Shown: one piece after another, positions 1-64,000 of the stretch
Layout of the letters: the number at the start of each line of letters is the position of its first letter
How positions within the stretch are numbered: position 1 is the stretch's first letter
Source: Verrucomicrobiia bacterium
GTDB lineage: Bacteria > Verrucomicrobiota > Verrucomicrobiia > Opitutales > Cerasicoccaceae
Direction of reading: 5' to 3'
Length of the DNA stretch: 64,000 nt
Assembly (NCBI GenBank): GCA_030432235.1
Contig: JAUIHT010000004.1
Location: 310,001-374,000 of the forward strand
Made by a program: the position numbers and the translations under genes
The notes under the pieces: generated by a model
Database searches by the model: none
What the model was told of the DNA's origin: nothing
What the model saw: the letters and a program-made list of their open reading frames with translations, nothing else

Positions 1-56
1 TCCTGTAGGGGCGGATTTTCAGTCATGAAAAAAGCACAAGCCGGACGGCTCGCAGG

Positions 57-1556
57 TTAAGTATTAGATTCGCGGGTTCGCCAGGCGGACACATTCGGTT
101 CGTGCAAAAGATAATCCAACAGGCGGCTCTTCAGCTCGTCCCGCACCGCTTGGTGTTCCCGGGCTCCGGCCAGATTGTGAATTTCGTACGGGTCGTCCTT
201 GAGGTTATAAAGTTCTTCCGTGTCAAAGGCATAGCGGCAGTATTTCCAGTCTCCGCGCTTGATCATGGCACAACGGCCTTTGGTGGTGTAGTCGACAAAC
301 CAAAACCAGCCCGCCTCCTCGGACCGCACAGCATTCTCGGCGGCATACTCCCTGTGCGGAAAAGGCTCGGGCGGTCTTTCCGGGATGCCACATTCGGCAA
401 AGACCTCCTCGCGATGAGATAAGTCGGGATTGTTGATGACCGGCATGAACGAGCGCCCCCCAACGGTTTGCGGAACAGGCAATCCCAAGTATTCCAACAT
501 CGTCGGCATAAAGTCGATGTTACTGACAAGCGCCCGCGAATGTGTACCGGCGGGAACATCTGGACCGGCCAGGAGCAAGGGAATACGCACCAAGGAATCA
601 TAGAAGGCACCTGTCTTGCCTGGCAGTCCAAAGTGGCCGGCAAAGCACCCATGATCGGCCGTGAACAAAACAAGGGTATTGTCGAGTATTCCCTGCTCCT
701 CCAGCGCTGCCATCAGGCGGCCGACCGCATCGTCGATGAAAGTGATCATGCCGTAGTAGATGGCCAGAATACGTTTGCGGTCAGCCTCGGAGAGCTCATT
801 CAGACCACAGGCTTGCGACTGGACGAAGTGCCGGAAGGGATGTGTGGCCCAGTCGATTTCATGAAAGCCCGGCAGTGCCTCGATATCGTCCGGCGAGTAC
901 ATCGAATAGTAGGGCTCGCAAACGGTGACCGGCCAATGCGGATCCGGAAAGGAATACTTCATGAAGAAAGGACGGCCACCGGTGTTTTTCAAAAAGTCTT
1001 CCGCGTCCTCGGCGATGCGCGCGGTCATGCACTGCTCGGGGGGAAACGGTTCCGGTGTTTCGATCAACCCCTCGCCCAACACCGTATTGCCGCCTTGCTG
1101 GGCGAATTTGGCAAAGCCCGGGCGGGTGTCACTGTGCCGCCAGTCATAAACTGCCTGATCCGCCAGGCGCATCTCACCGCGTTGCTTGCCCCAGTGGTGA
1201 TACTCCTCCACCCGGTCGAACCATCGCTTCAGAAAGTCCCCATTGAAGCAGTGGTTTTTGCCAATCAACGCAGTCAGGTACCCCTGTTCTTTGAGCAACT
1301 GCACCAGGGTCGGCACTTCCGGGCCGACATGCGAAGCCTCATCGACGAAGAAGCGCTGGTGCGTGTGCGGGCACTGCCCGGTAAACATGGAAACACGTGA
1401 AGGCGTACAGAGCGGAGTGACACAATACGCTTCGTCAAACTGCATGCCTCGCTGCGACAACGCATCGATGTGCGGCGTCTTGACCACCGAGTTTCCCGTG
1501 CAGCCCAGTCCGGAAGCCACCAGTTCATCGACAACTATCCAAACGATGTTCTTCAT
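57..1556 (-). CDS. Type I (formylglycine) sulfatase, no signal peptide
   Basis: A 499-aa alkaline-phosphatase-fold sulfatase that hydrolyses sulfate esters, here probably on an oligosaccharide. The maturation motif CTPSR is at residues 50-54 (Cys50 to be converted to formylglycine). The N-terminal metal-binding region is VVDEL at residues 8-12. A later TADHG block fits the second metal site. The protein begins directly with the first beta strand (MKNIVWIVV) and I see no signal peptide, which points to a cytoplasmic enzyme acting on imported oligosaccharides. It is the last gene of a leftward carbohydrate operon, 27 bp behind the beta-helix gene. The family is certain. The substrate is not known. 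Confidence 0.93.
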   Translation of the reverse strand: MKNIVWIVVDELVASGLGCTGNSVVKTPHIDALSQRGMQFDEAYCVTPLCTPSRVSMFTGQCPHTHQRFFVDEASHVGPEVPTLVQLLKEQGYLTALIGKNHCFNGDFLKRWFDRVEEYHHWGKQRGEMRLADQAVYDWRHSDTRPGFAKFAQQGGNTVLGEGLIETPEPFPPEQCMTARIAEDAEDFLKNTGGRPFFMKYSFPDPHWPVTVCEPYYSMYSPDDIEALPGFHEIDWATHPFRHFVQSQACGLNELSEADRKRILAIYYGMITFIDDAVGRLMAALEEQGILDNTLVLFTADHGCFAGHFGLPGKTGAFYDSLVRIPLLLAGPDVPAGTHSRALVSNIDFMPTMLEYLGLPVPQTVGGRSFMPVINNPDLSHREEVFAECGIPERPPEPFPHREYAAENAVRSEEAGWFWFVDYTTKGRCAMIKRGDWKYCRYAFDTEELYNLKDDPYEIHNLAGAREHQAVRDELKSRLLDYLLHEPNVSAWRTRESNT

Positions 1557-1583
1557 GTGCTGTGCGTATGGTTCCTACCCATA

Positions 1584-3932
1584 TTAGCTGTCGGCATGCT
1601 CACTCACACCCTTTCCGTGTTGAAGGCCCATTTGTTCAAAGGGAATCGGTTTGAAGTTTTTTGCCCGTGTAATCACTTCGGCTAAAGGCGGCTCCTGCAG
1701 CATGGCCAAGCTGAAAACCTCGGCAGGCAGCTCAAGGGTCTCGGTTTGATTGCCCTCCTGGAGGACATCCCCGTCCTTATCGAAGCCCACTTCACCGTGA
1801 CTGGTAAGCACATTCCAACCGATATTGATAAAAAGATTGTCACGCACGTAGTTGATGCGCGTGTCAACATCCACGTAGCCGTCCAAAGCCGGGTAGCGGT
1901 CGGAATAAGGCGGGCAGGTGATATCCACATCCTCAAAGAGCCGCTTTTGCCAGAGAACGCTGGTACGGCGCCTTTCCCAGCGCTTTGTCGCCAACAAGTA
2001 CCGGACGGCACCCGGGCACTCGATGAACAGGTTGTTCTCGATGACGTTGCGATGCCCGAAATGCATCAGCACGGCTCCCAGCATCTCGGAGCCGACACGG
2101 TAAAAGACATTGGATTCCAAACGCGTCCCGCCCGTTCCATCATCCAGATAAATACCGGTCAGGCGCTGGTGCCCGGCTTCCCCCGCTCCAATGTCGTGGA
2201 AGTAATTGTAGCGAATCACATTTCCCATCTGCGACGGGTCCCGCGATATGTAAATCGCCCCCATGTCATCAAATTCGTTGTTCAGAATGTCGCTAATCTC
2301 GTTATACTCGATGACGTGATCGTTGCCAAACAGGGCCAGGGCATTGAAGGGTTGGTCCTTGATCAGGCAATGCCGCACGGGGTTCGCCACGCCATAAACC
2401 GTCACCGCCGCCGTAAAGGATGGCCGATGATTCGAGTTCCGGTACAAGATGCAATTGATCACTTGATTATTGCCCGGCTCAAGCGTCTCGCGCGAACCAC
2501 CATCCAGAATAATTCCTCCGGCCCCCGTGTCATGAACCAAACATGCTTGAATCGTATTGTTGCGGCCCGCTTTGCGATCCCAGGTAGTATTCTGATAGTG
2601 TTGAGCTTTAAGGTTGCCGACGTAGCGGCTGGCAGGCGTCCCGGTAAATTCATGCACCGGTCCCTCGACACCACCCGTAATCCCCTGCCCCATCATGATG
2701 CCGATACTTCCAAAGTAACGGACCGTCAGCTTGTCCAGGAGTATCCTTTCGGTGTTTTCCATGTAAACGCCCATTCCCCGTCCGTACTCCAATGTCACCC
2801 CGGAGAGGGTCAGATCATGCACGTTTTCAACCGCAACAAAAGGCCCCTCAAACACAGTCACCGTGATTTCACTTTTCTCCGTGGAATCAAAAGGATACAG
2901 ATAAAGCTTCCCGGTATTCTGGTCGACGTAGTATTCTCCAGGCCGATCTATCTCTTCCAACAGATTATACACGACATAGCTCCGGCTCTTGGTAAGAGGA
3001 TTTTCGTCTGTGGTCTGATGGATGCCGAACATATGCGGCTGAACGGTCGTGATGGTACCGCTTTCCAAATTCAGCTCTTTGACCTTCAAATTATCGTGGG
3101 CGAAGCCACGAGCGAAGATCCCCCGCAACCAGATGGAATCCGCCTGCGACCACCGTTTCGCGCGATCATAATCAATTTCAAAGGTGCCGCCACGCGGTTG
3201 ATAATCGGGGAGGATCAACTCAGGCTCCTGAAAGAGGCCGCCGTTCAACTCGGTAAACGGGTCTGATCCTGAATCATGCACAGGACCAATTTTGAGGCGG
3301 TGCCCGCCCTTGTTAGGCCACTGCGCTAGCTCATAAAGTCGACCGCCTCCATATACCTGCAAATGGGCATTCTCAATCGGTGTGGAAAACCCCTGCTGCT
3401 TGATGGACCCGAGGTTCTTCACGCCCACCTCGTAGAGGTTCACGACCCTGACATGCTCTCTAGCCTCCGGCGGAATTCGTTCAAGTATCGCCGGGTCCGT
3501 CAGCTTGGAAAAATGCTGAAACGGGATAGGCAGACCACCGGTCAGCACTACTGCCTCATCCTGATAGGCACGGTAAACTATCGGCTTATCGGGCATTCCT
3601 GAATCCTCCTCCGACAAAGCAAACGTGGAGCTTAGCGGGTATACCCCACCGCGAATATTGACGACCACTCCGCCTTCGGGAAGGCCTTGATTTTCCTTCA
3701 AGCTGCGGATGGCGTCCCGCGCTTCTTCCAGCGATGCGAAAGGTGCGGAAAGCCTACCTTTACCCGGTGACTCCTTGGCACGACCATCCACATAAAACGC
3801 GCGCGGCGTGACCTCACCAGCCAAGAGCGTATTCAGAAGCAGGAAGCTCAGCATGCAGAATCCGAAGCGCCCCTTGCAGTTATGCCCGAAGAACCTGTAT
3901 CGAAACACCTGAATAGCTCTGGTAAAAATCAT
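1584..3932 (-). CDS. Secreted right-handed beta-helix glycoside hydrolase, GH141-like
   Basis: About 782 aa. The mature part starts with AFYVDGRAKESPGKGRLSAP, followed by 'FASLEEARDAIRSL' and 'GGVYPLSSTFAL', the N-terminal signature of large parallel beta-helix glycan enzymes such as family GH141 (known members act on fucosylated or xylan-type glycans). Many short N-x-I and G-x-x-L beta-helix turns follow between about residues 380 and 700. I place the start at 3932, just 19 bp past the preceding gene's stop. This gives a basic n-region (FTRAIQVFRYRF) and a hydrophobic core LSFLLLNTLLAG. A start at 3854 is also possible. The family assignment is from recognition, not a search, so the activity is uncertain. 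Confidence 0.8.
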   Translation of the reverse strand: MIFTRAIQVFRYRFFGHNCKGRFGFCMLSFLLLNTLLAGEVTPRAFYVDGRAKESPGKGRLSAPFASLEEARDAIRSLKENQGLPEGGVVVNIRGGVYPLSSTFALSEEDSGMPDKPIVYRAYQDEAVVLTGGLPIPFQHFSKLTDPAILERIPPEAREHVRVVNLYEVGVKNLGSIKQQGFSTPIENAHLQVYGGGRLYELAQWPNKGGHRLKIGPVHDSGSDPFTELNGGLFQEPELILPDYQPRGGTFEIDYDRAKRWSQADSIWLRGIFARGFAHDNLKVKELNLESGTITTVQPHMFGIHQTTDENPLTKSRSYVVYNLLEEIDRPGEYYVDQNTGKLYLYPFDSTEKSEITVTVFEGPFVAVENVHDLTLSGVTLEYGRGMGVYMENTERILLDKLTVRYFGSIGIMMGQGITGGVEGPVHEFTGTPASRYVGNLKAQHYQNTTWDRKAGRNNTIQACLVHDTGAGGIILDGGSRETLEPGNNQVINCILYRNSNHRPSFTAAVTVYGVANPVRHCLIKDQPFNALALFGNDHVIEYNEISDILNNEFDDMGAIYISRDPSQMGNVIRYNYFHDIGAGEAGHQRLTGIYLDDGTGGTRLESNVFYRVGSEMLGAVLMHFGHRNVIENNLFIECPGAVRYLLATKRWERRRTSVLWQKRLFEDVDITCPPYSDRYPALDGYVDVDTRINYVRDNLFINIGWNVLTSHGEVGFDKDGDVLQEGNQTETLELPAEVFSLAMLQEPPLAEVITRAKNFKPIPFEQMGLQHGKGVSEHADS

Positions 3933-3951
3933 CAGTGGATGAATGTATGGA

Positions 3952-6045
3952 TCACTGGGAACGGGTGAAGGACAGCGTTGTTTCACCCTCTATTTCAGTG
4001 GCAATGACCTCCCCCCAGGCCGGCGTGTAAATACGCGCAGCTTGGGCGTCATAAACAATCGGCACCGTTTGGTAGCTCTGCCAATTGTCCGGAGAGAAGG
4101 AGAGCTCTTGCGCATAGATATTACCGCTGGCATTACGCAGCTCGACGAACAGGGAGTGCGCCTCCGAGACAGGCATCCGCAGGCGCACCTGCAAATAGCC
4201 ATCTTCATTTTTCATGATAATGACACCATTTCGATAGCCTGGATCTCGGGGCAATAAAGTCCTCTGTTCTTCAACCATCTGGAGTGAAAGGCGTTCGATG
4301 GCTTCATGAACGCCACCCCCAGCTTGATTTGCCAGCCACGCGTCATCGAATATGAAATTATTATCTACCTCGCCGGATAGATCTCCGTAATAAGGACGTC
4401 CCCGAAGACCAATAATGCCGTCGGTTACGTTGTCTTTAAGCACGCTATTGGCATTCTGCTTATCAATCACCGGATACATCTTCACCCAGGCTTTTTCTGG
4501 CTCCGGGGTGCAATCATAGAGTATGCCAGCCAGCCCTGTGCCGAATATCAGATTGCCGGTCACCGAGTTGAGGTCGCCCTTGATTTCGATACCGACGTCA
4601 TTGCAGCCCCAAACGATGTTGTTACGCAGGTGCATACCACGCGTCTGATCGTCTCCCCGGATACCTATTCCGAATCGTTCACCCAAACAGTCATGCACCC
4701 AGTTCTGCTCAATGATGGTGCCGTCGATAGCCGGAGTGCGTCCATAGATCAACGAGACATCATGCGACAATGCACCACCGTTATAGACGTGATTCTGGCG
4801 AATCACCGCCGGGGCGCCGTTTACCTGGATCCCGACAGCGCCGAATTCGTGAACGGTCGAGAACTCGACCTTATTCGGCATCTCTTTGTTCGTACCGCTG
4901 ACCTTAATGCCCGAGTCCAGCAAGTCGCCGTGCCAATTGACGTTCTCGACGAGTACATTTTGCACCCAATTATCCCCACCACTGAGGATCAATCCGCTGG
5001 TGTAGGAATTGCGTATACTCGACCAGCTAAAGCGAATGTGATCTCCGGATAGCTTAATGCCCGCCACGGCATTCACCACCTTTTCCTTTTCCGGATTCCA
5101 CTCTGGAGGCACGCTTGCAAATGAAGGATAATCGAAGTGGCAATCGCTAATCCACAGATTCCTAACCTTATCGGCACATATGGCCGTAGCGAAAAAGCGA
5201 ATGCCTTTCATGGCCACGCCAGAGGCACTTTCAAAACTCAGGGCATAATCCCTGGTTTTCACATACAGCCGTCCTCCCGATGGAGACGCCCCCGAAGGCA
5301 AGCGAAAGTACAAGTATCCCTCTTCCTGTACGTACTCACCTGGAGCATCCAGTAGATCAAGACGGCCCTGAAGGTAATAGTAATCGTCATGCCACCGCGG
5401 CCAATCCTTCATTGTTTCCATGGCTTTGCCGAGGTCTTGCGGGTAGAGAAGTACCTGGTATTCCGCGTTGTGCTTAGTGACTTTCCTGCTCCAGGTAAAA
5501 AACTGATGGCAGACATTCAGCACTATCTCCATGCCCGTGTAATCGACACCGGTGGCAGGTAGCTTTCGGTCCTTGATTTTACCATAGCTCGAAAACTCAT
5601 CGACCGCCGACCAGCCGTCCCGGGTAAGTAAACGATCAAAGGTCGTATTCGGCCAACGGGCTAGCAGCATAGGGGTGTCGTTCCAGAATAGCTGCTTGAC
5701 CTCTCCGGCGAAAGGAATCCTCCACAAGCCTGGCGAGATCTCTTCTGAAACCCCACTGATCGGATCACGGCCATCGATAATCACTAGCTCGCCCGGGGCA
5801 TTGCGGATTTTCAACGGGCCATTCGTCGTGCCCGAACTGTCGACCGTCCAGGACTCGCGGTAGACGCCACCATGCAGCCAGATTTGATCGCCCGGTGTGG
5901 CGCTCCGCACGGCCGCGGAGAGATCCCTAAATCCCTTCTCACCAACTAAAGCAGAACCCGTCGGATATACATGGAGAATCTGTTCCGCTGAAAGAATGGT
6001 AATGCCGAGTCCCAATATCCCTAGAGCTATCTGACAACATTTCAT
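3952..6045 (-). CDS. Secreted right-handed beta-helix protein (polysaccharide lyase/hydrolase-like)
   Basis: A 697-aa protein with an N-terminal signal peptide (MKCCQIALGILGLGITILSA). The block LHVYPTGSALVGEKGFRDLS is followed by a GDQIWLHGGVYRE motif typical of secreted beta-helix glycan-active proteins (DUF1565/pectate-lyase-like superfamily). Repeats such as NNIVWGCNDVGIEIKG and NSVTGNLIFGTG lie near residues 470-520. The C-terminal 100 residues (ILHVY-unrelated beta sandwich with 'DNWQSYQTVPIVYDAQAA') look like an accessory domain. It shares fold but little obvious sequence with the following beta-helix gene, which starts 19 bp after its stop. It lies 18 bp after the acetylesterase gene, so it is clearly in the same operon. 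Enzymatic activity cannot be assigned. Confidence 0.82.
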   Translation of the reverse strand: MKCCQIALGILGLGITILSAEQILHVYPTGSALVGEKGFRDLSAAVRSATPGDQIWLHGGVYRESWTVDSSGTTNGPLKIRNAPGELVIIDGRDPISGVSEEISPGLWRIPFAGEVKQLFWNDTPMLLARWPNTTFDRLLTRDGWSAVDEFSSYGKIKDRKLPATGVDYTGMEIVLNVCHQFFTWSRKVTKHNAEYQVLLYPQDLGKAMETMKDWPRWHDDYYYLQGRLDLLDAPGEYVQEEGYLYFRLPSGASPSGGRLYVKTRDYALSFESASGVAMKGIRFFATAICADKVRNLWISDCHFDYPSFASVPPEWNPEKEKVVNAVAGIKLSGDHIRFSWSSIRNSYTSGLILSGGDNWVQNVLVENVNWHGDLLDSGIKVSGTNKEMPNKVEFSTVHEFGAVGIQVNGAPAVIRQNHVYNGGALSHDVSLIYGRTPAIDGTIIEQNWVHDCLGERFGIGIRGDDQTRGMHLRNNIVWGCNDVGIEIKGDLNSVTGNLIFGTGLAGILYDCTPEPEKAWVKMYPVIDKQNANSVLKDNVTDGIIGLRGRPYYGDLSGEVDNNFIFDDAWLANQAGGGVHEAIERLSLQMVEEQRTLLPRDPGYRNGVIIMKNEDGYLQVRLRMPVSEAHSLFVELRNASGNIYAQELSFSPDNWQSYQTVPIVYDAQAARIYTPAWGEVIATEIEGETTLSFTRSQ

Positions 6046-6063
6046 CTATATAACCTATTTACG

Positions 6064-7575
6064 TTATTGGACCAAACTGACTTTGAATGGCGAAGCCGGA
6101 AGGCCCGTCGCATTCGTCAAATTGGGTTTGAGCTCAGGCCAGTTAGTATAGGCATAGCCAAGAGCTAAAGGTTTACGCTCTTTTTCTACATGAATGCGCA
6201 CGTTTTCACCATCTATTTCGGCAAGGGCCGGCACGAATACGCCAGGCTGGTAAGCGACCGAAAATCCTTGTAATGCACCCCCATCAAAAACTGCCAAGTC
6301 TTCAGCATGCTCAAATGACACCTTGATGCCTTCTGTCGTGACTTTCGCAGAGCGGAATATCGGGCCTGAGAGCGCCCCTTGATTCTTGTAGACTTCCGCC
6401 ATGATTTGCCGGGCAAAGCGCTCACCCACAGTCCGCTTGTCGGTCGGATGAACATTCTTGCGCAAACCGGTATCGATAAGAACGACCATACCCGTCCCCG
6501 GCACACTCTTCAGCGTCTCCAACTGTGCCTGGCGCAAGTCGGCGAAGCTGCGATCATTGGGACCATTCTTTTCGTAGGCAGCAAGCTGGGCGAAGAAAAA
6601 GGGCATATCCGGCTGGCGAAAGTCTTCCCGCCAACTTTCTATCAATGTAGTGAACAATTGCTGGTATTCATTGGGGAATGCGCTATTGGACTCTCCCTGA
6701 TACCAGATGACGCCTCGAAACGACATCGGTACCAAGGGCACGATCATACCATTGTACAATGCGGCGGGTGTATTGAAATTTCCCAGCCCCATCGGCGGCT
6801 GTGGCATGGGTGGCTTTTTCCCGGACTTTATCCAAGTCTCTAATTTCTCAAGATAGTTCAGCTTTAACTGCGCTTGCTGGGCGATACTTTCCACATAGGT
6901 TTGCCAATAATGCTGACACTGTGGATCGTTACGAGTCAGGTCGCCATTGACCCACGCGATCGCGTTCGTGCCCCCCACGGCAGATCGGACAAGGCCGACC
7001 GGAACATCCAACTCCTGCTGCAACTGCTTGCCGAAATAATAGGCCACACCACTGAACCAGGAAGCCGATAAGGCATTGGATGCCTTCCATTTCCCTTCGG
7101 TTATCTTGATCGGGAAAGGGGCTATCGTGGTGGGCACGCTAAACAGCATCAGGTTGGGATTGTCGGCCACTTTCTGTTCCGCCTCCCATCCGTCTGTCCG
7201 ATTCATGGGCCATTGCATGTTCGACTGACCGGAACATAGCCAAACTTCACCGAGGCGAGCGTCCTTAACAGACACCTTCTGCCCCGCAGATGTCGCCGTG
7301 AGCACAATGGGGCTTTTGTCGCTTTGACCGGGTAGCTCGACCAGCCAGGCCCCGTCTTTTTCGATGGTACCGCTTGCCGACTGGACACCGCACTCCACCC
7401 GTACCGTCTCGCCGGGCTTGCCGGTTCCCCATACCCGTAAGGGCAGATCCCTTTGGAGCACCATTCCGTCCTGAAAGACAGAGGCAAAGGCAAGCCTCTC
7501 GCCAAAAGCTGGCGAAAGCCCAATGGCACAGAGACATATGACAAGTGTCAGAAACGGAAATCGAAGGACATGCAT
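6064..7575 (-). CDS. Sialate O-acetylesterase-like SGNH carbohydrate esterase
   Basis: A 503-aa secreted esterase of the SASA/DUF303 family, which removes O-acetyl groups from sugars. A signal peptide is present (LTLVICLCAIGLSPAFG). An N-terminal beta domain (FASVFQDGMVLQRDLPLRVW) precedes the nucleophile motif CSGQSNMQW with Ser118. The Block-III equivalent IWYQGESN lies near residue 300. The C-terminal catalytic Asp/His region is NVHPTDKRTVGERFA. These are all hallmarks of the family. As the first gene of the leftward glycan operon it would deacetylate the polymer before the beta-helix enzymes act. Upstream (7576-7642) is an AT-rich stretch that may hold the promoter. Sialic acid as the real substrate is unlikely to be guaranteed, because the family is used widely on plant and algal glycans. 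Confidence 0.9.
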   Translation of the reverse strand: MHVLRFPFLTLVICLCAIGLSPAFGERLAFASVFQDGMVLQRDLPLRVWGTGKPGETVRVECGVQSASGTIEKDGAWLVELPGQSDKSPIVLTATSAGQKVSVKDARLGEVWLCSGQSNMQWPMNRTDGWEAEQKVADNPNLMLFSVPTTIAPFPIKITEGKWKASNALSASWFSGVAYYFGKQLQQELDVPVGLVRSAVGGTNAIAWVNGDLTRNDPQCQHYWQTYVESIAQQAQLKLNYLEKLETWIKSGKKPPMPQPPMGLGNFNTPAALYNGMIVPLVPMSFRGVIWYQGESNSAFPNEYQQLFTTLIESWREDFRQPDMPFFFAQLAAYEKNGPNDRSFADLRQAQLETLKSVPGTGMVVLIDTGLRKNVHPTDKRTVGERFARQIMAEVYKNQGALSGPIFRSAKVTTEGIKVSFEHAEDLAVFDGGALQGFSVAYQPGVFVPALAEIDGENVRIHVEKERKPLALGYAYTNWPELKPNLTNATGLPASPFKVSLVQ

Positions 7576-7642
7576 GCTCTTATATATTATATTTTATTAT
7601 AACCAGCTATCAGGCCTCTAAACGCTTCCCCCGGATCCGAAT

Positions 7643-8347
7643 TCAATAACCACGCCAGAACAACCGGCCTCGTGTATCCGAGATATTGGATGTTTTCGGT
7701 ATATCTTCGATCCGGATGGTATCGACATGACCATCCGCATAGATGATTAGGCAGCTGTCACCGTAAACGGCATCTGGCGGAAACTGCGTAGCGCTATTGG
7801 GCCAGGTAACAAACTGATACTGTGTCCCGGCAGCGTTCGTCTTGCCCTCAAAGAAGAGCGCGGTCACTGCTGGATCCTTAAAGTCCAGATAGCGCTTAAC
7901 ACGATTGGGGTCGCCCGGATTCGTATTGGTCTGGGAAGGGTTGGTCAGGCCAATCGACCCATTGATCATAAATGTCGCGAGACCGTCAATTTCCGGATGT
8001 AAGGAGCGAAGCGCGGGAGACCCTAAAATAGACATGTCATTCGCGTTGCCAGACTCTTCCTCATCATAAACATTCCCCAGGTAACCCCCGAACTTCAAAT
8101 ATTCCCACCATCTGACGATTCCGTCCGAATTCCAGTAGGGCGGCAGGAAGGTGTCGTTATCCTGAGCATACAACATTATAGACGAATGGACCTGCTTCAT
8201 GTTTGAAGCCGCTTCCGCCTTCATCGAAGCCATCCTGACTTTGCTAATGGTCGGTATGAGAATAGCCGCCAAAATGGCAATGGCCGCTATCGCGGTAAGC
8301 AGTTCTACGAGCGAGAATCCGTGCCTGCCTGTACGATGTGGCTTCAT
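7643..8347 (-). CDS. Type II secretion pseudopilin-like protein (prepilin N-terminal methylation motif)
   Basis: A 234-aa protein with a class III signal near its N-terminus: GRHGFSLVELLTAIAAIAIL, with prepilin-peptidase cleavage expected between Gly and Phe, then a 20-residue hydrophobic helix. The C-terminal part contains 'YADGHVDTI', which matches the H-X9-DG-like pilin proteins (DUF1559 type) abundant in Planctomycetes and Verrucomicrobia. I chose the ATG at 8347 because it places the basic tail MKPHRTGRHG directly before the hydrophobic stretch. It is encoded between the PEP-CTERM gene and the acetylesterase gene on the same strand. These proteins are usually surface or secretion related, and the exact role is unknown. 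Confidence 0.88.
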   Translation of the reverse strand: MKPHRTGRHGFSLVELLTAIAAIAILAAILIPTISKVRMASMKAEAASNMKQVHSSIMLYAQDNDTFLPPYWNSDGIVRWWEYLKFGGYLGNVYDEEESGNANDMSILGSPALRSLHPEIDGLATFMINGSIGLTNPSQTNTNPGDPNRVKRYLDFKDPAVTALFFEGKTNAAGTQYQFVTWPNSATQFPPDAVYGDSCLIIYADGHVDTIRIEDIPKTSNISDTRGRLFWRGY

Positions 8348-8404
8348 GTTCCCCAATCTATCGAACACCATGGTTCTCCAATGTGTCGCCTGCCTTGAGG
8401 AGCT

Positions 8405-9169
8405 TTATTGGCCTTTTCGACGGCGGACCAAGAATAAGCCAAGGCCAAGCAAACCGGCAATAAGCGAATAAGAAGAGGACTCTGGCACCTGTGACATGCT
8501 GAAGTTGTCGATGGCAAAGTCTTGACCCGTTGCCGGAGGCCCGACTGCGTTTGTAAACCAAGCGGCCGCATAGGCGTCGATGTTATTGCGAAAAGCCAAA
8601 TCCGTACCAACTGCAACAATGACGGGGCTGCCGCCGTTATAATCATAGATAGTGATATCAAAGGTATCCGATTCCGTATCGAGAGCCGAAGATGTGATTT
8701 CGATATGATACCAAGTACTGGCGGATACCGACGTGCTGCTGCCGATTGCAACCAGCCCACTACCGTTATTATACTTCCACCCAGTAGAAGTACTCAAAAC
8801 CTGAATCCCGATGTCGGTCGAATTCCTTAATTGAAATGAGGGCTGCGTAGCGCTCCCGGTGTACATATCAAATGAGATCTGGGCCCCCATACCACTGTCA
8901 AAAGTGCCGCTGATGTCGCCCTCGAGGCGGGCAGGGCTAATGATTGATTCATTGTCAATGAAGTTCACCCCATTGACGCCGGCGGTGAACGGCGACTGGT
9001 GCGTATTGCTCGTCAGCACCGTCTGGTTGCCCAGGTTGGCGGGCTGCACGGTCCACATGCCATCGGGCTCCACGCCATTTGAGTAACTGTCGAAGTCCTG
9101 GTAAATGCTCTGCGCATAGGCAGCCGGGATGAGGAGAGCAATAAGAGGGATAGATTTTAGGTAGTTCAT
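8405..9169 (-). CDS. PEP-CTERM sorted exported protein
   Basis: About 254 aa, starting at the ATG at 9169 with a signal peptide (LKSIPLIALLIPAAYAQ). The body is Ser/Thr/Gly-rich and beta-strand-like (DFDSYSNGVEPDGMWTVQ, then SFDMYTGSATQPSFQLRN), in the style of concanavalin-like lectin domains. The C-terminus is a canonical PEP-CTERM tail: VPESSSYSLIAGLLGLGLFL then VRRRKGQ. The family is processed by exosortase and anchored or released at the outer surface. The gene is divergent from the AraC regulator at 9283. It lies 57 bp upstream of the pilin-like gene and may be co-transcribed with it and the glycan operon. A glycan-binding role is only a guess. Confidence 0.9.
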   Translation of the reverse strand: MNYLKSIPLIALLIPAAYAQSIYQDFDSYSNGVEPDGMWTVQPANLGNQTVLTSNTHQSPFTAGVNGVNFIDNESIISPARLEGDISGTFDSGMGAQISFDMYTGSATQPSFQLRNSTDIGIQVLSTSTGWKYNNGSGLVAIGSSTSVSASTWYHIEITSSALDTESDTFDITIYDYNGGSPVIVAVGTDLAFRNNIDAYAAAWFTNAVGPPATGQDFAIDNFSMSQVPESSSYSLIAGLLGLGLFLVRRRKGQ

Positions 9170-9282
9170 ATCCCACCAAAATGCCCCGGCGCTCCCCAAA
9201 GTCAACAAAATATTGCTCAAAATAATCAATATGCCAATTACATTTGACAATTATTGCCTATTATGGCCCTATTCGGCATTTC

Positions 9283-10281
9283 ATGAGCGACAACAAGCAA
9301 AGCAGCCCCGACACCACCCAATCCCATGTTCGTATTCGCTGGGAAGACATGGAGTTGAGCACACGCGAATATTTCCATGTCGCCCTCGACAAGATTGGCC
9401 CCCGTCGCAGTTACCCCGTACACACGCACGTCGATTTTGCGGAAATCTTCTGGGTTAAAGAAGGGGAAGGCACCCAATTGCTTGAAGGCGGGAGAACGGT
9501 AAAACTGACGCCCATGCACTTGTGGTTCGTGTACCCTTCAAACCGGCACGGCTTCCGCGCCTCCCGCCGCGGCATGACGATCTACAACCTTGTCTTCCGG
9601 AGTTCGTGCCTGGAATTCCTCAAGGAACGTTACAGTTCGAACTTCTCCAGCTGGCCATGGAAGGAAGGTAACGATCCCTACTCCATTGCCCTCACCCAGC
9701 CGTTTCACCAGTGGCTGGAAAGCCGGGCCATGGAGCTCGGGCGCTACCCCAAAGACATCGCATTCATCGAACAGTTTCTCCTGTCCACGGTTTGCCGGCT
9801 GCACAACCACCTGGAGCCGGAAAAAGGGCCGGAGATCCCCGCCTGGGTCCTTAACCTGGAGCAGCAAATCAAGAATCCCGAATTCTTTAGCGCGGGTGTA
9901 TCTGTTTTCAAAGAAATTACCGGAAAGTCCTATGAGTATATCGCCAAGACAACGAAGCGGTACTTCCACATGACGCCGTCCGAGTTGCTAAACAAAGCCC
10001 GTATTGAATACGCCGCCGAGCTGCTCGCCATGGACAACGACAGCATTGGCGAGATTGCCGGTAAGTGCGGTTTCAAAGAAAGCAGCTACTTTTACCGTCA
10101 ATTCCAGAAGCACTACAACTGCTCCGCCTACGAATACCGTGAACGCCAGCGTTTCTTTAAGGACCTGAACAACCGGGCCAGGGAAACGTCAGATACGCCT
10201 GCCCCAAACGCGCAATCCCGAAACGGAAAGCGTCCCAAAACCGCCGGAGCATCCAAAGAGCTCGAACAAGCAACATGCTAG
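9283..10281 (+). CDS. AraC-family transcriptional regulator
   Basis: A 332-aa regulator. An N-terminal cupin-like sensor domain (YPVHTHVDFAEIFWVKEG, about residues 40-60) is followed by a C-terminal pair of AraC helix-turn-helix motifs. The second reads IGEIAGKCGFKESSYFYRQF near residue 265. The ATG at 9283 is preferred over an upstream TTG at 9244 because the latter falls in a TTGACA hexamer that may be the -35 box. The gene is transcribed divergently from the PEP-CTERM/pilin/esterase genes and directly precedes a GH130 gene. It is therefore the likely sugar-responsive activator of this glycan locus. A lysine/arginine- and proline-rich C-terminal tail extends about 35 residues past the HTH. 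Confidence 0.92.
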   Translation: MSDNKQSSPDTTQSHVRIRWEDMELSTREYFHVALDKIGPRRSYPVHTHVDFAEIFWVKEGEGTQLLEGGRTVKLTPMHLWFVYPSNRHGFRASRRGMTIYNLVFRSSCLEFLKERYSSNFSSWPWKEGNDPYSIALTQPFHQWLESRAMELGRYPKDIAFIEQFLLSTVCRLHNHLEPEKGPEIPAWVLNLEQQIKNPEFFSAGVSVFKEITGKSYEYIAKTTKRYFHMTPSELLNKARIEYAAELLAMDNDSIGEIAGKCGFKESSYFYRQFQKHYNCSAYEYRERQRFFKDLNNRARETSDTPAPNAQSRNGKRPKTAGASKELEQATC

Positions 10282-10307
10282 CAAGACAGATTTCACACCT
10301 AGAATAA

Positions 10308-11402
10308 ATGCAAACCATAAAATCACTGAATCTGATTCGCCATACGGAGAATCCCATCATTACCATCAAAGACGTGCAACCATCCCACGAGGGCTGGAAC
10401 GTCGAATACGTCATGAACGCGGGTTGCCATCGCGTGGGAGATGAAGTCCTCCTGTTGCTCCGTGTAGCCGAAACCCCCATCCCCGACCCCGATCCCAATA
10501 TTTTCCTCGCTCCCTACTTTTCAGAGCAGGCGGGCAAAATCCTGTTTCGGCGCCTGGAAAAGGACGATCCTTTGAATGATTTCAGCGACAGCCGGTTCGT
10601 ACTGCGCTACGACGAAACCGGAAAGGAGGTCTTGCGGGTGCTGACTTCCATATCGCACCTTCGCCTGGCTCGCAGCAAAGACGGCATTCACTTTGAGGTA
10701 GAAGCCAAGCCGGCCCTCTACCCGGCCAACAAATACGAAGAATTCGGCATCGAAGATCCCCGCATCACCTACATTGAGGAGGACGGCTATTACTATTTCA
10801 ACTACAGTGCTTGCGCCAGCCTTGGCGTGACCACCAACCTGGCCCGCACGAAGGACTGGAAACACTACGAACGCCTGGGTTGCATCTTCACTCCCGACAA
10901 CAAGGACGTCTGCATTTTCCCCCGTAAAATCAACGGGAAGTATTTCGCGCTCTGCCGACCTGCTTCCGCGGAATACCGGCGCCGGGAGATATGGATTTCG
11001 GAGTCCCCCGATCTCATCAGTTGGGGCAACCACCAACAGCTCATGGAGGTTAACACCAGCGACTGGGATGGTGGGCGCATTGGCTGCAGTGCCGTGCCGT
11101 TTGAGACCGAAGAAGGCTGGGTGGAAATCTATCACGCCGCGGACTCAGACAACCGCTACTGCCTGGGCGTTGTCCTGCTGGATCTGGACGACCCAACCAA
11201 GGTAATCGCCAAGGGCAAGGCCCCATTGATGGAGCCCGAAACCGAATACGAGAAGATCGGCTTCTTCGGCAATGTCATCTTCAACTGCGGCGTCTTATGC
11301 GAAGACGGTCTCATCAAAATATACTATGGCGCGGCGGACACCTGCATGGGCTATGCCGAAGTACCGCTGAACGAGGTACTGGATTTTGTGCTCGAACGCT
11401 GA
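10308..11402 (+). CDS. Glycoside hydrolase/phosphorylase family GH130-like
   Basis: A 364-aa five-bladed beta-propeller enzyme. Segments NPIITIKD, the VEYVMNAGCHRVGDEVLLLLR stretch (about residues 30-50) and FGIEDPRITYIEEDGYYYFNY match GH130. The ED in GIEDPRI is the usual catalytic region. GH130 members phosphorolyse or hydrolyse beta-mannosides. No signal peptide is seen, so it should be cytoplasmic, acting on imported oligosaccharides and possibly releasing sugar 1-phosphate. It starts 26 bp after the AraC gene on the same strand. The product is supported by family recognition. Whether it is a phosphorylase or hydrolase cannot be told from the reading alone. Confidence 0.88.
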   Translation: MQTIKSLNLIRHTENPIITIKDVQPSHEGWNVEYVMNAGCHRVGDEVLLLLRVAETPIPDPDPNIFLAPYFSEQAGKILFRRLEKDDPLNDFSDSRFVLRYDETGKEVLRVLTSISHLRLARSKDGIHFEVEAKPALYPANKYEEFGIEDPRITYIEEDGYYYFNYSACASLGVTTNLARTKDWKHYERLGCIFTPDNKDVCIFPRKINGKYFALCRPASAEYRRREIWISESPDLISWGNHQQLMEVNTSDWDGGRIGCSAVPFETEEGWVEIYHAADSDNRYCLGVVLLDLDDPTKVIAKGKAPLMEPETEYEKIGFFGNVIFNCGVLCEDGLIKIYYGAADTCMGYAEVPLNEVLDFVLER

Positions 11403-11496
11403 CGCCCAGACCAAACGCCCGGAGAGCAAAGGTTCGCCATCCATGGAGCCCTCCCGGGCTAAAGAAAGTCATATCCCTATAACGATTACCTCACGA

Positions 11497-12885
11497 ATGA
11501 AAACCACATCGATTCGATTGTCTGGGCTACCAGTCTGCATCCTGCTTCTAATAGGCATGCTCGGCAGCCACCTGTTGCCCGCAAAGACCAACTTCATCGT
11601 CTTGCTGGCGGATGACATATCCCCCAGCGAGCTGAGCTGCTATGGCAATGTCAGTGTAAGCACACCGCACTTGGATCAACTAGCCGAGGAGGGTGTTCAG
11701 TTTGATACGGCTTGGGCGACACCGCTCTGCTCTCCCACCCGCGCAATGACCATGACCGGCAGGTATGCGACACGCACTGGCTGGTGGCACAATATGATGC
11801 GCCCACGTGAACCACTCTCTGACAAGAATCGCATTTTTGCCGAAGTTCTGCAGGAAAATGGCTACGCCACCGCCGTTTGCGGCAAATGGCAGCTGCCCGG
11901 GACGCCCAAGGGCTATGGCTTCGACGAGTACTGCTTATGGAAGCCGTACAAGGGCTTTGATGGCCAGGTTGAAGGAGCCGAAGTACGCGGGAAACCGGGC
12001 TCCGTAGTCGGGCGGGTCGCCCGCTACTGGCATCCCTCCATCGTTCAAAACGGAAAACCTGTTCCCACCAGTGAAGATGACTACGGCCCGGACATTTTTG
12101 CCGACTTCGTTTTGGATTTTGCAAAGCGGCATCAAGACCAACCGTTTCTTATCTACTACCCCATGCTGCTCCCGCATGCATCGTGGGATTTTGAAAGGGG
12201 TGTATCGGGCTATCTTCCCACTCCTCTCTTTGACGAGGAGGGCAACCGCATACCAGGAAGATCGGAGAAACGCACACTGGGAGACAACGCACGCTACATC
12301 GATGCACTTGTCGGGCGTATTATCGCAGGCCTCAAGAAACTGGATTTGGAGGAAGACACGGTATTTATCTTTGCCGGAGACAATGGCAGCCACGGGAAGG
12401 GCCGTGTTAACAGCGACATCGGTCCGCGTGTACCACTAATCGTCTGGGGTCCAGGCCAAGTAACAGCCACGGGCCACTCATCCGCACTCGTAAGCCTGGC
12501 TGATATCTATCCAACGCTCATGGACATCGCTGAGATACCGCTTCCGAAAGACTACACCATTGACGGAATCAGCTTTGCAAGCGTCCTGAGAGGCAATCCC
12601 AAGGGCCTGCGGGATCATCTCCTTTCTTACTGTTCCGACTTCCGGCAAATCCGCACAAGCGAATGGCTTCTGGATGGATACGATCACCTGTATTACTGTG
12701 GCGAGGCTACGGACGACTCTGGATACGTCGACATGACGAATTCGGATACGCCGGAAGCAAATGAGGCCCGGGAACGCCTGCTCGGACTGCTCACCCGGTA
12801 TCCGGCACCGACAAAAGAAGAAGGTGATGCGCTCTCTTTTCATTCGAGTAATCATACGGTCAAAGCTCCCCGCAAGAATCCATAG
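11497..12885 (+). CDS. Secreted type I sulfatase
   Basis: A 462-aa arylsulfatase-superfamily enzyme with a signal peptide (LSGLPVCILLLIGMLGSHLL). The metal ligands DD are at residues 39-40 (FIVLLADDISP). The formylglycine motif CSPTR is at residues 78-82, a common variant of C-x-P-S/T-R. The downstream FAGDNGSHGKG block carries the second metal-ligand pair. The ATG at 11497 is chosen because it directly precedes the signal peptide, although I see no strong Shine-Dalgarno. It follows GH130 by about 95 bp. Together with the first sulfatase it implies a sulfated glycan substrate. This copy is exported, unlike the one at 57-1556. Confidence 0.92.
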   Translation: MKTTSIRLSGLPVCILLLIGMLGSHLLPAKTNFIVLLADDISPSELSCYGNVSVSTPHLDQLAEEGVQFDTAWATPLCSPTRAMTMTGRYATRTGWWHNMMRPREPLSDKNRIFAEVLQENGYATAVCGKWQLPGTPKGYGFDEYCLWKPYKGFDGQVEGAEVRGKPGSVVGRVARYWHPSIVQNGKPVPTSEDDYGPDIFADFVLDFAKRHQDQPFLIYYPMLLPHASWDFERGVSGYLPTPLFDEEGNRIPGRSEKRTLGDNARYIDALVGRIIAGLKKLDLEEDTVFIFAGDNGSHGKGRVNSDIGPRVPLIVWGPGQVTATGHSSALVSLADIYPTLMDIAEIPLPKDYTIDGISFASVLRGNPKGLRDHLLSYCSDFRQIRTSEWLLDGYDHLYYCGEATDDSGYVDMTNSDTPEANEARERLLGLLTRYPAPTKEEGDALSFHSSNHTVKAPRKNP

Positions 12886-12930
12886 AATGAGAAAAAGCCT
12901 TAGACGCATGACCCCAATGAATCTAAACAC

Positions 12931-14466
12931 ATGGATTTCATAAAGTTCACGAAGGCTCTGGGCGCGCTCATTTGCGGAACGTTCCCAATCGTGCTACAGG
13001 CCGAAGAACCCGTAGAACTACACTCCGCACAACTTATCCATTATGTGGAAAATCCCGACGGGCTGGCCACGGGCTTCTGGACCAATTACCGGTATAGCGG
13101 CGAAGTCGTAAGTAGTTTTGGCCCCCGCCCACTGGAACGCGTCAATTTCCACAAGTGGCGCCAGCACGAAAAAGCCACCGGTGAGTTCGACCTGGAAGTC
13201 TTCCAGTGGGAGCAGTGGGCGCACCTCGCCGGCTCCACTGTTATCACCAACATCAACACCTTCTTCACGCCCCGGCTTAACCCGAAGGGCATGGACAGCA
13301 TCCCGGCTCATTACGAGCAGGACATCACCAACCCGGTAACGCGCGAAGCCGCCCGGAAATTCCTGCAAGCATTCACCCGTGAGTTGCTGGAGGAAACCGG
13401 TACGGCCTGGCTGGTACTGGACTACGAACTGATGTGGTTTGCCCTCCCAACCACGCAGGAGATTCGTCAAAACTACCGGGACTGGTTCCTGGAATCGGCC
13501 GCCCTCTGCCGTGAGGTGGCTGCTGAGATGAGTTTGTCTGACCGTCTAAAAATCGGAATCATTGTGAACGGCGACCCCTTTGACATGGCCGAGCGTTGGC
13601 TGGGCTCCCCGGTGCTCAACCATAAGCCTCAAGCCTGGCTAACCGACTGCATCGCAGTCTCTGACTTTGTGGGCATAGACACCTATGCGGGTGGCAGGAC
13701 AAATACGGTGACTCCCGACCCCCAGCTTGAGGTCATCCGTTTCTGGATCCAGTACTATGCCGGAGACAAACCGATCTATGTCACCGAAAGCGGCTTCAGC
13801 ACGATTGAGGAATCAGGCATTACCCACCACGGCTACCATATTCATGGCACCGAGGCGCAACAGGCAGATTTTTTTGAGGATATGTTCAATGCGCTCATCA
13901 ATGCTCATCTGCACAATGCCCCTTACCTGTCACAACTGCGAGGCTACCTTATCTGGTCCTACACGGACCAAACCAAACAACTCAAGGCAAACAACCAAAG
14001 CCACAATCAGTTCTACGGTGTCACCGGTGCGGACGGCAGCCACAAGCCCGCTTTTGCTGTCGTCCAGCATGAGCTTGACCGTATTGACAGCAACCCAAAG
14101 CTTTCCGCGTCGATACCGTTCGGAAAAACGGACATCCTCCAGTCTCTCCGCGAAGGAAAGCCTGTTGTTATTCGACGGGAGGGAGGCATGGACTACGACG
14201 CCATTCACTTGACACTGGGCCTCAAGAATCAAACACAAAGCAAACTCATGATTCGCGCAAAATTGGACAAACCGGTTTGCCTGCTGGCCCGCCTTTCGGA
14301 CGGACAATGGTTCAGTACGCATCCCTCGCCGAGCATCACCCCCACCCTGGAGCTACCCTTGGGTGACGGCCCCGCCCGGGAAGAACTGGAACTGCTTTTC
14401 ACCAGCGCCGCCTATCCGATGGAGGCCTCCTTGGAATCCCTCACCATAACTGCCAGCGATGGATGA
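12931..14466 (+). CDS. Secreted (beta/alpha)8 glycosidase-like protein, clan GH-A type, family unassigned
   Basis: A 511-aa protein with an N-terminal export signal (ALGALICGTFPIVLQAEE). The central part reads like a TIM barrel. LVLDYELMWF at residues 161-170 offers Glu166 as acid/base, and KPIYVTESGFS near residue 280 offers Glu286 as nucleophile on a strand end, the usual clan GH-A arrangement. LIWSYTDQTKQ resembles the barrel's eighth strand. The last 130 residues look like a beta-sandwich accessory domain. I cannot place it in a named GH family. It follows the secreted sulfatase by 45 bp on the same strand, so it is likely part of the same degradation set. Confidence 0.75.
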   Translation: MDFIKFTKALGALICGTFPIVLQAEEPVELHSAQLIHYVENPDGLATGFWTNYRYSGEVVSSFGPRPLERVNFHKWRQHEKATGEFDLEVFQWEQWAHLAGSTVITNINTFFTPRLNPKGMDSIPAHYEQDITNPVTREAARKFLQAFTRELLEETGTAWLVLDYELMWFALPTTQEIRQNYRDWFLESAALCREVAAEMSLSDRLKIGIIVNGDPFDMAERWLGSPVLNHKPQAWLTDCIAVSDFVGIDTYAGGRTNTVTPDPQLEVIRFWIQYYAGDKPIYVTESGFSTIEESGITHHGYHIHGTEAQQADFFEDMFNALINAHLHNAPYLSQLRGYLIWSYTDQTKQLKANNQSHNQFYGVTGADGSHKPAFAVVQHELDRIDSNPKLSASIPFGKTDILQSLREGKPVVIRREGGMDYDAIHLTLGLKNQTQSKLMIRAKLDKPVCLLARLSDGQWFSTHPSPSITPTLELPLGDGPAREELELLFTSAAYPMEASLESLTITASDG

Positions 14467-14482
14467 GAGCGCCACGGGCTAA

Positions 14483-15502
14483 TTAGTGGCGGTTGAAAAA
14501 CTGGGCAGCCACTTCGTCCACAATACGCTCCAGTTCCTGGCTGGGAAACGTTCCATCATTTGCACGTTGGCAAGCTTGGGCAGCCTCTGGAAATCCGAAC
14601 TCGGCCAACAGACATGCAATCTTACCCTGAACTTCAGCCAAGCACTCCTTTTCTTTGCGCGAGTTGGGGAAGCGGGCGGGTCCGACATTAAAACCTCGAA
14701 TCGAATACCCGGATCGGAAACCTTCGGGGAAGTTAGGCGCGCTTAACATGGCCTGAAAAACATCCAAGATGCGGTATTGCATTTGAATAGCCCGCTCCCA
14801 GTCGCCTGAGCGCGCGGTATGGTAGAGTTGCATGATGACCTCCGGAGCGACCCCCGCGGTGGACAAGGTACCACCGTCTCCTCCCATCAGAAGGGAGGGC
14901 ACCAACAATTCTTCCCAGCCCACTAGATTCGCGAAATCCGGCCGCTGGTCCTTGATTGCGTGGTTGACGTGCATAAACCGACACAAGTCCTTACTGCTAT
15001 CCTTCGTACCGATAATGCGCGGACAATCCAGAGCCATGCGGGTAAGCACCGGCACACTGATCTCGCTGGCGAACATAGGTATGTTGTAAATGACGATATC
15101 AATGGGGCTGGCTACGGCGATCTGGCGAAAATATTCCTCAATGCTTTCCTGAGAGAGCTTGTAATAATAGGGCCCGGTCAGGGAGACCGCCCGACAGCCA
15201 AAGTCCGCGCAATGCCGGCACATTGACAGGGTCATCTCCATATTGGACTCTGCCGCGCCGGCCAGAATGGGAACACGTCCCGCCGCCTGCTCGGCAATGA
15301 TCTGTGTCACACGCTTGCGCTCGTCATAGCTCAGGCGAATAAATTCACCCAGACTCCCATTCGAATAAAGACCCGATACGCCCTTATCGATGAGCCACTC
15401 GACCATACGACGGAGCAGGTCCGCATCGAGTCGCCCTTGCGCATCGTAGGGTGCGATATTGGGAACATAGATCCCTTGTAAGCTGGCAATTGTTCGATTC
15501 AT
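14483..15502 (-). CDS. DapA/NanA-superfamily aldolase or dehydratase
   Basis: A 339-aa class I aldolase-fold protein. The motif SNGSLGEF (about residues 47-54) is the GxxGE-type carboxylate-binding loop. IVIYNIP supplies the conserved Tyr near 139. GTKDSS supplies the Schiff-base Lys167. The family cleaves or dehydrates 2-keto-3-deoxy sugar acids or makes dihydrodipicolinate. In this operon a 2-keto-3-deoxy-fuconate/rhamnonate role is more plausible than lysine biosynthesis. It is the last gene of the seven-gene leftward operon, and its first codons overlap the preceding gene's stop by 4 bp. It converges on the GH-A-like gene. Confidence 0.9.
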   Translation of the reverse strand: MNRTIASLQGIYVPNIAPYDAQGRLDADLLRRMVEWLIDKGVSGLYSNGSLGEFIRLSYDERKRVTQIIAEQAAGRVPILAGAAESNMEMTLSMCRHCADFGCRAVSLTGPYYYKLSQESIEEYFRQIAVASPIDIVIYNIPMFASEISVPVLTRMALDCPRIIGTKDSSKDLCRFMHVNHAIKDQRPDFANLVGWEELLVPSLLMGGDGGTLSTAGVAPEVIMQLYHTARSGDWERAIQMQYRILDVFQAMLSAPNFPEGFRSGYSIRGFNVGPARFPNSRKEKECLAEVQGKIACLLAEFGFPEAAQACQRANDGTFPSQELERIVDEVAAQFFNRH

Positions 15503-16335
15503 AACCGGTATACCTTTTGTGCATTTTTACGGTAGAGTTTCTGGAGATTCGCTGCTGATTCGTTTGCCAGGATGGTGTCCAAGGTTTTGCACCAATCCAG
15601 AAGCGTACTGTTGAGAGTACAGACTGGCCAATCGCCGCCCCAGAGGCTACGATCCCAATCAAAAGCCTCCAAGGCGGTCTCCACCCACGGTCGAAGCATT
15701 TCCGCGTCGGCTCTACCCGGGGGGCAATAGGTGGGCAGCCCGGAAATCTTCACGGCCACATGTTCACGCTTCGCCAGCTCCTCGAGCAGCGCTTTCCAAG
15801 GCTCGAAATTGCCGGCTGCAATATCCGGACAGCCACAGTGATCCAGGATAAATTGTGTCTGCGCACAGGCGTCCACCAGCTCCAACACCAAGGGAAGCTG
15901 GTCGGCGCGAACACAGATGTCGAAAGTCAAGTCACGTTCGGCCAACGCGGCGATATGTCGCCTGAACGTCATGCTTTGAGAAACCGCGTCCGGTACGACA
16001 TGCAAGACACGGCGGATGCCCTTGAGGCTCGGATGGGCAATAGAATCAAGATACTCCGGAAAGTGGTCCTGCTCCGGACGCCCGCTGGCAACCACACCCG
16101 AAATACCACTGGTTGGATTCTCGCATTGTTGGCAGAAAAAGCGCGCCTCTAAACCGGCTTGTTCTTCGGGTACGTCGACTTCCATGAAGACCCCTGAGAC
16201 GACCTCACAGGCGCTGGATGCCCGACGATACTCATCCAGTTTAAAGGACGATTGCAGGGCCGGAATCCCCTGCACCCAGGGATAACTCAGCTCTTCCGGG
16301 TATAGGAGGTGCATGTGAGTATCGATCTTCTTCAT
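15499..16335 (-). CDS. Amidohydrolase-2 family, L-fuconolactonase/rhamnonolactonase-like
   Basis: A 278-aa TIM-barrel metal-dependent hydrolase. The N-terminal KIDTHMHLL is the H-x-H motif. FILDHCGCPD and the SLWGGDWPVC segment near the C-terminus (Asp metal ligand) match the sugar-lactone hydrolases that open L-fucono- or L-rhamnono-lactone. The ATG at 16335 sits 6 nt after AGAGGG. An in-frame TTG 6 nt upstream is less likely. It lies 12 bp after the mutarotase gene and overlaps the DapA-like gene by 4 bp. Next to a mutarotase and an aldolase, it suggests a non-phosphorylative deoxysugar pathway, but no dehydratase of that pathway is present here. Confidence 0.85.
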   Translation of the reverse strand: MKKIDTHMHLLYPEELSYPWVQGIPALQSSFKLDEYRRASSACEVVSGVFMEVDVPEEQAGLEARFFCQQCENPTSGISGVVASGRPEQDHFPEYLDSIAHPSLKGIRRVLHVVPDAVSQSMTFRRHIAALAERDLTFDICVRADQLPLVLELVDACAQTQFILDHCGCPDIAAGNFEPWKALLEELAKREHVAVKISGLPTYCPPGRADAEMLRPWVETALEAFDWDRSLWGGDWPVCTLNSTLLDWCKTLDTILANESAANLQKLYRKNAQKVYRL

Positions 16336-16347
16336 CGGCAACCCTCT

Positions 16348-16662
16348 TTAGTCCAAGTGAAACAGCTCCTCCATCGGCGCCCAATACTCTCCAGGCACGT
16401 AGGGGTCGAAGTCTGGCGTGCAGGCTTTCCACCACCGCTGCGTGGTTTCATCCGCGGCCATGACCGCCATGTCTTTTTCGAAATCGTCACCGACGTATTC
16501 GAAGTAGGAGAAAAGCAAACCCTCACGATAATAAATCGAATAGTTCCGGATATTGCAGTGCTCAATCATCCAGAGCACATCAGGCCAGATATCTGCGTGG
16601 AGTTTCTTGTAGTTTTCATAACCCCCGGGCTTGAGGCGGGTGACCATGCCATAACGCTTCAT
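16348..16662 (-). CDS. L-rhamnose/L-fucose mutarotase (RhaM family)
   Basis: A 104-aa protein of normal length for RhaM/FucU-type-II mutarotases, which interconvert anomers of deoxysugars. The signature segments are all present: [20 protein letters not shown] (residues 20-39), [21 protein letters not shown], and [11 protein letters not shown] near the end. The active-site His22 and Tyr/Trp residues are visible. It overlaps the CoA-transferase stop by 4 bp (ATGA). Presence of this enzyme is the strongest sign that the operon handles a free L-rhamnose- or L-fucose-like sugar. Symbol rhaM is not assigned because the substrate is not fixed. Confidence 0.92.
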
Positions 16663-17819
16663 AATCCATATCTCCTGTTAATGGTTTCCGTATCTTCGCC
16701 GACAAACGGCGCTGCTTTGGGCGACTTGTAAATCCGGCCGTCAATGCGGATGGGGCAACGAGAGGTTTTCATGACGGTACCCCTGCCGTTGACGACTTCC
16801 TGTTCGAAATCCAATACCCGGTATCCCTCGTGTTGCCTCAGCTTTTCCCAGGTAAACACGTCGCTGCACCAGATGTCGGCCGGTTCCAGAATAGCGAGCC
16901 AGTGGCGCGTTGTCTGCATCGTAAGATGTTCCTTCAAGTGACTTTTAATCGTGTCGCGTTCCGAAAACCAGGAATCCGGGTTCACATACCTGGCCAACGC
17001 CTCGCAGCCCAGCAGCTCCCCCAGCCGGGGAACCGATCCCATCGCCAAGGCAAGATAACCGTCGGCCGTCCGGTAGATGCCATAGGGTGCCCCGACGTAG
17101 GCGTGAGCATTATTCACCGAAGAACGGTTGGGCTCTTTGCCCCCGTCGTTGAGGTGGGTGGTAAAGACTTCGAACTGGAGATCTAAAATGGATTCCAGCA
17201 AGCTGACCTCAACCGTGCCCCCCTGGCCCGGGATGCCCCGCCGCACGAGACAGGCCAGGATGCCCTGCACTAGCTGATGCCCCGCGATCAGGTCCGCCAC
17301 CGCGAGCCCCATGGGCACAGGCGGCTGGTCGGCGTCCCCACTCAGAAAAGCCAAGCCGCTCATTGACTGGGCGAGCAGGTCCTGCCCCGGTTTCCCAGCC
17401 CAAGGCCCCTGTGTGCCATAGCCGGTTACCGAGCCGTATACGATACGCGGGTTCAGGCCTTTGACCGATTCATAGTCCAATCCGATGCGCTCGATGACGC
17501 CCGGCCGAAAATTCTGAATCATGACATCCGCGCGTTCAATCAATCGCTTTACCCGCTCCAAATCCTGAGGGTTCTTCAAATCGGCGGCATAGCTTTGTTT
17601 GTTGCGATTGATGGAGTGGAACAGCGTACTGTCTCCGTCCAGTTTCATGTTGGAGATATACAATTGGCGGCAGAGGTCGCCTTTTCCAGGACGCTCAATC
17701 TTGATGACAGAAGCCCCCAGGTCCGCCAGCCGCATCGCGGCGGAAGGCCCCGCAAGGAATTGGCTAAAATCCAAAACAAGCAGTCCGTCCAAGGGGTGTT
17801 GCTGCGGAGAGTCACTCAT
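16659..17819 (-). CDS. CaiB/BaiF family CoA-transferase (family III)
   Basis: A 386-aa family III CoA-transferase. [20 protein letters not shown] at the start, [20 protein letters not shown] in the middle and the catalytic Asp in [15 protein letters not shown] (about residue 145) are classical. These enzymes move CoA between carboxylic acids through an aspartyl-CoA thioester. Its ATG overlaps the stop of the solute-binding-like gene as TAATG, so translation is likely coupled. A CoA-transferase together with a MaoC hydratase in a sugar operon is unusual. It suggests that some acid intermediate is activated as a CoA thioester, but the substrate is unknown. Confidence 0.92.
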
Positions 17820-18961
17820 TAGCGCAAGGAATCCAGATACAGGTCATTGATTTGCTTCACGGCGGTAGAAAGAGAGAGCCTTCCTGCAACGGCGGCATGC
17901 GCCACAGGCGAGGCTTCATCCTGAAAAGCCATGTAGCCCGGATATCTCGGGCGAAGAATAGCCTCATCCAGAGTCGTGAGCGTGTCTTGAAAAAAGTCGT
18001 TGCAGGCACGGTTGATCGTCAAATCGGTCCAGGCAGAGCGGTGCCCCGGCTGGCCACCGGCTTCGAAGTAGAGGCCTTTCTGCACTTCGGCAGAGGCCGT
18101 AAAGCGCGCGTAATCGACCGCGGCTTCTTTATCTTGTGTCAGGGCCGAAACGGCGATCCCCGCACCTCCCAGGGTGGAACGAAGCGGCTTGCCATGCAAG
18201 GTGACCAGGCCCCCGGCCTTAAGGACATACCTGGCATATCCCGAACGGGAGTAGTTGGAATAGCCGTAGGCAAAGGGACAGTAGGCCGCGTCCTTGTTGT
18301 CCGTCCGGCTCATGTACTCCGCGGTAAGAATGGGATTGCGCTCCAGGCAGGACGCAGCACAGTGCCCGGCCAACTCGCGAAGCATTGCCAAAGCCTCATG
18401 CAGGATCTCCTTCGGGGCTAATTCCTGCTCGCCTTGGAAAACCGGTTGCCCCAGTACCTCGCAGAACATATAGAGGTGCATGAGCACATCGACAGGAAAC
18501 AGGGAAACCGTAACATAACCCGCCCTCGCCAATTCCAGAACGCCCTCCCAGGAATCCGGCAGCGCCAAGCCGTAGCGTTCCAAAAGGTCGGGGCGCCAGG
18601 TCGCAATCGGCGCGGCGGCATCACTGGCCAAGGTCCACTGATGCCCGTCCATATGATAGCTCCAGTGCGAGGCGCCGACGGAGTTGGCCGCCTGTTCGGC
18701 CAGAAAGGCCTCCGGCAGGCATTCGTCGAGTGGCAGCAACACCCGTTGACGCGCCGCCAGCGCGGTGTGTGGATGGTCCATGACAATCAAGTCATAGGAT
18801 CGCGCCAGTTGCTCAAGCGGCGCGTCGGCAAAGGCCTGCAATGAACGTTTCTCCCAGAATATGCGGATATCGGGATGCAACTCTTCATAGCGCTGCGCTG
18901 TGGCTACGACCGATACGTAGCCACGCATATGATTCCAGGCGATGCCTTTCAATGTGGTCAT
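17819..18961 (-). CDS. Extracellular solute-binding-like protein lacking a signal peptide
   Basis: A 380-aa protein with the sequence pattern of bacterial sugar-binding proteins of ABC importers. [20 protein letters not shown] is near the N-terminus, [11 protein letters not shown] follows, and [19 protein letters not shown] with [20 protein letters not shown] sits toward the C-terminus. The ATG at 18961 begins [20 protein letters not shown], with no signal peptide or lipobox. The gene's earlier in-frame region is out of context, so export is not supported. No permease or ATPase is nearby. It lies 1 bp after the MaoC gene and is coupled to the CoA-transferase gene. It may act as a cytoplasmic ligand sensor or have an enzymatic role. 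Confidence 0.8.
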
Positions 18962-18962
18962 C

Positions 18963-19409
18963 TCAGGCGGCCGGCTGACGACGTTCGACCAAGAGCAAAT
19001 GCTCGCAAACCAGAACTGTTTCCTGGCGCTGGTTCGTGACTTCGAGCTTTTCGGATACGATGCCGTGCGAGGGACGTTTGTGATCGCGCTTCTCACTGAT
19101 TGTAATCACCGAGCGTATGGTATCGCCGATGAACACGGGCTTGATAAAGCGCAGCTTGTCGTACCCGTAGGACATGGCACGTGGATTAATTTCTGCCGCC
19201 GTCATGCCGACCGCCACCGAGAATATCAACGTCCCATGGGCAATACGTTCCTTGAACGGCTGCGTCGAGCACCACTCCTTGTCCATGTGATGCGGGTAAA
19301 AATCCCCCGTCTGACCGGCGTGCAGGACCACATCTGCCTCTGTAATAGTCCGCCCTGTCGTATCCCTCGCGTTGCCGAGTTGATAGTCTTCAAAATACTG
19401 CGCTTTCAT
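18963..19409 (-). CDS. MaoC-like hot-dog (R)-hydratase
   Basis: A 148-aa single hot-dog domain protein. [20 protein letters not shown] followed by HHMDKEWCS carries the hydratase-2 catalytic Asp and His, and [15 protein letters not shown] is the family's second signature. Such enzymes add water to enoyl-CoA thioesters. The ATG at 19409 is used. A TTG at 19427 would add six poorly conserved residues. It sits between the oxidoreductase (39 bp upstream) and the solute-binding-like gene (1 bp downstream). Its presence with the CaiB transferase implies an acyl-CoA intermediate in the pathway encoded by this operon. Confidence 0.9.
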
Positions 19410-19448
19410 CGTTGTAGTTGTGTCCAAAGAGATAACCCAAGCCGGTCC

Positions 19449-20528
19449 TTAACAATACTCGGGTATCACGCCACCCATGCGGCTAGAGGCGTAGGCGGCT
19501 TCTACGCAGGCCATGGTTTGAATTGAATCCGACACTGGCGTGACCAAGGCATCCGGCTCCCCATCTGCGGCTCGCATGACCTGCGCCATGGCCCCAATAA
19601 AACCGTGTGGGAACCAGGTCCCCTCGATATCGATGGCCTCCCAAGCCGCCGGGGCTCCGTCCTCACTCAGACGGCAAACCTCAAAACGATCCCGGACGCC
19701 CTCGGGATAATTCATCAACAATCCCATGGTCGCCTTAATCGCACCCCTCGTCCCCTCCCACTTGATATAACTTTCCTGATGCCTTTGACCAAAATGGTGA
19801 AAGTGGTTCGTCTGGATATTGGCGCGAACGCGGTCGCCGTAATCCATAATAATGGAAGAACGGCTTTCCGGCATATCCAAGTCCGGGTGCCTCAGCGTCT
19901 TGGCGTAAATGCCTGCGGGATTCCCCAGAAAATAACGGATGCAATCGATGTGATGCACGCTGTGATAAACGATTTCCAGACGTGGCGCGTTTTTCAAAAA
20001 GGCAAAGTGTTCCCAGGGCGTCTCCACTGTCACCCGTATTTCCATGTCGCGCAGCTCTCCAGTCGCGCCTTGGTCAATCAAGTCCTTGGCCGCAATGACA
20101 AAGGGCGCAAAACGCAATTGGAAGTTAACCGCCGCTACCAGTTTACGCTCTCGGCAGACTTCCAAAATAGCACGTGCCTCTTCAAGCGTTTCCCCCATGG
20201 GCTTTTGAATCAGTACGGCGGAGCCGACCGGTAGTTTTTGCAGGCATTCAGAAAAGCAGCTAGGCGGTAAAGCAATGTCGAAAACCGCGCCGGCCGGAGC
20301 TTCCGCCACCTGCTGCTCAACGCTGCCATAGGTGAAGCCAATAGCGTATTCAGCCGCCAGCGCTTCCGTCATCCGGCGATCCTGATTCGCAATCGAATGA
20401 ACCGGAAAACCCGCCAAGCGGTAAGCCGGAAGGTGTGCATCACGCACAATGCTACCGGCTCCGATAATGCAGATTGGGCGTGCATTCCGAGGCAACAGTG
20501 GTTTTGTATCAGAAGTAGTAAATTTCAT
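19449..20528 (-). CDS. Gfo/Idh/MocA family NAD(P)-dependent oxidoreductase
   Basis: A 359-aa oxidoreductase. The Rossmann nucleotide-binding motif PICIIGAGSIVRDAHLPAYR is near residue 18. VLIQKPMGETLEEARAIL holds the EKP-like catalytic lysine motif (here QKP). VYHSVHHIDCIRYFLG carries the substrate-binding His near residue 180. The family oxidises or reduces sugars and inositols. It is the promoter-proximal gene of the seven-gene operon and is divergent from the IclR regulator, with only 40 bp between them. Substitution of E by Q in the EKP motif is seen in some family members and does not exclude activity. Confidence 0.9.
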   Translation of the reverse strand: MKFTTSDTKPLLPRNARPICIIGAGSIVRDAHLPAYRLAGFPVHSIANQDRRMTEALAAEYAIGFTYGSVEQQVAEAPAGAVFDIALPPSCFSECLQKLPVGSAVLIQKPMGETLEEARAILEVCRERKLVAAVNFQLRFAPFVIAAKDLIDQGATGELRDMEIRVTVETPWEHFAFLKNAPRLEIVYHSVHHIDCIRYFLGNPAGIYAKTLRHPDLDMPESRSSIIMDYGDRVRANIQTNHFHHFGQRHQESYIKWEGTRGAIKATMGLLMNYPEGVRDRFEVCRLSEDGAPAAWEAIDIEGTWFPHGFIGAMAQVMRAADGEPDALVTPVSDSIQTMACVEAAYASSRMGGVIPEYC

Positions 20529-20538
20529 TCATAAAATT

Positions 20539-20551
20539 TTATTTCAAATAA
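20539..20551. promoter_or_regulatory. Palindromic candidate IclR operator
   Basis: The 40-bp gap between the divergent oxidoreductase and IclR genes contains the perfect 13-bp palindrome TTATTTCAAATAA in an AT-rich context. IclR-type regulators bind short palindromes of this general size between divergent genes. This is therefore the likely operator controlling both the deoxysugar operon and the regulator itself. No experimental support can be given. Confidence 0.5.
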
Positions 20552-20568
20552 GAGCATAAAGACTGGTC

Positions 20569-21312
20569 ATGTCAACCCCTTCCTATCAAGCGCCTGCACT
20601 ATCCCGAGGCTTGGAAATACTGGAGTTCCTCGCGTCCGTCCCCGGTCCGATTCCGCACATAGAGATCGCCCGCTCGCTGAAGCGTACACCTGGTGAACTG
20701 TTCCGGCTGCTTCAGGTTTTGGAGCGCGAAGGCTATATCGCCCGCGATGCCGGCAATGCCTACCACTTGACCTTGAAACTCCTTCGCATCACCTCGGCAA
20801 CGAATCCGGTGAAGTTGCTGGTCGATAGGGCGCGCAGTCCCATGCGGGACTATGCACGTTCCCAAGGGCAGGAATGCCACCTCAGCCTGCTGGAGGACGG
20901 CCAACAGCTGGTAATTGCCCAGGAAAGCGGCACCGCACCCGTAGGACTTAGAGTGCGAAACGGCTCCATTCATGACCCGCGCAGGACCACCTCCGGCAGA
21001 CTGTTGTTGGCCAACCTCCCTTTGTCGGAAAGAAAATGGCAAATTCTACGCGCCTCTGAGCACTTCCAAGAAACCGGCGGGTCTTCAAAGAAGGTGCGTA
21101 TCTGCCTTCCAGAAGAGGGAACGCACGATCTCGAAGGCGCCAACGATCACCTCCCGGGCGTATACGATATCGCATGCTTCCTGGATTGCGGCTCCAATTT
21201 CCCACCCATCGCACTAACGAGCTCCTGCCTCTTGGGACCAAAGGAAAAAGCCCGGAAGGATTGGGTGGTGGCTCTCCGCAAAACCGCCAACACCATTATG
21301 GTGTCCTATTAA
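20569..21312 (+). CDS. IclR-family transcriptional regulator
   Basis: A 247-aa regulator with an N-terminal winged HTH (ALSRGLEILEFLASVPGPIP, then IEIARSLKRTPGELFRLLQV with the recognition helix) and a C-terminal GAF-like effector domain. RDYARSQGQECHLSLLEDGQ and RRTTSGRLLLANL are typical IclR positions. The effector domain is on the short side of the family's usual 250-280 aa but appears complete. It is divergent from the seven-gene operon across a 40-bp gap holding a palindrome, so it very likely regulates that operon in response to the sugar or an acid derivative. It is the last chromosomal gene before the mobile region. Confidence 0.92.
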   Translation: MSTPSYQAPALSRGLEILEFLASVPGPIPHIEIARSLKRTPGELFRLLQVLEREGYIARDAGNAYHLTLKLLRITSATNPVKLLVDRARSPMRDYARSQGQECHLSLLEDGQQLVIAQESGTAPVGLRVRNGSIHDPRRTTSGRLLLANLPLSERKWQILRASEHFQETGGSSKKVRICLPEEGTHDLEGANDHLPGVYDIACFLDCGSNFPPIALTSSCLLGPKEKARKDWVVALRKTANTIMVSY

Positions 21313-21352
21313 CTTAAGGGGGCCCAACACAACCACCATCACTAACTACCTT

Positions 21353-21496
21353 TTAGCTGGCTGAATATGCATCGGAATAAGCAGCAAGTCCTTTCCGAGT
21401 CTCAGTCAGTTGAAGGCACTGAACATGTCCCAGCTTCTTCTGAACCGCTTCGGGAAGGACAATGCTGCCTTTTGAAGTAATTTCGAGGATGGTCAT
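21353..21496 (-). CDS. Small AbrB/MazE-like protein (47 aa)
   Basis: A 47-aa ORF that reads MTILEITSKGSIVLPEAVQK then KLGHVQCLQLTETRKGLA. The I-T-S-K-G-x-I-x-L-P pattern is the swapped-hairpin AbrB/SpoVT motif of small DNA-binding antitoxin-like proteins. The rest of the usual 75-80 residues is missing or has been lost. An AAAGGAA Shine-Dalgarno stands 8 nt before the ATG at 21496, which supports translation. It lies 24 bp after the excisionase-like gene on the same strand. No toxin gene is adjacent, so it may be an orphan or a remnant. Confidence 0.6.
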   Translation of the reverse strand: MTILEITSKGSIVLPEAVQKKLGHVQCLQLTETRKGLAAYSDAYSAS

Positions 21497-21520
21497 AGCG
21501 AGATTCCTTTCAGTCGTAAT

Positions 21521-21727
21521 TTAGCGCCGAGCGGCATGAATCGTCTCAAGATATTGATTAATATCCGAATGAAAAAACTTCGATGAACCACCCACTTTGA
21601 CAGGGTGCGGCAAGTCTCCTCGCGCAATGAGGCGGTAAAGGCCACGCAGAGAAATATCCAACCGCCGGGCTGCGGCGCCTAGGGAGATCAAATCACTTTG
21701 CTCGGTAGATTCATTGAATGTTTTCAT
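21521..21727 (-). CDS. Excisionase/AlpA-like helix-turn-helix protein
   Basis: A 68-aa MerR-like winged HTH. ISLGAAARRLDISLRGLYRL then IARGDLPHPVKVGGSSKFFH is the layout of phage excisionases and AlpA activators (HTH, wing with G-x-x-x-F, then INQYLE helix). Such proteins bend att DNA for excision or activate integrase expression. It lies at the left end of the mobile region, consistent with an element border gene. The start ATG at 21727 gives the expected family length. The partner integrase is not identified and could be that at 28034 or 49024. Confidence 0.82.
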   Translation of the reverse strand: MKTFNESTEQSDLISLGAAARRLDISLRGLYRLIARGDLPHPVKVGGSSKFFHSDINQYLETIHAARR

Positions 21728-21882
21728 GATTGTTATTCTGAGAACTTCGATTTTGGCCTGTGGAGGTCGTTTCAGGTTTAACTACGCATACTTATGTCAA
21801 ATTACCGGGAGCCGGTTAAAAATTATGCGATTGGGGCGAAACCCTAAAATCACGATTGCTTAACAAATCTTTTATTGACTCA

Positions 21883-22425
21883 ATGTTCTCAATGGCTGTC
21901 GTAGGCAAGTCCAAGCGTGAAGAAGCACTGGAAAAAGCGATTGAACGCTTCGGCTCCTATCTACTGTGGTATTTCAAATCCTTGTGCGGCGATGAGCATG
22001 AGGCGGAAAACCGGCTACAAGAGCTTTGGGTTCACGTTTATGAAAAATTCCCACTGGATTACATCTGTCACGCGGGAATGCTAAAGCGCAAGGCTTGGCA
22101 AATCTACGTGGACTGGGCACGAAAAAAAGGCGTGCGAGACTTTGTTAGCTTTACCGATGAAATTCCAGATGCGGAAGCGAATGCCTTTCATCAGGAAGCA
22201 TCTACTGAGGAGGAGGAAAAGGCTTTGCAAGGGCGCTTCTGGGAAAACTTTCCCGGAGTAGATTTGACGGATGTGCAAATGCAATGCTTCTGGCTCAAGT
22301 GCCGGCAGGGTTATACCTTGGAGGAAATCAGCGAACAGTTAAATGTGCCTCGGTCCACGGCACAAGAGTGGATAAAACTGGTAAAAGTTAAATGCGCCAC
22401 GTATTTAAAGGAGGGTCAGCCATGA
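21883..22425 (+). CDS. Sigma-70/ECF-like RNA polymerase sigma factor
   Basis: About 180 aa. The N-terminal half (LEKAIERFGSYLLWYFKSLC, then HEAENRLQELWVHVYEKF) resembles sigma region 2. The C-terminal half carries an HTH like region 4: DVQMQCFWLKCRQGYTLEEI, then SEQLNVPRSTAQEWIKLVK. In-frame ATGs at 21883 and 21892 and a TTG at 21856 are possible starts. 21883 is taken. The gene opens the rightward side of the left segment and its stop overlaps the next ATG (ATGA), so the two are coupled. It could activate element transfer genes. The extra acidic linker (STEEEEKALQ) is unusual. Confidence 0.75.
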   Translation: MFSMAVVGKSKREEALEKAIERFGSYLLWYFKSLCGDEHEAENRLQELWVHVYEKFPLDYICHAGMLKRKAWQIYVDWARKKGVRDFVSFTDEIPDAEANAFHQEASTEEEEKALQGRFWENFPGVDLTDVQMQCFWLKCRQGYTLEEISEQLNVPRSTAQEWIKLVKVKCATYLKEGQP

Positions 22426-22613
22426 ATAATAAAAGTCATATAAGCCCCGACGACATTGGAAAAATGGCCCAGCACTACGAGCGCCCGCTACCAGTACACG
22501 TCAAAGATAAAGTGATGAGGGCTGTTCAGCAATCCAAGGAGCAGCAACAGGAGCGTGAACAGGCTTTGGACAAAGAGCAGGAGCGAGATGGACCAGAAAT
22601 GGATAGGTTGTGA
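22422..22613 (+). CDS. Small acidic/Gln-rich protein coupled to the sigma-like factor
   Basis: A 63-aa protein of unknown function (MNNKSHISPDDIGKMAQHYE at the start, then a Gln/Glu-rich helix with QQSKEQQQEREQ). Its ATG overlaps the sigma gene's TGA and is preceded by AAAGGAGGG, a strong Shine-Dalgarno inside the sigma gene's end, so translational coupling is clear. The position right behind a sigma-like gene and the small helical form would suit an anti-sigma or cofactor peptide. No membrane segment is present, unlike typical ECF anti-sigma factors. The function is not known. Confidence 0.7.
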   Translation: MNNKSHISPDDIGKMAQHYERPLPVHVKDKVMRAVQQSKEQQQEREQALDKEQERDGPEMDRL

Positions 22614-22621
22614 ATTCTTCG

Positions 22622-23533
22622 CTACTCCCATCTATCTGGTTTTGAAACATTAGGCGGGCAAATAGGAGTTTGTTGAGAAATGATCTCTGTGCTATGCGCT
22701 TTCCATGCACGCCCGCCCGGAGAGGTCACCGAACAAGTACCGCGATAGCCATGAATCCCAGGAACTTGAGGCGATGCCCGTTTTTCTTGCTCCTCTTGGG
22801 CTTCCAATTCCTTGTCATGCGTGTCATAGAATTCTCGCTTTGCCGCAAAGTAACGTAAGACCCCAAGCACCAGCCCCATGGTAGATGCAAAATTCAATAG
22901 AGTCGATAGAATGGGAATCGTAGGAGCACTTAACCAAGCCAATAGTAGTAAGAAAATTGGTTCTCCCAGATCGCGTGGCAAATCGTAGACAATGTTAAGG
23001 CGTTCCTGCAACCAGCCCAAGGGCTTGAATATGGGTAAATAGTCTCCTGGGTACTGGCTGTGTGTATACTCACCTTTCTGGGCTTGGAAGAACGCCATAA
23101 TATGGATGGTCAACACGCGAACATAAAACATCAGCAGAATAATCCACACAATTTGCTGATTGAACTTATCAAGGATAACACCCCGCGCATCTATGCTCAT
23201 GAATGAGTTTAACCCAATCCTAAAGATATAATAGATGGCACCATAGAAGATGGTCGCTGCAATCAGTGTAGTACCATTATAATGACGCTCTCCAACCCTT
23301 CGCCTCATGATGGATTCAAATGGAGCTTTTGCTCCATTAATAGCAGAAATAAACAAGATCGATGCAAGTTGGATTACGATGTTGAGAAACGCACCGAAGC
23401 TTTGAAGTTCGTCTTTTATGGTAGAATTTGCCTTAAAGGCCCCCTCCATCGAATCCCCACCCTGAATTACGTTTTCGGATAAATCCGAAAATATACCACG
23501 ATAAGGCGAAGGCTGCTCTTCTGGTCTTTGCAT
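22622..23533 (-). CDS. Polytopic membrane protein, partner of the coupling ATPase
   Basis: A 303-aa protein of unknown family. It has four or five hydrophobic segments: FLNIVIQLASILFISAI near residue 50, TTLIAATIFYGAIYYIF near 90, IVWIILLMFYVRVLTIHIM near 130, and LLLLAWLSAPTIPILSTLL followed by MGLVLGVLRYF near 200-225. Soluble N- and C-tails follow, the C-tail being charged and helical (KELEAQEEQEKRAS). It begins 3 bp after the coupling ATPase gene, so they are co-transcribed. Because the ATPase lacks its own membrane helices, this protein may anchor it. This is inference from gene order. Confidence 0.75.
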   Translation of the reverse strand: MQRPEEQPSPYRGIFSDLSENVIQGGDSMEGAFKANSTIKDELQSFGAFLNIVIQLASILFISAINGAKAPFESIMRRRVGERHYNGTTLIAATIFYGAIYYIFRIGLNSFMSIDARGVILDKFNQQIVWIILLMFYVRVLTIHIMAFFQAQKGEYTHSQYPGDYLPIFKPLGWLQERLNIVYDLPRDLGEPIFLLLLAWLSAPTIPILSTLLNFASTMGLVLGVLRYFAAKREFYDTHDKELEAQEEQEKRASPQVPGIHGYRGTCSVTSPGGRAWKAHSTEIISQQTPICPPNVSKPDRWE

Positions 23534-23536
23534 AAC

Positions 23537-24973
23537 TTAGGCTTGTTGAGTAAAAGTCGTTTTCAGTGCGTTGATTTGGCTACCGCTAAAGACCTTGCCC
23601 GCTTGATGGATAAGCGCTTCGACTTGATAGTCATTGTTGGGCCCACCTTTGAGAAGGCCAAAGAATTCACGCGGCATAACTGTAAAGCGTTTTTCCTGAT
23701 CGTAGCTATGGCTAATATTAGGACTGCTTTGATCGCCAACCTGAAATGAACTAGAGGTCTTGCTGACATAATCTTCAGCATAGACTTGAGAGGCCCAGGT
23801 GTTGGTCTTTGTATCAGTATTGTTATGAAATATCTTGGTTGAGAGATTACCCAGAAGTGATTCAACCATCGCTTCCTGTTTAGGCGAGCCCCCCACGGCA
23901 GCATGGTAATTGGGCAGGTTTTGAGTCAGGAAAACCGTGCAGGCACGGGAGCTTCGCGAGGTCGCCTGAAAAGTAACATCATGCTCGTTGACAAAATGCT
24001 GGCATTCATCCGCCCAAAGAAAAACCGGACGTGTCAGCCTGCCGACTCTTCTGCGTTCCATTGCACGCTGCCAAATGTATTTCACAATAATCTGCGCGTT
24101 ACGTCCAGTCTCATGAAATTCCTTTACCGGCAGATCCAGCACGATGATTTTGCCTTTAGCTGAATCGTCCGGTGTAAAAGTGGTTTCGCGACAAAACAAC
24201 TCGTATAGTGGAGTGCGCAGCAACCCGTCCGCCATACTCGTAAACGAGCTGATAACAGTCGCTCGTGTCTTATCAGACATATTGGGAAACTCAACCAACC
24301 AAAAGCTCAAGGTAGCACTGGCATCACGACGTTTATTTACCGGAAAGTTTTCTTCCTTAAAAAGCATCTGCAGGTTGAAGAGTAACTTATAGCAGTAGCT
24401 TTTATCCTTCCATGCGGTGCTCTCTAACTGCTTTGTGGAAAGTGGCGCGCTGATGATGAGCTCATAAACCGCCCGTAAATCAACCGAGCCTTCCACTATT
24501 GCCTGCAAGTCAAAGGCATTACGCATAAGCTTGCGAAGCTCATTATTCCAAAACGCCTCGTTAGTCCCACCGCCACCAAGATTGCTGGTGTTGGCCACTA
24601 CCATGAATAATTCCACCAGATTACCGGTTAGCCCGGTGCCTCGCCCCTGACGCTTGAACTCGTAATCCATGAAATCGAAAGCTTGGCCGCTTTCCGGGCT
24701 CAAAATAATCAAGTCATGCTCACGACCACAGTTGCGAGCATAGCGTTTCCAGGTTTCGCATTCGTCGGGCTTGGCAGTGAGAACCAGCCCGCCGAAGCCA
24801 TGGGACAAGTACGCCCTGGCGAGCGTAGCTCCACTTCCAGTCGTCTTTCCCGAACCAATCCCACCAAATATCTGGACGCCTTCGCATGCATCACGGATAC
24901 TGAAGACATCCTCCTCACTCCAAGAGAGCAGGATGTCATCCAACGGATCAGACTCTGTAACGGGCGTCTTCAT
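23537..24973 (-). CDS. Type IV coupling protein-like ATPase (TraD/TraG/VirD4 superfamily)
   Basis: A 478-aa FtsK/VirD4-type ATPase that would bring relaxase-DNA to a transfer channel. The Walker A motif GGIGSGKTTG is at residues 37-46, and Walker B is RPVFLWADECQHF in the second half. The downstream SRACTVFLTQNLPNYHAAVG plus LGNLSTKIFHNNTD is the TraM-recognition/TraG-C region. It starts in the cytoplasmic domain with no N-terminal membrane helices, unlike VirD4. It is the middle gene of a three-gene leftward operon, between a 905-aa exported-looking protein and a membrane protein. No mating-pore genes lie in the window. Confidence 0.85.
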   Translation of the reverse strand: MKTPVTESDPLDDILLSWSEEDVFSIRDACEGVQIFGGIGSGKTTGSGATLARAYLSHGFGGLVLTAKPDECETWKRYARNCGREHDLIILSPESGQAFDFMDYEFKRQGRGTGLTGNLVELFMVVANTSNLGGGGTNEAFWNNELRKLMRNAFDLQAIVEGSVDLRAVYELIISAPLSTKQLESTAWKDKSYCYKLLFNLQMLFKEENFPVNKRRDASATLSFWLVEFPNMSDKTRATVISSFTSMADGLLRTPLYELFCRETTFTPDDSAKGKIIVLDLPVKEFHETGRNAQIIVKYIWQRAMERRRVGRLTRPVFLWADECQHFVNEHDVTFQATSRSSRACTVFLTQNLPNYHAAVGGSPKQEAMVESLLGNLSTKIFHNNTDTKTNTWASQVYAEDYVSKTSSSFQVGDQSSPNISHSYDQEKRFTVMPREFFGLLKGGPNNDYQVEALIHQAGKVFSGSQINALKTTFTQQA

Positions 24974-25004
24974 TCTGAAAACTTCATATTAAAGATCATG
25001 AGCA

Positions 25005-27722
25005 TTATTGAAGTTGGATCTGCATGTAAGCCTTGCGGCCATCGTTCGCGGTCAGATAGAGAAGGTAATGACCTGGAGGGAGAGACAGTTTAGTAAAAAA
25101 GCGGTTTACGCCAGGGGCTGCAGAATCTATGTCTGCTTCGACTGGTATGTGAACTTGCACAATTTCTGCCATACGCTCATTCCCATCCCCCTTGACCTCC
25201 AGTTTTGAGAGTTGAAATTTGTCAAAGGTTTGCCCCGGCATATAGATTTCAATTGGGCCCAGCGCTAAGGAATTGAACGAAAAGGGCCAACGATAGCCTT
25301 TCGATGCGTTTTTGTCTTTCTGACTAAAAATGGCTCCTAGGGTATTCTCCAAGGCCTTTTCTAAATCCATGATGTTTTCTGGTGGTCCGCAGAGCTCGAC
25401 ATTCCTAAATTGTCCAGCTCGTTCATAGAAAAACTGGTTTTTGGGTAATCGGGTCAGGTTCAAGGTGCGCGCATCTCCCGGCACCAACTTACCCTGACTA
25501 TTACCGAGAGGAACCATAGCTTTGTCTTCCAATTTGAATTCCGCCAAACCGGGGAGATTCACTCTAGCCTGTTCTTCATTTTTTAGCAAAGCCACTGCCG
25601 CACAGCCATGAAGCTCACGCGACTGACCTCCCCGGAAGGATTCCAGTTTTGCAGTGACAGCTAGATACCCCGGCTGCAAATCCACGCTTGTAAAAGTCAC
25701 TGCGTACTCCTTGCCGAAAGTCCAAGGATTGCCACCCATAATCTGATTTTTCAAATCCTCTAGGGCGCTTGATAACTTATCCAGCTTGCTTAGATCTTCT
25801 AAATATAGATGGATGTCTAACTTGCTATTATTCGCAGTCAACCTGTCGTCATCCAGGCTCATATCCATTCGGCCATAGGCAGGAAATAGAAAAGCCTCCT
25901 TTTGTTCAGAAATAAGTAACTCGAAATGATTACTCATCATCGCATCACTTACCACTACCCCTTTTACGTCCATAAGCAGTTCCTGAACCGCCAGCTCCCA
26001 TCCCTGGTGCGGGGAGTTAGCCTCATAATCAAACGTCACTCGAATACCCGCCTCGGGAGTTTCCGCCTGCTCAAGCTCTCTTATGTATCTATAAAGTTCC
26101 AGGCGTTTAGCCTCAATCATATTGCCCAAATCTATCAAATGCCGCATTGAGTGAGGCAAGTCCTGTGTATACTTTAGAGTAAGTAGCAAATAAGCTGTCT
26201 CTGTTTTTTCAGGTTCCAATAAACTGCTGAAGGACAGCTCCAAGCTATGCCCCTGCCGGTTGCCTGTAATTACAATTATTGGGAAGGCGATTTTGCCTTT
26301 CGGTGTGAGTACGCCGTAGTGCTCTGTTTCTGCGAGTTTATCCAAAAATTCTTGATTACGCGTTTTGGCAGCTGACAGCTTTTCATCCAAGACGGTTTTG
26401 ATCTTCCCGTATAGTCCCTCAAGCATTTCAGAGTAGTTTTGCGCAATTTGAATTTTCTCCTCGTATAGCTGGCGTACCGCCTCGCCCCCTAGAGGCTCAA
26501 GCTCGTAGCTGTAGCGATTAGACAAGCCGAGCAGGCGATTTTCTTTCATCACAAGAAAAAGAGGATCGTCGTCCTGGCCCTGACGATTATAAATTAACGG
26601 AAAACGTTCTGCAGCTGAGTCGACCTCGACAATGAAGGAGTGCTCAGCCCTCAGGGGAAGCTCCAACTCCTTTTCTAATATGGCTAATTGTGCCAATTTT
26701 TCCTTAAGCTCTTGAATGCGTACATTCTTTACCTTTTTGCCGCGTAGTGAAGTCGTCTCAATATAGGCTTCACCCCCTGAAAAGAGCGGCTTAATGGTCA
26801 TACCTGCATCTCCGCCCATGGGCTCCATGATGAAAACCTCACGCACCGGAGGCTTATCCTGAAAATGTGCTCTCAGTTTCCCTTCCAGTAATAGGCCGTC
26901 CCCAACAAATGAAACCAGCTCTTCTTTTCGCCGCTCAGCCCCTTCTTCAATCTGCTTAATTTCTTGCGTATATTTTTCTCTCAGTGTGGCCATTGCAGTA
27001 CGAACTTCGTTCAGTAGCGCATCACTGAAGGCTTTTCGCTGTAATAATTGTTCAGTCCGCAGATCCTCATTCAGTATCACTACATCACCCTCGAAACTTT
27101 CCAGAGGACGCCCCGTCGGACCAGATTCGCGAAAAGGCTCTTCTTTCGGAGGGGAGAGTAAAACATGCTGTCGAATCAAATCTTGAACAAAAGGCCCAGC
27201 ATCAAGCTCATCTGGAAAACGGAGAGTTTGAAACTGCCAGCCGTCTCTGTATGGTGCGCTTCGAAGTTCTGTTTCCAAGGGGTAGACAGCTCCCGCCTGA
27301 GCTGTTTGTTGAAGCAATGTTACTCCGGTCAGCATTTCATCCGGCACGGATAATTCCACATCGAAAGATCGCGTTAATGTCTTCGCCACATTCGTAGCAC
27401 GATCATATACTTTAGAATCCGTATCGTATACTTGCATCAAATAACTCCTCAATGGCAGCCTTGAATACAAATCAACCTTTGGTGTTACCACGCCCCTCAA
27501 CTGATAGCCCACTGTTGCTATACCGTTTTCAGGTCTTTTTCTAATAACGCCTACCTCACCGGTAAATTCGATATATTCTGGCACGGTCCCACTGATAACC
27601 TTTTGCGCTGAAGGGAGGAAAAAATACTCCCAAGGGAAGCCCAATACCGCATATACAGCAAAAGCGAGCCAGATAAACCCCAGCACGAGACCTTGCATAC
27701 TGCGTAGAGATGGCTTTTTCAC
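25005..27722 (-). CDS. Large membrane-anchored protein of unknown function (905 aa)
   Basis: A 905-aa protein that I do not recognise. One hydrophobic helix near the N-terminus (GLVLGFIWLAFAVYAVLGFP, residues 12-31) leaves nearly the whole chain on one side of the membrane, most likely the periplasm. A charged helical stretch (TAMATLREKYTQEIKQIEEG, continuing EERRKEELV-like) near residue 245 and another near 430-450 (LDEKLSAAKTRNQEFLDKLA) suggest coiled coils. The rest looks like repeated beta domains with 'RVTFDYEANSPHQGWELAVQ'-type segments. It starts the operon with the coupling ATPase, so it may be a transfer-channel or surface component. It should be treated as a candidate new family. 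Confidence 0.7.
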   Translation of the reverse strand: MKKPSLRSMQGLVLGFIWLAFAVYAVLGFPWEYFFLPSAQKVISGTVPEYIEFTGEVGVIRKRPENGIATVGYQLRGVVTPKVDLYSRLPLRSYLMQVYDTDSKVYDRATNVAKTLTRSFDVELSVPDEMLTGVTLLQQTAQAGAVYPLETELRSAPYRDGWQFQTLRFPDELDAGPFVQDLIRQHVLLSPPKEEPFRESGPTGRPLESFEGDVVILNEDLRTEQLLQRKAFSDALLNEVRTAMATLREKYTQEIKQIEEGAERRKEELVSFVGDGLLLEGKLRAHFQDKPPVREVFIMEPMGGDAGMTIKPLFSGGEAYIETTSLRGKKVKNVRIQELKEKLAQLAILEKELELPLRAEHSFIVEVDSAAERFPLIYNRQGQDDDPLFLVMKENRLLGLSNRYSYELEPLGGEAVRQLYEEKIQIAQNYSEMLEGLYGKIKTVLDEKLSAAKTRNQEFLDKLAETEHYGVLTPKGKIAFPIIVITGNRQGHSLELSFSSLLEPEKTETAYLLLTLKYTQDLPHSMRHLIDLGNMIEAKRLELYRYIRELEQAETPEAGIRVTFDYEANSPHQGWELAVQELLMDVKGVVVSDAMMSNHFELLISEQKEAFLFPAYGRMDMSLDDDRLTANNSKLDIHLYLEDLSKLDKLSSALEDLKNQIMGGNPWTFGKEYAVTFTSVDLQPGYLAVTAKLESFRGGQSRELHGCAAVALLKNEEQARVNLPGLAEFKLEDKAMVPLGNSQGKLVPGDARTLNLTRLPKNQFFYERAGQFRNVELCGPPENIMDLEKALENTLGAIFSQKDKNASKGYRWPFSFNSLALGPIEIYMPGQTFDKFQLSKLEVKGDGNERMAEIVQVHIPVEADIDSAAPGVNRFFTKLSLPPGHYLLYLTANDGRKAYMQIQLQ

Positions 27723-27805
27723 AGTTAGCAGTCGAATTAGACAGTGATATGGATAGCATGGTCATCAACGAGGCAATAATTTTTTATCCACATATGATAT
27801 TTTTC

Positions 27806-28020
27806 TGCTACACACCGACCCCACCGCTTGCTACACTAAAACCTGTTGTTCGGCTCCGATTAGGGAGCTAAGTCATTGATTTTTTTGCGACTGCGTAAAA
27901 TGCACAGAATCCGCCTCCGGGCACCATTCGCAGATAAAATCCCTAAAATACAATGACTTAGCAATTCCTTTGGTTGGGTAAGCTCGAACCTGCTACACAA
28001 AAGGGTTAATTTTGCTACAC
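27806..28020. repeat. Paired TGCTACAC repeats flanking a 12-bp inverted repeat (att/ori-like)
   Basis: This is the 311-bp gap between the 905-aa gene and the integrase gene. TGCTACAC occurs at 27806-27813, 27829-27836, 27991-27998 and 28013-28020: two pairs with 22-23-bp spacing, about 185 bp apart. Between them GCTAAGTCATTG (27867-27878) and its exact complement CAATGACTTAGC (27951-27962) form an inverted repeat with a 72-bp loop. This resembles arm-site pairs around an att region of the adjacent integrase, or an origin with iterons. Confidence 0.65.
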
Positions 28021-28033
28021 AGGGAGAATCGTC

Positions 28034-29644
28034 ATGCGGCTCAATACCTACGTCTCGAAAAGAAAAAGCGGGTACATCTATAGACAACGCGTGCCAGCCT
28101 CAATAAAAGCGGTGCTCGGCCAAGGCGAGTTCGTGGTTTCACTTAGAACCCAGAGCGCACAGGCCGCAAATAGACGAGCATTCAAGGTGATGGCGTCGGT
28201 AAACCAGCTAGTCGAAAATGTATATTGGGTTATGGAGCAATTCAGCCACGAAGAGGCAAAAGCACTCGCAGAAAACTGGAAAAAGCAGGCCCTGAATCAG
28301 GATTTTGAAAACCGCCTAGCGGGAACACCGACTCCTGTCGATGACTCGATAGATGACCTTAAAGCTACACTCGTCAGGATGGATTTTACCTCGAAGCGTA
28401 AGTGGATTACAGATGCCGCTCAAAGAAGCGCCCCCTTCCTTAAACCAGACAGCCAGCCATGGCGAAGAGCAGGATACTATCTTCTGCAATCAAAAATCGA
28501 ATATCTGCGAGAGTTGGAAGAACGATCCCGGCAACCGCAAGCACCCATGCAATTTTATCCCGTCGAGCCTATTGCAAGTCACGATTGCGCAAGCAAACCA
28601 GTAGAATTAAACAAACCCCGCTTATCGGATATGCTGTCGGGATGGGAAAAAGACGGACGACGCCCACAGGCTACCCTGATGGACTGGCGAACTGCTATCC
28701 GCCGTTTCATTGAGCTTAAAGGTGACTTGCATGTAGACCAAATAATTAAAGCCGATGTCCGGGATTACAAAAGCGCATTGATGAAGTTGCCGCGAAGAAT
28801 TCACGGGTCGGATAGAAGACTTCCCCTTCCGAAGCTTGTGGATAAATTCAGCAACAAGGAAGTTGCTAGACTCCACCCGAAAACAATCAATACCCAGATT
28901 GCTGCTCTCCGCTCAGTCTTAAACTGGGGTATCAAGAATGGTTATCTTGATAAAAATCCAGCCGACGGCATCTCAGTGCCAATGCCCAAAGTTCCAAGCC
29001 AGGCACGTATCCCCTACTCTAACGAAGACCTCCAGTTGATATTTGAACAATCTCCAATCTATACCAAAAACGAACGGCCTACCGCAGGTGCGGGGGAAGC
29101 AAGTTACTGGATTCCTTTATTCGCCTTATACACGGGGGCAAGACTGGAAGAACTCGGACAACTTCTGATTGGCGATGTGCGCTGTGAAGAGAATATTTGG
29201 TATCTGGATTTGAATACAGATGGCGCAAATAAAACCCTCAAAACTGCTAGCAGTCCTCGCCGCATCCCACTACATCAAAAACTGATTGAGACGGGATTTC
29301 TCAAATATCGAGATCATATCTTGCGCATGAAGCATACGCATCTCTTTCCAAGACTCCAACATGACAAAGAGAAGTGCACACGTATGTACTCAAAATGGGT
29401 AAATGGCTATTTTCGGCGAGTCTGCGGCATCACCGACTCACGAAAGGTCTTCCACAGCTTCCGTCATACCTTCAAGGACGCCTGTCGCGATGCTGGAATT
29501 GCTCGTGACATCCACGACGCCCTCACGGGCCACGCTGACTCCGCCGTCAGCTCACGCTACGGCTTGGGATTCAGCCTCAAGGTACTGAATGAGGAAGTTC
29601 AAAAAATTGGCTATTCGATAAAGATAACACAGTGGCACCAGTAG
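28034..29644 (+). CDS. Tyrosine site-specific integrase (536 aa)
   Basis: A large phage-type integrase with an N-terminal DUF6538-like DNA-binding domain (RLNTYVSKRKSGYIYRQRVP). A SAM-like core-binding domain follows, and then the catalytic domain: ALYTGARLEELGQLLIGDV with catalytic Arg, FHSFRHTFKDACRDAGI with the H-x-x-R box (RHTF in place of HxLR), and LTGHADSAVSSRYGLG with the His and nucleophile Tyr near residue 517. The ATG at 28034 lies 5 bp after the AGGGAGAATCGTC ribosome-binding region. Directly upstream are paired repeats that could be its own att arms. The long 536-aa form is typical of integrases on ICE/IME-like elements. Confidence 0.93.
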   Translation: MRLNTYVSKRKSGYIYRQRVPASIKAVLGQGEFVVSLRTQSAQAANRRAFKVMASVNQLVENVYWVMEQFSHEEAKALAENWKKQALNQDFENRLAGTPTPVDDSIDDLKATLVRMDFTSKRKWITDAAQRSAPFLKPDSQPWRRAGYYLLQSKIEYLRELEERSRQPQAPMQFYPVEPIASHDCASKPVELNKPRLSDMLSGWEKDGRRPQATLMDWRTAIRRFIELKGDLHVDQIIKADVRDYKSALMKLPRRIHGSDRRLPLPKLVDKFSNKEVARLHPKTINTQIAALRSVLNWGIKNGYLDKNPADGISVPMPKVPSQARIPYSNEDLQLIFEQSPIYTKNERPTAGAGEASYWIPLFALYTGARLEELGQLLIGDVRCEENIWYLDLNTDGANKTLKTASSPRRIPLHQKLIETGFLKYRDHILRMKHTHLFPRLQHDKEKCTRMYSKWVNGYFRRVCGITDSRKVFHSFRHTFKDACRDAGIARDIHDALTGHADSAVSSRYGLGFSLKVLNEEVQKIGYSIKITQWHQ

Positions 29645-29848
29645 TCTTCACTAAGGGGGGCCCTCCCCTGGCGCAGTGCAAGGGTTTCCCCTGTCTTCCG
29701 CGCAGGCTTGTGCAGACCGGGTGATTCCCCTCCCTTGCGCTTTGCCTCCCCCGTTCTCGCCGAAGAGCAGGGTTCGCAGCGGCGACCCCCTTCCTGACTG
29801 AAGGAAGGAAAGCCGGACTAAGAACTCACAACCGAAAGCGAGGACACA

Positions 29849-30724
29849 ATGAAACAATCAGCGTATGAAAAAGTCACCGAGCGCATTTTGGCGCTCATGG
29901 AGCAGGGCGTTTGCCCTTGGCGCAGGCCATGGAACGTATCCGGACTGCGTCCGCACAACTTTGCCACCGGGCATCATTACCGAGGTATCAATCTATTTTT
30001 GCTTAGTGCGATGGCCTATGAGCAGCCTTGTTTTTTGACCTTCAAGCAAGCCAAGGAGATGGGCGGAGCCATCCGCAAGGGCGAGAAGGGCCTGCCCGTG
30101 GTTTACTGGGGCAAACTGGAAATCGAAGACGAAGCCAATACATACGAGGAGAAGCGCCAGATCGCTTTCCTCAAAAGCTTTACCGTCTTTAATGCGAGCC
30201 AGATTGACGGCATCGAATTCCCCAAGCCTGAACAGCCCGATCCTTTGGATTTTCAGCCGATTGAAAAGGCCGAGCAAATCGTAAACGGCTGGAAAGATGG
30301 ACCCTGCATTGAACATGGAGGCGATCTGGCGTGCTATTGCACCTTGACCGACACCATCCGTATGCCCGGGAGGGAGCGTTTCAGCTCCGAGGAGGAATAT
30401 TACTCCACCCTTTTCCACGAGCAGGGGCATGCGACAGGACACCAGAGGCGCTTGAACCGCAGTATGAGCGGCGGGTATGGCTCCACAGCCTACGGCAAAG
30501 AGGAACTAGTTGCTGAGATGACTTCCGCCTTTCTATGCGCGGAATGCGGCATCGACAACTCGGTCATTGAAAACCAGACGGCCTATTTAGATGGCTGGAT
30601 TCACACCATTCGCTCGGATGCACGCTTGCTGGTAACCGCTTCGGCTCAAGCCAACAAAGCTGCCGGAATAATCCTTGGTAGAGAAGCACTGGCCAGCGAG
30701 GCAACGCAACAAGCGGCGGCTTGA
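29849..30724 (+). CDS. ardC: ArdC family antirestriction/ssDNA-binding zinc protease-like protein
   Basis: A 291-aa ArdC homologue. The N-terminal ssDNA-binding domain is present (YEKVTERILALMEQGVCPWR, then NFATGHHYRGINLFLL). The C-terminal zincin-like (polyvalent MPTase) domain has the H-E-x-x-H box at residues 190-194 (STLFHEQGHATGH) and a downstream E near 'YGKEELVAEMTSAFLCAE'. ArdC shields incoming conjugative DNA from restriction. Its position in the transfer region fits this role. The 204-bp upstream gap contains several GC-rich hairpins. A Rho-independent terminator follows at 30739. Confidence 0.9.
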   Translation: MKQSAYEKVTERILALMEQGVCPWRRPWNVSGLRPHNFATGHHYRGINLFLLSAMAYEQPCFLTFKQAKEMGGAIRKGEKGLPVVYWGKLEIEDEANTYEEKRQIAFLKSFTVFNASQIDGIEFPKPEQPDPLDFQPIEKAEQIVNGWKDGPCIEHGGDLACYCTLTDTIRMPGRERFSSEEEYYSTLFHEQGHATGHQRRLNRSMSGGYGSTAYGKEELVAEMTSAFLCAECGIDNSVIENQTAYLDGWIHTIRSDARLLVTASAQANKAAGIILGREALASEATQQAAA

Positions 30725-30738
30725 TACGTAAAAAACTG

Positions 30739-30768
30739 AGCGCCCGGCTAACCGGCCGGGCGCTTTTC
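30739..30768 (+). terminator. Rho-independent terminator after ardC
   Basis: A perfect 10-bp stem (AGCGCCCGGC with GCCGGGCGCT) with the loop TAACCG is followed by TTTT, 15 bp after the ardC stop. Confidence 0.85.
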
Positions 30769-30850
30769 GCATACGCGAGTGTGAGCAGGTTTATCCTGCC
30801 AGCGAGCCATGCTATGCAGCCAGCTTTTAACATTAGCGAAGGAGAACCAT

Positions 30851-31837
30851 GTGCTACCGAACGAAAGTAATTTATCAAGAAAAGATGAGGAGCGCCGTCA
30901 ATTCATGGCGGTCTTGCGAGAGCGCATCTTAAAAGAGAAGGACTGGCCTCGAAAGCCGGACCGCAATTTTCGTATGAATGAGCTGCCGCCTCCTGGCTGG
31001 CTGCTGCCTACACTCATCGAGTGCGAATCTGCCTGTTGGGGCCGCTGGGATCACTGGGCAGGCCTAGCGGGCGGTAAAAATGCTGGAGAGGAAATAATTC
31101 CACGCATCGAATTCGACCCCGACAGGAACAACCCCGCCCGCAGGATGCATGAAAACGCGCTGGATTCCATCAGTGGAGCCGGCTGGCGCGGATGGGGGAG
31201 TTGGGAAAACTTCAATTATTACCTGGACTGGCTTCTTTATGCTTTTGGCCATCAAGGCCAAAAAGAAGCCCCGAGCGAACCCGAGTCAGGAGCTTTTGCT
31301 CGGCTCTACCAGACCTTCTGTCTGGAAGCCATGCTCGCCTGGCCCGCCGACATCCTTGGCGACCTGTTGGCCGACAACGCACACGGCAGAGCGCGGGGTT
31401 TCTATCCAACACCCCATTCCGTCTCTGAAATGATGGCGCGAATGCTGATGGACGGCGAGGACTGCCGTATGAAAACAGTCTGTGACCCTTGCCTAGGCAC
31501 CGGGCGGTTGCTTTTGCATGCCAGTAACTATTCTTACCGTCTCTATGGGCAAGATATAGATTCGACTGTCATCCGTGTCGCCCTGGTCAATGGCTATTGC
31601 TTTGCTCCATGGCTGGTCAGGCCACTCTTTGAAGACTCACGGCAAAGTAGTGCCACGATGTCCGATGCCATGACTACTCAGGCCAATACGCCCCAGTCCC
31701 AAGAGTATCTGAACAACACCGAGCACGATACCGACCAGCAATACCGCTTCGAGCCCATCAAGAAACGTCGCCGTAAGGATGAACCGGAGATTGCCCAGGG
31801 TCTTCTCTTCGGGCACCTCAAAGAACGAGGGCATTGA
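30851..31837 (+). CDS. N6-adenine methyltransferase-like protein without motif IV
   Basis: About 328 aa. GFYPTPHSVSEMMARML and CDPCLGTGRLLLHAS (motif I, SAM binding) followed by YGQDIDSTVIRVAL (motif II acidic residue) are the N6-MTase fold. I see no NPPF/DPPY motif IV downstream, and the chain ends soon after with a basic tail KKRRRKDEPE, so catalysis is doubtful. The GTG start at 30851 is preferred because AAGGAG stands 6 nt upstream. An ATG at 30809 is in frame but lacks one. It sits between ardC and a transfer-region gene, where such proteins are often found. It may be a SAM-binding accessory factor. Confidence 0.78.
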   Translation: MLPNESNLSRKDEERRQFMAVLRERILKEKDWPRKPDRNFRMNELPPPGWLLPTLIECESACWGRWDHWAGLAGGKNAGEEIIPRIEFDPDRNNPARRMHENALDSISGAGWRGWGSWENFNYYLDWLLYAFGHQGQKEAPSEPESGAFARLYQTFCLEAMLAWPADILGDLLADNAHGRARGFYPTPHSVSEMMARMLMDGEDCRMKTVCDPCLGTGRLLLHASNYSYRLYGQDIDSTVIRVALVNGYCFAPWLVRPLFEDSRQSSATMSDAMTTQANTPQSQEYLNNTEHDTDQQYRFEPIKKRRRKDEPEIAQGLLFGHLKERGH

Positions 31838-31921
31838 GTACAAGGGTATGCTCGGGGTTTCTGTCCCCGGCATGCATGATTATAAGGGAGGATGAATTCA
31901 CGAACGAAAGGAGCTCCCTTC

Positions 31922-32191
31922 ATGCCAGCCAAGAAAACTACCAAGGCCGCAAACCAATCCAATGACACCACCCCATCCGAAGGCAAAGCCGCCAATGGCA
32001 ACAGCCCGGATTACCTCATCTACCAGAGTGAGCCGCTAGGCGGGGACAAGACCCGGCTGATTCAATTGGGGGCAGCTTGGATGCACCAAAACGGTAATGG
32101 TTTTAACCTCAAGTTGGACTCCACCCCTATCCGTGGCTGGGACGGTAGCCTGGTAGCCTTTCCCTTCCGAGAACGGAACGGACGCGGGTAG
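31922..32191 (+). CDS. Small conjugative-element protein, paralogue-like of 34234 gene
   Basis: An 89-aa protein with a charged disordered start (PAKKTTKAANQSNDTTPSEG) and a compact C-terminal block: RLIQLGAAWMHQNGNGFNLK then LDSTPIRGWDGSLVAFPF. The pattern I/L-G-A-W/F ... G-x-G-F/Y-x-L-x-L-D ... P also occurs in the protein at 34234 (KIGVAFANKEGRGYTVLLDA), so both are probably one small family found on plasmids and integrative elements. The ATG at 31922 has AAAGGAG 8 nt upstream. A terminator follows at 32221. The function is not known. Confidence 0.78.
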   Translation: MPAKKTTKAANQSNDTTPSEGKAANGNSPDYLIYQSEPLGGDKTRLIQLGAAWMHQNGNGFNLKLDSTPIRGWDGSLVAFPFRERNGRG

Positions 32192-32220
32192 TAAATAGTA
32201 TTTCTTGATTCTTTACACTT

Positions 32221-32246
32221 GCCGGGGAATTTCCCCGGCTTTTTTA
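32221..32246 (+). terminator. Rho-independent terminator
   Basis: A 7-bp GC stem (GCCGGGG with CCCCGGC) with the loop AATTT is followed by TTTTTT, 30 bp behind the small protein gene. Confidence 0.85.
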
Positions 32247-32284
32247 TACGAAGAGCCGTATCTACTAATACAACCTTTTCCATC

Positions 32285-33328
32285 ATGCCGAAAAGACCCA
32301 TAGACCGCGACTGGGACGAGGAAGCAAACTCTCGCTGGGCGGACCGCTATGCCCGGTATTTCGAAAGTGCGCCCGGCGGTCAGGACCGTATTGAAAAACA
32401 CATGGTACAGGAGCTTTCCCGACACCTGGGAGAGAAGAATGACAGGGGTCGTCAGGATAAAACGGGCGTAATCGTCGTAGCTGACCAGAAAAAAGCCGAT
32501 GAGATGAATAAAGCGGTTCGCGAGGAGATGAGGGCGAAAGGTGTCCTGTCGAGCGAAGAAAGGACGGTGGAGCGGCTGCAAAGGCTTGATTGGTCCAACG
32601 CGCAAAAATCCAGGCAAGATAACTATGCGGGCAAAGGCAATATACTCCGGGCGCGGTTTCTTGAAGACGTGGGCGATTTTAAGAAAGGAGATGTCTATCC
32701 CATCACCGGGCCAGCACCTAAAGCAGACGGATTAGGCTGGGATGTGCTTGTTGACAAGGGACAGGCTCAAATCGGCGAACTGCCCATAAAAAATCCTGAC
32801 TCTTTCGAAATCTGTTCGCGACAGGAAATTGCGCTCACAAAAGGCGAGCAAGTCCGTGTCACAAAGGACACCGAACACCTCCGGTATACACGCGGCATCC
32901 ATCCCGACAAAGATAAAGATACTTTCGCCTTCAAAGAGAATGAACAGTACCGCATCGATAATTGCGGAGAGCGTGATCTCAAGTTGGGCGCTAAGGAGAT
33001 TTCCAACTCCAATCCGCATTACACCTATGGCTACGCTATTACACCGGAGCAGTTACCGAATTACCGTCTGGATAAAGTAATGGTGGCCGATGACAGAGCA
33101 AAGGAACACCCCAGGCTACAAGCCTACGCGGAAAAATACCCTAAAACAGTCGAGTTTTATCAGGATAAGGAATTGGAGCCCTCGAAAGGGCGCGATTTCA
33201 GTCACCTGGATGCACCCGCCCGTTTCCAGCACTTGCTGCGCGAGCCCAGTGAATCAGAACGACATGCAGGCAGAAAACGTGAGAGGCAACACGAACACGA
33301 GCGCGACGAACCGGAGATGGAGATTTAG
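32285..33328 (+). CDS. TraI-helicase-derived orphan domain protein
   Basis: A 347-aa protein. Its C-terminal half parallels the end of the MobF relaxase-helicase encoded at 35525-38326. TKGEQVRVTKDTEHLRYTRG through ENEQYRIDN matches the relaxase's SKGDTIRLTAAVEIPRG through RGSFYQVTG, and NPHYTYGYAIT matches CPHFTHGYAITADSAQ, the motif V region of the helicase. No Walker A is present, so it is an accessory domain without an ATPase motor. The N-terminal 150 residues (YARYFESAPGGQDRIEKHMV) are not recognised. The ATG at 32285 lies in frame with no clear Shine-Dalgarno. It may compete with or assist relaxase. It ends 4 bp into the converging gene. Confidence 0.7.
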   Translation: MPKRPIDRDWDEEANSRWADRYARYFESAPGGQDRIEKHMVQELSRHLGEKNDRGRQDKTGVIVVADQKKADEMNKAVREEMRAKGVLSSEERTVERLQRLDWSNAQKSRQDNYAGKGNILRARFLEDVGDFKKGDVYPITGPAPKADGLGWDVLVDKGQAQIGELPIKNPDSFEICSRQEIALTKGEQVRVTKDTEHLRYTRGIHPDKDKDTFAFKENEQYRIDNCGERDLKLGAKEISNSNPHYTYGYAITPEQLPNYRLDKVMVADDRAKEHPRLQAYAEKYPKTVEFYQDKELEPSKGRDFSHLDAPARFQHLLREPSESERHAGRKRERQHEHERDEPEMEI

Positions 33329-33885
33329 GCGGCAGGCCTGGCTTCGTCAGTTTCAGAAACAGCATAGCGGGAGTCGGTCTGCATCTCGCTCAGGTTTTCC
33401 GCATAGCGTGCACGGATGTGGCTGGCCAAATCGTGCCCGCCCAATGCCTCCAGCAGGACTGCAGCTTTTTCCTTCAGAACCGGATCCGCCTTGGGGTTAT
33501 GAGTATACTCCAAGCAAAGTTTCTCTGTAATGCTTCCCAGCCCGGCGTATTTGGCGTTGGCCCTGGATGTATAACGAGCGTGGTTAAAGATTGAGGGGCA
33601 CATCGGTGTAAAAAAGCCCGGCTCAAAAGAGAAAGCCGCGCTCATGGCCCACTTTTGAAAATTCGCCTCAGCTCCCAAGACGACGGCCAAAGCGCCCCCC
33701 GCTTCAACTTTCAACAAAGTCTCGCAATTTTGGAAGCTGCCAAACTTGTCGATTTTTGGACTGTCTAAGGACAAATTCCACAAGCGCGCGGTCTGAATCA
33801 TGCAATCCAGCTCCGAATTGATCGCACCCTGTATCACTTGGATGTCCCGCTTCAAGTCAATGGCAATAATGTCTGTGATATCCAT
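33325..33885 (-). CDS. Hypothetical protein with near-consensus promoter
   Basis: A 186-aa cytoplasmic-looking protein of unknown family (DIIAIDLKRDIQVIQGAINS near the start, VLLEALGGHDLASHIRARYA near the end). It is convergent with the TraI-derived gene, overlapping its last 4 bp. A strong sigma-70 promoter lies upstream at 33936-33964, so it is probably well expressed. The N-terminal half resembles a helical bundle and the C-terminal half includes several short helices. No motif suggests an activity. Confidence 0.72.
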   Translation of the reverse strand: MDITDIIAIDLKRDIQVIQGAINSELDCMIQTARLWNLSLDSPKIDKFGSFQNCETLLKVEAGGALAVVLGAEANFQKWAMSAAFSFEPGFFTPMCPSIFNHARYTSRANAKYAGLGSITEKLCLEYTHNPKADPVLKEKAAVLLEALGGHDLASHIRARYAENLSEMQTDSRYAVSETDEARPAA

Positions 33886-34233
33886 ACTGAAGACAATCCT
33901 TGTATACTATGCTTTGTATGTTCGAATGCCAATGTAGTATAGCAGTGCGCTGGCTTGACGTCAATAGACTCGCATCTTTGTACCCTCGCACTGATACATG
34001 TTGTAAGCATATCATATGCTCCTTGGTTCAGGCTGCAACCGCGACCGCTTGGCCTTCCTTTAATAACCTGCCTGGCGCATACCGGGCCTGAGCGCAACCT
34101 GCCAACACGGCTTTCATGGAAACATGAACCTTCCCCGTTTCGGTTGACCCTCACGCCCTCAAGGGCACGCGCCCCATGAGGCAGCATGGAAGGCCCGCGA
34201 TGGTCGCGGACTAACAACACAAAAGGAGACTTT
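33886..34233. other. 348-bp gene-free interval with divergent regulatory signals
   Basis: I see no gene here. The left part holds the promoter for the leftward gene. The right part is GC-rich with short inverted repeats, such as CGCGATGGTCGCG at 34197, and AAAAGGAG as the ribosome site for the rightward gene at 34234. Confidence 0.6.
33936..33964 (-). promoter_or_regulatory. Sigma-70 type promoter for the 186-aa gene
   Basis: On the minus strand TTGACG (33964-33959), a 17-bp spacer and TATACT (33941-33936) are near-consensus -35 and -10 boxes. Transcription would start near 33929, about 45 nt before the ATG at 33885. Confidence 0.75.
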
Positions 34234-34455
34234 ATGACTACGCAAACAACACCTAAAACCGCACCGGACTTCGAGGTGCACGCCGTCACCGAAAAACGCG
34301 GCCAGACACACTGGTTCAAGATTGGGGTGGCTTTCGCCAACAAAGAAGGCCGGGGCTACACCGTCCTCCTGGATGCTCAGCCCATGGGCGACCGCCTGGT
34401 CCTGCTGGAGCCCAAGCCCAAGGCTGACTCGACCGAGGAGCCCATGCCCGTATAA
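34234..34455 (+). CDS. Small conjugative-element protein (73 aa), paralogue-like of 31922 gene
   Basis: A 73-aa protein with an AAAAGGAG ribosome site 6 nt before its ATG. The core HWFKIGVAFANKEGRGYTVL then LDAQPMGDRLVLLEPK shares the arrangement I-G-x-A-F/W ... G-x-G-Y/F ... L-D-x-x-P with the protein at 31922. Such short proteins are common on mobilizable elements of many bacteria, with no known biochemical role. The core folds plausibly as a five-strand sheet. It stands alone between two leftward genes and ends 12 bp before the convergent HTH gene. Confidence 0.78.
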   Translation: MTTQTTPKTAPDFEVHAVTEKRGQTHWFKIGVAFANKEGRGYTVLLDAQPMGDRLVLLEPKPKADSTEEPMPV

Positions 34456-34467
34456 TCGGTTTTCTGT

Positions 34468-35055
34468 CTACTTATCACTGTCGTCAGGCTCCGGTCTGGC
34501 GACCTTTTTGTCCCAAGCGGGCTTCCGATCATGGATCGGGCAGACCCCTGGATATTTTATGGGTTCCTTCCCGCGCAAGAGACGATTAACATTGGCCTCC
34601 TGCACGATTTTTCGGGCCTCGCTGGGTCGGCCATGCAGCCTAAAATGCCTCGCTTTCAAGTCCACAGTAACCGACTCGCCCAGCTCGTCGACAGCGGCCT
34701 GTAGGGGCGGACTGCACTGATCAGACTCGCGCGCTTCCTCCATCATAGCTCGCAGGGCGGCCTCGGCCATGCGCTCCTCTTCATATTCCTTCCGCGTCCA
34801 GGGAAAGCGCATCGGCACTTCTCTTCGAAGGCGGTGGTTACGCCGCCGTGCCCGTTGCAGTTCATAGTATTGGCGGCAGCTTTCCGGTGTAACCGCTCCA
34901 TTGGTACCGGCCTGGATGCGGCGCATCATCTCTGCGCTAGGCAGACGCTGGCCTTTTAAGTAGCGGTGAATGGTATTGCGGCTGGCCGCGCCGATAACTC
35001 TAGCGAAGGCAGCCGGTGAGAGTTGTTCCCTCATCAAATACTGTGCAAGATTCAT
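34468..35055 (-). CDS. HTH (XRE/YdaS-like) regulator with C-terminal extension
   Basis: A 195-aa protein with an N-terminal Cro/XRE-type HTH: LAQYLMREQLSPAAFARVIG then AASRNTIHRYLKGQRLPSAE. The middle is rich in Arg and Glu (RARRRNHRLRREVPMRF, then EYEEERMAEAALRAMMEEAR). A C-terminal segment ends in CPIHDRKPAWDKKV. It lies downstream of the relaxase cluster and is probably its repressor. An imperfect inverted repeat sits just upstream at 35105, where a self-operator would be expected. Confidence 0.82.
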   Translation of the reverse strand: MNLAQYLMREQLSPAAFARVIGAASRNTIHRYLKGQRLPSAEMMRRIQAGTNGAVTPESCRQYYELQRARRRNHRLRREVPMRFPWTRKEYEEERMAEAALRAMMEEARESDQCSPPLQAAVDELGESVTVDLKARHFRLHGRPSEARKIVQEANVNRLLRGKEPIKYPGVCPIHDRKPAWDKKVARPEPDDSDK

Positions 35056-35104
35056 AGGATGAGGTTGTAAGCAAGAGAGAAGTCCTTCGCTATAGTTGTC
35101 TCCG

Positions 35105-35135
35105 ACTTACTTTCCCTCACTGTGGAAAGGTAAGT
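35105..35135. promoter_or_regulatory. Imperfect inverted repeat, candidate operator
   Basis: ACTTACTTTCC and GGAAAGGTAAGT form an inverted repeat with one extra base, separated by CTCACTGT. It lies 49 bp upstream of the HTH gene's start and just behind the previous gene's stop. The lack of a T-run argues against a terminator. Confidence 0.5.
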
Positions 35136-35139
35136 AAAT

Positions 35140-35532
35140 TCAGGCCTTTAACACACGTATGTCTGTTACGCTGACGCTTTCAGTGGAAAAAGTTCCACCA
35201 CTGTTGACCGAGACACTGGCCAATCGCTGAACCGAAAGCAGCCGCGCCAGGACCACGAGATTGGTGCCGTGAATTTCTATTGAGGCAATCAGCGGACAGG
35301 ACCCGTGTAGGACCAACTTCTGCGCATTGGGTAGTTCGATAAGTCCAATTTGGCTGTAGGGATAAGAGGCCTCCGCACCATTCGGCAAACCCAGCACCAA
35401 GCGCAGGGCCACGTTGCCCTCCCCTTCGATTTCTCGGTAGGTTCTCCCGCCCTTGGAGAGTTCCGGCTTGCGCAGGCGCAGCCCGGCAAAGCGCGCTTCT
35501 TCATCGCCCAGTGAGTGACGGCGGCTATTCAT
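35140..35532 (-). CDS. Hypothetical protein translationally coupled to the relaxase
   Basis: A 130-aa protein starting at the ATG at 35532, which overlaps the relaxase's last codons by 8 bp (ATGAATAG), so it is made together with the relaxase. The sequence (SLGDEEARFAGLRLRKPEL, then VALRLVLGLPNGAEASYPYS) appears all-beta and has no motif that I recognise. Co-expression suggests an accessory role in DNA transfer. Other assignments are not supported. Confidence 0.72.
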   Translation of the reverse strand: MNSRRHSLGDEEARFAGLRLRKPELSKGGRTYREIEGEGNVALRLVLGLPNGAEASYPYSQIGLIELPNAQKLVLHGSCPLIASIEIHGTNLVVLARLLSVQRLASVSVNSGGTFSTESVSVTDIRVLKA

Positions 35533-38326
35533 CAATCGTCCTTTCTGGGCCACGGTTCCAATCTTTGCCGCGTTCCTGTGATTTACGGCTTAGGTTTATC
35601 GCTTGTTCATGGGCTCTCAGGCGGTTGCTATTGCGCGTGAAGGACTCGCGCGAGCGGCCCTTCACCAGTTCACTTGCGCTGCGGCGCGGATTGTCCCTAC
35701 GCACCGCTTCCATCAGTTCTTCCCGACAGTGAGTGTAGACACGGACCTCCTCTCGAGCCCGGCTGATAGCCACATAAAAACGCCGTAAATCAGTGGCACT
35801 AAGCGCATTCTCGCCCATGGAGGCAAAAAGCTTGTCCACGGTCTTTGCCTGCGCGGAATCCGCCGTGATGGCGTAGCCATGAGTGAAGTGTGGACAGTCT
35901 CGGGGCAGGGTCTTGCCTGTGTGCAGTTCGATACCTCCGTCCTTGGCAAAGCCGGTGACCTGGTAAAAACTGCCCCTCGCCAGCACCGTAGGACGTTGCT
36001 CCGGCCCGCGTGGGATTTCCACCGCCGCCGTCAGGCGAATGGTATCGCCCTTCGATAGCCCGACGGCTTCGGGCCGAAAAAGCTCCAGGCGATCCGCGTG
36101 CTCCAGCGGCAAGGACTGGCAACGCCCATCCGCACGACGAGCCAACAAACGTTCGTCCTCGCCGCGCAGTACGGTCAAGCACTCCCCTTTTTCAAAGCCG
36201 TGTCCGCGCCTGCCAAAGCGCAGCACCATGCCCGACTCGTAGCTGGTTGTATCGGCCCGTTCCGCTACGGTTAGCGGCAAGGGCTTGAGCCTGATGAAGC
36301 GCTTTTCTTCATTATCCAGGTGTCCCCTTTCCCGCAGTGCCTGACGGATATGGCGGGTGACGGTTTCACCCTCGTAGTGGGTCGGGGCTACCACCAGCGC
36401 GGTGGTGTTACGTCCGCCCTTACGTTCACCGACCGCCTCGGCGTAGGACTTGGCCAGGTCTTCCATACGCTCTTCCTGAGGTTTTTCGATGATACCGCCA
36501 TGGCGGTCCAATTGGTCAAAGCCCTGTAGGACGCGCCCCTCCGAGATGTGCTCCACCGCTTTCTTCAGCTCGGGATCACGCTGGCGCTTGACCTTGCCCA
36601 AGTGCGCCAGCTCCAGTCCACCAAAGCGCTGCATGGTACGCAGGGCATCCCCGCGCGGCACCGAGCGAATTTGCTTTGGATCACCCGAGAGCACGACCTT
36701 GGCTGCGCTCTTGTCACGTGCCACCTTGAGCAGCGCAAGCATGTCCTGTGTGCCGACCATGCCCACCTCATCGATGAGCAGCACTTGCCCGCGCAGCCCT
36801 TCCTGCATAGCCTCATCGGTCAGCAGACGCTTGATGGTTTCAGCACGAGCAAAGCCCTCGCTACGCAGCACTTCCCGGGAGGCTTCCGCCGTTGGCGCAA
36901 CCACGGTCATGTCGTAGCCCGCGTCGCGTGCCCCGGCTCGGATTTCCTTCAATAAGGTCGTTTTACCTGATCCCGCTTTTCCGATCACCCCCGTCACCCA
37001 GTCGGGACTTTTGAGAATGTGCAAGGCGGCGCAACGTTGCTCGGAAACATCTTTGGATTCACTGCGCAGCATAGGCTCTTTGAACTGGTACGGCCCGGCT
37101 ACCAATGCGGGCGTGGAGGCCCGCCCTTCACTGACCATTCCGATCAGTTCCTGCTCTTCCTCTAATACGGTCAATGTACTGACACGTTTTTCGCCGCTAT
37201 GGGTTCCATGAATGATATCCGAGTTAGCCTCATAGGCGGCAACCACTGTGGCGATATCGGTCCGGCCAATGCCGTGCTTGAGTGCGGAACCCAACAGGCG
37301 TTTTTCGGAAGTCTCCGAGACACGTTCCAACTCGTGCTGAAGCGCATATTCAATGGACTTCCACGCCATTTCTGGATCAGCCAGGATGCGATTTTCGCTG
37401 TAAGCGAAGGCTTCCATGATCATCGAATCCAACTGTTCACGTTCTTGTTCCGTCAAGACTGCCTCCCAAGCATCCCGAAGCTCGGTCATGGTTAAATCCT
37501 TCTCCTTGGCCGCCCGCAGCTTGGCCCCCAAGGCGCTACGCCGTTTGGCGTCAAAAATACCTTCCTTTTGCGCGTAGTCTTCGATTTGCTTTGTGCGCCG
37601 GGAAAATAATTGCAGGAGCCTGGATGGTACCCCGTCAATTTCAAAGGCATTCCGGGTGGGCCGGATGTCATAACCGAGCTTTTGCAGCTCGCCCGCCAGA
37701 CGCGTATGGAAGGCTGCCTGATAGTAATAGGCATCGCGCTTGATTCGCATAAACTCCCCTGCCTTAAACCGTTCCTCCACCGAATCATAAGTTGCGTTGG
37801 CGCAGTAAACATGCATGTGCAGTTGTGGGTCGGGTAAACCTTCAGGTAGCCCATTCATGGCCGGTGCCGGACGAGAGGTGAAATGCGTAAAACTGGCCCA
37901 GATCATATTACCTGTTTTGCGGTCCTCAAAGGCGCCATGGCGTCGAACACGTGTGTTCATGTCCCGTTCAATTTCCATCATCGTTTCCTGTACTGCCCTA
38001 TCCAACGCGACTCGAATGGGCTCGTCATTGAAGCAGGCTTGAAGAAGTGAAACTGACTTGGGCACATCAAAAGTAAAATCATAGCCCGGCCGACGTTTGT
38101 CCGCATCACGCGGAGTGAGGCGCGAACCGTCAGGACGGCGATTCTTCAAAAGCTTGATGAAAGCGTCCTTAGTTACGAGCCCTTCCAATCCCAGCATGAC
38201 CGCACCCTTGCCGCCCCAGTTACCCGCCACTTCCTGTCCCTCCAGGTAATAGTCACCTCGGGTCAGGCATTCCTGGAAATACTTAATGGCAGACTCCACG
38301 GTTTCGCTAACGGTTATCCTGAGCAT
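35525..38326 (-). CDS. MobF-family conjugative relaxase-helicase (TrwC/TraI type)
   Basis: A 933-aa bifunctional relaxase. The N-terminal TrwC domain has catalytic tyrosines in AIKYFQECLTRGDYYLEG (Tyr16, Tyr26/27) and the three-His metal cluster (THF His148 and LHMH His170/His172). The C-terminal RecD2/TraI-type SF1 helicase has Walker A VIGKAGSGKTTL around residue 450, Walker B VLLIDEVGMVG and the motif V segment THGYAITADSAQ. It would nick oriT and unwind the strand for transfer. It is smaller than F TraI (1756 aa) but close to TrwC (966 aa). It heads a leftward operon with the 130-aa gene. The likely oriT is in the 310-bp upstream interval. Confidence 0.95.
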   Translation of the reverse strand: MLRITVSETVESAIKYFQECLTRGDYYLEGQEVAGNWGGKGAVMLGLEGLVTKDAFIKLLKNRRPDGSRLTPRDADKRRPGYDFTFDVPKSVSLLQACFNDEPIRVALDRAVQETMMEIERDMNTRVRRHGAFEDRKTGNMIWASFTHFTSRPAPAMNGLPEGLPDPQLHMHVYCANATYDSVEERFKAGEFMRIKRDAYYYQAAFHTRLAGELQKLGYDIRPTRNAFEIDGVPSRLLQLFSRRTKQIEDYAQKEGIFDAKRRSALGAKLRAAKEKDLTMTELRDAWEAVLTEQEREQLDSMIMEAFAYSENRILADPEMAWKSIEYALQHELERVSETSEKRLLGSALKHGIGRTDIATVVAAYEANSDIIHGTHSGEKRVSTLTVLEEEQELIGMVSEGRASTPALVAGPYQFKEPMLRSESKDVSEQRCAALHILKSPDWVTGVIGKAGSGKTTLLKEIRAGARDAGYDMTVVAPTAEASREVLRSEGFARAETIKRLLTDEAMQEGLRGQVLLIDEVGMVGTQDMLALLKVARDKSAAKVVLSGDPKQIRSVPRGDALRTMQRFGGLELAHLGKVKRQRDPELKKAVEHISEGRVLQGFDQLDRHGGIIEKPQEERMEDLAKSYAEAVGERKGGRNTTALVVAPTHYEGETVTRHIRQALRERGHLDNEEKRFIRLKPLPLTVAERADTTSYESGMVLRFGRRGHGFEKGECLTVLRGEDERLLARRADGRCQSLPLEHADRLELFRPEAVGLSKGDTIRLTAAVEIPRGPEQRPTVLARGSFYQVTGFAKDGGIELHTGKTLPRDCPHFTHGYAITADSAQAKTVDKLFASMGENALSATDLRRFYVAISRAREEVRVYTHCREELMEAVRRDNPRRSASELVKGRSRESFTRNSNRLRAHEQAINLSRKSQERGKDWNRGPERTIDE

Positions 38327-38636
38327 TTGAAACTCCTTTCATGCTCAATTACGGCGCAATGGGGCTATTTATCCGAAGTAATTTCTGCTTCACAGCTTCA
38401 AGCGCAGGGGAAGCCGTCATACAGGATTCCCCATTCCAGCGCTACAGATGTCCCCGTTTTTTTGCCACGGCCCTTGGCCCCCTGAAGGTGCGCGTCAAGG
38501 GGCCTGCTAAAGCAGTCGCAAGCGTTCGCTGACGCTCACCCCTGTGACGCGGCCCGCGTACCGTGGCGGAGGCCAACCAAGGGTTGGTAAGCGCAGCCTT
38601 GGCTGCTGAACCAACCCATCAACAAAAGGAGATTTT
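38327..38636. other. 310-bp interval upstream of the relaxase, candidate oriT region
   Basis: No gene is seen. The interval is rich in inverted repeats: GCAGCC-TT-GGCTGC near 38604, GGCCCC with GGGGCC near 38485-38510, and GGTTGGT with ACCAACC near 38583-38630. oriT sequences commonly sit upstream of a relaxase gene, so this is the best oriT candidate in the window. The right end carries AAAAGGAG for the gene at 38637. Confidence 0.4.
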
Positions 38637-39038
38637 ATGGGACTGGATATGTATTTAACTGGAGACAAATACCTCATTGCCCACTGGGATGATCCGCAGA
38701 AAATATTGATAGAAGACGGCTTCCGGTTAAAAAGCAGACGACTTGATTTGGGCTATTGGCGAAAGCATCCAGACTTACATGGATATATCGTCGAAAACTT
38801 CGCTGGCGGCGTCGATGACTGCCGTGAAATTGATCTCTCGAAAGAGCAAATGCGCCAAATTATTAAGGCTATCCATAGCGATCTTTTATCAAAAACCACC
38901 GGCTTCTTTTTTGGCGAAAGCGTAAACGACGCCGAAGAAAAGAATCATGCTATCGAGATTTTCCATAAGGCGATCCAGTGGCTAGAAGAGGAACCCTCCG
39001 GCGAATGGCGCACCGTGTATTATCAAGCAAGTTGGTAA
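38637..39038 (+). CDS. Phage/plasmid MGLDMYL-family hypothetical protein
   Basis: A 133-aa protein that starts MGLDMYLTGDKYLIAHW and contains LGYWRKHPDLHGYIVENFAG followed by GGVDDCREIDLSKEQMRQII. Phage and plasmid proteins with this MGLDMYL...YWRK...DNC layout are common and unnamed. The function is unknown. AAAAGGAG stands 7 nt before the ATG. A Rho-independent terminator at 39081 shows that it is a single-gene unit. Confidence 0.82.
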   Translation: MGLDMYLTGDKYLIAHWDDPQKILIEDGFRLKSRRLDLGYWRKHPDLHGYIVENFAGGVDDCREIDLSKEQMRQIIKAIHSDLLSKTTGFFFGESVNDAEEKNHAIEIFHKAIQWLEEEPSGEWRTVYYQASW

Positions 39039-39080
39039 TAAGTATACAGTCACTTATTTAAGCACCTGTGACGCGCCCGA

Positions 39081-39121
39081 AAAGCGGCGGAATTCTTAAA
39101 GAATTCAAGCCGCTTTTTTAA
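39081..39121 (+). terminator. Rho-independent terminator
   Basis: The stem AAGCGGC with GCCGCTT encloses an inner GAATTC/GAATTC pairing and is followed by a run of seven T. It lies 43 bp behind the preceding stop. Confidence 0.85.
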
Positions 39122-39713
39122 TATTTATCTTTCGATTTCTGGAAGTCATTTCAGAGCAAATTTTCCGTCAGGTTCTCCCCCAGCCCCACTACTTCTTGAC
39201 TGTCCCCGCTTCATTCATCCGATTGTTACCATCACTGTCCCCGGCAACCGTCACCGTCTCCACCAATCTTACCTAGCCTTGTCCCCGGCGCACCATAAAT
39301 ACCCTACAGATTTGTCAGCAGACGTCTCTCCTTTGGGAAACATACTGGAGACGGGAGCTAATGACCGGGGTAAGTTGCCATTGTATAAACCGGGGACATT
39401 GTCACCGATCTAGGCTATTCGCCGAATCGGGATTGAGAAATAGAATTTCAAATATCCTATTGAGTTGCTGCGCCTGATTTCCCCGCCGTGTCGGGGAAGA
39501 TATTGTGCCTGCCGGGCATCAGAACCGGTCAAGGCCAAGATGCATGTACGCTGCGGGAACGGGTGGAACCTTTTCGATTTCCGACCGCTATTCCACCCGC
39601 TGTCCTCGCGCCCAGTCTTGACCGAACCATGAGTCCGGTTGGGGAGCTTCCGCTCGCCGCTCAGGCAGGGGAAACCAGGCTTTCAATCACGGAAGCCGGT
39701 AACCCAACTAAGC
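39122..39713. other. 592-bp gene-free interval with repeated TGTCCCCGG words
   Basis: No credible gene is seen. TGTCCCCG is at 39201-39208. TGTCCCCGG occurs at 39236-39244 and 39280-39288. The inverse CCGGGGACA is at 39390-39398, and CCGGGG alone is at 39365. The words could be ends of a decayed insertion sequence or iterons. The remainder up to 39713 shows no further structure that I can define. Confidence 0.5.
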
Positions 39714-39962
39714 ATGAAACCGAATACCTATTACCGCCGCCCGGACTTCCTTGTCGGCACCGTCAACAGTCACGGACACTTCGCCCACGCCCTACCCAAC
39801 CAACTAACCGCAGAAGCGGAGTTTCACCAGCAGCGCATCCGCGATGCCCTGGCTGAAATTTCCGCCGAGCCGATAACCGCCAAACGGGTGTACTATGCCT
39901 GTCTCAAGTGGGGCGTCTGCGCCCGCCATGTGCTCAAGCAACTGGGGAGGGCCGCACGATGA
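39714..39962 (+). CDS. Hypothetical protein coupled to the RadC-like gene
   Basis: An 82-aa basic protein (MKPNTYYRRPDFLVGTVNSH, then KRVYYACLKWGVCARHVLKQ). It has no recognised motif. Its stop overlaps the next gene's ATG by 4 bp (ATGA), which argues that it is real and co-translated with the RadC-like gene. There is no obvious Shine-Dalgarno at 39714, so an alternative start upstream cannot be excluded. Confidence 0.62.
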   Translation: MKPNTYYRRPDFLVGTVNSHGHFAHALPNQLTAEAEFHQQRIRDALAEISAEPITAKRVYYACLKWGVCARHVLKQLGRAAR

Positions 39963-40411
39963 AAATCCACGAAGGACGCATTGTTTATGAGTTGGTTTCA
40001 CACAGCATTAACTCGGATTTGAGCGCTCCTATTGCAGTAGTGGAATATCTGAAAGGAGCCTACGACGCTTACCGGCTTCAGGAGCAACTCATTGTTATTC
40101 CGGTTAACTCAAAAAACGTTCCTTACGGACGATTTACTGTCAGCATCGGCACAGCCAACGCCGCCATCGCTCAGCCGCGAGATATATTCCGCCCTGTGAT
40201 ACTAAGTGGGGCAACCGCCTTTATCCTCAGCCACAATCATCCAAGCGGGAATCCTTCCCCCAGCACTGCCGATATTAATTTGACACGCCGCTTGAGGGAG
40301 GCAGGAGAGCTCATGCAGCTAGATCTGCTGGATCATATCATCATAGGTGAACCGGAAGATGACCCTGGAGATAAAGGATACTACAGTTTCTGTGAAACGG
40401 GCATCCTGTAA
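39959..40411 (+). CDS. RadC-family JAB/MPN domain protein
   Basis: A 150-aa protein consisting of a single JAMM metalloprotease-like domain. ILSHNHPSGNPSPSTADINL carries His92, His94 and Asp105 in the H-x-H-x10-D arrangement. RPVILSGATAFIL is the preceding strand. The N-terminal HhH of housekeeping RadC is absent. Such short RadC-like proteins are typical of mobile elements and have no proven DNA-repair role. It is coupled to the upstream 82-aa gene. A terminator follows at 40433. Confidence 0.9.
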   Translation: MKIHEGRIVYELVSHSINSDLSAPIAVVEYLKGAYDAYRLQEQLIVIPVNSKNVPYGRFTVSIGTANAAIAQPRDIFRPVILSGATAFILSHNHPSGNPSPSTADINLTRRLREAGELMQLDLLDHIIIGEPEDDPGDKGYYSFCETGIL

Positions 40412-40432
40412 ATTGAATCTGAGTTTAAACAG

Positions 40433-40460
40433 CGCCGGGTGTTCCGTCCGGCGTTTTTTT
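40433..40460 (+). terminator. Rho-independent terminator after RadC-like gene
   Basis: The stem CGCCGG with CCGGCG, the loop GTGTTCCGT and a run of seven T lie 21 bp after the stop. The hairpin could also serve the converging gene, whose stop overlaps its end. Confidence 0.85.
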
Positions 40461-40887
40461 ATGGCTCGATGCACCGGTTCAGGAAGGCCTGAAACTCACG
40501 GGAGTAATAGCCTGAATTCTGCCTCCAGTATTGGCGTGATGTCTCAAGAGACGAAAAGTCTTGAATGTCTCGTTCCAGCCCCTCCCAGGACTCTTGTGTC
40601 AGAAATCGGTTTTTCCATCCCAGATAGGTCAGGTCAATTTGATTGAAACATTGCTGCAGGAATCGGCGCTGCTTAGTTTTATCTCGTATGGCGCGGCCAT
40701 CGAGTACCTTCAACAAATCCGGATCTTTTAGCCCTGCCGCGATCAGTGCACGATTTATCTCATATATGCGGATGACCGCTTCGTACCGTAATTGCCGCGA
40801 TAGCACACGCAATTGCCAAATCAGCGCCAGCAGGGCCGTAAATTCAACGGTGGTTTCCATGGCGGCAAGCCAGTCTGATATGGTCAA
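40459..40887 (-). CDS. Small membrane-anchored hypothetical protein
   Basis: About 142 aa. The TTG at 40887 is preferred over the ATG at 40860 because GGAGGTG stands 7 nt upstream. The protein has one hydrophobic N-terminal segment (ETTVEFTALLALIWQLRVL) and a helical cytoplasmic tail (RQLRYEAVIRIYEINRALIA, then QQCFNQIDLTYLGWKNRFLT). This layout of one helix then about 100 residues resembles DUF4760-like proteins found beside mobile genes, but I am not certain. The function is not known. Confidence 0.68.
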   Translation of the reverse strand: MTISDWLAAMETTVEFTALLALIWQLRVLSRQLRYEAVIRIYEINRALIAAGLKDPDLLKVLDGRAIRDKTKQRRFLQQCFNQIDLTYLGWKNRFLTQESWEGLERDIQDFSSLETSRQYWRQNSGYYSREFQAFLNRCIEP

Positions 40888-40964
40888 CTCAAACACCTCC
40901 AGTGTCGGGCACGAAAAGCCTCCCCAGCTTGATAGCACGGGGAGGCTCGTAAAGAAAGAGAGGC

Positions 40965-41186
40965 TTACAACTGGGCCGCGATTTTCTCAAAAGTGTGTCG
41001 CGGCATCCTCACGTAGTCTTCACCCGCCGGTTGACCAAGAGAAGCCCTCTCTTCAACCGTGAGTATATAGCCCTGCACGATGATGTCTCCGTTGTCCGTG
41101 AGGATTGCTGCCGGGCAACCACCATTGATGCATTGGACCGCCTGTAGCCCATGCTCGCCGATAATTTTCTGTATCTTTATAGCCAT
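40965..41186 (-). CDS. Small hypothetical protein (73 aa)
   Basis: A 73-aa protein with a compact beta hairpin region (CPAAILTDNGDIIVQGYIL) followed by a charged helix (VEERASLGQPAGEDYVRMPR, then HTFEKIAAQL). No family is recognised. Its start overlaps the end of the PEP-CTERM gene by 10 bp, so the two are probably co-transcribed. The pairing of a small protein with a surface protein is not explained. Confidence 0.65.
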   Translation of the reverse strand: MAIKIQKIIGEHGLQAVQCINGGCPAAILTDNGDIIVQGYILTVEERASLGQPAGEDYVRMPRHTFEKIAAQL

Positions 41187-41776
41187 TTCAATTTTCGAGT
41201 GAAAAGTAACCCCAAACTCAGCAGAGCCAGAACAAGCGCATATGTAGATGGTTCGGGAATCGCTTGACCAACCTGGTAAGTGACATTCGGGCCATTGGCG
41301 CTGCCCAGTCCGGAGGACTTTCCAGCGCTGACAATCATTTGATATTCATTCAAATTGCCCAAGTTCAGTTGAGAACCAGTACCGGTGATGGTAATGGAGG
41401 CATTGACTGAATCACCTGGAGCCCACAGACCGCTGTTTTTGGATAGGTAAATGAAATCACCGAGGTTTTGGGAACCTGTAGGGCTATATCCACCCGAAGT
41501 CGTTTTCAAATCGCCACCCCCGTTGTTAACGATGTTGATTTCACCACCTAAGACATCTCCGGAACTTAGCACCCAACCGCTGACGTTCGGTACGCCAATG
41601 TAGAGGTTCCCTTGCGAAGATGGGCCTACGTTCGCCCCGGCGTCAATCGACCCGGTTAGGTCGAAACTCATCGTGTTTCCGGCAATAGAGAAGTTTCCTG
41701 TGGAGATAATAGCCGAAGCGATGGGCATCAGTGCCACAGCCACGGCTTGTGTGAGGATCAGTCGGGTGAGTCTCAT
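41177..41776 (-). CDS. PEP-CTERM sorted exported protein inside the mobile region
   Basis: A 199-aa protein. The signal peptide (LTRLILTQAVAVALMPIASA) is followed by a Gly/Ser/Asn-rich beta body (GNTMSFDLTGSIDAGANVGP), and the terminus IPEPSTYALVLALLSLGLLF with TRKLKWL is a classic PEP-CTERM anchor. The host's exosortase must process it, which suggests adaptation of the element to PEP-CTERM hosts. It is divergent from a short tyrosine recombinase, and a palindromic site (41816-41841) lies between them. Confidence 0.9.
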   Translation of the reverse strand: MRLTRLILTQAVAVALMPIASAIISTGNFSIAGNTMSFDLTGSIDAGANVGPSSQGNLYIGVPNVSGWVLSSGDVLGGEINIVNNGGGDLKTTSGGYSPTGSQNLGDFIYLSKNSGLWAPGDSVNASITITGTGSQLNLGNLNEYQMIVSAGKSSGLGSANGPNVTYQVGQAIPEPSTYALVLALLSLGLLFTRKLKWL

Positions 41777-41815
41777 TGTATGCTAAGTTTTTGTTGGTTA
41801 GATTGTTGCGGAAGG

Positions 41816-41841
41816 TGAACAAAATTACGGAATTTTGTTCA
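41816..41841. repeat. Palindromic recombinase/operator site, left copy
   Basis: TGAACAAAATT - ACGG - AATTTTGTTCA: 11-bp arms around a 4-bp centre. The core at 41818-41839 is the exact reverse complement of the core at 42480-42501, so the two copies are in opposite orientation on either side of the recombinase gene. Confidence 0.85.
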
Positions 41842-41855
41842 ACAGGAGACTCGAC

Positions 41856-42437
41856 ATGCGGCAGCAATTATCACTGCGCGACCGTCAAGGGCGCCGAAAA
41901 TACCTCAATGCACAGGAACGTGAGCGCTTCTTGGAGGCCTCCCAGTCGCTGCCACTTACTAAACGACTCTTTTGCGAAACGTTATGCTTTACAGGATGTC
42001 GAATTTCTGAGGCCCTGCAAATAACCCAGTCCTGCATCGATCCTGACGAAAGTATAATTGTCTTCAAGACATTGAAGCGGCGCAGATTTGAACAACGGTA
42101 TATTAAGGTCCCCAAAGAATACTGCTTAGCTTTAAAACAGCTACGGGCTGGACCGTTTTCTTTCTGCCGAACTACCGCTTATCTGACTGTTAAAAAAGTT
42201 ATGGAACAGGCCAACATCGTTGGAATTCAGGCCTCACCGAAGGGGTTACGACATGGCTTTGGAGTGGCCTGTGTCATCAAGAACGTGTCGATCAGCCGAA
42301 TTGCCAAGTGGATGGGACACGGCGATATTAGAACCAGCCTCATCTATCTGGATATTTCCGGTGATGAGGATTTGGCACTCATGCAACGAACTTGGCCGCA
42401 AATCACTCGAAATCTAAAATACAATCATGAAGCGTAA
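41856..42437 (+). CDS. Short tyrosine recombinase (Xer/integron-like catalytic domain only)
   Basis: A 193-aa recombinase, shorter than full XerC/D (about 300 aa) because the N-terminal core-binding domain is largely missing. The catalytic motifs are TGCRISEALQI (Arg), LRHGFGVACVI (box II His, Arg in LRHG), and WMGHGDIRTSLIYLD with the His and nucleophile Tyr. The ATG at 41856 has AGGAG 7 nt upstream. Inverted copies of a palindromic 22-bp site flank the gene at 41818-41839 and 42480-42501, consistent with inversion of the gene or with a site-bound regulator. Short solo recombinases of this kind are known from invertible and mobile units. Confidence 0.85.
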   Translation: MRQQLSLRDRQGRRKYLNAQERERFLEASQSLPLTKRLFCETLCFTGCRISEALQITQSCIDPDESIIVFKTLKRRRFEQRYIKVPKEYCLALKQLRAGPFSFCRTTAYLTVKKVMEQANIVGIQASPKGLRHGFGVACVIKNVSISRIAKWMGHGDIRTSLIYLDISGDEDLALMQRTWPQITRNLKYNHEA

Positions 42438-42475
42438 AAGTGCTTGAACGACTGAGTCGCATAAGCTACTTATAT

Positions 42476-42505
42476 ATTAAACAAAATTCCGTAATTTTGT
42501 TTAAT
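42476..42505. repeat. Palindromic recombinase/operator site, right copy
   Basis: ATTAAACAAAATT - CCGT - AATTTTGTTTAAT: perfect 13-bp arms with a 4-bp centre. The inner 22 bp is the reverse complement of the left copy's. It lies about 50 bp before the XRE regulator start. Confidence 0.85.
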
Positions 42506-42554
42506 AATAGGATAAAATGCAAACTAGAGGCGTGGTTCGCCAAGGAGCAATATT

Positions 42555-42902
42555 GTGCCTAGAAAAACGAAGGGAGGCCCAACCTCCCTGGATAGAGATA
42601 TCGGACGGAGACTAAAGATGTTAAGGCTTCTTAACGGGCTAACTCAAATGGAACTAGCCAAGGGCATTGGAGTTACCTTTCAACAAATACAGAAGTACGA
42701 ACGTGCAGAAAATAGAATCAGCGCATCTACTCTAATCAAAATATCCGACTTCCTAAAAGTCAGCCCAATGGCCTTGCTATCCGACGAAATTGAGAAATCC
42801 CTAAAGGGCGGACTTTCAAAAGATGAAATTCAGCTAATTCGGGACTACCGAAAAGCTAATGACCATATAAAAAACGCTGCAAAAAACGTACTTAGGCAGT
42901 AG
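42555..42902 (+). CDS. XRE-family transcriptional regulator
   Basis: A 115-aa Cro/CI-like regulator: RDIGRRLKMLRLLNGLTQME then LAKGIGVTFQQIQKYERAEN and RISASTLIKISDFLKVSPMA form the complete HTH_3 domain. A C-terminal helix (LIRDYRKANDHIKNAAKNVL) follows. It starts with GTG at 42555, 7 nt after AAGGAG. It stands between the recombinase and the CRISPR locus, and the palindrome at 42476-42505 lies in its promoter region. It may control the recombinase and possibly the divergent tracrRNA/cas genes. The element's own repressor is the simplest reading. Confidence 0.92.
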   Translation: MPRKTKGGPTSLDRDIGRRLKMLRLLNGLTQMELAKGIGVTFQQIQKYERAENRISASTLIKISDFLKVSPMALLSDEIEKSLKGGLSKDEIQLIRDYRKANDHIKNAAKNVLRQ

Positions 42903-42939
42903 GTTTAAATTAAAAGTACTCGGATGTAAAATAAGCCTG

Positions 42940-43053
42940 TAAACAAAAGCCACCGGAGCGACCGGTGGCTTTTAAAAAACGCTTTCTTGGGCTGGCGTGA
43001 CGGCATAACCGCCAAAGGCCATACGCCTGCGTTACTAACTTTGTCTTGAATCC
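42940..43053 (-). ncRNA. Predicted tracrRNA of the type II-C system
   Basis: Read on the minus strand, the RNA begins GGATTCAAGACAAAGT (43053-43038). This can pair with the first 16 nt of the leftward-read repeat (GCTTTGCCTTGAATCC) with 14 Watson-Crick pairs, one G-U and one mismatch. A stem-loop follows (43027-43002: GGCGTA ... TATGCC with an inner GCC-TTT-GGC). The RNA ends in the perfect 12-bp terminator hairpin at 42973-42945. A -10/-35 pair upstream places the start right at the anti-repeat. It is about 109 nt long and divergent from cas9. Confidence 0.85.
42945..42973. terminator. Bidirectional terminator between XRE gene and tracrRNA
   Basis: AAAAGCCACCGG and CCGGTGGCTTTT form a perfect 12-bp stem with a 5-nt loop and A/T runs on both sides. 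It would end both the rightward XRE mRNA and the leftward tracrRNA. Confidence 0.88.
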
Positions 43054-43058
43054 GCTGT

Positions 43059-43089
43059 GATATAAGCTCATAAATCCAGCACCCGTCAA
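43059..43089 (-). promoter_or_regulatory. Predicted tracrRNA promoter
   Basis: TTGACG (43089-43084) and TATATC (43064-43059) on the minus strand are separated by 19 bp (18 if TTATAT is taken). The expected transcription start at about 43052 coincides with the anti-repeat's GG. Confidence 0.65.
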
Positions 43090-43118
43090 GAGGAATCCAC
43101 TCCAAATAACCTCCTAAG

Positions 43119-46100
43119 ATGACTACCTTGCCTGATGCTACCTCTTTCACCTTTGATATCGGCCACTCCAGCATAGGCTGGGCGGCACTCCAAGAGCCGT
43201 CCTCTCCCGGTGGAGCCCCGCAGTTGCTTGGCTGCGGCAGTGTGGTCTTCCCTCCGGACGACTGCCAGAACCAGCAACGAGCGGCCTTCCGGCGACAACG
43301 ACGTCACATCGCCTCCACCCGCAACCGCATCAAACGCCTGAGCAAGCTCCTCGCCCACATCGGCGCTCTCACTCCGGAGCAGTTGTCAGCCCGGCACACG
43401 CAGGGCGGCGGGCACAGTTTCCCCTGGCTTCTAGCCGCCCGCGTTCTGGTTTCAGACAAGACGCTGAACTGGGAGGAGCTGTGGGACGTGCTCCGCTGGT
43501 ATGCCCACAACCGTGGCTACGACGGCAACGCTCTCTGGTCCGGGCAAACCCAGGGTGACGACACCGACGAGGATGCCCAAAAAGTGGAAAACGCCCGAAA
43601 GCTGATGGAGGAATACGGCACAGAAACCATGGCGGAAACGGTCTGCGCCTTCCTCGGGCTCGATCCACGCATCCATAAAAATCGCGCCCCCACCCTCTAT
43701 TTCAAGGGCAACAACGCCGCCTTCCCCCGGCAAATTACCGTGGATGAGGTCCGGCGCATTCTGGAGGCGCATAAAGGCAAATTGCCCGGTCTCGACGAGG
43801 CTTTCATCGACGCCCTCATATGCGACTGGAAAGTCGCAAGGGATTCGCTCGGAGTCACCATCCGCCTGCCCGGACGCTATCGCGGCGGCCTTCTCTTCGG
43901 GCAGATGGTGCCACGCTTTGACAACCGCATCATCCCGCATTGCCGCATCAGCGGAAAAAAGACGCCCGACCGCCATTGCTCGGCCTTTTACCGCTACCGC
44001 TGGGGTATGCTCATGGTCAACATGCGCAAGCTCGACCCGCTGACGGAGCGTCCTGTCCCGCTCAGCGCGGAAGATCGACAAAAGCTCCATATCGTAATGG
44101 AGCAAGAAGGCTACATGACCAAGTCATCCCTCGGCAAAGCCCTGCGCGATGTCGTTGGGGTCGAGCCCACCAATCTCGATACGTTGTTTCTGACATCGGA
44201 AATGGAAAAGGCACTCATTTTCGATCCGCTCAAGCGAGAGTTGAACAGCTCGCCTTTGAAAGAAGTCTGGCCGCACATCCCTGAAAAATGGCAGAAGGTC
44301 TTCGCGGGCCAGCTCTACAAGGGACGCAAAATCAACGGACGCTCCCCTGCCCTGCGCGATTGGCGCGAGCGCTTGGCCGCCGACGGTGTCGAACTGAGCG
44401 GCTTCGATACCGCTCTGGATGAAGCCCTGAATAAAGCAATCAAGGCACACCGCAGCAAAAAGAAAGCCCCGCCGACCCTCACCACACTTCTCAACATGGA
44501 ATTGCGCCTGCACCATCAGGCCAGCGGCCGCTCACCTTACGCGCGCGACCTCATGGAGAAAGCCTGGGAGCAAATCACGGACGGACTCGACCCCAAGGCG
44601 CGCTTCGAGGACGGCAGCTACGGTTGCCTGGCCGAGACCCCGGAAGTCGTCGCCCGCCAACTGGAAGTCGATATCGACCAGCAGACCAACAACCACCTTG
44701 TCCGCCACAGACTGCATATCTTCCGCAAACTGCTGGCTGACATGACAGCCCGCTATGCCGGCGGCAACCCCGAGGCGATTTCCCAAATCGCTATCGAGGT
44801 CGTGCGTGACCTGCAGGAGTTCTCCGGAAAAACCGCCAAGGAAAAGGCCCAACTCCTCGGCATTAAGCTGTCCGACCATCGTGCCGCCAGCGCTTGGCTG
44901 GAGACACAACGTAAAGAGCTCGGTCTAAACTTTGCTATCACTGCGGGCCTGATCAAGAAAGTCCGCATCGCTAGAGACATGGGGTGGACCTGCCCTTTTA
45001 TCGGTAAAAAATATAGCCTGCAGGACATCCTCGAGGATCGCGTGGACCGCGAGCACATCATTCCCCGTTCTCTGCGCCCTTCAGATTCCCTCGAGTCCCT
45101 CGTCCTGACCTTCAAGCACATCAATCAATGGAAAGGTAAACGAACGGCCTTGCGCTTTATCGAAGAGACTACGGATGACACACGAACACTTTCCCCAGAC
45201 AAGTATCAAAAGTTTGTCGACAGCTTGCCAAGCAAAGGTGGCTCGGACGACGACCAGAAACGCCGCCGCCTGCGCAAGCAGTTCCTACTCATGCGTGACT
45301 ATAACAAGCGCGAAGGCGACTTCACTGGGCGCGACCTGACCCAGACCAGCCACCTCAACAAGCTCGCCGCGCGCGAGGCGTTGAGCTACTTTGCGTCACT
45401 GCGCCCCAATGCAGATGAGCTCCCCCTCAAACCGCACCAGATTGTCCACATGGCCGGTAGTGTGACTAGCGCCGTGAAACGCGCCTGGCGTATCGGGGGC
45501 ACACTTGCACAGGCCAATCCCCAGATTCTGGATGAAAGCGGTCAGCCAAGGCCCAAAGGAGAAATCCGCGATGTCACCCACCTGCACCACGCTCTGGATG
45601 CCGCCACCCTGGCACTGTCCGCCTGGTACTTCCCCAAGGATGGACGGCTCTGGACACTCATGAGCCGACGCCGCCTCAACGAAACCGAAAAAGCCGAGCT
45701 GCAATCCCTGTCTCGACTCCCAATGACCTTCGGCTCGGATGGGAAATTTGATCTGCAAGACCTTCTCGCACCCCTCAAGGCTCAGCTCGTGGCCCGGCTG
45801 GCCGAGAAACGCGTAGTCATGCACCAGCCCCGCACCATGCGTGGACTGAAAGTGCAGCAGAATACGTGGCGTGTGCTGGGCCCAGACGAGAATGATCCTG
45901 AAAAATATACGATTACCCAAGCGATGCGAGATTCATCAACACGTAAGCGCAAAAGAAAGTTCGGCAGTGAAAAAGTGCGTAAGCTTCACGGAACACATCC
46001 TGTGAACGGCAGCGGCAAGCTATCCCACCTTAAGGGGGCGCTTATCATCGAAACGAACTATGGCGTGTGTCTCGACCCGCAGCCAGAGGTCATTCCCCAT

Positions 46101-46415
46101 TTCCAGGTCTGGCAGAAGCTGCAGGAAATCAGAAATGCCAACGGAGGCGATACACCGCGCATTTTGCGCAATGGCGATGTCATACAGCTTTCCAAAGGTA
46201 AATTTCATGAACTGAGCCCTCGTTGGAGAATTCGCTCAGTCAAGGAGGATAGCTCAAAAGGCATACTTGTCGATATGACCTTCCCTGACTTGGTGAAGGT
46301 AGAAAGCAAAGGCTATGGTATCAGACGCGATGTCAGACTGAGAACACTACTGAAAGATGGCCTTTGTATCCTCGGAACTGATTATACCGGGACTGTCGCC
46401 CAATCTGAATCGTAG
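43119..46415 (+). CDS. cas9: Cas9 nuclease, type II-C
   Basis: A 1098-aa RNA-guided nuclease. RuvC-I FTFDIGHSSIGWAAL has Asp13. An Arg-rich bridge helix (QQRAAFRRQRRHIASTRNRI) is followed by the recognition lobe. RuvC-II is IAIEVVRDL (Glu560), HNH is DREHIIPRSLRPSDSLESL with His646, and RuvC-III is VTHLHHALDAATLAL with His823/824 and Asp827. All catalytic residues appear intact. Segments such as LLFGQMVPRFDNRII and WYAHNRGYD are characteristic of the compact verrucomicrobial (Akkermansia-like) II-C clade. cas1 follows after 5 bp. No clear Shine-Dalgarno precedes the ATG (CTCCTAAG), which is unusual. Confidence 0.97.
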   Translation: MTTLPDATSFTFDIGHSSIGWAALQEPSSPGGAPQLLGCGSVVFPPDDCQNQQRAAFRRQRRHIASTRNRIKRLSKLLAHIGALTPEQLSARHTQGGGHSFPWLLAARVLVSDKTLNWEELWDVLRWYAHNRGYDGNALWSGQTQGDDTDEDAQKVENARKLMEEYGTETMAETVCAFLGLDPRIHKNRAPTLYFKGNNAAFPRQITVDEVRRILEAHKGKLPGLDEAFIDALICDWKVARDSLGVTIRLPGRYRGGLLFGQMVPRFDNRIIPHCRISGKKTPDRHCSAFYRYRWGMLMVNMRKLDPLTERPVPLSAEDRQKLHIVMEQEGYMTKSSLGKALRDVVGVEPTNLDTLFLTSEMEKALIFDPLKRELNSSPLKEVWPHIPEKWQKVFAGQLYKGRKINGRSPALRDWRERLAADGVELSGFDTALDEALNKAIKAHRSKKKAPPTLTTLLNMELRLHHQASGRSPYARDLMEKAWEQITDGLDPKARFEDGSYGCLAETPEVVARQLEVDIDQQTNNHLVRHRLHIFRKLLADMTARYAGGNPEAISQIAIEVVRDLQEFSGKTAKEKAQLLGIKLSDHRAASAWLETQRKELGLNFAITAGLIKKVRIARDMGWTCPFIGKKYSLQDILEDRVDREHIIPRSLRPSDSLESLVLTFKHINQWKGKRTALRFIEETTDDTRTLSPDKYQKFVDSLPSKGGSDDDQKRRRLRKQFLLMRDYNKREGDFTGRDLTQTSHLNKLAAREALSYFASLRPNADELPLKPHQIVHMAGSVTSAVKRAWRIGGTLAQANPQILDESGQPRPKGEIRDVTHLHHALDAATLALSAWYFPKDGRLWTLMSRRRLNETEKAELQSLSRLPMTFGSDGKFDLQDLLAPLKAQLVARLAEKRVVMHQPRTMRGLKVQQNTWRVLGPDENDPEKYTITQAMRDSSTRKRKRKFGSEKVRKLHGTHPVNGSGKLSHLKGALIIETNYGVCLDPQPEVIPHFQVWQKLQEIRNANGGDTPRILRNGDVIQLSKGKFHELSPRWRIRSVKEDSSKGILVDMTFPDLVKVESKGYGIRRDVRLRTLLKDGLCILGTDYTGTVAQSES

Positions 46416-46420
46416 GAAAA

Positions 46421-47341
46421 ATGTCCTACCACGTGGTCAACATCGACAGCCCGGAGTGCAGTGTTAGCTGCTCCAAGGGACAGTTGACCTGCCGTGAGGC
46501 CGATGGACAAGTCCGCCAATTGCCCTTGGAAGACGTCGCGGCCATCGTCATCACCAGCTTTTCCGCGCATCTGCACAGCCATCTGCTCCTGGAAAGCGCC
46601 CGGCACGGTGTTTCCCTTGTCATATGCGAACGCTTCCAGCCCGTCAGCCTGCTGCTTCCCGCCAATCGCAGCAGTGATACCCTTTTAACCAAAGCGGCCC
46701 TCTCCCTTCCTAAACGCACCACGGAAACACTCTGGAGAAAGACCCTCGATGCCAAGTGCCTCAATCAGGCCCTGCTTGCACGTCACCTTGTACCCGAACA
46801 CCCAAAGCTGGAGCCACTGGAGAAAACCGCACGGCGTAAGAGCCTGCTCAAAGAGTCACCCTGCGCCCGCTACTACTGGCAGATTTTCGCCGACGCAATC
46901 GGGGCAACTGACTTCCGACGCAGCCGGGACGGTGGCGGAGCCAACGACTTGCTCAACTTCGGTTACGCCGTGCTGCTCTCCCTCATCCTGCAAAAGCTGT
47001 TCGCTCTCGGACTCGATCCCACCCTCGGCATCTCTCACGAAACCCGCGAACGCGCCACTCCCTTGGCTTACGACCTGATGGAACCATTTCGTCCGTGCGT
47101 AGACTGGCGCGTCGCTCGCTGGCTACGCGAAGAAGCACCGGTTGGCCAAACGCGCATCGACGGACGCTTCCGTCGTTACGTAACGGAATTTGTCGTCGAA
47201 CGTGTCGGCTATCTGGAGTTGGAAATGCCCCTTCGCAACTGCCTCGAGGAAGTCGTGCGCAGTTTCCGCAAAGCCGTGCTCACCAAGCAAACACGCAACT
47301 ACCAACCATGGACCCCCTCAAATTCAAAATGGGTTGGCTAA
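46421..47341 (+). CDS. cas1: Cas1 integrase of the CRISPR adaptation complex
   Basis: A 306-aa Cas1 of the type II subfamily. The N-terminal beta domain (CSKGQLTCREADGQVRQLPL) and the helical lobe are present. The acidic/His active-site residues are seen as KESPCARYYWQIFAD (Glu), LGISHETRERATPLAYDLME (His, Asp) and the loop PFRPCVDWRVARWL. It begins 5 bp after cas9 and overlaps cas2 by 34 bp. With cas2 it would integrate new spacers at the leader end. No csn2 or cas4 is present, which makes this subtype II-C. Confidence 0.96.
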   Translation: MSYHVVNIDSPECSVSCSKGQLTCREADGQVRQLPLEDVAAIVITSFSAHLHSHLLLESARHGVSLVICERFQPVSLLLPANRSSDTLLTKAALSLPKRTTETLWRKTLDAKCLNQALLARHLVPEHPKLEPLEKTARRKSLLKESPCARYYWQIFADAIGATDFRRSRDGGGANDLLNFGYAVLLSLILQKLFALGLDPTLGISHETRERATPLAYDLMEPFRPCVDWRVARWLREEAPVGQTRIDGRFRRYVTEFVVERVGYLELEMPLRNCLEEVVRSFRKAVLTKQTRNYQPWTPSNSKWVG

Positions 47342-47643
47342 TCGTCGCCTTCGACCTGCCGGTCACCGAAAAGGAAGCCCGTAAGGCCTACTCGGACTTT
47401 CGCAAATTCTTATTGAATGACGGCTACCAGATGATACAGTTCAGCGTGTATGCTCGTTCACTTGTCACCTACTCAAGAATGCAGACGCATATACGACGCC
47501 TTGAGCAGGAAATCCCGCCTGAAGGCAGCATCCGAGCTTGGTACGTTACACAGGCACAATGGCAACGAAGCCTCGTCATCCACGGCAAACCAGCAGAAAA
47601 AGCTGACCCGGAATCACTTCCGGATCAGCTTATTTTCTGGTAA
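47308..47643 (+). CDS. cas2: Cas2 adaptation protein
   Basis: A 111-aa Cas2. GWLIVAFDLPVTEKEARKAY carries the beta1 Asp, and FRKFLLNDGYQMIQFSVYAR is the second core segment. The ATG at 47308 overlaps cas1's end by 34 bp. An alternative ATG at 47329 gives 104 aa and keeps all conserved parts. The gene ends 31 bp before the first repeat of the array. Its role is the Cas1-Cas2 integration scaffold. Confidence 0.95.
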   Translation: MDPLKFKMGWLIVAFDLPVTEKEARKAYSDFRKFLLNDGYQMIQFSVYARSLVTYSRMQTHIRRLEQEIPPEGSIRAWYVTQAQWQRSLVIHGKPAEKADPESLPDQLIFW

Positions 47644-47674
47644 GCATTTGACTGTCAGCCACTTCAGGATTGGC

Positions 47675-48897
47675 AGTCTTCACACTTAGGAATTGGATTC
47701 AAGGCAAAGCGGCATCACCAACGACGCCGCCACCAATACCAGTCTTCACACTTAGGAATTGGATTCAAGGCAAAGCCAAATCGGGCGCGGCCATGAAAAC
47801 ACCACCAGTCTTCACACTTAGGAATTGGATTCAAGGCAAAGCGAGTTGATTGGTTAGATGCCCAGCTCGGGCAGTCTTCACACTTAGGAATTGGATTCAA
47901 GGCAAAGCCATGACGGGCAGACCTCCTCGCAGATTTTGAGTCTTCACACTTAGGAATTGGATTCAAGGCAAAGCGCGAGCCTCTGTCCACCCGCACGCCT
48001 CCGCAGTCTTCACACTTAGGAATTGGATTCAAGGCAAAGCCAGTCATCAGGAGGAACCCGTCGGAACCGTAGTCTTCACACTTAGGAATTGGATTCAAGG
48101 CAAAGCCCGCTGCTCATCGCGGAATCGTCGCTTATCAGTCTTCACACTTAGGAATTGGATTCAAGGCAAAGCCGAGGACCTTCTCGACCGTCGCGGTTTC
48201 GCAGTCTTCACACTTAGGAATTGGATTCAAGGCAAAGCAAGAAACTGTGCTCTGCAACCGCGTCCGCCAGTCTTCACACTTAGGAATTGGATTCAAGGCA
48301 AAGCAGACAGCCTCGGCCAATCCCGCTACTCTGGAGTCTTCACACTTAGGAATTGGATTCAAGGCAAAGCGTCTGCGGATGGTTCATGCGGTGCATGGCC
48401 AGTCTTCACACTTAGGAATTGGATTCAAGGCAAAGCGAAAGGAGTAATCATTGTCCTGGCTGGGAAGTCTTCACACTTAGGAATTGGATTCAAGGCAAAG
48501 CCAATCCGGAGAGAACCACGCCAGCCCAACCAGTCTTCACACTTAGGAATTGGATTCAAGGCAAAGCTAGTTTTTGTGCATGCTGTCTGTGGAGTGAAGT
48601 CTTCACACTTAGGAATTGGATTCAAGGCAAAGCTGTCGTTTGATTGTAGTCGCCTGTTGCTGGAGTCTTCACACTTAGGAATTGGATTCAAGGCAAAGCT
48701 TTTCGTCCGGCTTGCATGAGTAGTTTTCGAGTCTTCACACTTAGGAATTGGATTCAAGGCAAAGCAGCTGGATGCTCGCGGCCATCACGTCACGTAGTCT
48801 TCACACTTAGGAATTGGATTCAAGGCAAAGCAGGAGAAATAGGTTGGCGTCGGCGATGGATAGTCTTCACACTTAGGAATTGGATTCAAGGCAAAGC
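47675..48897 (-). CRISPR. Type II-C CRISPR array, 19 repeats and 18 spacers
   Basis: The 36-bp repeat reads, on the plus strand, AGTCTTCACACTTAGGAATT then GGATTCAAGGCAAAGC. All 19 copies look identical by eye. Spacers are 30 nt except the twelfth from the left, which is 29 nt (48437-48465). The tracrRNA anti-repeat pairs with the start of the repeat in the minus reading (GCTTTGCC...), so crRNAs are probably transcribed leftward from the AT-rich side near 48900, toward cas2. I found no spacer matching this window by eye. Confidence 0.97.
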
Positions 48898-49000
48898 TTG
48901 GTAACATATTATTTTCGTGATGATCATAATGACGCTGCCAACTAAAAACACTTTTTTCGTAAAGTATTACCAGAAGCCGCGTAATAGAATAGGAGAACCT
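48898..49000 (-). promoter_or_regulatory. AT-rich CRISPR leader
   Basis: AT-rich sequence (48898-48960) lies next to the last repeat. On the minus strand it holds TATGAT (48928-48923) and TAATAT close to the array, which may act as -10 boxes. No consensus -35 is evident. It also forms the intergenic space before the rightward integrase at 49024. Confidence 0.55.
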
Positions 49001-49023
49001 AAACATACATAAATATTACAGCA

Positions 49024-50343
49024 ATGACCTCCTACGTTTTCAAACCGCGCCGTCGTGACCGAGACGGGAAATCCGTTCCTGCCAAGCATTACCGAGGGCG
49101 CTTTCGGCTCGCTGGCGACTACGCCGTAACCGAGATTGCACTTAACACTACCGATAAACAAGTAGCGCAAAAGCGCCTTGAAGAAATCGTGTTGGAGAAA
49201 GAACGCGAACGAGAGGGACTGATAGCTCCAAAGCTCCAGCGTGTATCTGCTGAGAGGCCACTCCTTGAGCACATGGTGGAATATCTTAAAGATCTTAATA
49301 CCCTCGGACGCGATAAGGAGTATATTGACCGACTCGAAACCCGTATACGCCGTTTGATTACCCAATGTGATTGGCGTCTGGCCATGGATATTACAGCCGA
49401 CCGCTTTACGCACTGGCGCACTGAGCAGTCCGATTTTGCTCCTAAAACACTCAATGACCACCTTAACGCCATTAGCAGCTTACTGAACTGGATGGTAGAA
49501 AAGGGGCGCTTGATAGCTAACCCCTTGAAAAAGGTCCAAAAGGTCGATTTGCGCGGGCGACAGGCCAAGAGAAGGGCATTCACCGATGAGGAATTCAAAA
49601 AACTACTTTCAGTCTCCAATCAAAATCGCAGCCTCATCTACCTGACAGCCGCCTACACAGGTATGCGTAAAGGGGAGTTGATCGGTCTTGTCTGGGGCGA
49701 CTGCTACATGGAGGAGGAGCGACCTTACCTAGCCGCACGTGCGGTCACGACCAAGAACGCTAAGGATGCAACTATTCCTTTGCATCCGCGCTTGGCAGCG
49801 GAGCTACTTACTGTGCGGCCACAGGATGCCAAAGCCAACGATCCTGTCTTTCCGGCAATGAAAGACATTAGCCACGCCATCCGGCGGGATATTGAGCGAG
49901 CGGGGATTGAACGCATTGACGCTATGGGGCGGAAGCTGGATTTCCACGCCTTACGCTACACTTTCGCTACTCGACTGGCCCGCGAGGGCACAGCGCAACG
50001 CACCGCTCAGGAGCTTATGCGTCACAGCGACCCCAAGTTGACGGCCCAGATCTATACCGACGCAAGCCAACTGCCGACTTTTGATGCGGTCAAATCGCTT
50101 TCCTGGGTAGATGGAAAGTGTGACAACGAGATTTCAAATCCCCCACTCATAGCCCCACTTTCTCCAGACTTTTGGGGTCCTCTCCAGTCACGGCATGGCA
50201 CAGTCAATCATTGCGATGTATCCACGAAACCCGTTGAGGATGAGTCGGATAGTCTCGAATTGGCAGGCGCTGTCGCCAATGAGAAATGGCGTCCCCACGG
50301 GGATTCGAACCCCGGTCGCTGGAATGAAAATCCAGTGTCCTAG
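49024..50343 (+). CDS. Tyrosine integrase next to tRNA-Glu
   Basis: A 439-aa phage-type integrase. The catalytic motifs are AAYTGMRKGELIGLVWGD (Arg), LDFHALRYTFATRLAREGTA (box II) and MRHSDPKLTAQIYTDASQ (His, Tyr), with catalytic Arg/His/Arg/His/Tyr all present. The last 75 residues are not part of the core domain. The final ones (WRPHGDSNPGRWNENPVS) are encoded by the antisense strand of tRNA-Glu, so the ORF runs into the att site. It is probably the integrase that inserted the element into tRNA-Glu. The nearest Shine-Dalgarno-like AGGAG is about 28 nt upstream of 49024, which is weak. Confidence 0.93.
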   Translation: MTSYVFKPRRRDRDGKSVPAKHYRGRFRLAGDYAVTEIALNTTDKQVAQKRLEEIVLEKEREREGLIAPKLQRVSAERPLLEHMVEYLKDLNTLGRDKEYIDRLETRIRRLITQCDWRLAMDITADRFTHWRTEQSDFAPKTLNDHLNAISSLLNWMVEKGRLIANPLKKVQKVDLRGRQAKRRAFTDEEFKKLLSVSNQNRSLIYLTAAYTGMRKGELIGLVWGDCYMEEERPYLAARAVTTKNAKDATIPLHPRLAAELLTVRPQDAKANDPVFPAMKDISHAIRRDIERAGIERIDAMGRKLDFHALRYTFATRLAREGTAQRTAQELMRHSDPKLTAQIYTDASQLPTFDAVKSLSWVDGKCDNEISNPPLIAPLSPDFWGPLQSRHGTVNHCDVSTKPVEDESDSLELAGAVANEKWRPHGDSNPGRWNENPVS

Positions 50344-50364
50344 ACCTGACTAGACGATGGGGAC
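50290..50364 (-). tRNA. tRNA-Glu (anticodon UUC)
   Basis: The minus strand folds as a full cloverleaf. The acceptor is GTCCCCA with TGGGGAC, the anticodon stem is CTGGA with TCCAG around the loop TTTTCAT (anticodon TTC), and the T-arm carries GGTTCGAATCC. The discriminator G is at 50290 and an encoded CCA follows at 50289-50287. Its 3' half is overlapped by the integrase ORF on the other strand and is the probable attachment site. Confidence 0.96.
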
Positions 50365-50471
50365 TAGTATTCAGGAAAACGCTGGAAAGTAGCCTTTCGT
50401 GGTCGCGGCGCAAGTTCTTTTTTCAGAAAAATCTGCGTGCCAAGCACGCGCGGGCATGCCAGCCTGAGCCC

Positions 50472-51380
50472 ATGTTGAGCCTGGAACAAATTCGCTCGCT
50501 GCTGCCGGACGAGCCTCTACGCACTCCGGAGCTGCCTTTCGAGAAGGTTGCCTCGGGCAAAGTACGCGAGATTTACGACCTCGGGCCGCGGCTGCTCATT
50601 GTAGCCAGCGACCGCCTGTCGGCTTTCGATGTCATCCTGCCGGGCGGCGTACCGGGCAAAGGTATCCTGCTGACGCAGTTGAGCCTGTGGTGGTTCGCCC
50701 AGACCGGCTCCATCATGCAAAATCACCTCGTGGATCACCACGATGAGGCCCTCGCCGAAGTGCTCACGAATCACCCGGAGTACATCCCACGCTCCATGCT
50801 GGTGCGCAAGCTTGAGCCCCTCAAACTGGAGGCGGTGGTGCGCGGGTACCTCGCGGGCGCCGGCTGGAAGGAATACAAAAACACCGGCAAGCTCTGGCAA
50901 CACGAGCTGCCCACCGGCATGCAGGAAAGCGAGGCCCTACCCGAGCCGCTCTTCACTCCCACGACCAAGGCCGAGGCCGGACACGATTTGCCCGTGGACG
51001 ACGAAGAGGCCAAAAAGATCGTCGGTGCGGAGCGCTTCGAGGCAGTCAAGAAAACCGCGCTCTCCCTTTACGACTTTGGCACGCGCAAGGCGGCCGAGGC
51101 AGGCCTCATCTTGGCGGATACGAAATTTGAGTTCGGAGGGTCGGCGGATGGCGAGCTATTCCTCATCGACGAAGTGCTGACGCCCGACTCCTCCCGCTAC
51201 TGGCCACGCGAGGGCTACGCTCCAGGTAAGACTCAGCCGGCCTTTGACAAGCAGTACGTGCGCGATTATCTGGAAACACTCGACTGGGACAAGACCTACC
51301 CCGGCCCCGACTTGCCGGGCAAGGTGGTTTACAATACCCGCCAAAAATACCTCGAAGCCCTGGAACACCTGATGGGTTGA
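50472..51380 (+). CDS. purC: Phosphoribosylaminoimidazolesuccinocarboxamide synthase
   Basis: A 302-aa SAICAR synthase that joins CAIR and aspartate in purine biosynthesis. ASGKVREIYDLGPRLLIVAS is the ATP-binding N-terminal hairpin. LEAVVRGYLAGAGWKEYKNT and LFTPTTKAEAGHDLPVDDEE are the family signatures, and LADTKFEFGG holds the catalytic region with a metal-binding Glu. The length fits eukaryote/verrucomicrobial-type PurC (about 300 aa). It is the first intact chromosomal gene to the right of the tRNA-Glu insertion site and is transcribed alone, with 39 bp to the next gene. Confidence 0.97.
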   Translation: MLSLEQIRSLLPDEPLRTPELPFEKVASGKVREIYDLGPRLLIVASDRLSAFDVILPGGVPGKGILLTQLSLWWFAQTGSIMQNHLVDHHDEALAEVLTNHPEYIPRSMLVRKLEPLKLEAVVRGYLAGAGWKEYKNTGKLWQHELPTGMQESEALPEPLFTPTTKAEAGHDLPVDDEEAKKIVGAERFEAVKKTALSLYDFGTRKAAEAGLILADTKFEFGGSADGELFLIDEVLTPDSSRYWPREGYAPGKTQPAFDKQYVRDYLETLDWDKTYPGPDLPGKVVYNTRQKYLEALEHLMG

Positions 51381-51419
51381 CGAGGCGGGGCAGGCGACTC
51401 ATCCTTATTCTTCGCCATC

Positions 51420-53051
51420 ATGAAAGGTCTTTTCCGCTTCGGCTTACTGACAATCCTCTGCCTCGGCGGGCTTTTGCCTCCGGCCAATGTCGCGTCGGCG
51501 CAGTCCACGCCGCAATCCACTGCTCTGTCTCAAAAGAAGAAGGCCGAAAAGAACAATGCGGCCAAGCAAGAGGCCGCGGCGGCAGAACGCGCCGAGTACT
51601 TCGAGGAGGCCGAGCAATCTGGTGAACCGGTGTCACGCCCCGACGCGGAGGTTTCGGACTCGGAAGCCACCGAAGAACCGGTCGAAAAGGCCCCCGTCGA
51701 GCCGCTGCCGCGTGTCATTCCGGAGCCCCCTGAGGGCGGCTGGGACGTCTACGTGGTTCCCATCGAGGGCCCCATTACCAGCCCGCAGCTTTACATCCTG
51801 CGGCGCGCGCTCAAGGAAGCCATCGAGAACGACATCGAGGCCGTCGTCCTGCAGATGGACACCCCCGGCGGTGCGCTGGGCGTCACCCTCGACATGATGG
51901 AGGCCCTGAGCAGATTCGACGGCGAAACCATCACCTTCGTGGATGCCGAGGCCGTCTCGGCAGGCAGCTACATTGCGGTCGCAACGGACGACATCTGGTT
52001 TGCCCCCGAGGGCATCATGGGCGCAGCAGAGGCCGTGACCGGCTCCGGGGAGGACATCGACGAGTCCATGCAGCGTAAAATCAACAGCTACCTGCGAGCC
52101 AAGGTACGCGTGTTGGGCCGCGAGTACCGTTACCGTGCCGATGTGCAGCGCGCCATGATGGACCCCTCTTATGTTCTGGAAATCGACGGCGTGGTCATCA
52201 AGCCCGAGGGCGAGCTACTCAGCCTGACCGCGGACGAAGCGGCTACGTACTATGGCGACCCGCCGGAACCCCTGCTCGCTTCCGGCATTGCGAAGGATAT
52301 CGACGACCTGCTCACGCAGAAATATGGCGAGGGCAATTACAACATGCGCACCTTCGAGGTCACGTGGTCCGAGGAGTTCGCCAAATGGTTCAAGACCATT
52401 GCCCCGGTGATCATGGGGATCGGTGTACTCCTCATTATCATTGAAGTAAAGACGCCGCATTTTGGTCTCATCGGCGGGGCGGGCATCGCGCTGGTCTTGC
52501 TGGTCTTCGTCAGCAACTACTTCGCGGGCATGGCCGGGCACATCGAGGTCATCGTTTTTATTGTCGGTGTGCTGCTGGTGGTGGCTGAAGTGTTCCTTTT
52601 TCCCGGCACTTTGGTGGCGGGCGCGCTCGGCGCTATTCTCATGGCCGGCTCACTGCTGTGGGCTATGGCCGACATCTGGCCGACCCCAGAGGGCGGCTAT
52701 ACGGTCAACTGGCCTTCGGTCGAGATAGCCATTCGCAACCTGCTCATCGCCGTGGTCATCGCTATCCTCGGTAGCGTCCTGCTGTGGCGTTACCTGAAGG
52801 GCAGCGGCCTCTATCGCCATGTGGTGTCGCAGGGCGCCATTGGCAAACTCGACTACACCAGCGGCGCGACTCTGTCTCGGCCTGAAGTCGGCGCACAAGG
52901 CGTAGCCATCAATACGCTTCGCCCCACCGGTACGGTGGAAATCGACGGACACCGCTACGAAGCCACTGTGGTGAACGGACAAATCAACGCCGGGCGCAGT
53001 ATTGTGGTCACCGGCTACAGCAGCTTTGGCTTGAAGGTGGAGGAAGCCTAA
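51420..53051 (+). CDS. NfeD-type ClpP-class membrane serine protease (NfeD1b-like)
   Basis: A 543-aa protein. A signal peptide (LTILCLGGLLPPANVASAQ) and an acidic spacer precede a ClpP/SppA-like domain: VVLQMDTPGGALGVTLDMME, then EAVSAGSYIAVATDDIWF with the likely Ser nucleophile. Multiple membrane helices follow (MGIGVLLIIIEV, LVLLVFVSNYFAG, VIVFIVGVLLVVAEVFLFPG), and then a C-terminal OB-fold (GQINAGRSIVVTGYSS). This is the long NfeD form that works with flotillin-like FloA in membrane microdomains, and both partners follow directly. It may trim membrane proteins such as stomatin-like FloA. Confidence 0.93.
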   Translation: MKGLFRFGLLTILCLGGLLPPANVASAQSTPQSTALSQKKKAEKNNAAKQEAAAAERAEYFEEAEQSGEPVSRPDAEVSDSEATEEPVEKAPVEPLPRVIPEPPEGGWDVYVVPIEGPITSPQLYILRRALKEAIENDIEAVVLQMDTPGGALGVTLDMMEALSRFDGETITFVDAEAVSAGSYIAVATDDIWFAPEGIMGAAEAVTGSGEDIDESMQRKINSYLRAKVRVLGREYRYRADVQRAMMDPSYVLEIDGVVIKPEGELLSLTADEAATYYGDPPEPLLASGIAKDIDDLLTQKYGEGNYNMRTFEVTWSEEFAKWFKTIAPVIMGIGVLLIIIEVKTPHFGLIGGAGIALVLLVFVSNYFAGMAGHIEVIVFIVGVLLVVAEVFLFPGTLVAGALGAILMAGSLLWAMADIWPTPEGGYTVNWPSVEIAIRNLLIAVVIAILGSVLLWRYLKGSGLYRHVVSQGAIGKLDYTSGATLSRPEVGAQGVAINTLRPTGTVEIDGHRYEATVVNGQINAGRSIVVTGYSSFGLKVEEA

Positions 53052-53066
53052 ACGAGAGGTCTCACC

Positions 53067-53522
53067 ATGGTCATTATCGTCTGCCTCATCATCCTCGCGT
53101 TTATCCTGCTCTTCATGGAAATTTTTGTGCCGGGCGGGTTGCTCGGCTTCCTGGCGGTATGCTGCATCCTCGGGGCGGGATACACAGGCTACGTTCACTA
53201 CGGGACCGCGGCGGCGTTGAGCATCACGCTACTCTCAGCCGCCTTGGGGGTGGTCATGTTTTTCATTGAAATCAAACTCCTCAAAGCCAGTGGCCGCCAC
53301 CTGAGTGTCGAAAGCTCCATCACCGGACGTTCCGTTGAGCGTCCCGAGGACACTCTGGCCGGTAAGCACGGGGTGGCTCTGTCAAACCTGGCACCTGGCG
53401 GAAAAGTCCGCATTGAGGGTAAAGACTACGAAGCCTCCTCGCTGAGCGGCCTGCTGCACAAAGGCGCCGAGATAGTGGTTGTGCGCGTGGAAGATTTACG
53501 CATCATCGTTAAAAAATCCTGA
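53067..53522 (+). CDS. Short NfeD-family membrane protein
   Basis: A 151-aa protein with two N-terminal membrane segments (ILAFILLFMEIFVPGGLLGF, and SITLLSAALGVVMFFIE) and a C-terminal OB-fold (GKHGVALSNLAPGGKVRIEG, then KGAEIVVVRVEDLRIIV). NfeD short forms partner with stomatin/flotillin proteins and probably stabilise the FloA oligomer. It sits 15 bp behind the long NfeD gene and 3 bp before floA, so all three are one operon. Confidence 0.93.
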   Translation: MVIIVCLIILAFILLFMEIFVPGGLLGFLAVCCILGAGYTGYVHYGTAAALSITLLSAALGVVMFFIEIKLLKASGRHLSVESSITGRSVERPEDTLAGKHGVALSNLAPGGKVRIEGKDYEASSLSGLLHKGAEIVVVRVEDLRIIVKKS

Positions 53523-53525
53523 GCC

Positions 53526-54548
53526 ATGAATCCAATCTACATCCTCTACATCATTGTCGGCATCATCCTGCTGGCGATCGTCATTCTGGTTTTCTCCTTC
53601 CTCAGCGTATGGTTGAAAGCCCTGTCTTCCGGCGCGCCGGTGAGCATGAGCAACCTCATTTACATGCGCTACCTGCGCAAGTTGCCCTACTCCCTCATCG
53701 TGGATGCGCGCATCATGGCGGTGAAGGCCGGCATTAACCTCAGCGTGAACGAACTGGAGACGCACTACATGGCCGGGGGCGACATTATCCAGACAGTACA
53801 GGCCATCATCAACGCGCAAAAGGCAGGCATTGAGCTGCCGTGGGACAAAGCCTGCGCCATCGATTTGGCAACGAAAGGCACCAACAAGAGCGTGCTCGAG
53901 GCCGTGCGTACCTCCATCAACCCCAAGGTCATCGACTGCCCCAACCGCGAGAGCGGCCGCAGCACCATCGACGGCGTGGCCAAGGACGGTATTCAGGTCA
54001 AGGCCCGCGCCCGTGTGACCGTCCGTTCCAATCTCGCACATTACGTCGGCAGTGCCCAGGAGGAGACCATTATCGCACGTGTCGGTGAAGGCATCGTCAC
54101 CACTATCGGCTCTGCGGACACCTACAAGTGGGTGCTGGAAAATCCGGACTCCATCAGTAAAAACGTACTCAACCGTGGCCTCGACACCGGAACGGCTTTC
54201 GAAATCATTTCCATCGACATCGCCGACGTCGACGTAGGCGATAACATCGGGGCCAAACTGCAAGAGCACCAAGCCGTTGCCAACAAGAACATGGCTCAGG
54301 CCCAGGCGGAAATCCGTCGTGCTGCCGCCGTGGCACTTGAGCAGGAGATGAAGGCCAAGGTGCAGGAGATGCAGGCCAAGGTCGTCGAGGCCGAAGCCCA
54401 GGTACCGCTGGCCATGGCTGAGGCTCTGCGCAATGGCAAACTCGGCGTGATGGATTACTACCGCTTGCAGAACATAGAGTCTGATACGCGCATGCGTGAG
54501 ACTATCGCCCAACCCGAGAAGAAGCCATACAACGAAAACGCTGAATAG
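53526..54548 (+). CDS. floA: Flotillin-like protein FloA
   Basis: A 340-aa membrane scaffold protein. One hydrophobic N-terminal region ([20 protein letters not shown], then [17 protein letters not shown]) is followed by the SPFH-like core ([20 protein letters not shown], then [40 protein letters not shown]). The C-terminal coiled coil is A/E/K/Q-rich ([20 protein letters not shown]). This is the UPF0365/YqfA family, about 330 aa in most bacteria. It organises lipid microdomains and works with the two NfeD proteins upstream. Confidence 0.96.
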
Positions 54549-54664
54549 GGCGTTTATACCCCGCCGCAAGCAGCGGTGCATTGAAGAATAACTTCATTTT
54601 AGCGTAGCGGGGCAAACCCGGGAAATCAAACCTGTAACGAATAAACGCTAGCCGCCTCTAGATT

Positions 54665-55432
54665 ATGAAAGTAGCCATCACCATCCTTGCCCTATTGTGT
54701 CCGCTATTTGCCTTTGCCCAGGAGGCCCAAACCACCGACGAGGTCGTGTTGCGCGGGGTCTTCGACATGGGCTCCAAGAAGCTCTATTCTCTTAGCTCTC
54801 CCGGTGCGGCCAAGCGTGACTGGGTCGAGTCCGGCAACGAATTCCTCGGCTACACTGTCGGCGAGTACGATCCCGAAACACAGAAGTTGACCCTCACGCA
54901 GGGAGAAGACGTCTTCGTCATCGGCCTGGCCGGTTCCAGCGCAGGCCCAGCCCAAACGGACGATCCCGCGGCCCGCCTGGAAGAGGCTAAAAAGATATTC
55001 CAGGCCATCAAATTCAAGGAAACCGTCGGCGAGGCCATCGACGCGCAGATGAAAGCCATCATGGACATGCAGCGCCAGCAACTGGCCCAGAGCGGCTCAC
55101 CCCTGGCCGAGGACGAGGAGTACCTCACCTTTATGGACAAAGCCATGCGCCAGATGATGGAAAGCATCGACTGGGATACCGTCCAAACGGGAATGGAGAA
55201 TATCTACGCGGAAGTCTTCACCGAAGCCGAGCTCAAGGGCATCACCGAATTTTACAGCACACCAGCCGGGCAAGCTACCATCGCGAAAAACCCGGAGCTG
55301 CAGCAAAAGTCCATGCAAGTAATGATGCCGTCCATCATGCAGGCTTCGCAGAAGATGGGCGAAAGCATTCAGCAGTACATGGCAGAGCGGGCGCAAAAAG
55401 ATAAGGCTGAGGAAGAGCCCGCCGCGGAATAG
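54665..55432 (+). CDS. DUF2059 family exported protein
   Basis: A 255-aa protein with a signal peptide (KVAITILALLCPLFAFAQEA). The C-terminal part is the DUF2059 domain: MENIYAEVFTEAELKGITEF, then YSTPAGQATIAKNPELQQK and MQVMMPSIMQASQKMGESIQ. DUF2059 proteins are periplasmic, of unknown role. Between the signal and the domain lies an extra 70-residue segment (VVLRGVFDMGSKKLYSLSSP). It ends 6 bp before the converging TPR gene. The upstream interval is 116 bp and may carry its promoter. Confidence 0.88.
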   Translation: MKVAITILALLCPLFAFAQEAQTTDEVVLRGVFDMGSKKLYSLSSPGAAKRDWVESGNEFLGYTVGEYDPETQKLTLTQGEDVFVIGLAGSSAGPAQTDDPAARLEEAKKIFQAIKFKETVGEAIDAQMKAIMDMQRQQLAQSGSPLAEDEEYLTFMDKAMRQMMESIDWDTVQTGMENIYAEVFTEAELKGITEFYSTPAGQATIAKNPELQQKSMQVMMPSIMQASQKMGESIQQYMAERAQKDKAEEEPAAE

Positions 55433-55438
55433 CCGATC

Positions 55439-56794
55439 TTAAAGGCTACTACGCCCGGCACGTTCGACACTCTCCAGGTAGCGGGCAACGTTCTCGCGCG
55501 GGCGTAGCGTCTGCGCCTTGCGAAGCAGCTTGGCCGCCTCGGCGTATTTTTGACGGGCCACCAGCATACGCGCTTGCTGCACACAGGCTTCGGCCTCCAG
55601 CTCCGGCACCTTGGCGGCGCGCTCGTAGAGCAACTCCGCTTCCTCGAACTGCTCATTCCGCCACTCGTAGCCAGCCAGCAGGAGTAGCGCCTTGCCGTTC
55701 ATCGGATCACGTTCCAGCAAGGCTCGCAAGGTCCTCGCCGCGGTTTCGGATTCCCCCTGTGCCAGGGCTATCTGCGCCTTGAGGCTGAGTAGCTCGGAGG
55801 CCTGCGTACTGTCGAGCCCAGCCTGGTAGCGTTCCTCGATAAGCTTCAGAAGCGCGTCGGCCTCCGTCCAGGCCCCACGATCAGCCAGTAGCGTCGCCGC
55901 GCGCAAGGCCTCGGATGCCGACGGTGCACGCGGCAAACGCATGGCCTCGGCGTAAACCTTTTCCGCCAGCACGGGCAGTCCGTCACTCACATAGATATCA
56001 CCGAGAAGCATAAGCGCCTCAGGCCCGGCCTTGCCCAAGCGTCGGACTACCTCGATGTTGGCCGCCGCACGTGCGGGCTGGTCGAGGGCCAGATAGGCGT
56101 TGGCCTGCATCAACCAGACATCCTGCCGCGCCGGGTGATCCAGCAATATCTCCTCGAAGGCTGCCGCAGCCTCCTCGTAGCGCTCCACCGCGTAGAGGGC
56201 CTGCGCCCGACCGATGCGCGACTCCTCGCTGTCGGGATTCAGCAGCAGGGCATTTTCATAAGCCTCCAGAGCGGAGGCGTAGCGACCATCGGAAAAATAA
56301 CTGTAGGCCAGAAGCCCGTATACGGTGGCATCGGCGCCATCCTGCTCGATCACCTCGACCAGCAATGGCCGGGCCTCGACAAAGCTACCCTCCTGCATCA
56401 GCGCCAGGCCGAGGTTTTTCTTGGCCCGCACAAACCCCGGATGTTTCTGTAAGGCGGACTGGTAAGCGCGTACAGCAGCGCCCATCTGCCCGCTCTGGTA
56501 ATGGAGGTTGCCCAGGGTATAGTCGAGCGCCGCGCTGGAATCCGGCGCAACGGCAGCCTGCAGGCGAGCGGCTGCTCCCGACACATTGTTCTGCTTGAGC
56601 ATGACCGCGATCTCCTCAAAGAGGGCCTGCTCCTGCCGGGAGATGGTTGGCTCGCGCGGCCCGTCAAAGCCATAGCTGGCGGTGAAGCGCTTGACGAACG
56701 CGGGATTGCGCCAGGACGCCTCCCAAAGCGGTCCCTGTTGGGCCATGAGGAGCATGGGGGCAATGACGCCAAGAACTGTCAGCCAAAACTTCAT
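55439..56794 (-). CDS. Exported TPR protein of the TonB2-type cluster
   Basis: A 451-aa protein with a short export signal (FWLTVLGVIAPMLLMAQQ) and about ten tetratricopeptide repeats (AAVRAYQSALQKHPGFVRAK, ALEAYENALLLNPDSEESRI, AAAAFEEILLDHPARQDVWL). It is the last gene of the TonB2-type energy-transduction operon, where a TPR protein of this kind is usual. The repeats probably form a periplasmic scaffold for TonB or its outer-membrane partner. A gap of 24 bp separates it from tonB. Confidence 0.9.
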   Translation of the reverse strand: MKFWLTVLGVIAPMLLMAQQGPLWEASWRNPAFVKRFTASYGFDGPREPTISRQEQALFEEIAVMLKQNNVSGAAARLQAAVAPDSSAALDYTLGNLHYQSGQMGAAVRAYQSALQKHPGFVRAKKNLGLALMQEGSFVEARPLLVEVIEQDGADATVYGLLAYSYFSDGRYASALEAYENALLLNPDSEESRIGRAQALYAVERYEEAAAAFEEILLDHPARQDVWLMQANAYLALDQPARAAANIEVVRRLGKAGPEALMLLGDIYVSDGLPVLAEKVYAEAMRLPRAPSASEALRAATLLADRGAWTEADALLKLIEERYQAGLDSTQASELLSLKAQIALAQGESETAARTLRALLERDPMNGKALLLLAGYEWRNEQFEEAELLYERAAKVPELEAEACVQQARMLVARQKYAEAAKLLRKAQTLRPRENVARYLESVERAGRSSL

Positions 56795-56818
56795 TTCGCG
56801 TATTTCGTGCTAAAACAC

Positions 56819-57484
56819 TCAGTATTTCAAGGGTAGGATGAATTTGGTCGCGACCTTCTGCCCGTTGCGCATGGGAGACTCATAGCGGATCTTTTCGGCG
56901 AATTCCTTGGCGTGCCTGACCAGACGCGGGTGATCGGTGGACTCGACGCCGGCCAGATGGACTTTACCGTCGGGCGTAATGAGCACGATGAGCCGGATGT
57001 CCCCGCGGATGCCATCACGCTCCAGTTCGCGGGGGATGACGAACTTCGGGTAACTGACGGCCTGCGGAATACGATCGAGGTCGGAGATGTCGAAGATTTC
57101 CATTTCCCCGAGGGCATCCGGGCCGATGGCGAAACCCGTTACGGTGAAGTTACCCGCCGCCACATCACCCATCCCCGGGGTGATCGCGATCTGGAGTTGG
57201 GTGAGGTCGAGCTGCTCGGACTGCTGATCGAGCTCGGGCTCCTCGGTCTTGTCCTGCTTTTCCTCGGCGGGAGGATCGGGTGGCGGAGGCTGCGGGGGCT
57301 CACGCACGATGTCCACCTGGCGGTCGAGTTCGGGGCGGTTGACCGAATCGCTGATCCACTGCGTCAACGGTAGCACCAACAAGATGGCCACCGTGACACC
57401 GACGCCGCCCAACACCGCGATCAACATCCCGCGGTTGAGCTTCGGTACATCGTAAACTTCACGATCCCCACCCATCGTTCTCAC
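56819..57484 (-). CDS. TonB-family energy transducer (TonB2-like)
   Basis: A 221-aa protein. An N-terminal membrane helix ([20 protein letters not shown]) precedes a proline-rich linker ([15 protein letters not shown]), and the C-terminal domain ends in [20 protein letters not shown], the usual TonB C-terminal beta-strand region. The Tyr-Pro (YP) motif in [18 protein letters not shown] is typical. It overlaps the ExbD gene by 4 bp. It transmits the proton-motive force from ExbB/ExbD to outer-membrane receptors. Length and lack of an HxxH-type extension fit the TonB2 class. Confidence 0.93.
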
Positions 57485-57879
57485 TCCTTCGTGGCGATGC
57501 TGACGGCGGGGGCGCCGGCCAGCTTGGACTCATCGATGACGCGTACGAGCAGCCGTGTCGGCACGTTGGCATCCGCCTGCACAATAACCGGCATGGGCTC
57601 TTTCTGGTTGAGGCGACGTACGATGGCTCCGAGCCCGGCCACACCCACATCACGCCCACCGAAAACGACCTGCCCACTCTCAGTCACGGCCACGAGGATA
57701 CTGTTTTTCTCCAGGTCCCGTGCGCTGGCCGCCTGCGGCTTGTTCACCTCCACGCCCGTCTCCTCGACAAAGACTGTCGTCACGATGAAGAAGATAAGCA
57801 GGATAAAAACCATGTCGATGAGCGGCGAGATGTTGATCTGCTCAATCATGGCGGGTTGCTGGAAAAGGCGGCGTTTCAT
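57481..57879 (-). CDS. ExbD/TolR-family biopolymer transport protein
   Basis: A 132-aa single-span protein: [20 protein letters not shown] is the membrane helix with the conserved Asp (PLIDM). The periplasmic domain has [20 protein letters not shown] and [20 protein letters not shown], as expected. It is one gene unit between ExbB-type (overlap 4 bp) and tonB (overlap 4 bp). It forms the proton channel with ExbB. Confidence 0.94.
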
Positions 57880-58481
57880 GCGGCGGCCCTCCGTTGCTTG
57901 AATTGTGTCATCGTCACGCTCTCAAGCCGCTGCAGGAAGAGGGACAGCTCGTTGCGACGGCGGTTGATGGCGTAAATCAGTATGTAGCCGGGGATGGCAA
58001 TGATGAGCCCGGTCTGCGTGGTGATGAGCGCCTGCGAAATGCCTGCTGCAACCAAGTCCACGGTGCGCCCACCGGCCGAAGCCGCCAGTCCGGCAAAGGT
58101 CGCCAGCATACCAACCACAGTACCCAGCAAGCCCGTCAGCGGCGCGGCGCTAACCAGCACGATGAGGAAGCGCACACGGCGGTCGATACGCGCGAGTTGG
58201 GCCGTGCGCACCTCGGTGAAGCGGTCGCGGATGTCCTTCAGTGAAAAAACATTCTGCTGGCTGTAACGAATGATGCGCCCGACCTCTCCGCTGGCCTCGG
58301 CCGGATGATCGATCCATGGCAGCCACTGCTCTTCGCTCGGCTCATGAAAGCCGCATTTGCGGAAATACAGCAACAACTCCAACGCCGAGTAGTAGATAAA
58401 AAACGCCAAGCCCGCCAACGGCCACATGAGGAAGCCCCCCTGTTCCCAAAGGCTGTAAGCGTCATGAAAAAGCGAAGTCAT
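57876..58481 (-). CDS. ExbB/TolQ/MotA-type proton channel protein (short)
   Basis: A 201-aa three-helix proton channel subunit: [20 protein letters not shown], then [20 protein letters not shown] and [20 protein letters not shown]. The [14 protein letters not shown] segment is the ExbB signature. It pairs with the ExbD gene 4 bp downstream. This is the second ExbB-like gene of the operon and matches ExbB2 in known TonB2 systems. Confidence 0.93.
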
Positions 58482-59875
58482 ACAGAGGTATTATTGCGTC
58501 GCGGCAACCCGTTCTGGAAGGCGACGGCCATCTTTTCCATGCTGGCCAGGATCCCCGTGGCACGGCGCTGCAGGAGTGCGTGGATGACCAGCGCGGGAAT
58601 CGCCACAATGAGCCCAAACTCCGTCGTGATCAGCGCCTCGGAGATACCGCTGGAAAGTGAACGGGCATCGCCGGTCCCAAACACCGTAATGAGATTAAAC
58701 GTGTTGATCATGCCGGTGACGGTACCGAGCAGGCCGAGCAACGGGGAGGTCGCCGCCGTCACCGCGATCAACGGCAGCATACGCTCCAACTTGGGCTGGA
58801 GGCGCAACATGTGTTCGAAGAGAACCTCCTCGAGAAGCTCCTTGTCGTCCGCATGATAGCGCACGGCATCCGCCAGCATGGCGCCAAAAGGACCGGGGAT
58901 GGCCTCGGCCTTTTCCAGGGCTTTGGCCGCATGGCCGTCGATAATCAGCTCCAGCAACTCGTGAATGATGTCCGCCTTGGGTTCGCGGAAGCCGAAAATC
59001 TCGATGGCCTTAAAGATGGCCACCACGGTGGCGATGAGGGCAAAAAGCAAGATGGGGTAAATCCAGACGCCGCCTTTGCGGATGTGCTCGGCCAGGGTGT
59101 CACGTGTGGCGGCCACCGCCAGGGCGTCTCCCAAGGTGACATCCACGGTGGCACTGCCACGACCATTTTCCACCAAGTCAGAAACCCGTTGCGCTTCCGC
59201 CCCCTGCAAGGCGGCGAGTGCGGGTTGGAGCGAGGCGCTGGTTTCCACCAGACCGGCATGCCCGGCATCCGCCTTGAAATAAACGAGCGGACCGGCCTGG
59301 ACAAAGCGGCCTTCGACCAGGAGGCCGTCTGGCAGCACGGCGCTACCGCTATAACTCGCGCCGCCCAGTTGCACATCCGTGCGCTCGAGTCCGGCCTCGA
59401 TGACGACCCCAAGCCCGGCCAGACGCTCGCTTTCCAGCAGGGAGGGATCGTCCAGAGTTCGGTGCGCCTCCTGCAGGACCTCCGCGTAAAGCGGCAGCTC
59501 GGAAACGGCCACGCGGGATTCAAAAACGCGCGCATACTCACCCAAAAGGGATTCCAGATAGTCGAGCTCATCCTGGCGTTTCCGTACCTCGGCCTCGAGC
59601 GAGTTGAGGTCGAGCGACTGCGAGTCACGGATGCGCTGGGCACGCTCCACCTCGCGGCGCTGGGTGGACACCTCCGACTCGAGTGAATTGAGCTCGCGCG
59701 CCAGCGGGATACGCTCCTCGCGAATTTGCCGACGCAGGGAGGCCAGACGCTCAAGGGCGTCGTCGAGGTCGGCCTGAGCAGACGCCGAAGCATCGTTGAA
59801 GGTTTGCGCGGAAATAGTCGGCACAAGAAGGGCCAACAATACCAGCGGTAGTAGGAAGCGCAGACTGGCGTTCAT
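58478..59875 (-). CDS. TtpC-like long ExbB-family protein with periplasmic coiled coil
   Basis: A 465-aa protein. A signal peptide (LRFLLPLVLLALLVPTISAQ) precedes an alpha-helical region of about 100 residues (DDALERLASLRRQIREERIP, then SLEAEVRKRQDELDYLESLL). The ExbB/TolQ domain follows (WIYPILLFALIATVVAIFKA, LGLLGTVTGMINTFNLI, ISEALITTEFGLIVAIPAL). This is the TtpC protein of TonB2-type systems (Vibrio ttpC). It overlaps its neighbours by 4 bp on both sides. It would act as an extra stator-like component that couples the periplasm. Confidence 0.92.
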   Translation of the reverse strand: MNASLRFLLPLVLLALLVPTISAQTFNDASASAQADLDDALERLASLRRQIREERIPLARELNSLESEVSTQRREVERAQRIRDSQSLDLNSLEAEVRKRQDELDYLESLLGEYARVFESRVAVSELPLYAEVLQEAHRTLDDPSLLESERLAGLGVVIEAGLERTDVQLGGASYSGSAVLPDGLLVEGRFVQAGPLVYFKADAGHAGLVETSASLQPALAALQGAEAQRVSDLVENGRGSATVDVTLGDALAVAATRDTLAEHIRKGGVWIYPILLFALIATVVAIFKAIEIFGFREPKADIIHELLELIIDGHAAKALEKAEAIPGPFGAMLADAVRYHADDKELLEEVLFEHMLRLQPKLERMLPLIAVTAATSPLLGLLGTVTGMINTFNLITVFGTGDARSLSSGISEALITTEFGLIVAIPALVIHALLQRRATGILASMEKMAVAFQNGLPRRNNTSV

Positions 59876-60621
59876 TTCACCTCCAGGGGCAGGTTGACGA
59901 AACCGGCGGGGCGGCTGCGTTCGTACTGGGCAATGGCCTGGTTGATGGTATCAGCCAACTCCGGTTGGCTGACAGCAGTCCAGCCCTCGGGCCCAAGCTC
60001 CAGGATACCCGCATGCCGTCCGGCCACATCGGCGTAGTAGCCTGCTCCCAGCCCCAGATAAAGCACGCGCACCTCCACGGAACGTCCGTCGGGCAATTGC
60101 TGTATCTGCGTATCGAGGGTGACCTCGCGGTTGAATTTATCTATCTCGCCGAGAATGCCGACGATGTTCTGGGCTCGCTGCCCCGCGGACAACGATGTGG
60201 GCTGGCCTTCGCCAGGCAGACGACTCAACAGAGGCTTCACCTTCTTGAGCAAAGGTGCGGGCAGGCGGGGCTCAAGCTCACGCAACGCAGCCTCACTGCG
60301 AACAAAGTGCTCTTCGAGGGCAACGGTGGCGGCCTGCAGGCGCTTCTTTTGCTCGAGCAGTTCGCCACGGCGAACCTCCGCCTGGGTCGTCACCGACTCG
60401 GCCTCCGCTTGCCGCTCGGCCAGCAGAGCCTTTTCATCGCGTAACAGGCGGATGAGGTCGCCCATCGTTGCCTTTTCCGCCTGCCATGCTTCGCGCTCTT
60501 CCGAAATGGTCTTTTCCGTCAGCACCCACTCCTCGAGCGTCGAGCGGGTTTCGTCCACCGGCGCCGGTTGCGCCCCGGCCAGGGGCAGGCCTAGAAACAA
60601 GCTAATGAGTATTCGTCTCAT
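59872..60621 (-). CDS. DUF3450 family exported coiled-coil protein
   Basis: A 249-aa protein starting at the ATG at 60621 (MRRILISLFLGLPLAGAQPA, signal peptide). It is mostly a coiled coil (EEWVLTEKTISEEREAWQAE, then AVAL-type helices), and the C-terminal beta part has LPDGRSVEVRVLYLGLGAGY and ADVAGRHAGILELG, the DUF3450 domain. DUF3450 genes precede ttpC in TonB2 operons. It is the first gene of the six-gene operon and overlaps the ttpC-like gene by 4 bp. Its promoter should lie in the 60622-60737 interval. Confidence 0.92.
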   Translation of the reverse strand: MRRILISLFLGLPLAGAQPAPVDETRSTLEEWVLTEKTISEEREAWQAEKATMGDLIRLLRDEKALLAERQAEAESVTTQAEVRRGELLEQKKRLQAATVALEEHFVRSEAALRELEPRLPAPLLKKVKPLLSRLPGEGQPTSLSAGQRAQNIVGILGEIDKFNREVTLDTQIQQLPDGRSVEVRVLYLGLGAGYYADVAGRHAGILELGPEGWTAVSQPELADTINQAIAQYERSRPAGFVNLPLEVK

Positions 60622-60737
60622 GAAAAAACGCAGACAACGGGAATCGCCCTGAAATGGCAAACCAAGAACACACTTGGGAAAAGCCAAATGCATTTCGCTT
60701 GCCAGCCGGGACGATATGGGAGACGGTTCACGCCCTT

Positions 60738-60833
60738 ATGGGAAAGCAATACAATAAAGTCATCAAACGCGCTCGTCGCAAAGCCTACAAGAATCGCAAG
60801 AAGGCAGCCGTCCAGGCCACCATCAGCAAGTAG
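60738..60833 (+). CDS. Tiny basic peptide (31 aa)
   Basis: A 31-codon ORF encoding MGKQYNKVIKRARRKAYKNR and then KKAAVQATISK, with 12 Lys/Arg residues. It resembles the short basic peptides starting MGKQYNKV that I recall from other Verrucomicrobiota, which is memory rather than a search. It is divergent from the DUF3450 operon and ends 4 bp before the next gene. GGGAGA 14 nt upstream is a weak ribosome site. It may bind nucleic acid, like other tiny cationic peptides. Confidence 0.6.
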   Translation: MGKQYNKVIKRARRKAYKNRKKAAVQATISK

Positions 60834-60837
60834 CCTC

Positions 60838-61329
60838 ATGCGCGCCCTTCGACACGCGCTATTGGCGCTCGTGTTTTTGGCCTGCCCGCTGTTGAAGGCG
60901 GAAATGCCGACGATTGGCTACGTAGCCTGGTATTACAAGGACGCCAACACCTTCAAGCGCATTGCCGAGTTCTTCGGCGGCGGTGAGCGCACGGCCCGCA
61001 AGGTCATTCTGCGTACCGACCCCGAGCAACGCACTGGGCTGTACTTTGTCTGCCGCCTCGATGACGGCGACGTGAGCGCCTTCCCCGCCGGGTCTACCTT
61101 CGTGCTCGATCTGGTCACGCCGGACTCGCCCCGGGAAAAGGTCTACGACTATCCGCTGCCTGAGCCCGCCCCCGACTACGAGGAGATTTGGCTGGGAGTG
61201 ACCGGCAAAGACATCCCGCAGTTCAAGGAGGAGCCCGTTGCCTGGCGCATTCAGGTAAAAGGCCCTGATGGCAACGTGCTGGCAACTCGCCACAGCTACC
61301 TCTGGAGCGTCGAGGAGCCGGCCTCTTAA
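60838..61329 (+). CDS. Exported hypothetical protein
   Basis: A 163-aa protein starting at the ATG at 60838 with a signal peptide (RALRHALLALVFLACPLLKA). The mature part (EMPTIGYVAWYYKDANTFKR, then GERTARKVILRTDPEQRTGL) looks all-beta. GLYFVCRLDDGDVSAFPAGS near the middle has no recognised match. It follows the 31-aa peptide by 4 bp and precedes the DNA glycosylase by 12 bp, so the three may be one transcript. The function is unknown. Confidence 0.75.
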   Translation: MRALRHALLALVFLACPLLKAEMPTIGYVAWYYKDANTFKRIAEFFGGGERTARKVILRTDPEQRTGLYFVCRLDDGDVSAFPAGSTFVLDLVTPDSPREKVYDYPLPEPAPDYEEIWLGVTGKDIPQFKEEPVAWRIQVKGPDGNVLATRHSYLWSVEEPAS

Positions 61330-61341
61330 CCTTGCCGCGCC

Positions 61342-62202
61342 ATGAACTCGCCGGTCCCTTGGCGCAAACTGCCGCTGGACTGGCAGCCCTCCGAACGCGC
61401 GTTGGCTGAAACACTTTCCGGTGGTCAAGCCTTCCGCTGGCAACTCAACGATGGCATCTGGACCGGCCAGTGGGCGCGACAGGTGTGTCAACTACGACAG
61501 AGCACCGGCGGGGCGTTACAGTGGCGCAGCCTGACCAACGAGCCCGACGCCGAATCCGCATTGCTGCGTTATCTGTCCGCCGGGATGGATTTCGTTGCGT
61601 TGACTGACAACCTGCCCTGGCGCTCGGATGCGGTACTGGCCGGAGCCCTGGAGCATTGGCAGGGCTTGCGCCTCTTGAGACAACCTTTCGGGGAGGCCTT
61701 GTTGGCTTTCCTTTGCAGTTCGACCAAGCGTATCCCGCAAATCGCCATCTTGATGGAAACCATGGCTACGCGCCTCGGCGAAAAGGTAGCTACTAACCGG
61801 CACGCCCTACCCGACTGGCCGACGCTTCATGCGGCAGGTGAGACAACCCTGCGTGGCTGCGGGCTCGGTTACCGCGCACGCTTCGTGGCAGGCACGGCGG
61901 CGTTTCTGCATGAGCATCCCGGCTGGCTGGAAGAAGTCGAGGCCCTGCCCTACCCGGTGGCCAAAGCCCGCCTGCTGGAACTCCCCGGCGTGGGCGAAAA
62001 GATTGCCGACTGCGTGCTGCTCTTTGGCGCAGGCCGCTTCGAGGCCTTTCCCGTCGACACCTGGATGATTAAGGCCATGCAAAGCCGGTACGGGCTCCAT
62101 GGCTGGAAGCCGGAGCAAATCGCCGCCTTCGGACGCATCCACTTCGGCCAGTATGCTGGCTATGCCCAGCAGGTGCTCTTCGCTGGCGAACGCAGCCAGT
62201 GA
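61342..62202 (+). CDS. OGG1-like 8-oxoguanine DNA glycosylase
   Basis: A 286-aa HhH-GPD glycosylase/lyase of the OGG1/AlkA type that removes oxidised guanine. The N-terminal TBP-like domain (LAETLSGGQAFRWQLNDGIW) is followed by the HhH motif LLELPGVGEKIADCVLLFG with the catalytic Lys220, and by FPVDTWM with Asp239. The 19-residue Lys-Asp spacing equals that in human OGG1 (Lys249, Asp268). No iron-sulfur cluster cysteines are seen. The length is near the family norm. It ends about 125 bp before the next gene. Confidence 0.9.
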   Translation: MNSPVPWRKLPLDWQPSERALAETLSGGQAFRWQLNDGIWTGQWARQVCQLRQSTGGALQWRSLTNEPDAESALLRYLSAGMDFVALTDNLPWRSDAVLAGALEHWQGLRLLRQPFGEALLAFLCSSTKRIPQIAILMETMATRLGEKVATNRHALPDWPTLHAAGETTLRGCGLGYRARFVAGTAAFLHEHPGWLEEVEALPYPVAKARLLELPGVGEKIADCVLLFGAGRFEAFPVDTWMIKAMQSRYGLHGWKPEQIAAFGRIHFGQYAGYAQQVLFAGERSQ

Positions 62203-62326
62203 AATCATAAGCCGGAGAGGCATTCACCGGAAAAACGTAGCATGTCAACGTCATGAAAATGTTACGAATTAAATCTTCTTATCGGCACGGTCCCGGCTTA
62301 ATAACACCTTAGAAATATCGCTACCT

Positions 62327-63544
62327 ATGAAAAATACACTACACTACTACTTAGCCTTCGCCATCAGTTGTATCGGGCTAACCCAACTACAAGCGACCGT
62401 ATCCGTCCCGCTATATCTTCTACAGGGAAACAGTTCCAGTAATCCCTACCGCCTGGGTGTCGATCTGCTTTTCGCGGGAAGCTCCACTCCTCAGCGGTAC
62501 ATGCTGGACACCGGCAGTGTCGCCCTCGTTGCAGGCCAGAATATGCACTTGGGAAGCTCCACATTCGATACCGATAAAGCCGGGGAAATCTCGTACGGAG
62601 GCGGCTCGGACGCTGTAAAAGTTTATCAAGGCACCGGTACCGTTTCTCTCTACGACAGCGGCAAAGCGCTATCAGTCCTCACCGTAAACAACGCCAACTT
62701 CGCAAGGGCATACCATAGCACGGACGCCCGCTGGGATCTCAGTGGCGGAGCCTCCGCCGCGTTTGAAGGACAGTATGCGGGAGTCCTTGGGGCCGGCTAC
62801 AATTACAAGGAGATCCCAACAAATGCCTTACCAGGCTCCCCGGTAGCCTTTAGCTTGTTTAGCCTCTTGGCCCAGGCCGATCTTTCCGCGGACACTCCCG
62901 GCTTCTCCATCCGTGTGGATAAGTCCAGTAAGACCGGAACCTTGACGCTCGGGTTGACGGAAGCGCACCTGAGCACCATCGAGTATAAAACTGCGTTCCA
63001 GGCGCAATCGGGAGATTCTCTGCCCAACATCCCCAACACCAACGACGTCGGTCCCAGAGCCCAATATCAAGTCAAAGGGGAAGGCTACATTGGAGACACC
63101 AAAGTGTTAGGCCCGAACGGTGAAGATCATCTCCCGGTCGTATTCGATACGGGAGGCCCGGGTACGAGCTTCGAATACGCCACACAACCCGGCCCTCAGA
63201 CCGTGCCCGGAGGTACCGATATCGAATTGCTCATGCAAATATTGAATGAATCAGAAACCTTTCATTATGATTTTACTTCAAGCAGCGAGACGAGCTTGAA
63301 TGAACTCGCGTCCTTGTTGCTGACCACAGTTTCCGCCTCCACCGCTTCGAACGATCCCTTCCATTTGAATGCAGGTCTGAATCCATTTCTGGATAAGGAA
63401 ATCTTTTTCGTTCTGGGGGACGGCACATCCGACCCCTACATCGGTTTCCGGGCTATTCCCGAGCCGCAGACCATCCTCTGGGTAAGTGTTCTGGGAATCG
63501 CCGCCCTGGTCGCACGCCGAAAATCGCGCCCCGGAGCGAAGTAA
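62327..63544 (+). CDS. Pepsin-like aspartic protease-type PEP-CTERM protein
   Basis: A 405-aa protein with a signal peptide (YYLAFAISCIGLTQLQA) and two pepsin-family motifs in one chain: YMLDTGSVALV (Asp61) and PVVFDTGGPGT (Asp274). The spacing and the strands GTVSLYDSGK and AGVLGAGYN recall eukaryotic bilobal A1 proteases. The C-terminus IPEPQTILWVSVLGIAALVA then RRKSRP is a PEP-CTERM anchor. The combination suggests a surface-anchored acid protease or a dead fold used for binding. It is not close to any operon. Confidence 0.85.
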   Translation: MKNTLHYYLAFAISCIGLTQLQATVSVPLYLLQGNSSSNPYRLGVDLLFAGSSTPQRYMLDTGSVALVAGQNMHLGSSTFDTDKAGEISYGGGSDAVKVYQGTGTVSLYDSGKALSVLTVNNANFARAYHSTDARWDLSGGASAAFEGQYAGVLGAGYNYKEIPTNALPGSPVAFSLFSLLAQADLSADTPGFSIRVDKSSKTGTLTLGLTEAHLSTIEYKTAFQAQSGDSLPNIPNTNDVGPRAQYQVKGEGYIGDTKVLGPNGEDHLPVVFDTGGPGTSFEYATQPGPQTVPGGTDIELLMQILNESETFHYDFTSSSETSLNELASLLLTTVSASTASNDPFHLNAGLNPFLDKEIFFVLGDGTSDPYIGFRAIPEPQTILWVSVLGIAALVARRKSRPGAK

Positions 63545-63578
63545 GCCTTAGCTCGCGACGAATCCCCCCCAAATCTCT

Positions 63579-64000
63579 TTAGATGGTTTCCTCGAGCGTG
63601 CGCTGCATCGCGACGCGGGCGATCTCTAGGGCCTGGTCAATATCGGCATCCGTGTGGGCGGCACTGAGGAACCAGTTGTGGTGCGGATGAAAGAACGCGC
63701 CAACGCCACCCTCGCCTTCCATGGCGTAGGCACAGAAGCGCTGCCACTGGCGGAAGTTCGACTCGTCATTGAACCTGTAAAAAGGCACTGCCGCCGGCCC
63801 CGAGCCGAGTATGTCCTTCCCAAACTCTGTTCCAAGCCGTTCCAGGCCCTCACGGAGCCGCTGGCCGGAACGCTGTAGCTTCGCCGGGACATCATCGCGC
63901 TCGAGGATGTCGAGTACCTTGAGGCTGGCCGCCATGGGCACAGCGCTGTTCCAGAAGCTGCCAGTAAGAAACACCCGGCTGGCGGGCACGCGGAGCTCCT
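63579..64000 (-). CDS. Class III aminotransferase, glutamate-1-semialdehyde aminomutase-like, partial
   Basis: This is the 3' part of a gene whose 5' end lies beyond the window edge. The visible 139 or so residues include RVFLTGSFWNSAVPMAASLK, then VLDILERDD and FCAYAMEGEGGVGAFFHPHH with NWFLSAAHTDADIDQALEIA. This is the C-terminal half of the PLP fold-type I class III aminotransferases, closest in layout to HemL or related sugar/amino-acid aminotransferases. The PLP-binding lysine is not in the visible part. The GTG at 63989 is not the start, since the frame stays open to the edge. Confidence 0.85.
   Translation of the reverse strand, partial: ELRVPASRVFLTGSFWNSAVPMAASLKVLDILERDDVPAKLQRSGQRLREGLERLGTEFGKDILGSGPAAVPFYRFNDESNFRQWQRFCAYAMEGEGGVGAFFHPHHNWFLSAAHTDADIDQALEIARVAMQRTLEETI

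Follow-up and report, generated by a model that had tools for sequence, protein, structure and literature searches.

A small tyrosine recombinase gene lying between two inverted copies of a palindromic sequence raises the question of whether the enzyme inverts its own gene at these sites, or whether the palindromes are operators, transposon ends or resolution sites. The locus is part of a 64,000-nucleotide stretch of DNA from a Verrucomicrobiia bacterium, and it is this whole stretch, as analysed here, that we call the window. A sequence-only reading had described the two palindromes and the gene, proposed a self-inverting switch and named operators as the alternative; a check of the sequence finds both palindromes and the gene exactly where it had placed them. 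The features of the locus are as follows.

40459–40938, minus strand: DUF6082-like protein (PF19560, E 8e-6, slightly under the cut-off)
40965–41186, minus strand: 73-aa protein whose family recurs upstream of the recombinase (19 examined units)
41177–41776, minus strand: secreted PEP-CTERM-type protein of 199 aa, the divergent gene of the left flank (PF07589, E 0.0012)
41816–41841, no strand: predicted left recombination site, TGAACAAAATT-ACGG-AATTTTGTTCA, with the asymmetric core ACGG at 41827–41830
41831–42488, no strand: predicted invertible segment of ~660 bp between the cores, drawn from the site positions and from a homologue that is flipped in unit L155 relative to unit L154
41856–42437, plus strand: tyrosine recombinase of 193 aa consisting of the catalytic domain only (PF00589, E 8e-15; family alignments; AlphaFold2 model)
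42438–42474, plus strand: interval from the recombinase stop to the right site, the position of an outward promoter-like signal in relatives
42475–42506, no strand: predicted right recombination site, TATTAAACAAAATT-CCGT-AATTTTGTTTAATA, with the core CCGT at 42489–42492
42555–42902, plus strand: XRE/HTH_3 regulator gene of the right flank (PF01381, E 4e-15)

The central parts of the two sites, AACAAAATT-ACGG-AATTTTGTT on the left (41818–41839) and AACAAAATT-CCGT-AATTTTGTT on the right (42480–42501), are 22-bp palindromes, the right one being the reverse complement of the left. At full length the left site is a perfect 26-bp palindrome with 11-bp arms (41816–41841) and the right site a 32-bp palindrome with 14-bp arms (42475–42506), and both belong to the top four spaced palindromes of the 64-kb window. 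A search of the 5.72-Mb genome with the 18 arm positions, allowing up to two mismatches, returned only two places, both of them the bracketing sites, and a reversed control pattern of the arm positions gave no match in the same genome. The window locus has the inverted sites and the matched core of a DNA inversion system, and its predicted invertible segment contains the recombinase gene only. We consider it likely that this is an invertible segment with its own tyrosine invertase, placed beside a secreted-protein gene in a Hin-like layout. The outer arms differ between the sites (TGAAC/GTTCA at one vs TATTAAAC/GTTTAATA at the other), each site being self-complementary; they pair within a site and not across sites, consistent with the absence of a net recent inversion at this locus, and the arm pattern appears to record no recent odd number of inversions.

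The gene product matches Phage_integrase (Pfam PF00589, E 8e-15) over the catalytic domain alone, in agreement with its earlier description as a solo tyrosine recombinase of 193 residues. The usual N-terminal core-binding domain is absent, and matches to the XerA profile begin near XerA residue 88. The best start is the ATG at 41856, located behind an AGGAG, with the stop codon ending at 42437; a longer ORF with a TTG start begins within the left site. Residues R49, K74, R132, H155 and Y164 are invariant in the family alignments and K129 occupies the first position of box II, and the conserved R, K, H/K-x-x-R, H/W and Tyr of tyrosine site-specific recombinases are all present. The AlphaFold2 model (pLDDT 87) finds its best fold matches in the XerA and XerH catalytic domains. 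Membership in the FimB/FimE subfamily was rejected, as the profile scores are far under the NCBIfam cut-offs (29.5 bits against 221 for NF007370 and 24.2 against 222 for NF007371) and the gene lies between the sites rather than outside the element. A genome search found no other close relative, such that the recombinase is single-copy in its own genome.

Relatives were sampled from the same order, the phylum, plasmids and a genome-wide scan, yielding more than 100 loci; in the genome-wide contig scan a single protein query gave no relatives, and a query with a four-sequence alignment succeeded. Phage records contained no relatives of the recombinase and IMG/VR a single weak match, and enterobacterial plasmid matches, at ~27% identity, were excluded as too distant. 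The family is scattered over phyla and plasmids. In its Verrucomicrobiota members (33–47% identity) the recombinase gene is flanked on each side by a palindromic site, and the bracket-type Verrucomicrobiota units form a single supported clade (32 bracket-type rows out of 42). When the related loci were scanned for two palindromic sites that have equal spacers and matching cores, 48 of the 106 showed an inverted pair and not one showed a direct pair, counts that are not independent since the loci share descent; the control core relations gave six pairs (complement) and one (reversed), the six probably including cores that satisfy both relations. The gene-plus-site unit that the sequence-only reading had suggested looking for in related genomes is thus present in them, in 48 of 106 loci with inverted and matched pairs. 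The 3–6-bp core varies from locus to locus yet is matched and inverted within each locus, and because such a match is needless for an operator and needed for strand exchange, it favours recombination sites.

Alignment of two units from congeneric genomes (L154 in G564 and L155 in G565) shows, at the level of the sequences compared, that the bracketed segment with its recombinase inverts in nature. Over 682 bp the recombinase segments are 81.5% identical and run in the same sense, both flanks align in the opposite sense, and the segment and flank alignments overlap only inside the ~28-bp sites, which are the breakpoints. The secreted-protein gene and a helix-turn-helix gene are consequently found on exchanged sides. 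In both units the outer half-site on the secreted-protein side, GAACCAGTTT, stays with its flank and the inner half changes together with the segment, as predicted by strand exchange in the core. The genome with the flipped unit, G565, is ~87% complete and in 370 contigs. In two alphaproteobacterial units (L071 and L098) the secreted-protein gene lies to the right, no more than a hint of further flips.

Among 31 units that have a conserved flank gene, 30 are oriented the same way (~27 of 28 after removal of duplicate assemblies), the tally consisting of 19 units that have the small upstream protein and 11 that have a second secreted family one way, and L155 the other way. This predominance does not support free flip-flopping between species, and flipping would be rare, repressed or strongly selected. 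The earlier proposal of a self-inverting switch is well supported by comparison as regards inversion, given the matched inverted pairs (48 of the 106 loci) and the L154/L155 flip, but a freely toggling switch is not supported, in view of the single orientation of 30 of 31 units.

The mechanism that we propose would begin with a dimer of the 193-aa recombinase bound at each palindrome, on its two arms. The enzyme would pair the left and right sites and exchange strands within the short asymmetric core, and with the cores inverted, the outcome would be that the 660-bp segment, recombinase gene included, is inverted. The 3′ end of the segment would thereby move from the XRE side to the secreted-protein side, and since this end carries an outward promoter-like element in relatives, orientation would set which flank gene is read, and also which flank transcribes the recombinase. 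The outward promoter-like signal is enriched at the segment 3′ end across relatives (combined p 1e-5, and p 0.008 without the family that holds L154 and L155) and absent at the left end across relatives (p 0.78), all of these p-values being indicative, as they derive from mononucleotide shuffles of related sequences. The corresponding interval in the window (42438–42474) contains no convincing promoter (p ~0.5), and a sigma-70 scan of the window gave two hits against 1.2 expected by chance. In six units (L052–L054 and L153–L155) an in-frame start codon of the secreted-protein gene is located inside the site core, and in the flipped L155 a TTGAGA-17-TACAAT element immediately precedes the start codon of the secreted-protein gene. 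We infer a Hin-like logic in which the regulator would be read in one orientation and the secreted-protein gene in the other, weakly so for the window locus. We likewise infer that the 193-aa recombinase is the acting enzyme, that the window copy is active and that the neighbouring genes are switched.

Were the palindromes operators instead, the XRE protein or an autorepressing recombinase would control the divergent and XRE promoters through them, without strand exchange. Each palindrome does lie just upstream of a gene, and in plasmid and alphaproteobacterial relatives the palindromes are confined to the upstream side of the recombinase. Recombinases also commonly autoregulate from their own bound sites, an arrangement that may coexist with inversion here. 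Matched, inverted and locus-specific cores would however be superfluous for an operator, an XRE homolog adjoins only six of the searched units whereas palindrome pairs are present in many more, and the difference between L154 and L155 is a base-level inversion at homologous sites. This alternative of the sequence-only reading is therefore a poor fit, with an XRE homolog in a minority of the units and no need for an inverted core match, and we regard it as quite unlikely. A main role in multimer resolution of a circular host mobile element, with the inverted pair and the inversion as side effects, is an unlikely explanation too; close relatives are present on plasmids and short contigs, several with a single site and its own core, and the window unit is near a MobF relaxase gene, but one site would be enough for resolution and an inverted second site is nevertheless kept in most Verrucomicrobiota units.

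The palindromes could also be the terminal inverted repeats of a minimal transposable element, as they bracket the recombinase, some brackets contain extra genes (L041, L051, L069, L072 and L098) and the family is scattered over phyla and plasmids. We find this very improbable: the same flank genes are kept across many genera, L154 and L155 differ by inversion and not by presence or absence, there are alphaproteobacterial relatives with both sites upstream of and outside the gene, the window recombinase has one copy in its own genome, and a non-systematic look encountered no empty site or target duplication.

The reading as an invertible segment with its own invertase can be set beside known systems. 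As in the H-segment of the Salmonella flagellar phase switch, the invertase gene is inside the segment, the sites are inverted and, in relatives, an outward promoter-like element is near one end, although a promoter in the window segment is not convincing. Hin is a serine recombinase acting with a Fis enhancer, whereas the window cassette is of the tyrosine type with a shorter segment and a locus-private core, and a Hin-type segment proper is ruled out by the tyrosine-type enzyme. FimB and FimE resemble the window enzyme as tyrosine recombinases of ~200 aa with only the catalytic domain, acting at inverted sites with a surface-protein gene adjoining, but their genes lie outside the 314-bp invertible element and the window gene lies between the sites. 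FimB and FimE act on fimS, where the promoter is in the invertible element and the recombinase genes are linked to it (PMC6458436).

The invertible promoters (invertons) of gut bacteria are similar to the inverted pairs of Alphaproteobacteria, which are ~130 bp apart, upstream of the recombinase and beside a divergent gene that often encodes an exported protein. Unlike in invertons, the Verrucomicrobiota segment includes the recombinase gene and, at some loci, cargo. Recombinases have been described near such switches and only occasionally within the segment, where the example is the serine-type Hin, and the four Alphaproteobacteria in that survey had no inversion signature (PMC5903667). The R64 shufflon and its Rci enzyme share a tyrosine recombinase, short asymmetric sites and segment inversion in a mobile element, but in the shufflon numerous sites are present and it is the pilV ends that are rearranged, whereas the window cassette has a single palindromic pair. 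In RIT elements the tyrosine recombinase genes, three per element, are flanked by an inverted repeat and a palindromic sequence (PMC3414803); these elements are ~3.5 kb and occur in several copies, in contrast to the single short recombinase and conserved neighbourhood of the window. A search of open-licence papers found no report of this recombinase family or of a Verrucomicrobia inversion switch.

Known tyrosine invertases are usually encoded outside the DNA that they flip, whereas in these cassettes the DNA that flips is the gene of the enzyme, a design that recurs across Verrucomicrobiota. Sites with matching cores are readily detected by computation, and invertible segments could be located without reads. 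Private cores would also supply mutually insulated pairs of recombinase and site for engineering.

Two site layouts are present in the family. The Verrucomicrobiota pair brackets the gene, or the gene and cargo, whereas most paired Alphaproteobacteria have both sites upstream. Among 36 such upstream pairs the centre-to-centre distance is 121–172 bp (median 132), with 22 at 128–135 bp and seven at 140–143 bp, and the sequence between the sites is unconserved past close relatives; constraint thus seems to act on spacing and not on sequence. The upstream pair is beside a divergent gene, often for an exported protein, in L061, L068, L084, L104, L117 and ~30 further alphaproteobacterial loci, and this protein is porin-like in L068 and L104. 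Four pairs of related alphaproteobacterial loci of the 130-bp upstream type revealed no opposite orientation. Several relatives on plasmids or short contigs (Jiella, Aurantimonas, Desulfosarcina) have a single upstream palindromic site with its own core, and such enzymes may be multimer resolvases. The Jiella units L074, L099, L108 and L137 encode near-identical recombinases on separate short contigs whose sequences are unrelated as far as the single site. The cores of these sites differ slightly, and they are likely plasmid-specific resolution sites.

Further genes are included inside the bracket in L041, L051, L069, L072 and L098. The L051 bracket extends from -37 to +4475, with 24 of 24 compared positions matched, and encloses LmuA, LmuB and an ABC-3C middle component, and that of L041 encloses a 1019-aa SIR2-domain protein along with the recombinase. 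The L069 region (L069:2940–6510) contains two adjacent recombinase units with differing cores, the first bracket having two further genes. By eye, type I restriction-modification-like operons are located directly past the right site, outside the bracket, at L050:1600–7637 and L056:2074–7465. Defence genes often have recombinases as neighbours, and for a serine invertase a link to phage resistance has been reported (PMC12529663). Self-inverting cassettes with private cores might, as a doubtful extension of the inversion reading, serve the mobile islands of Verrucomicrobiota as docking units that can flip, and make immunity phase-variable. Such cassettes would alternately link to expression a secreted protein or regulator, or the bracketed Lamassu/ABC-3C (L051) or SIR2 (L041) genes, and if these cargo brackets invert, they would be defence systems switched by DNA inversion.

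On the left side of the window cassette, the PF07589 match of the 41177–41776 product is slightly under the Pfam cut-off and the N-terminus is signal-peptide-like. The small upstream family (71–74 aa) is beside the recombinase in 19 units and the DUF6082-like protein is kept upstream of it in 19 units, both without known function. On the right, the XRE gene has a GTG start with AAGGAG upstream, and directly to its right is a type II CRISPR-Cas system (43119–48900) encoding Cas9 (1098 aa), Cas1 and a Cas2-like ORF, with a repeat array of 66-bp period and ~17 copies. The window Cas9 and Cas1 genes are outside the bracket, on its right-hand side, and their region also has a MobF relaxase gene and an integrase gene. 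This integrase gene, for 439 aa (49024–50364), overlaps a tRNA-Glu (50287–50364) at its 3′ end, and no second copy of the tRNA-Glu end (attL, at least 14 bases) was found within the 64-kb window. Leftward, the region 28034–38326 contains a large 536-aa integrase, a MobF/TraI-like relaxase (35525–38326) and what we take to be an ArdC-like gene, a content that suggests a mobilizable element. Unit L055 has a gene near its recombinase whose product is similar at the N-terminus to this MobF/TraI-like relaxase.
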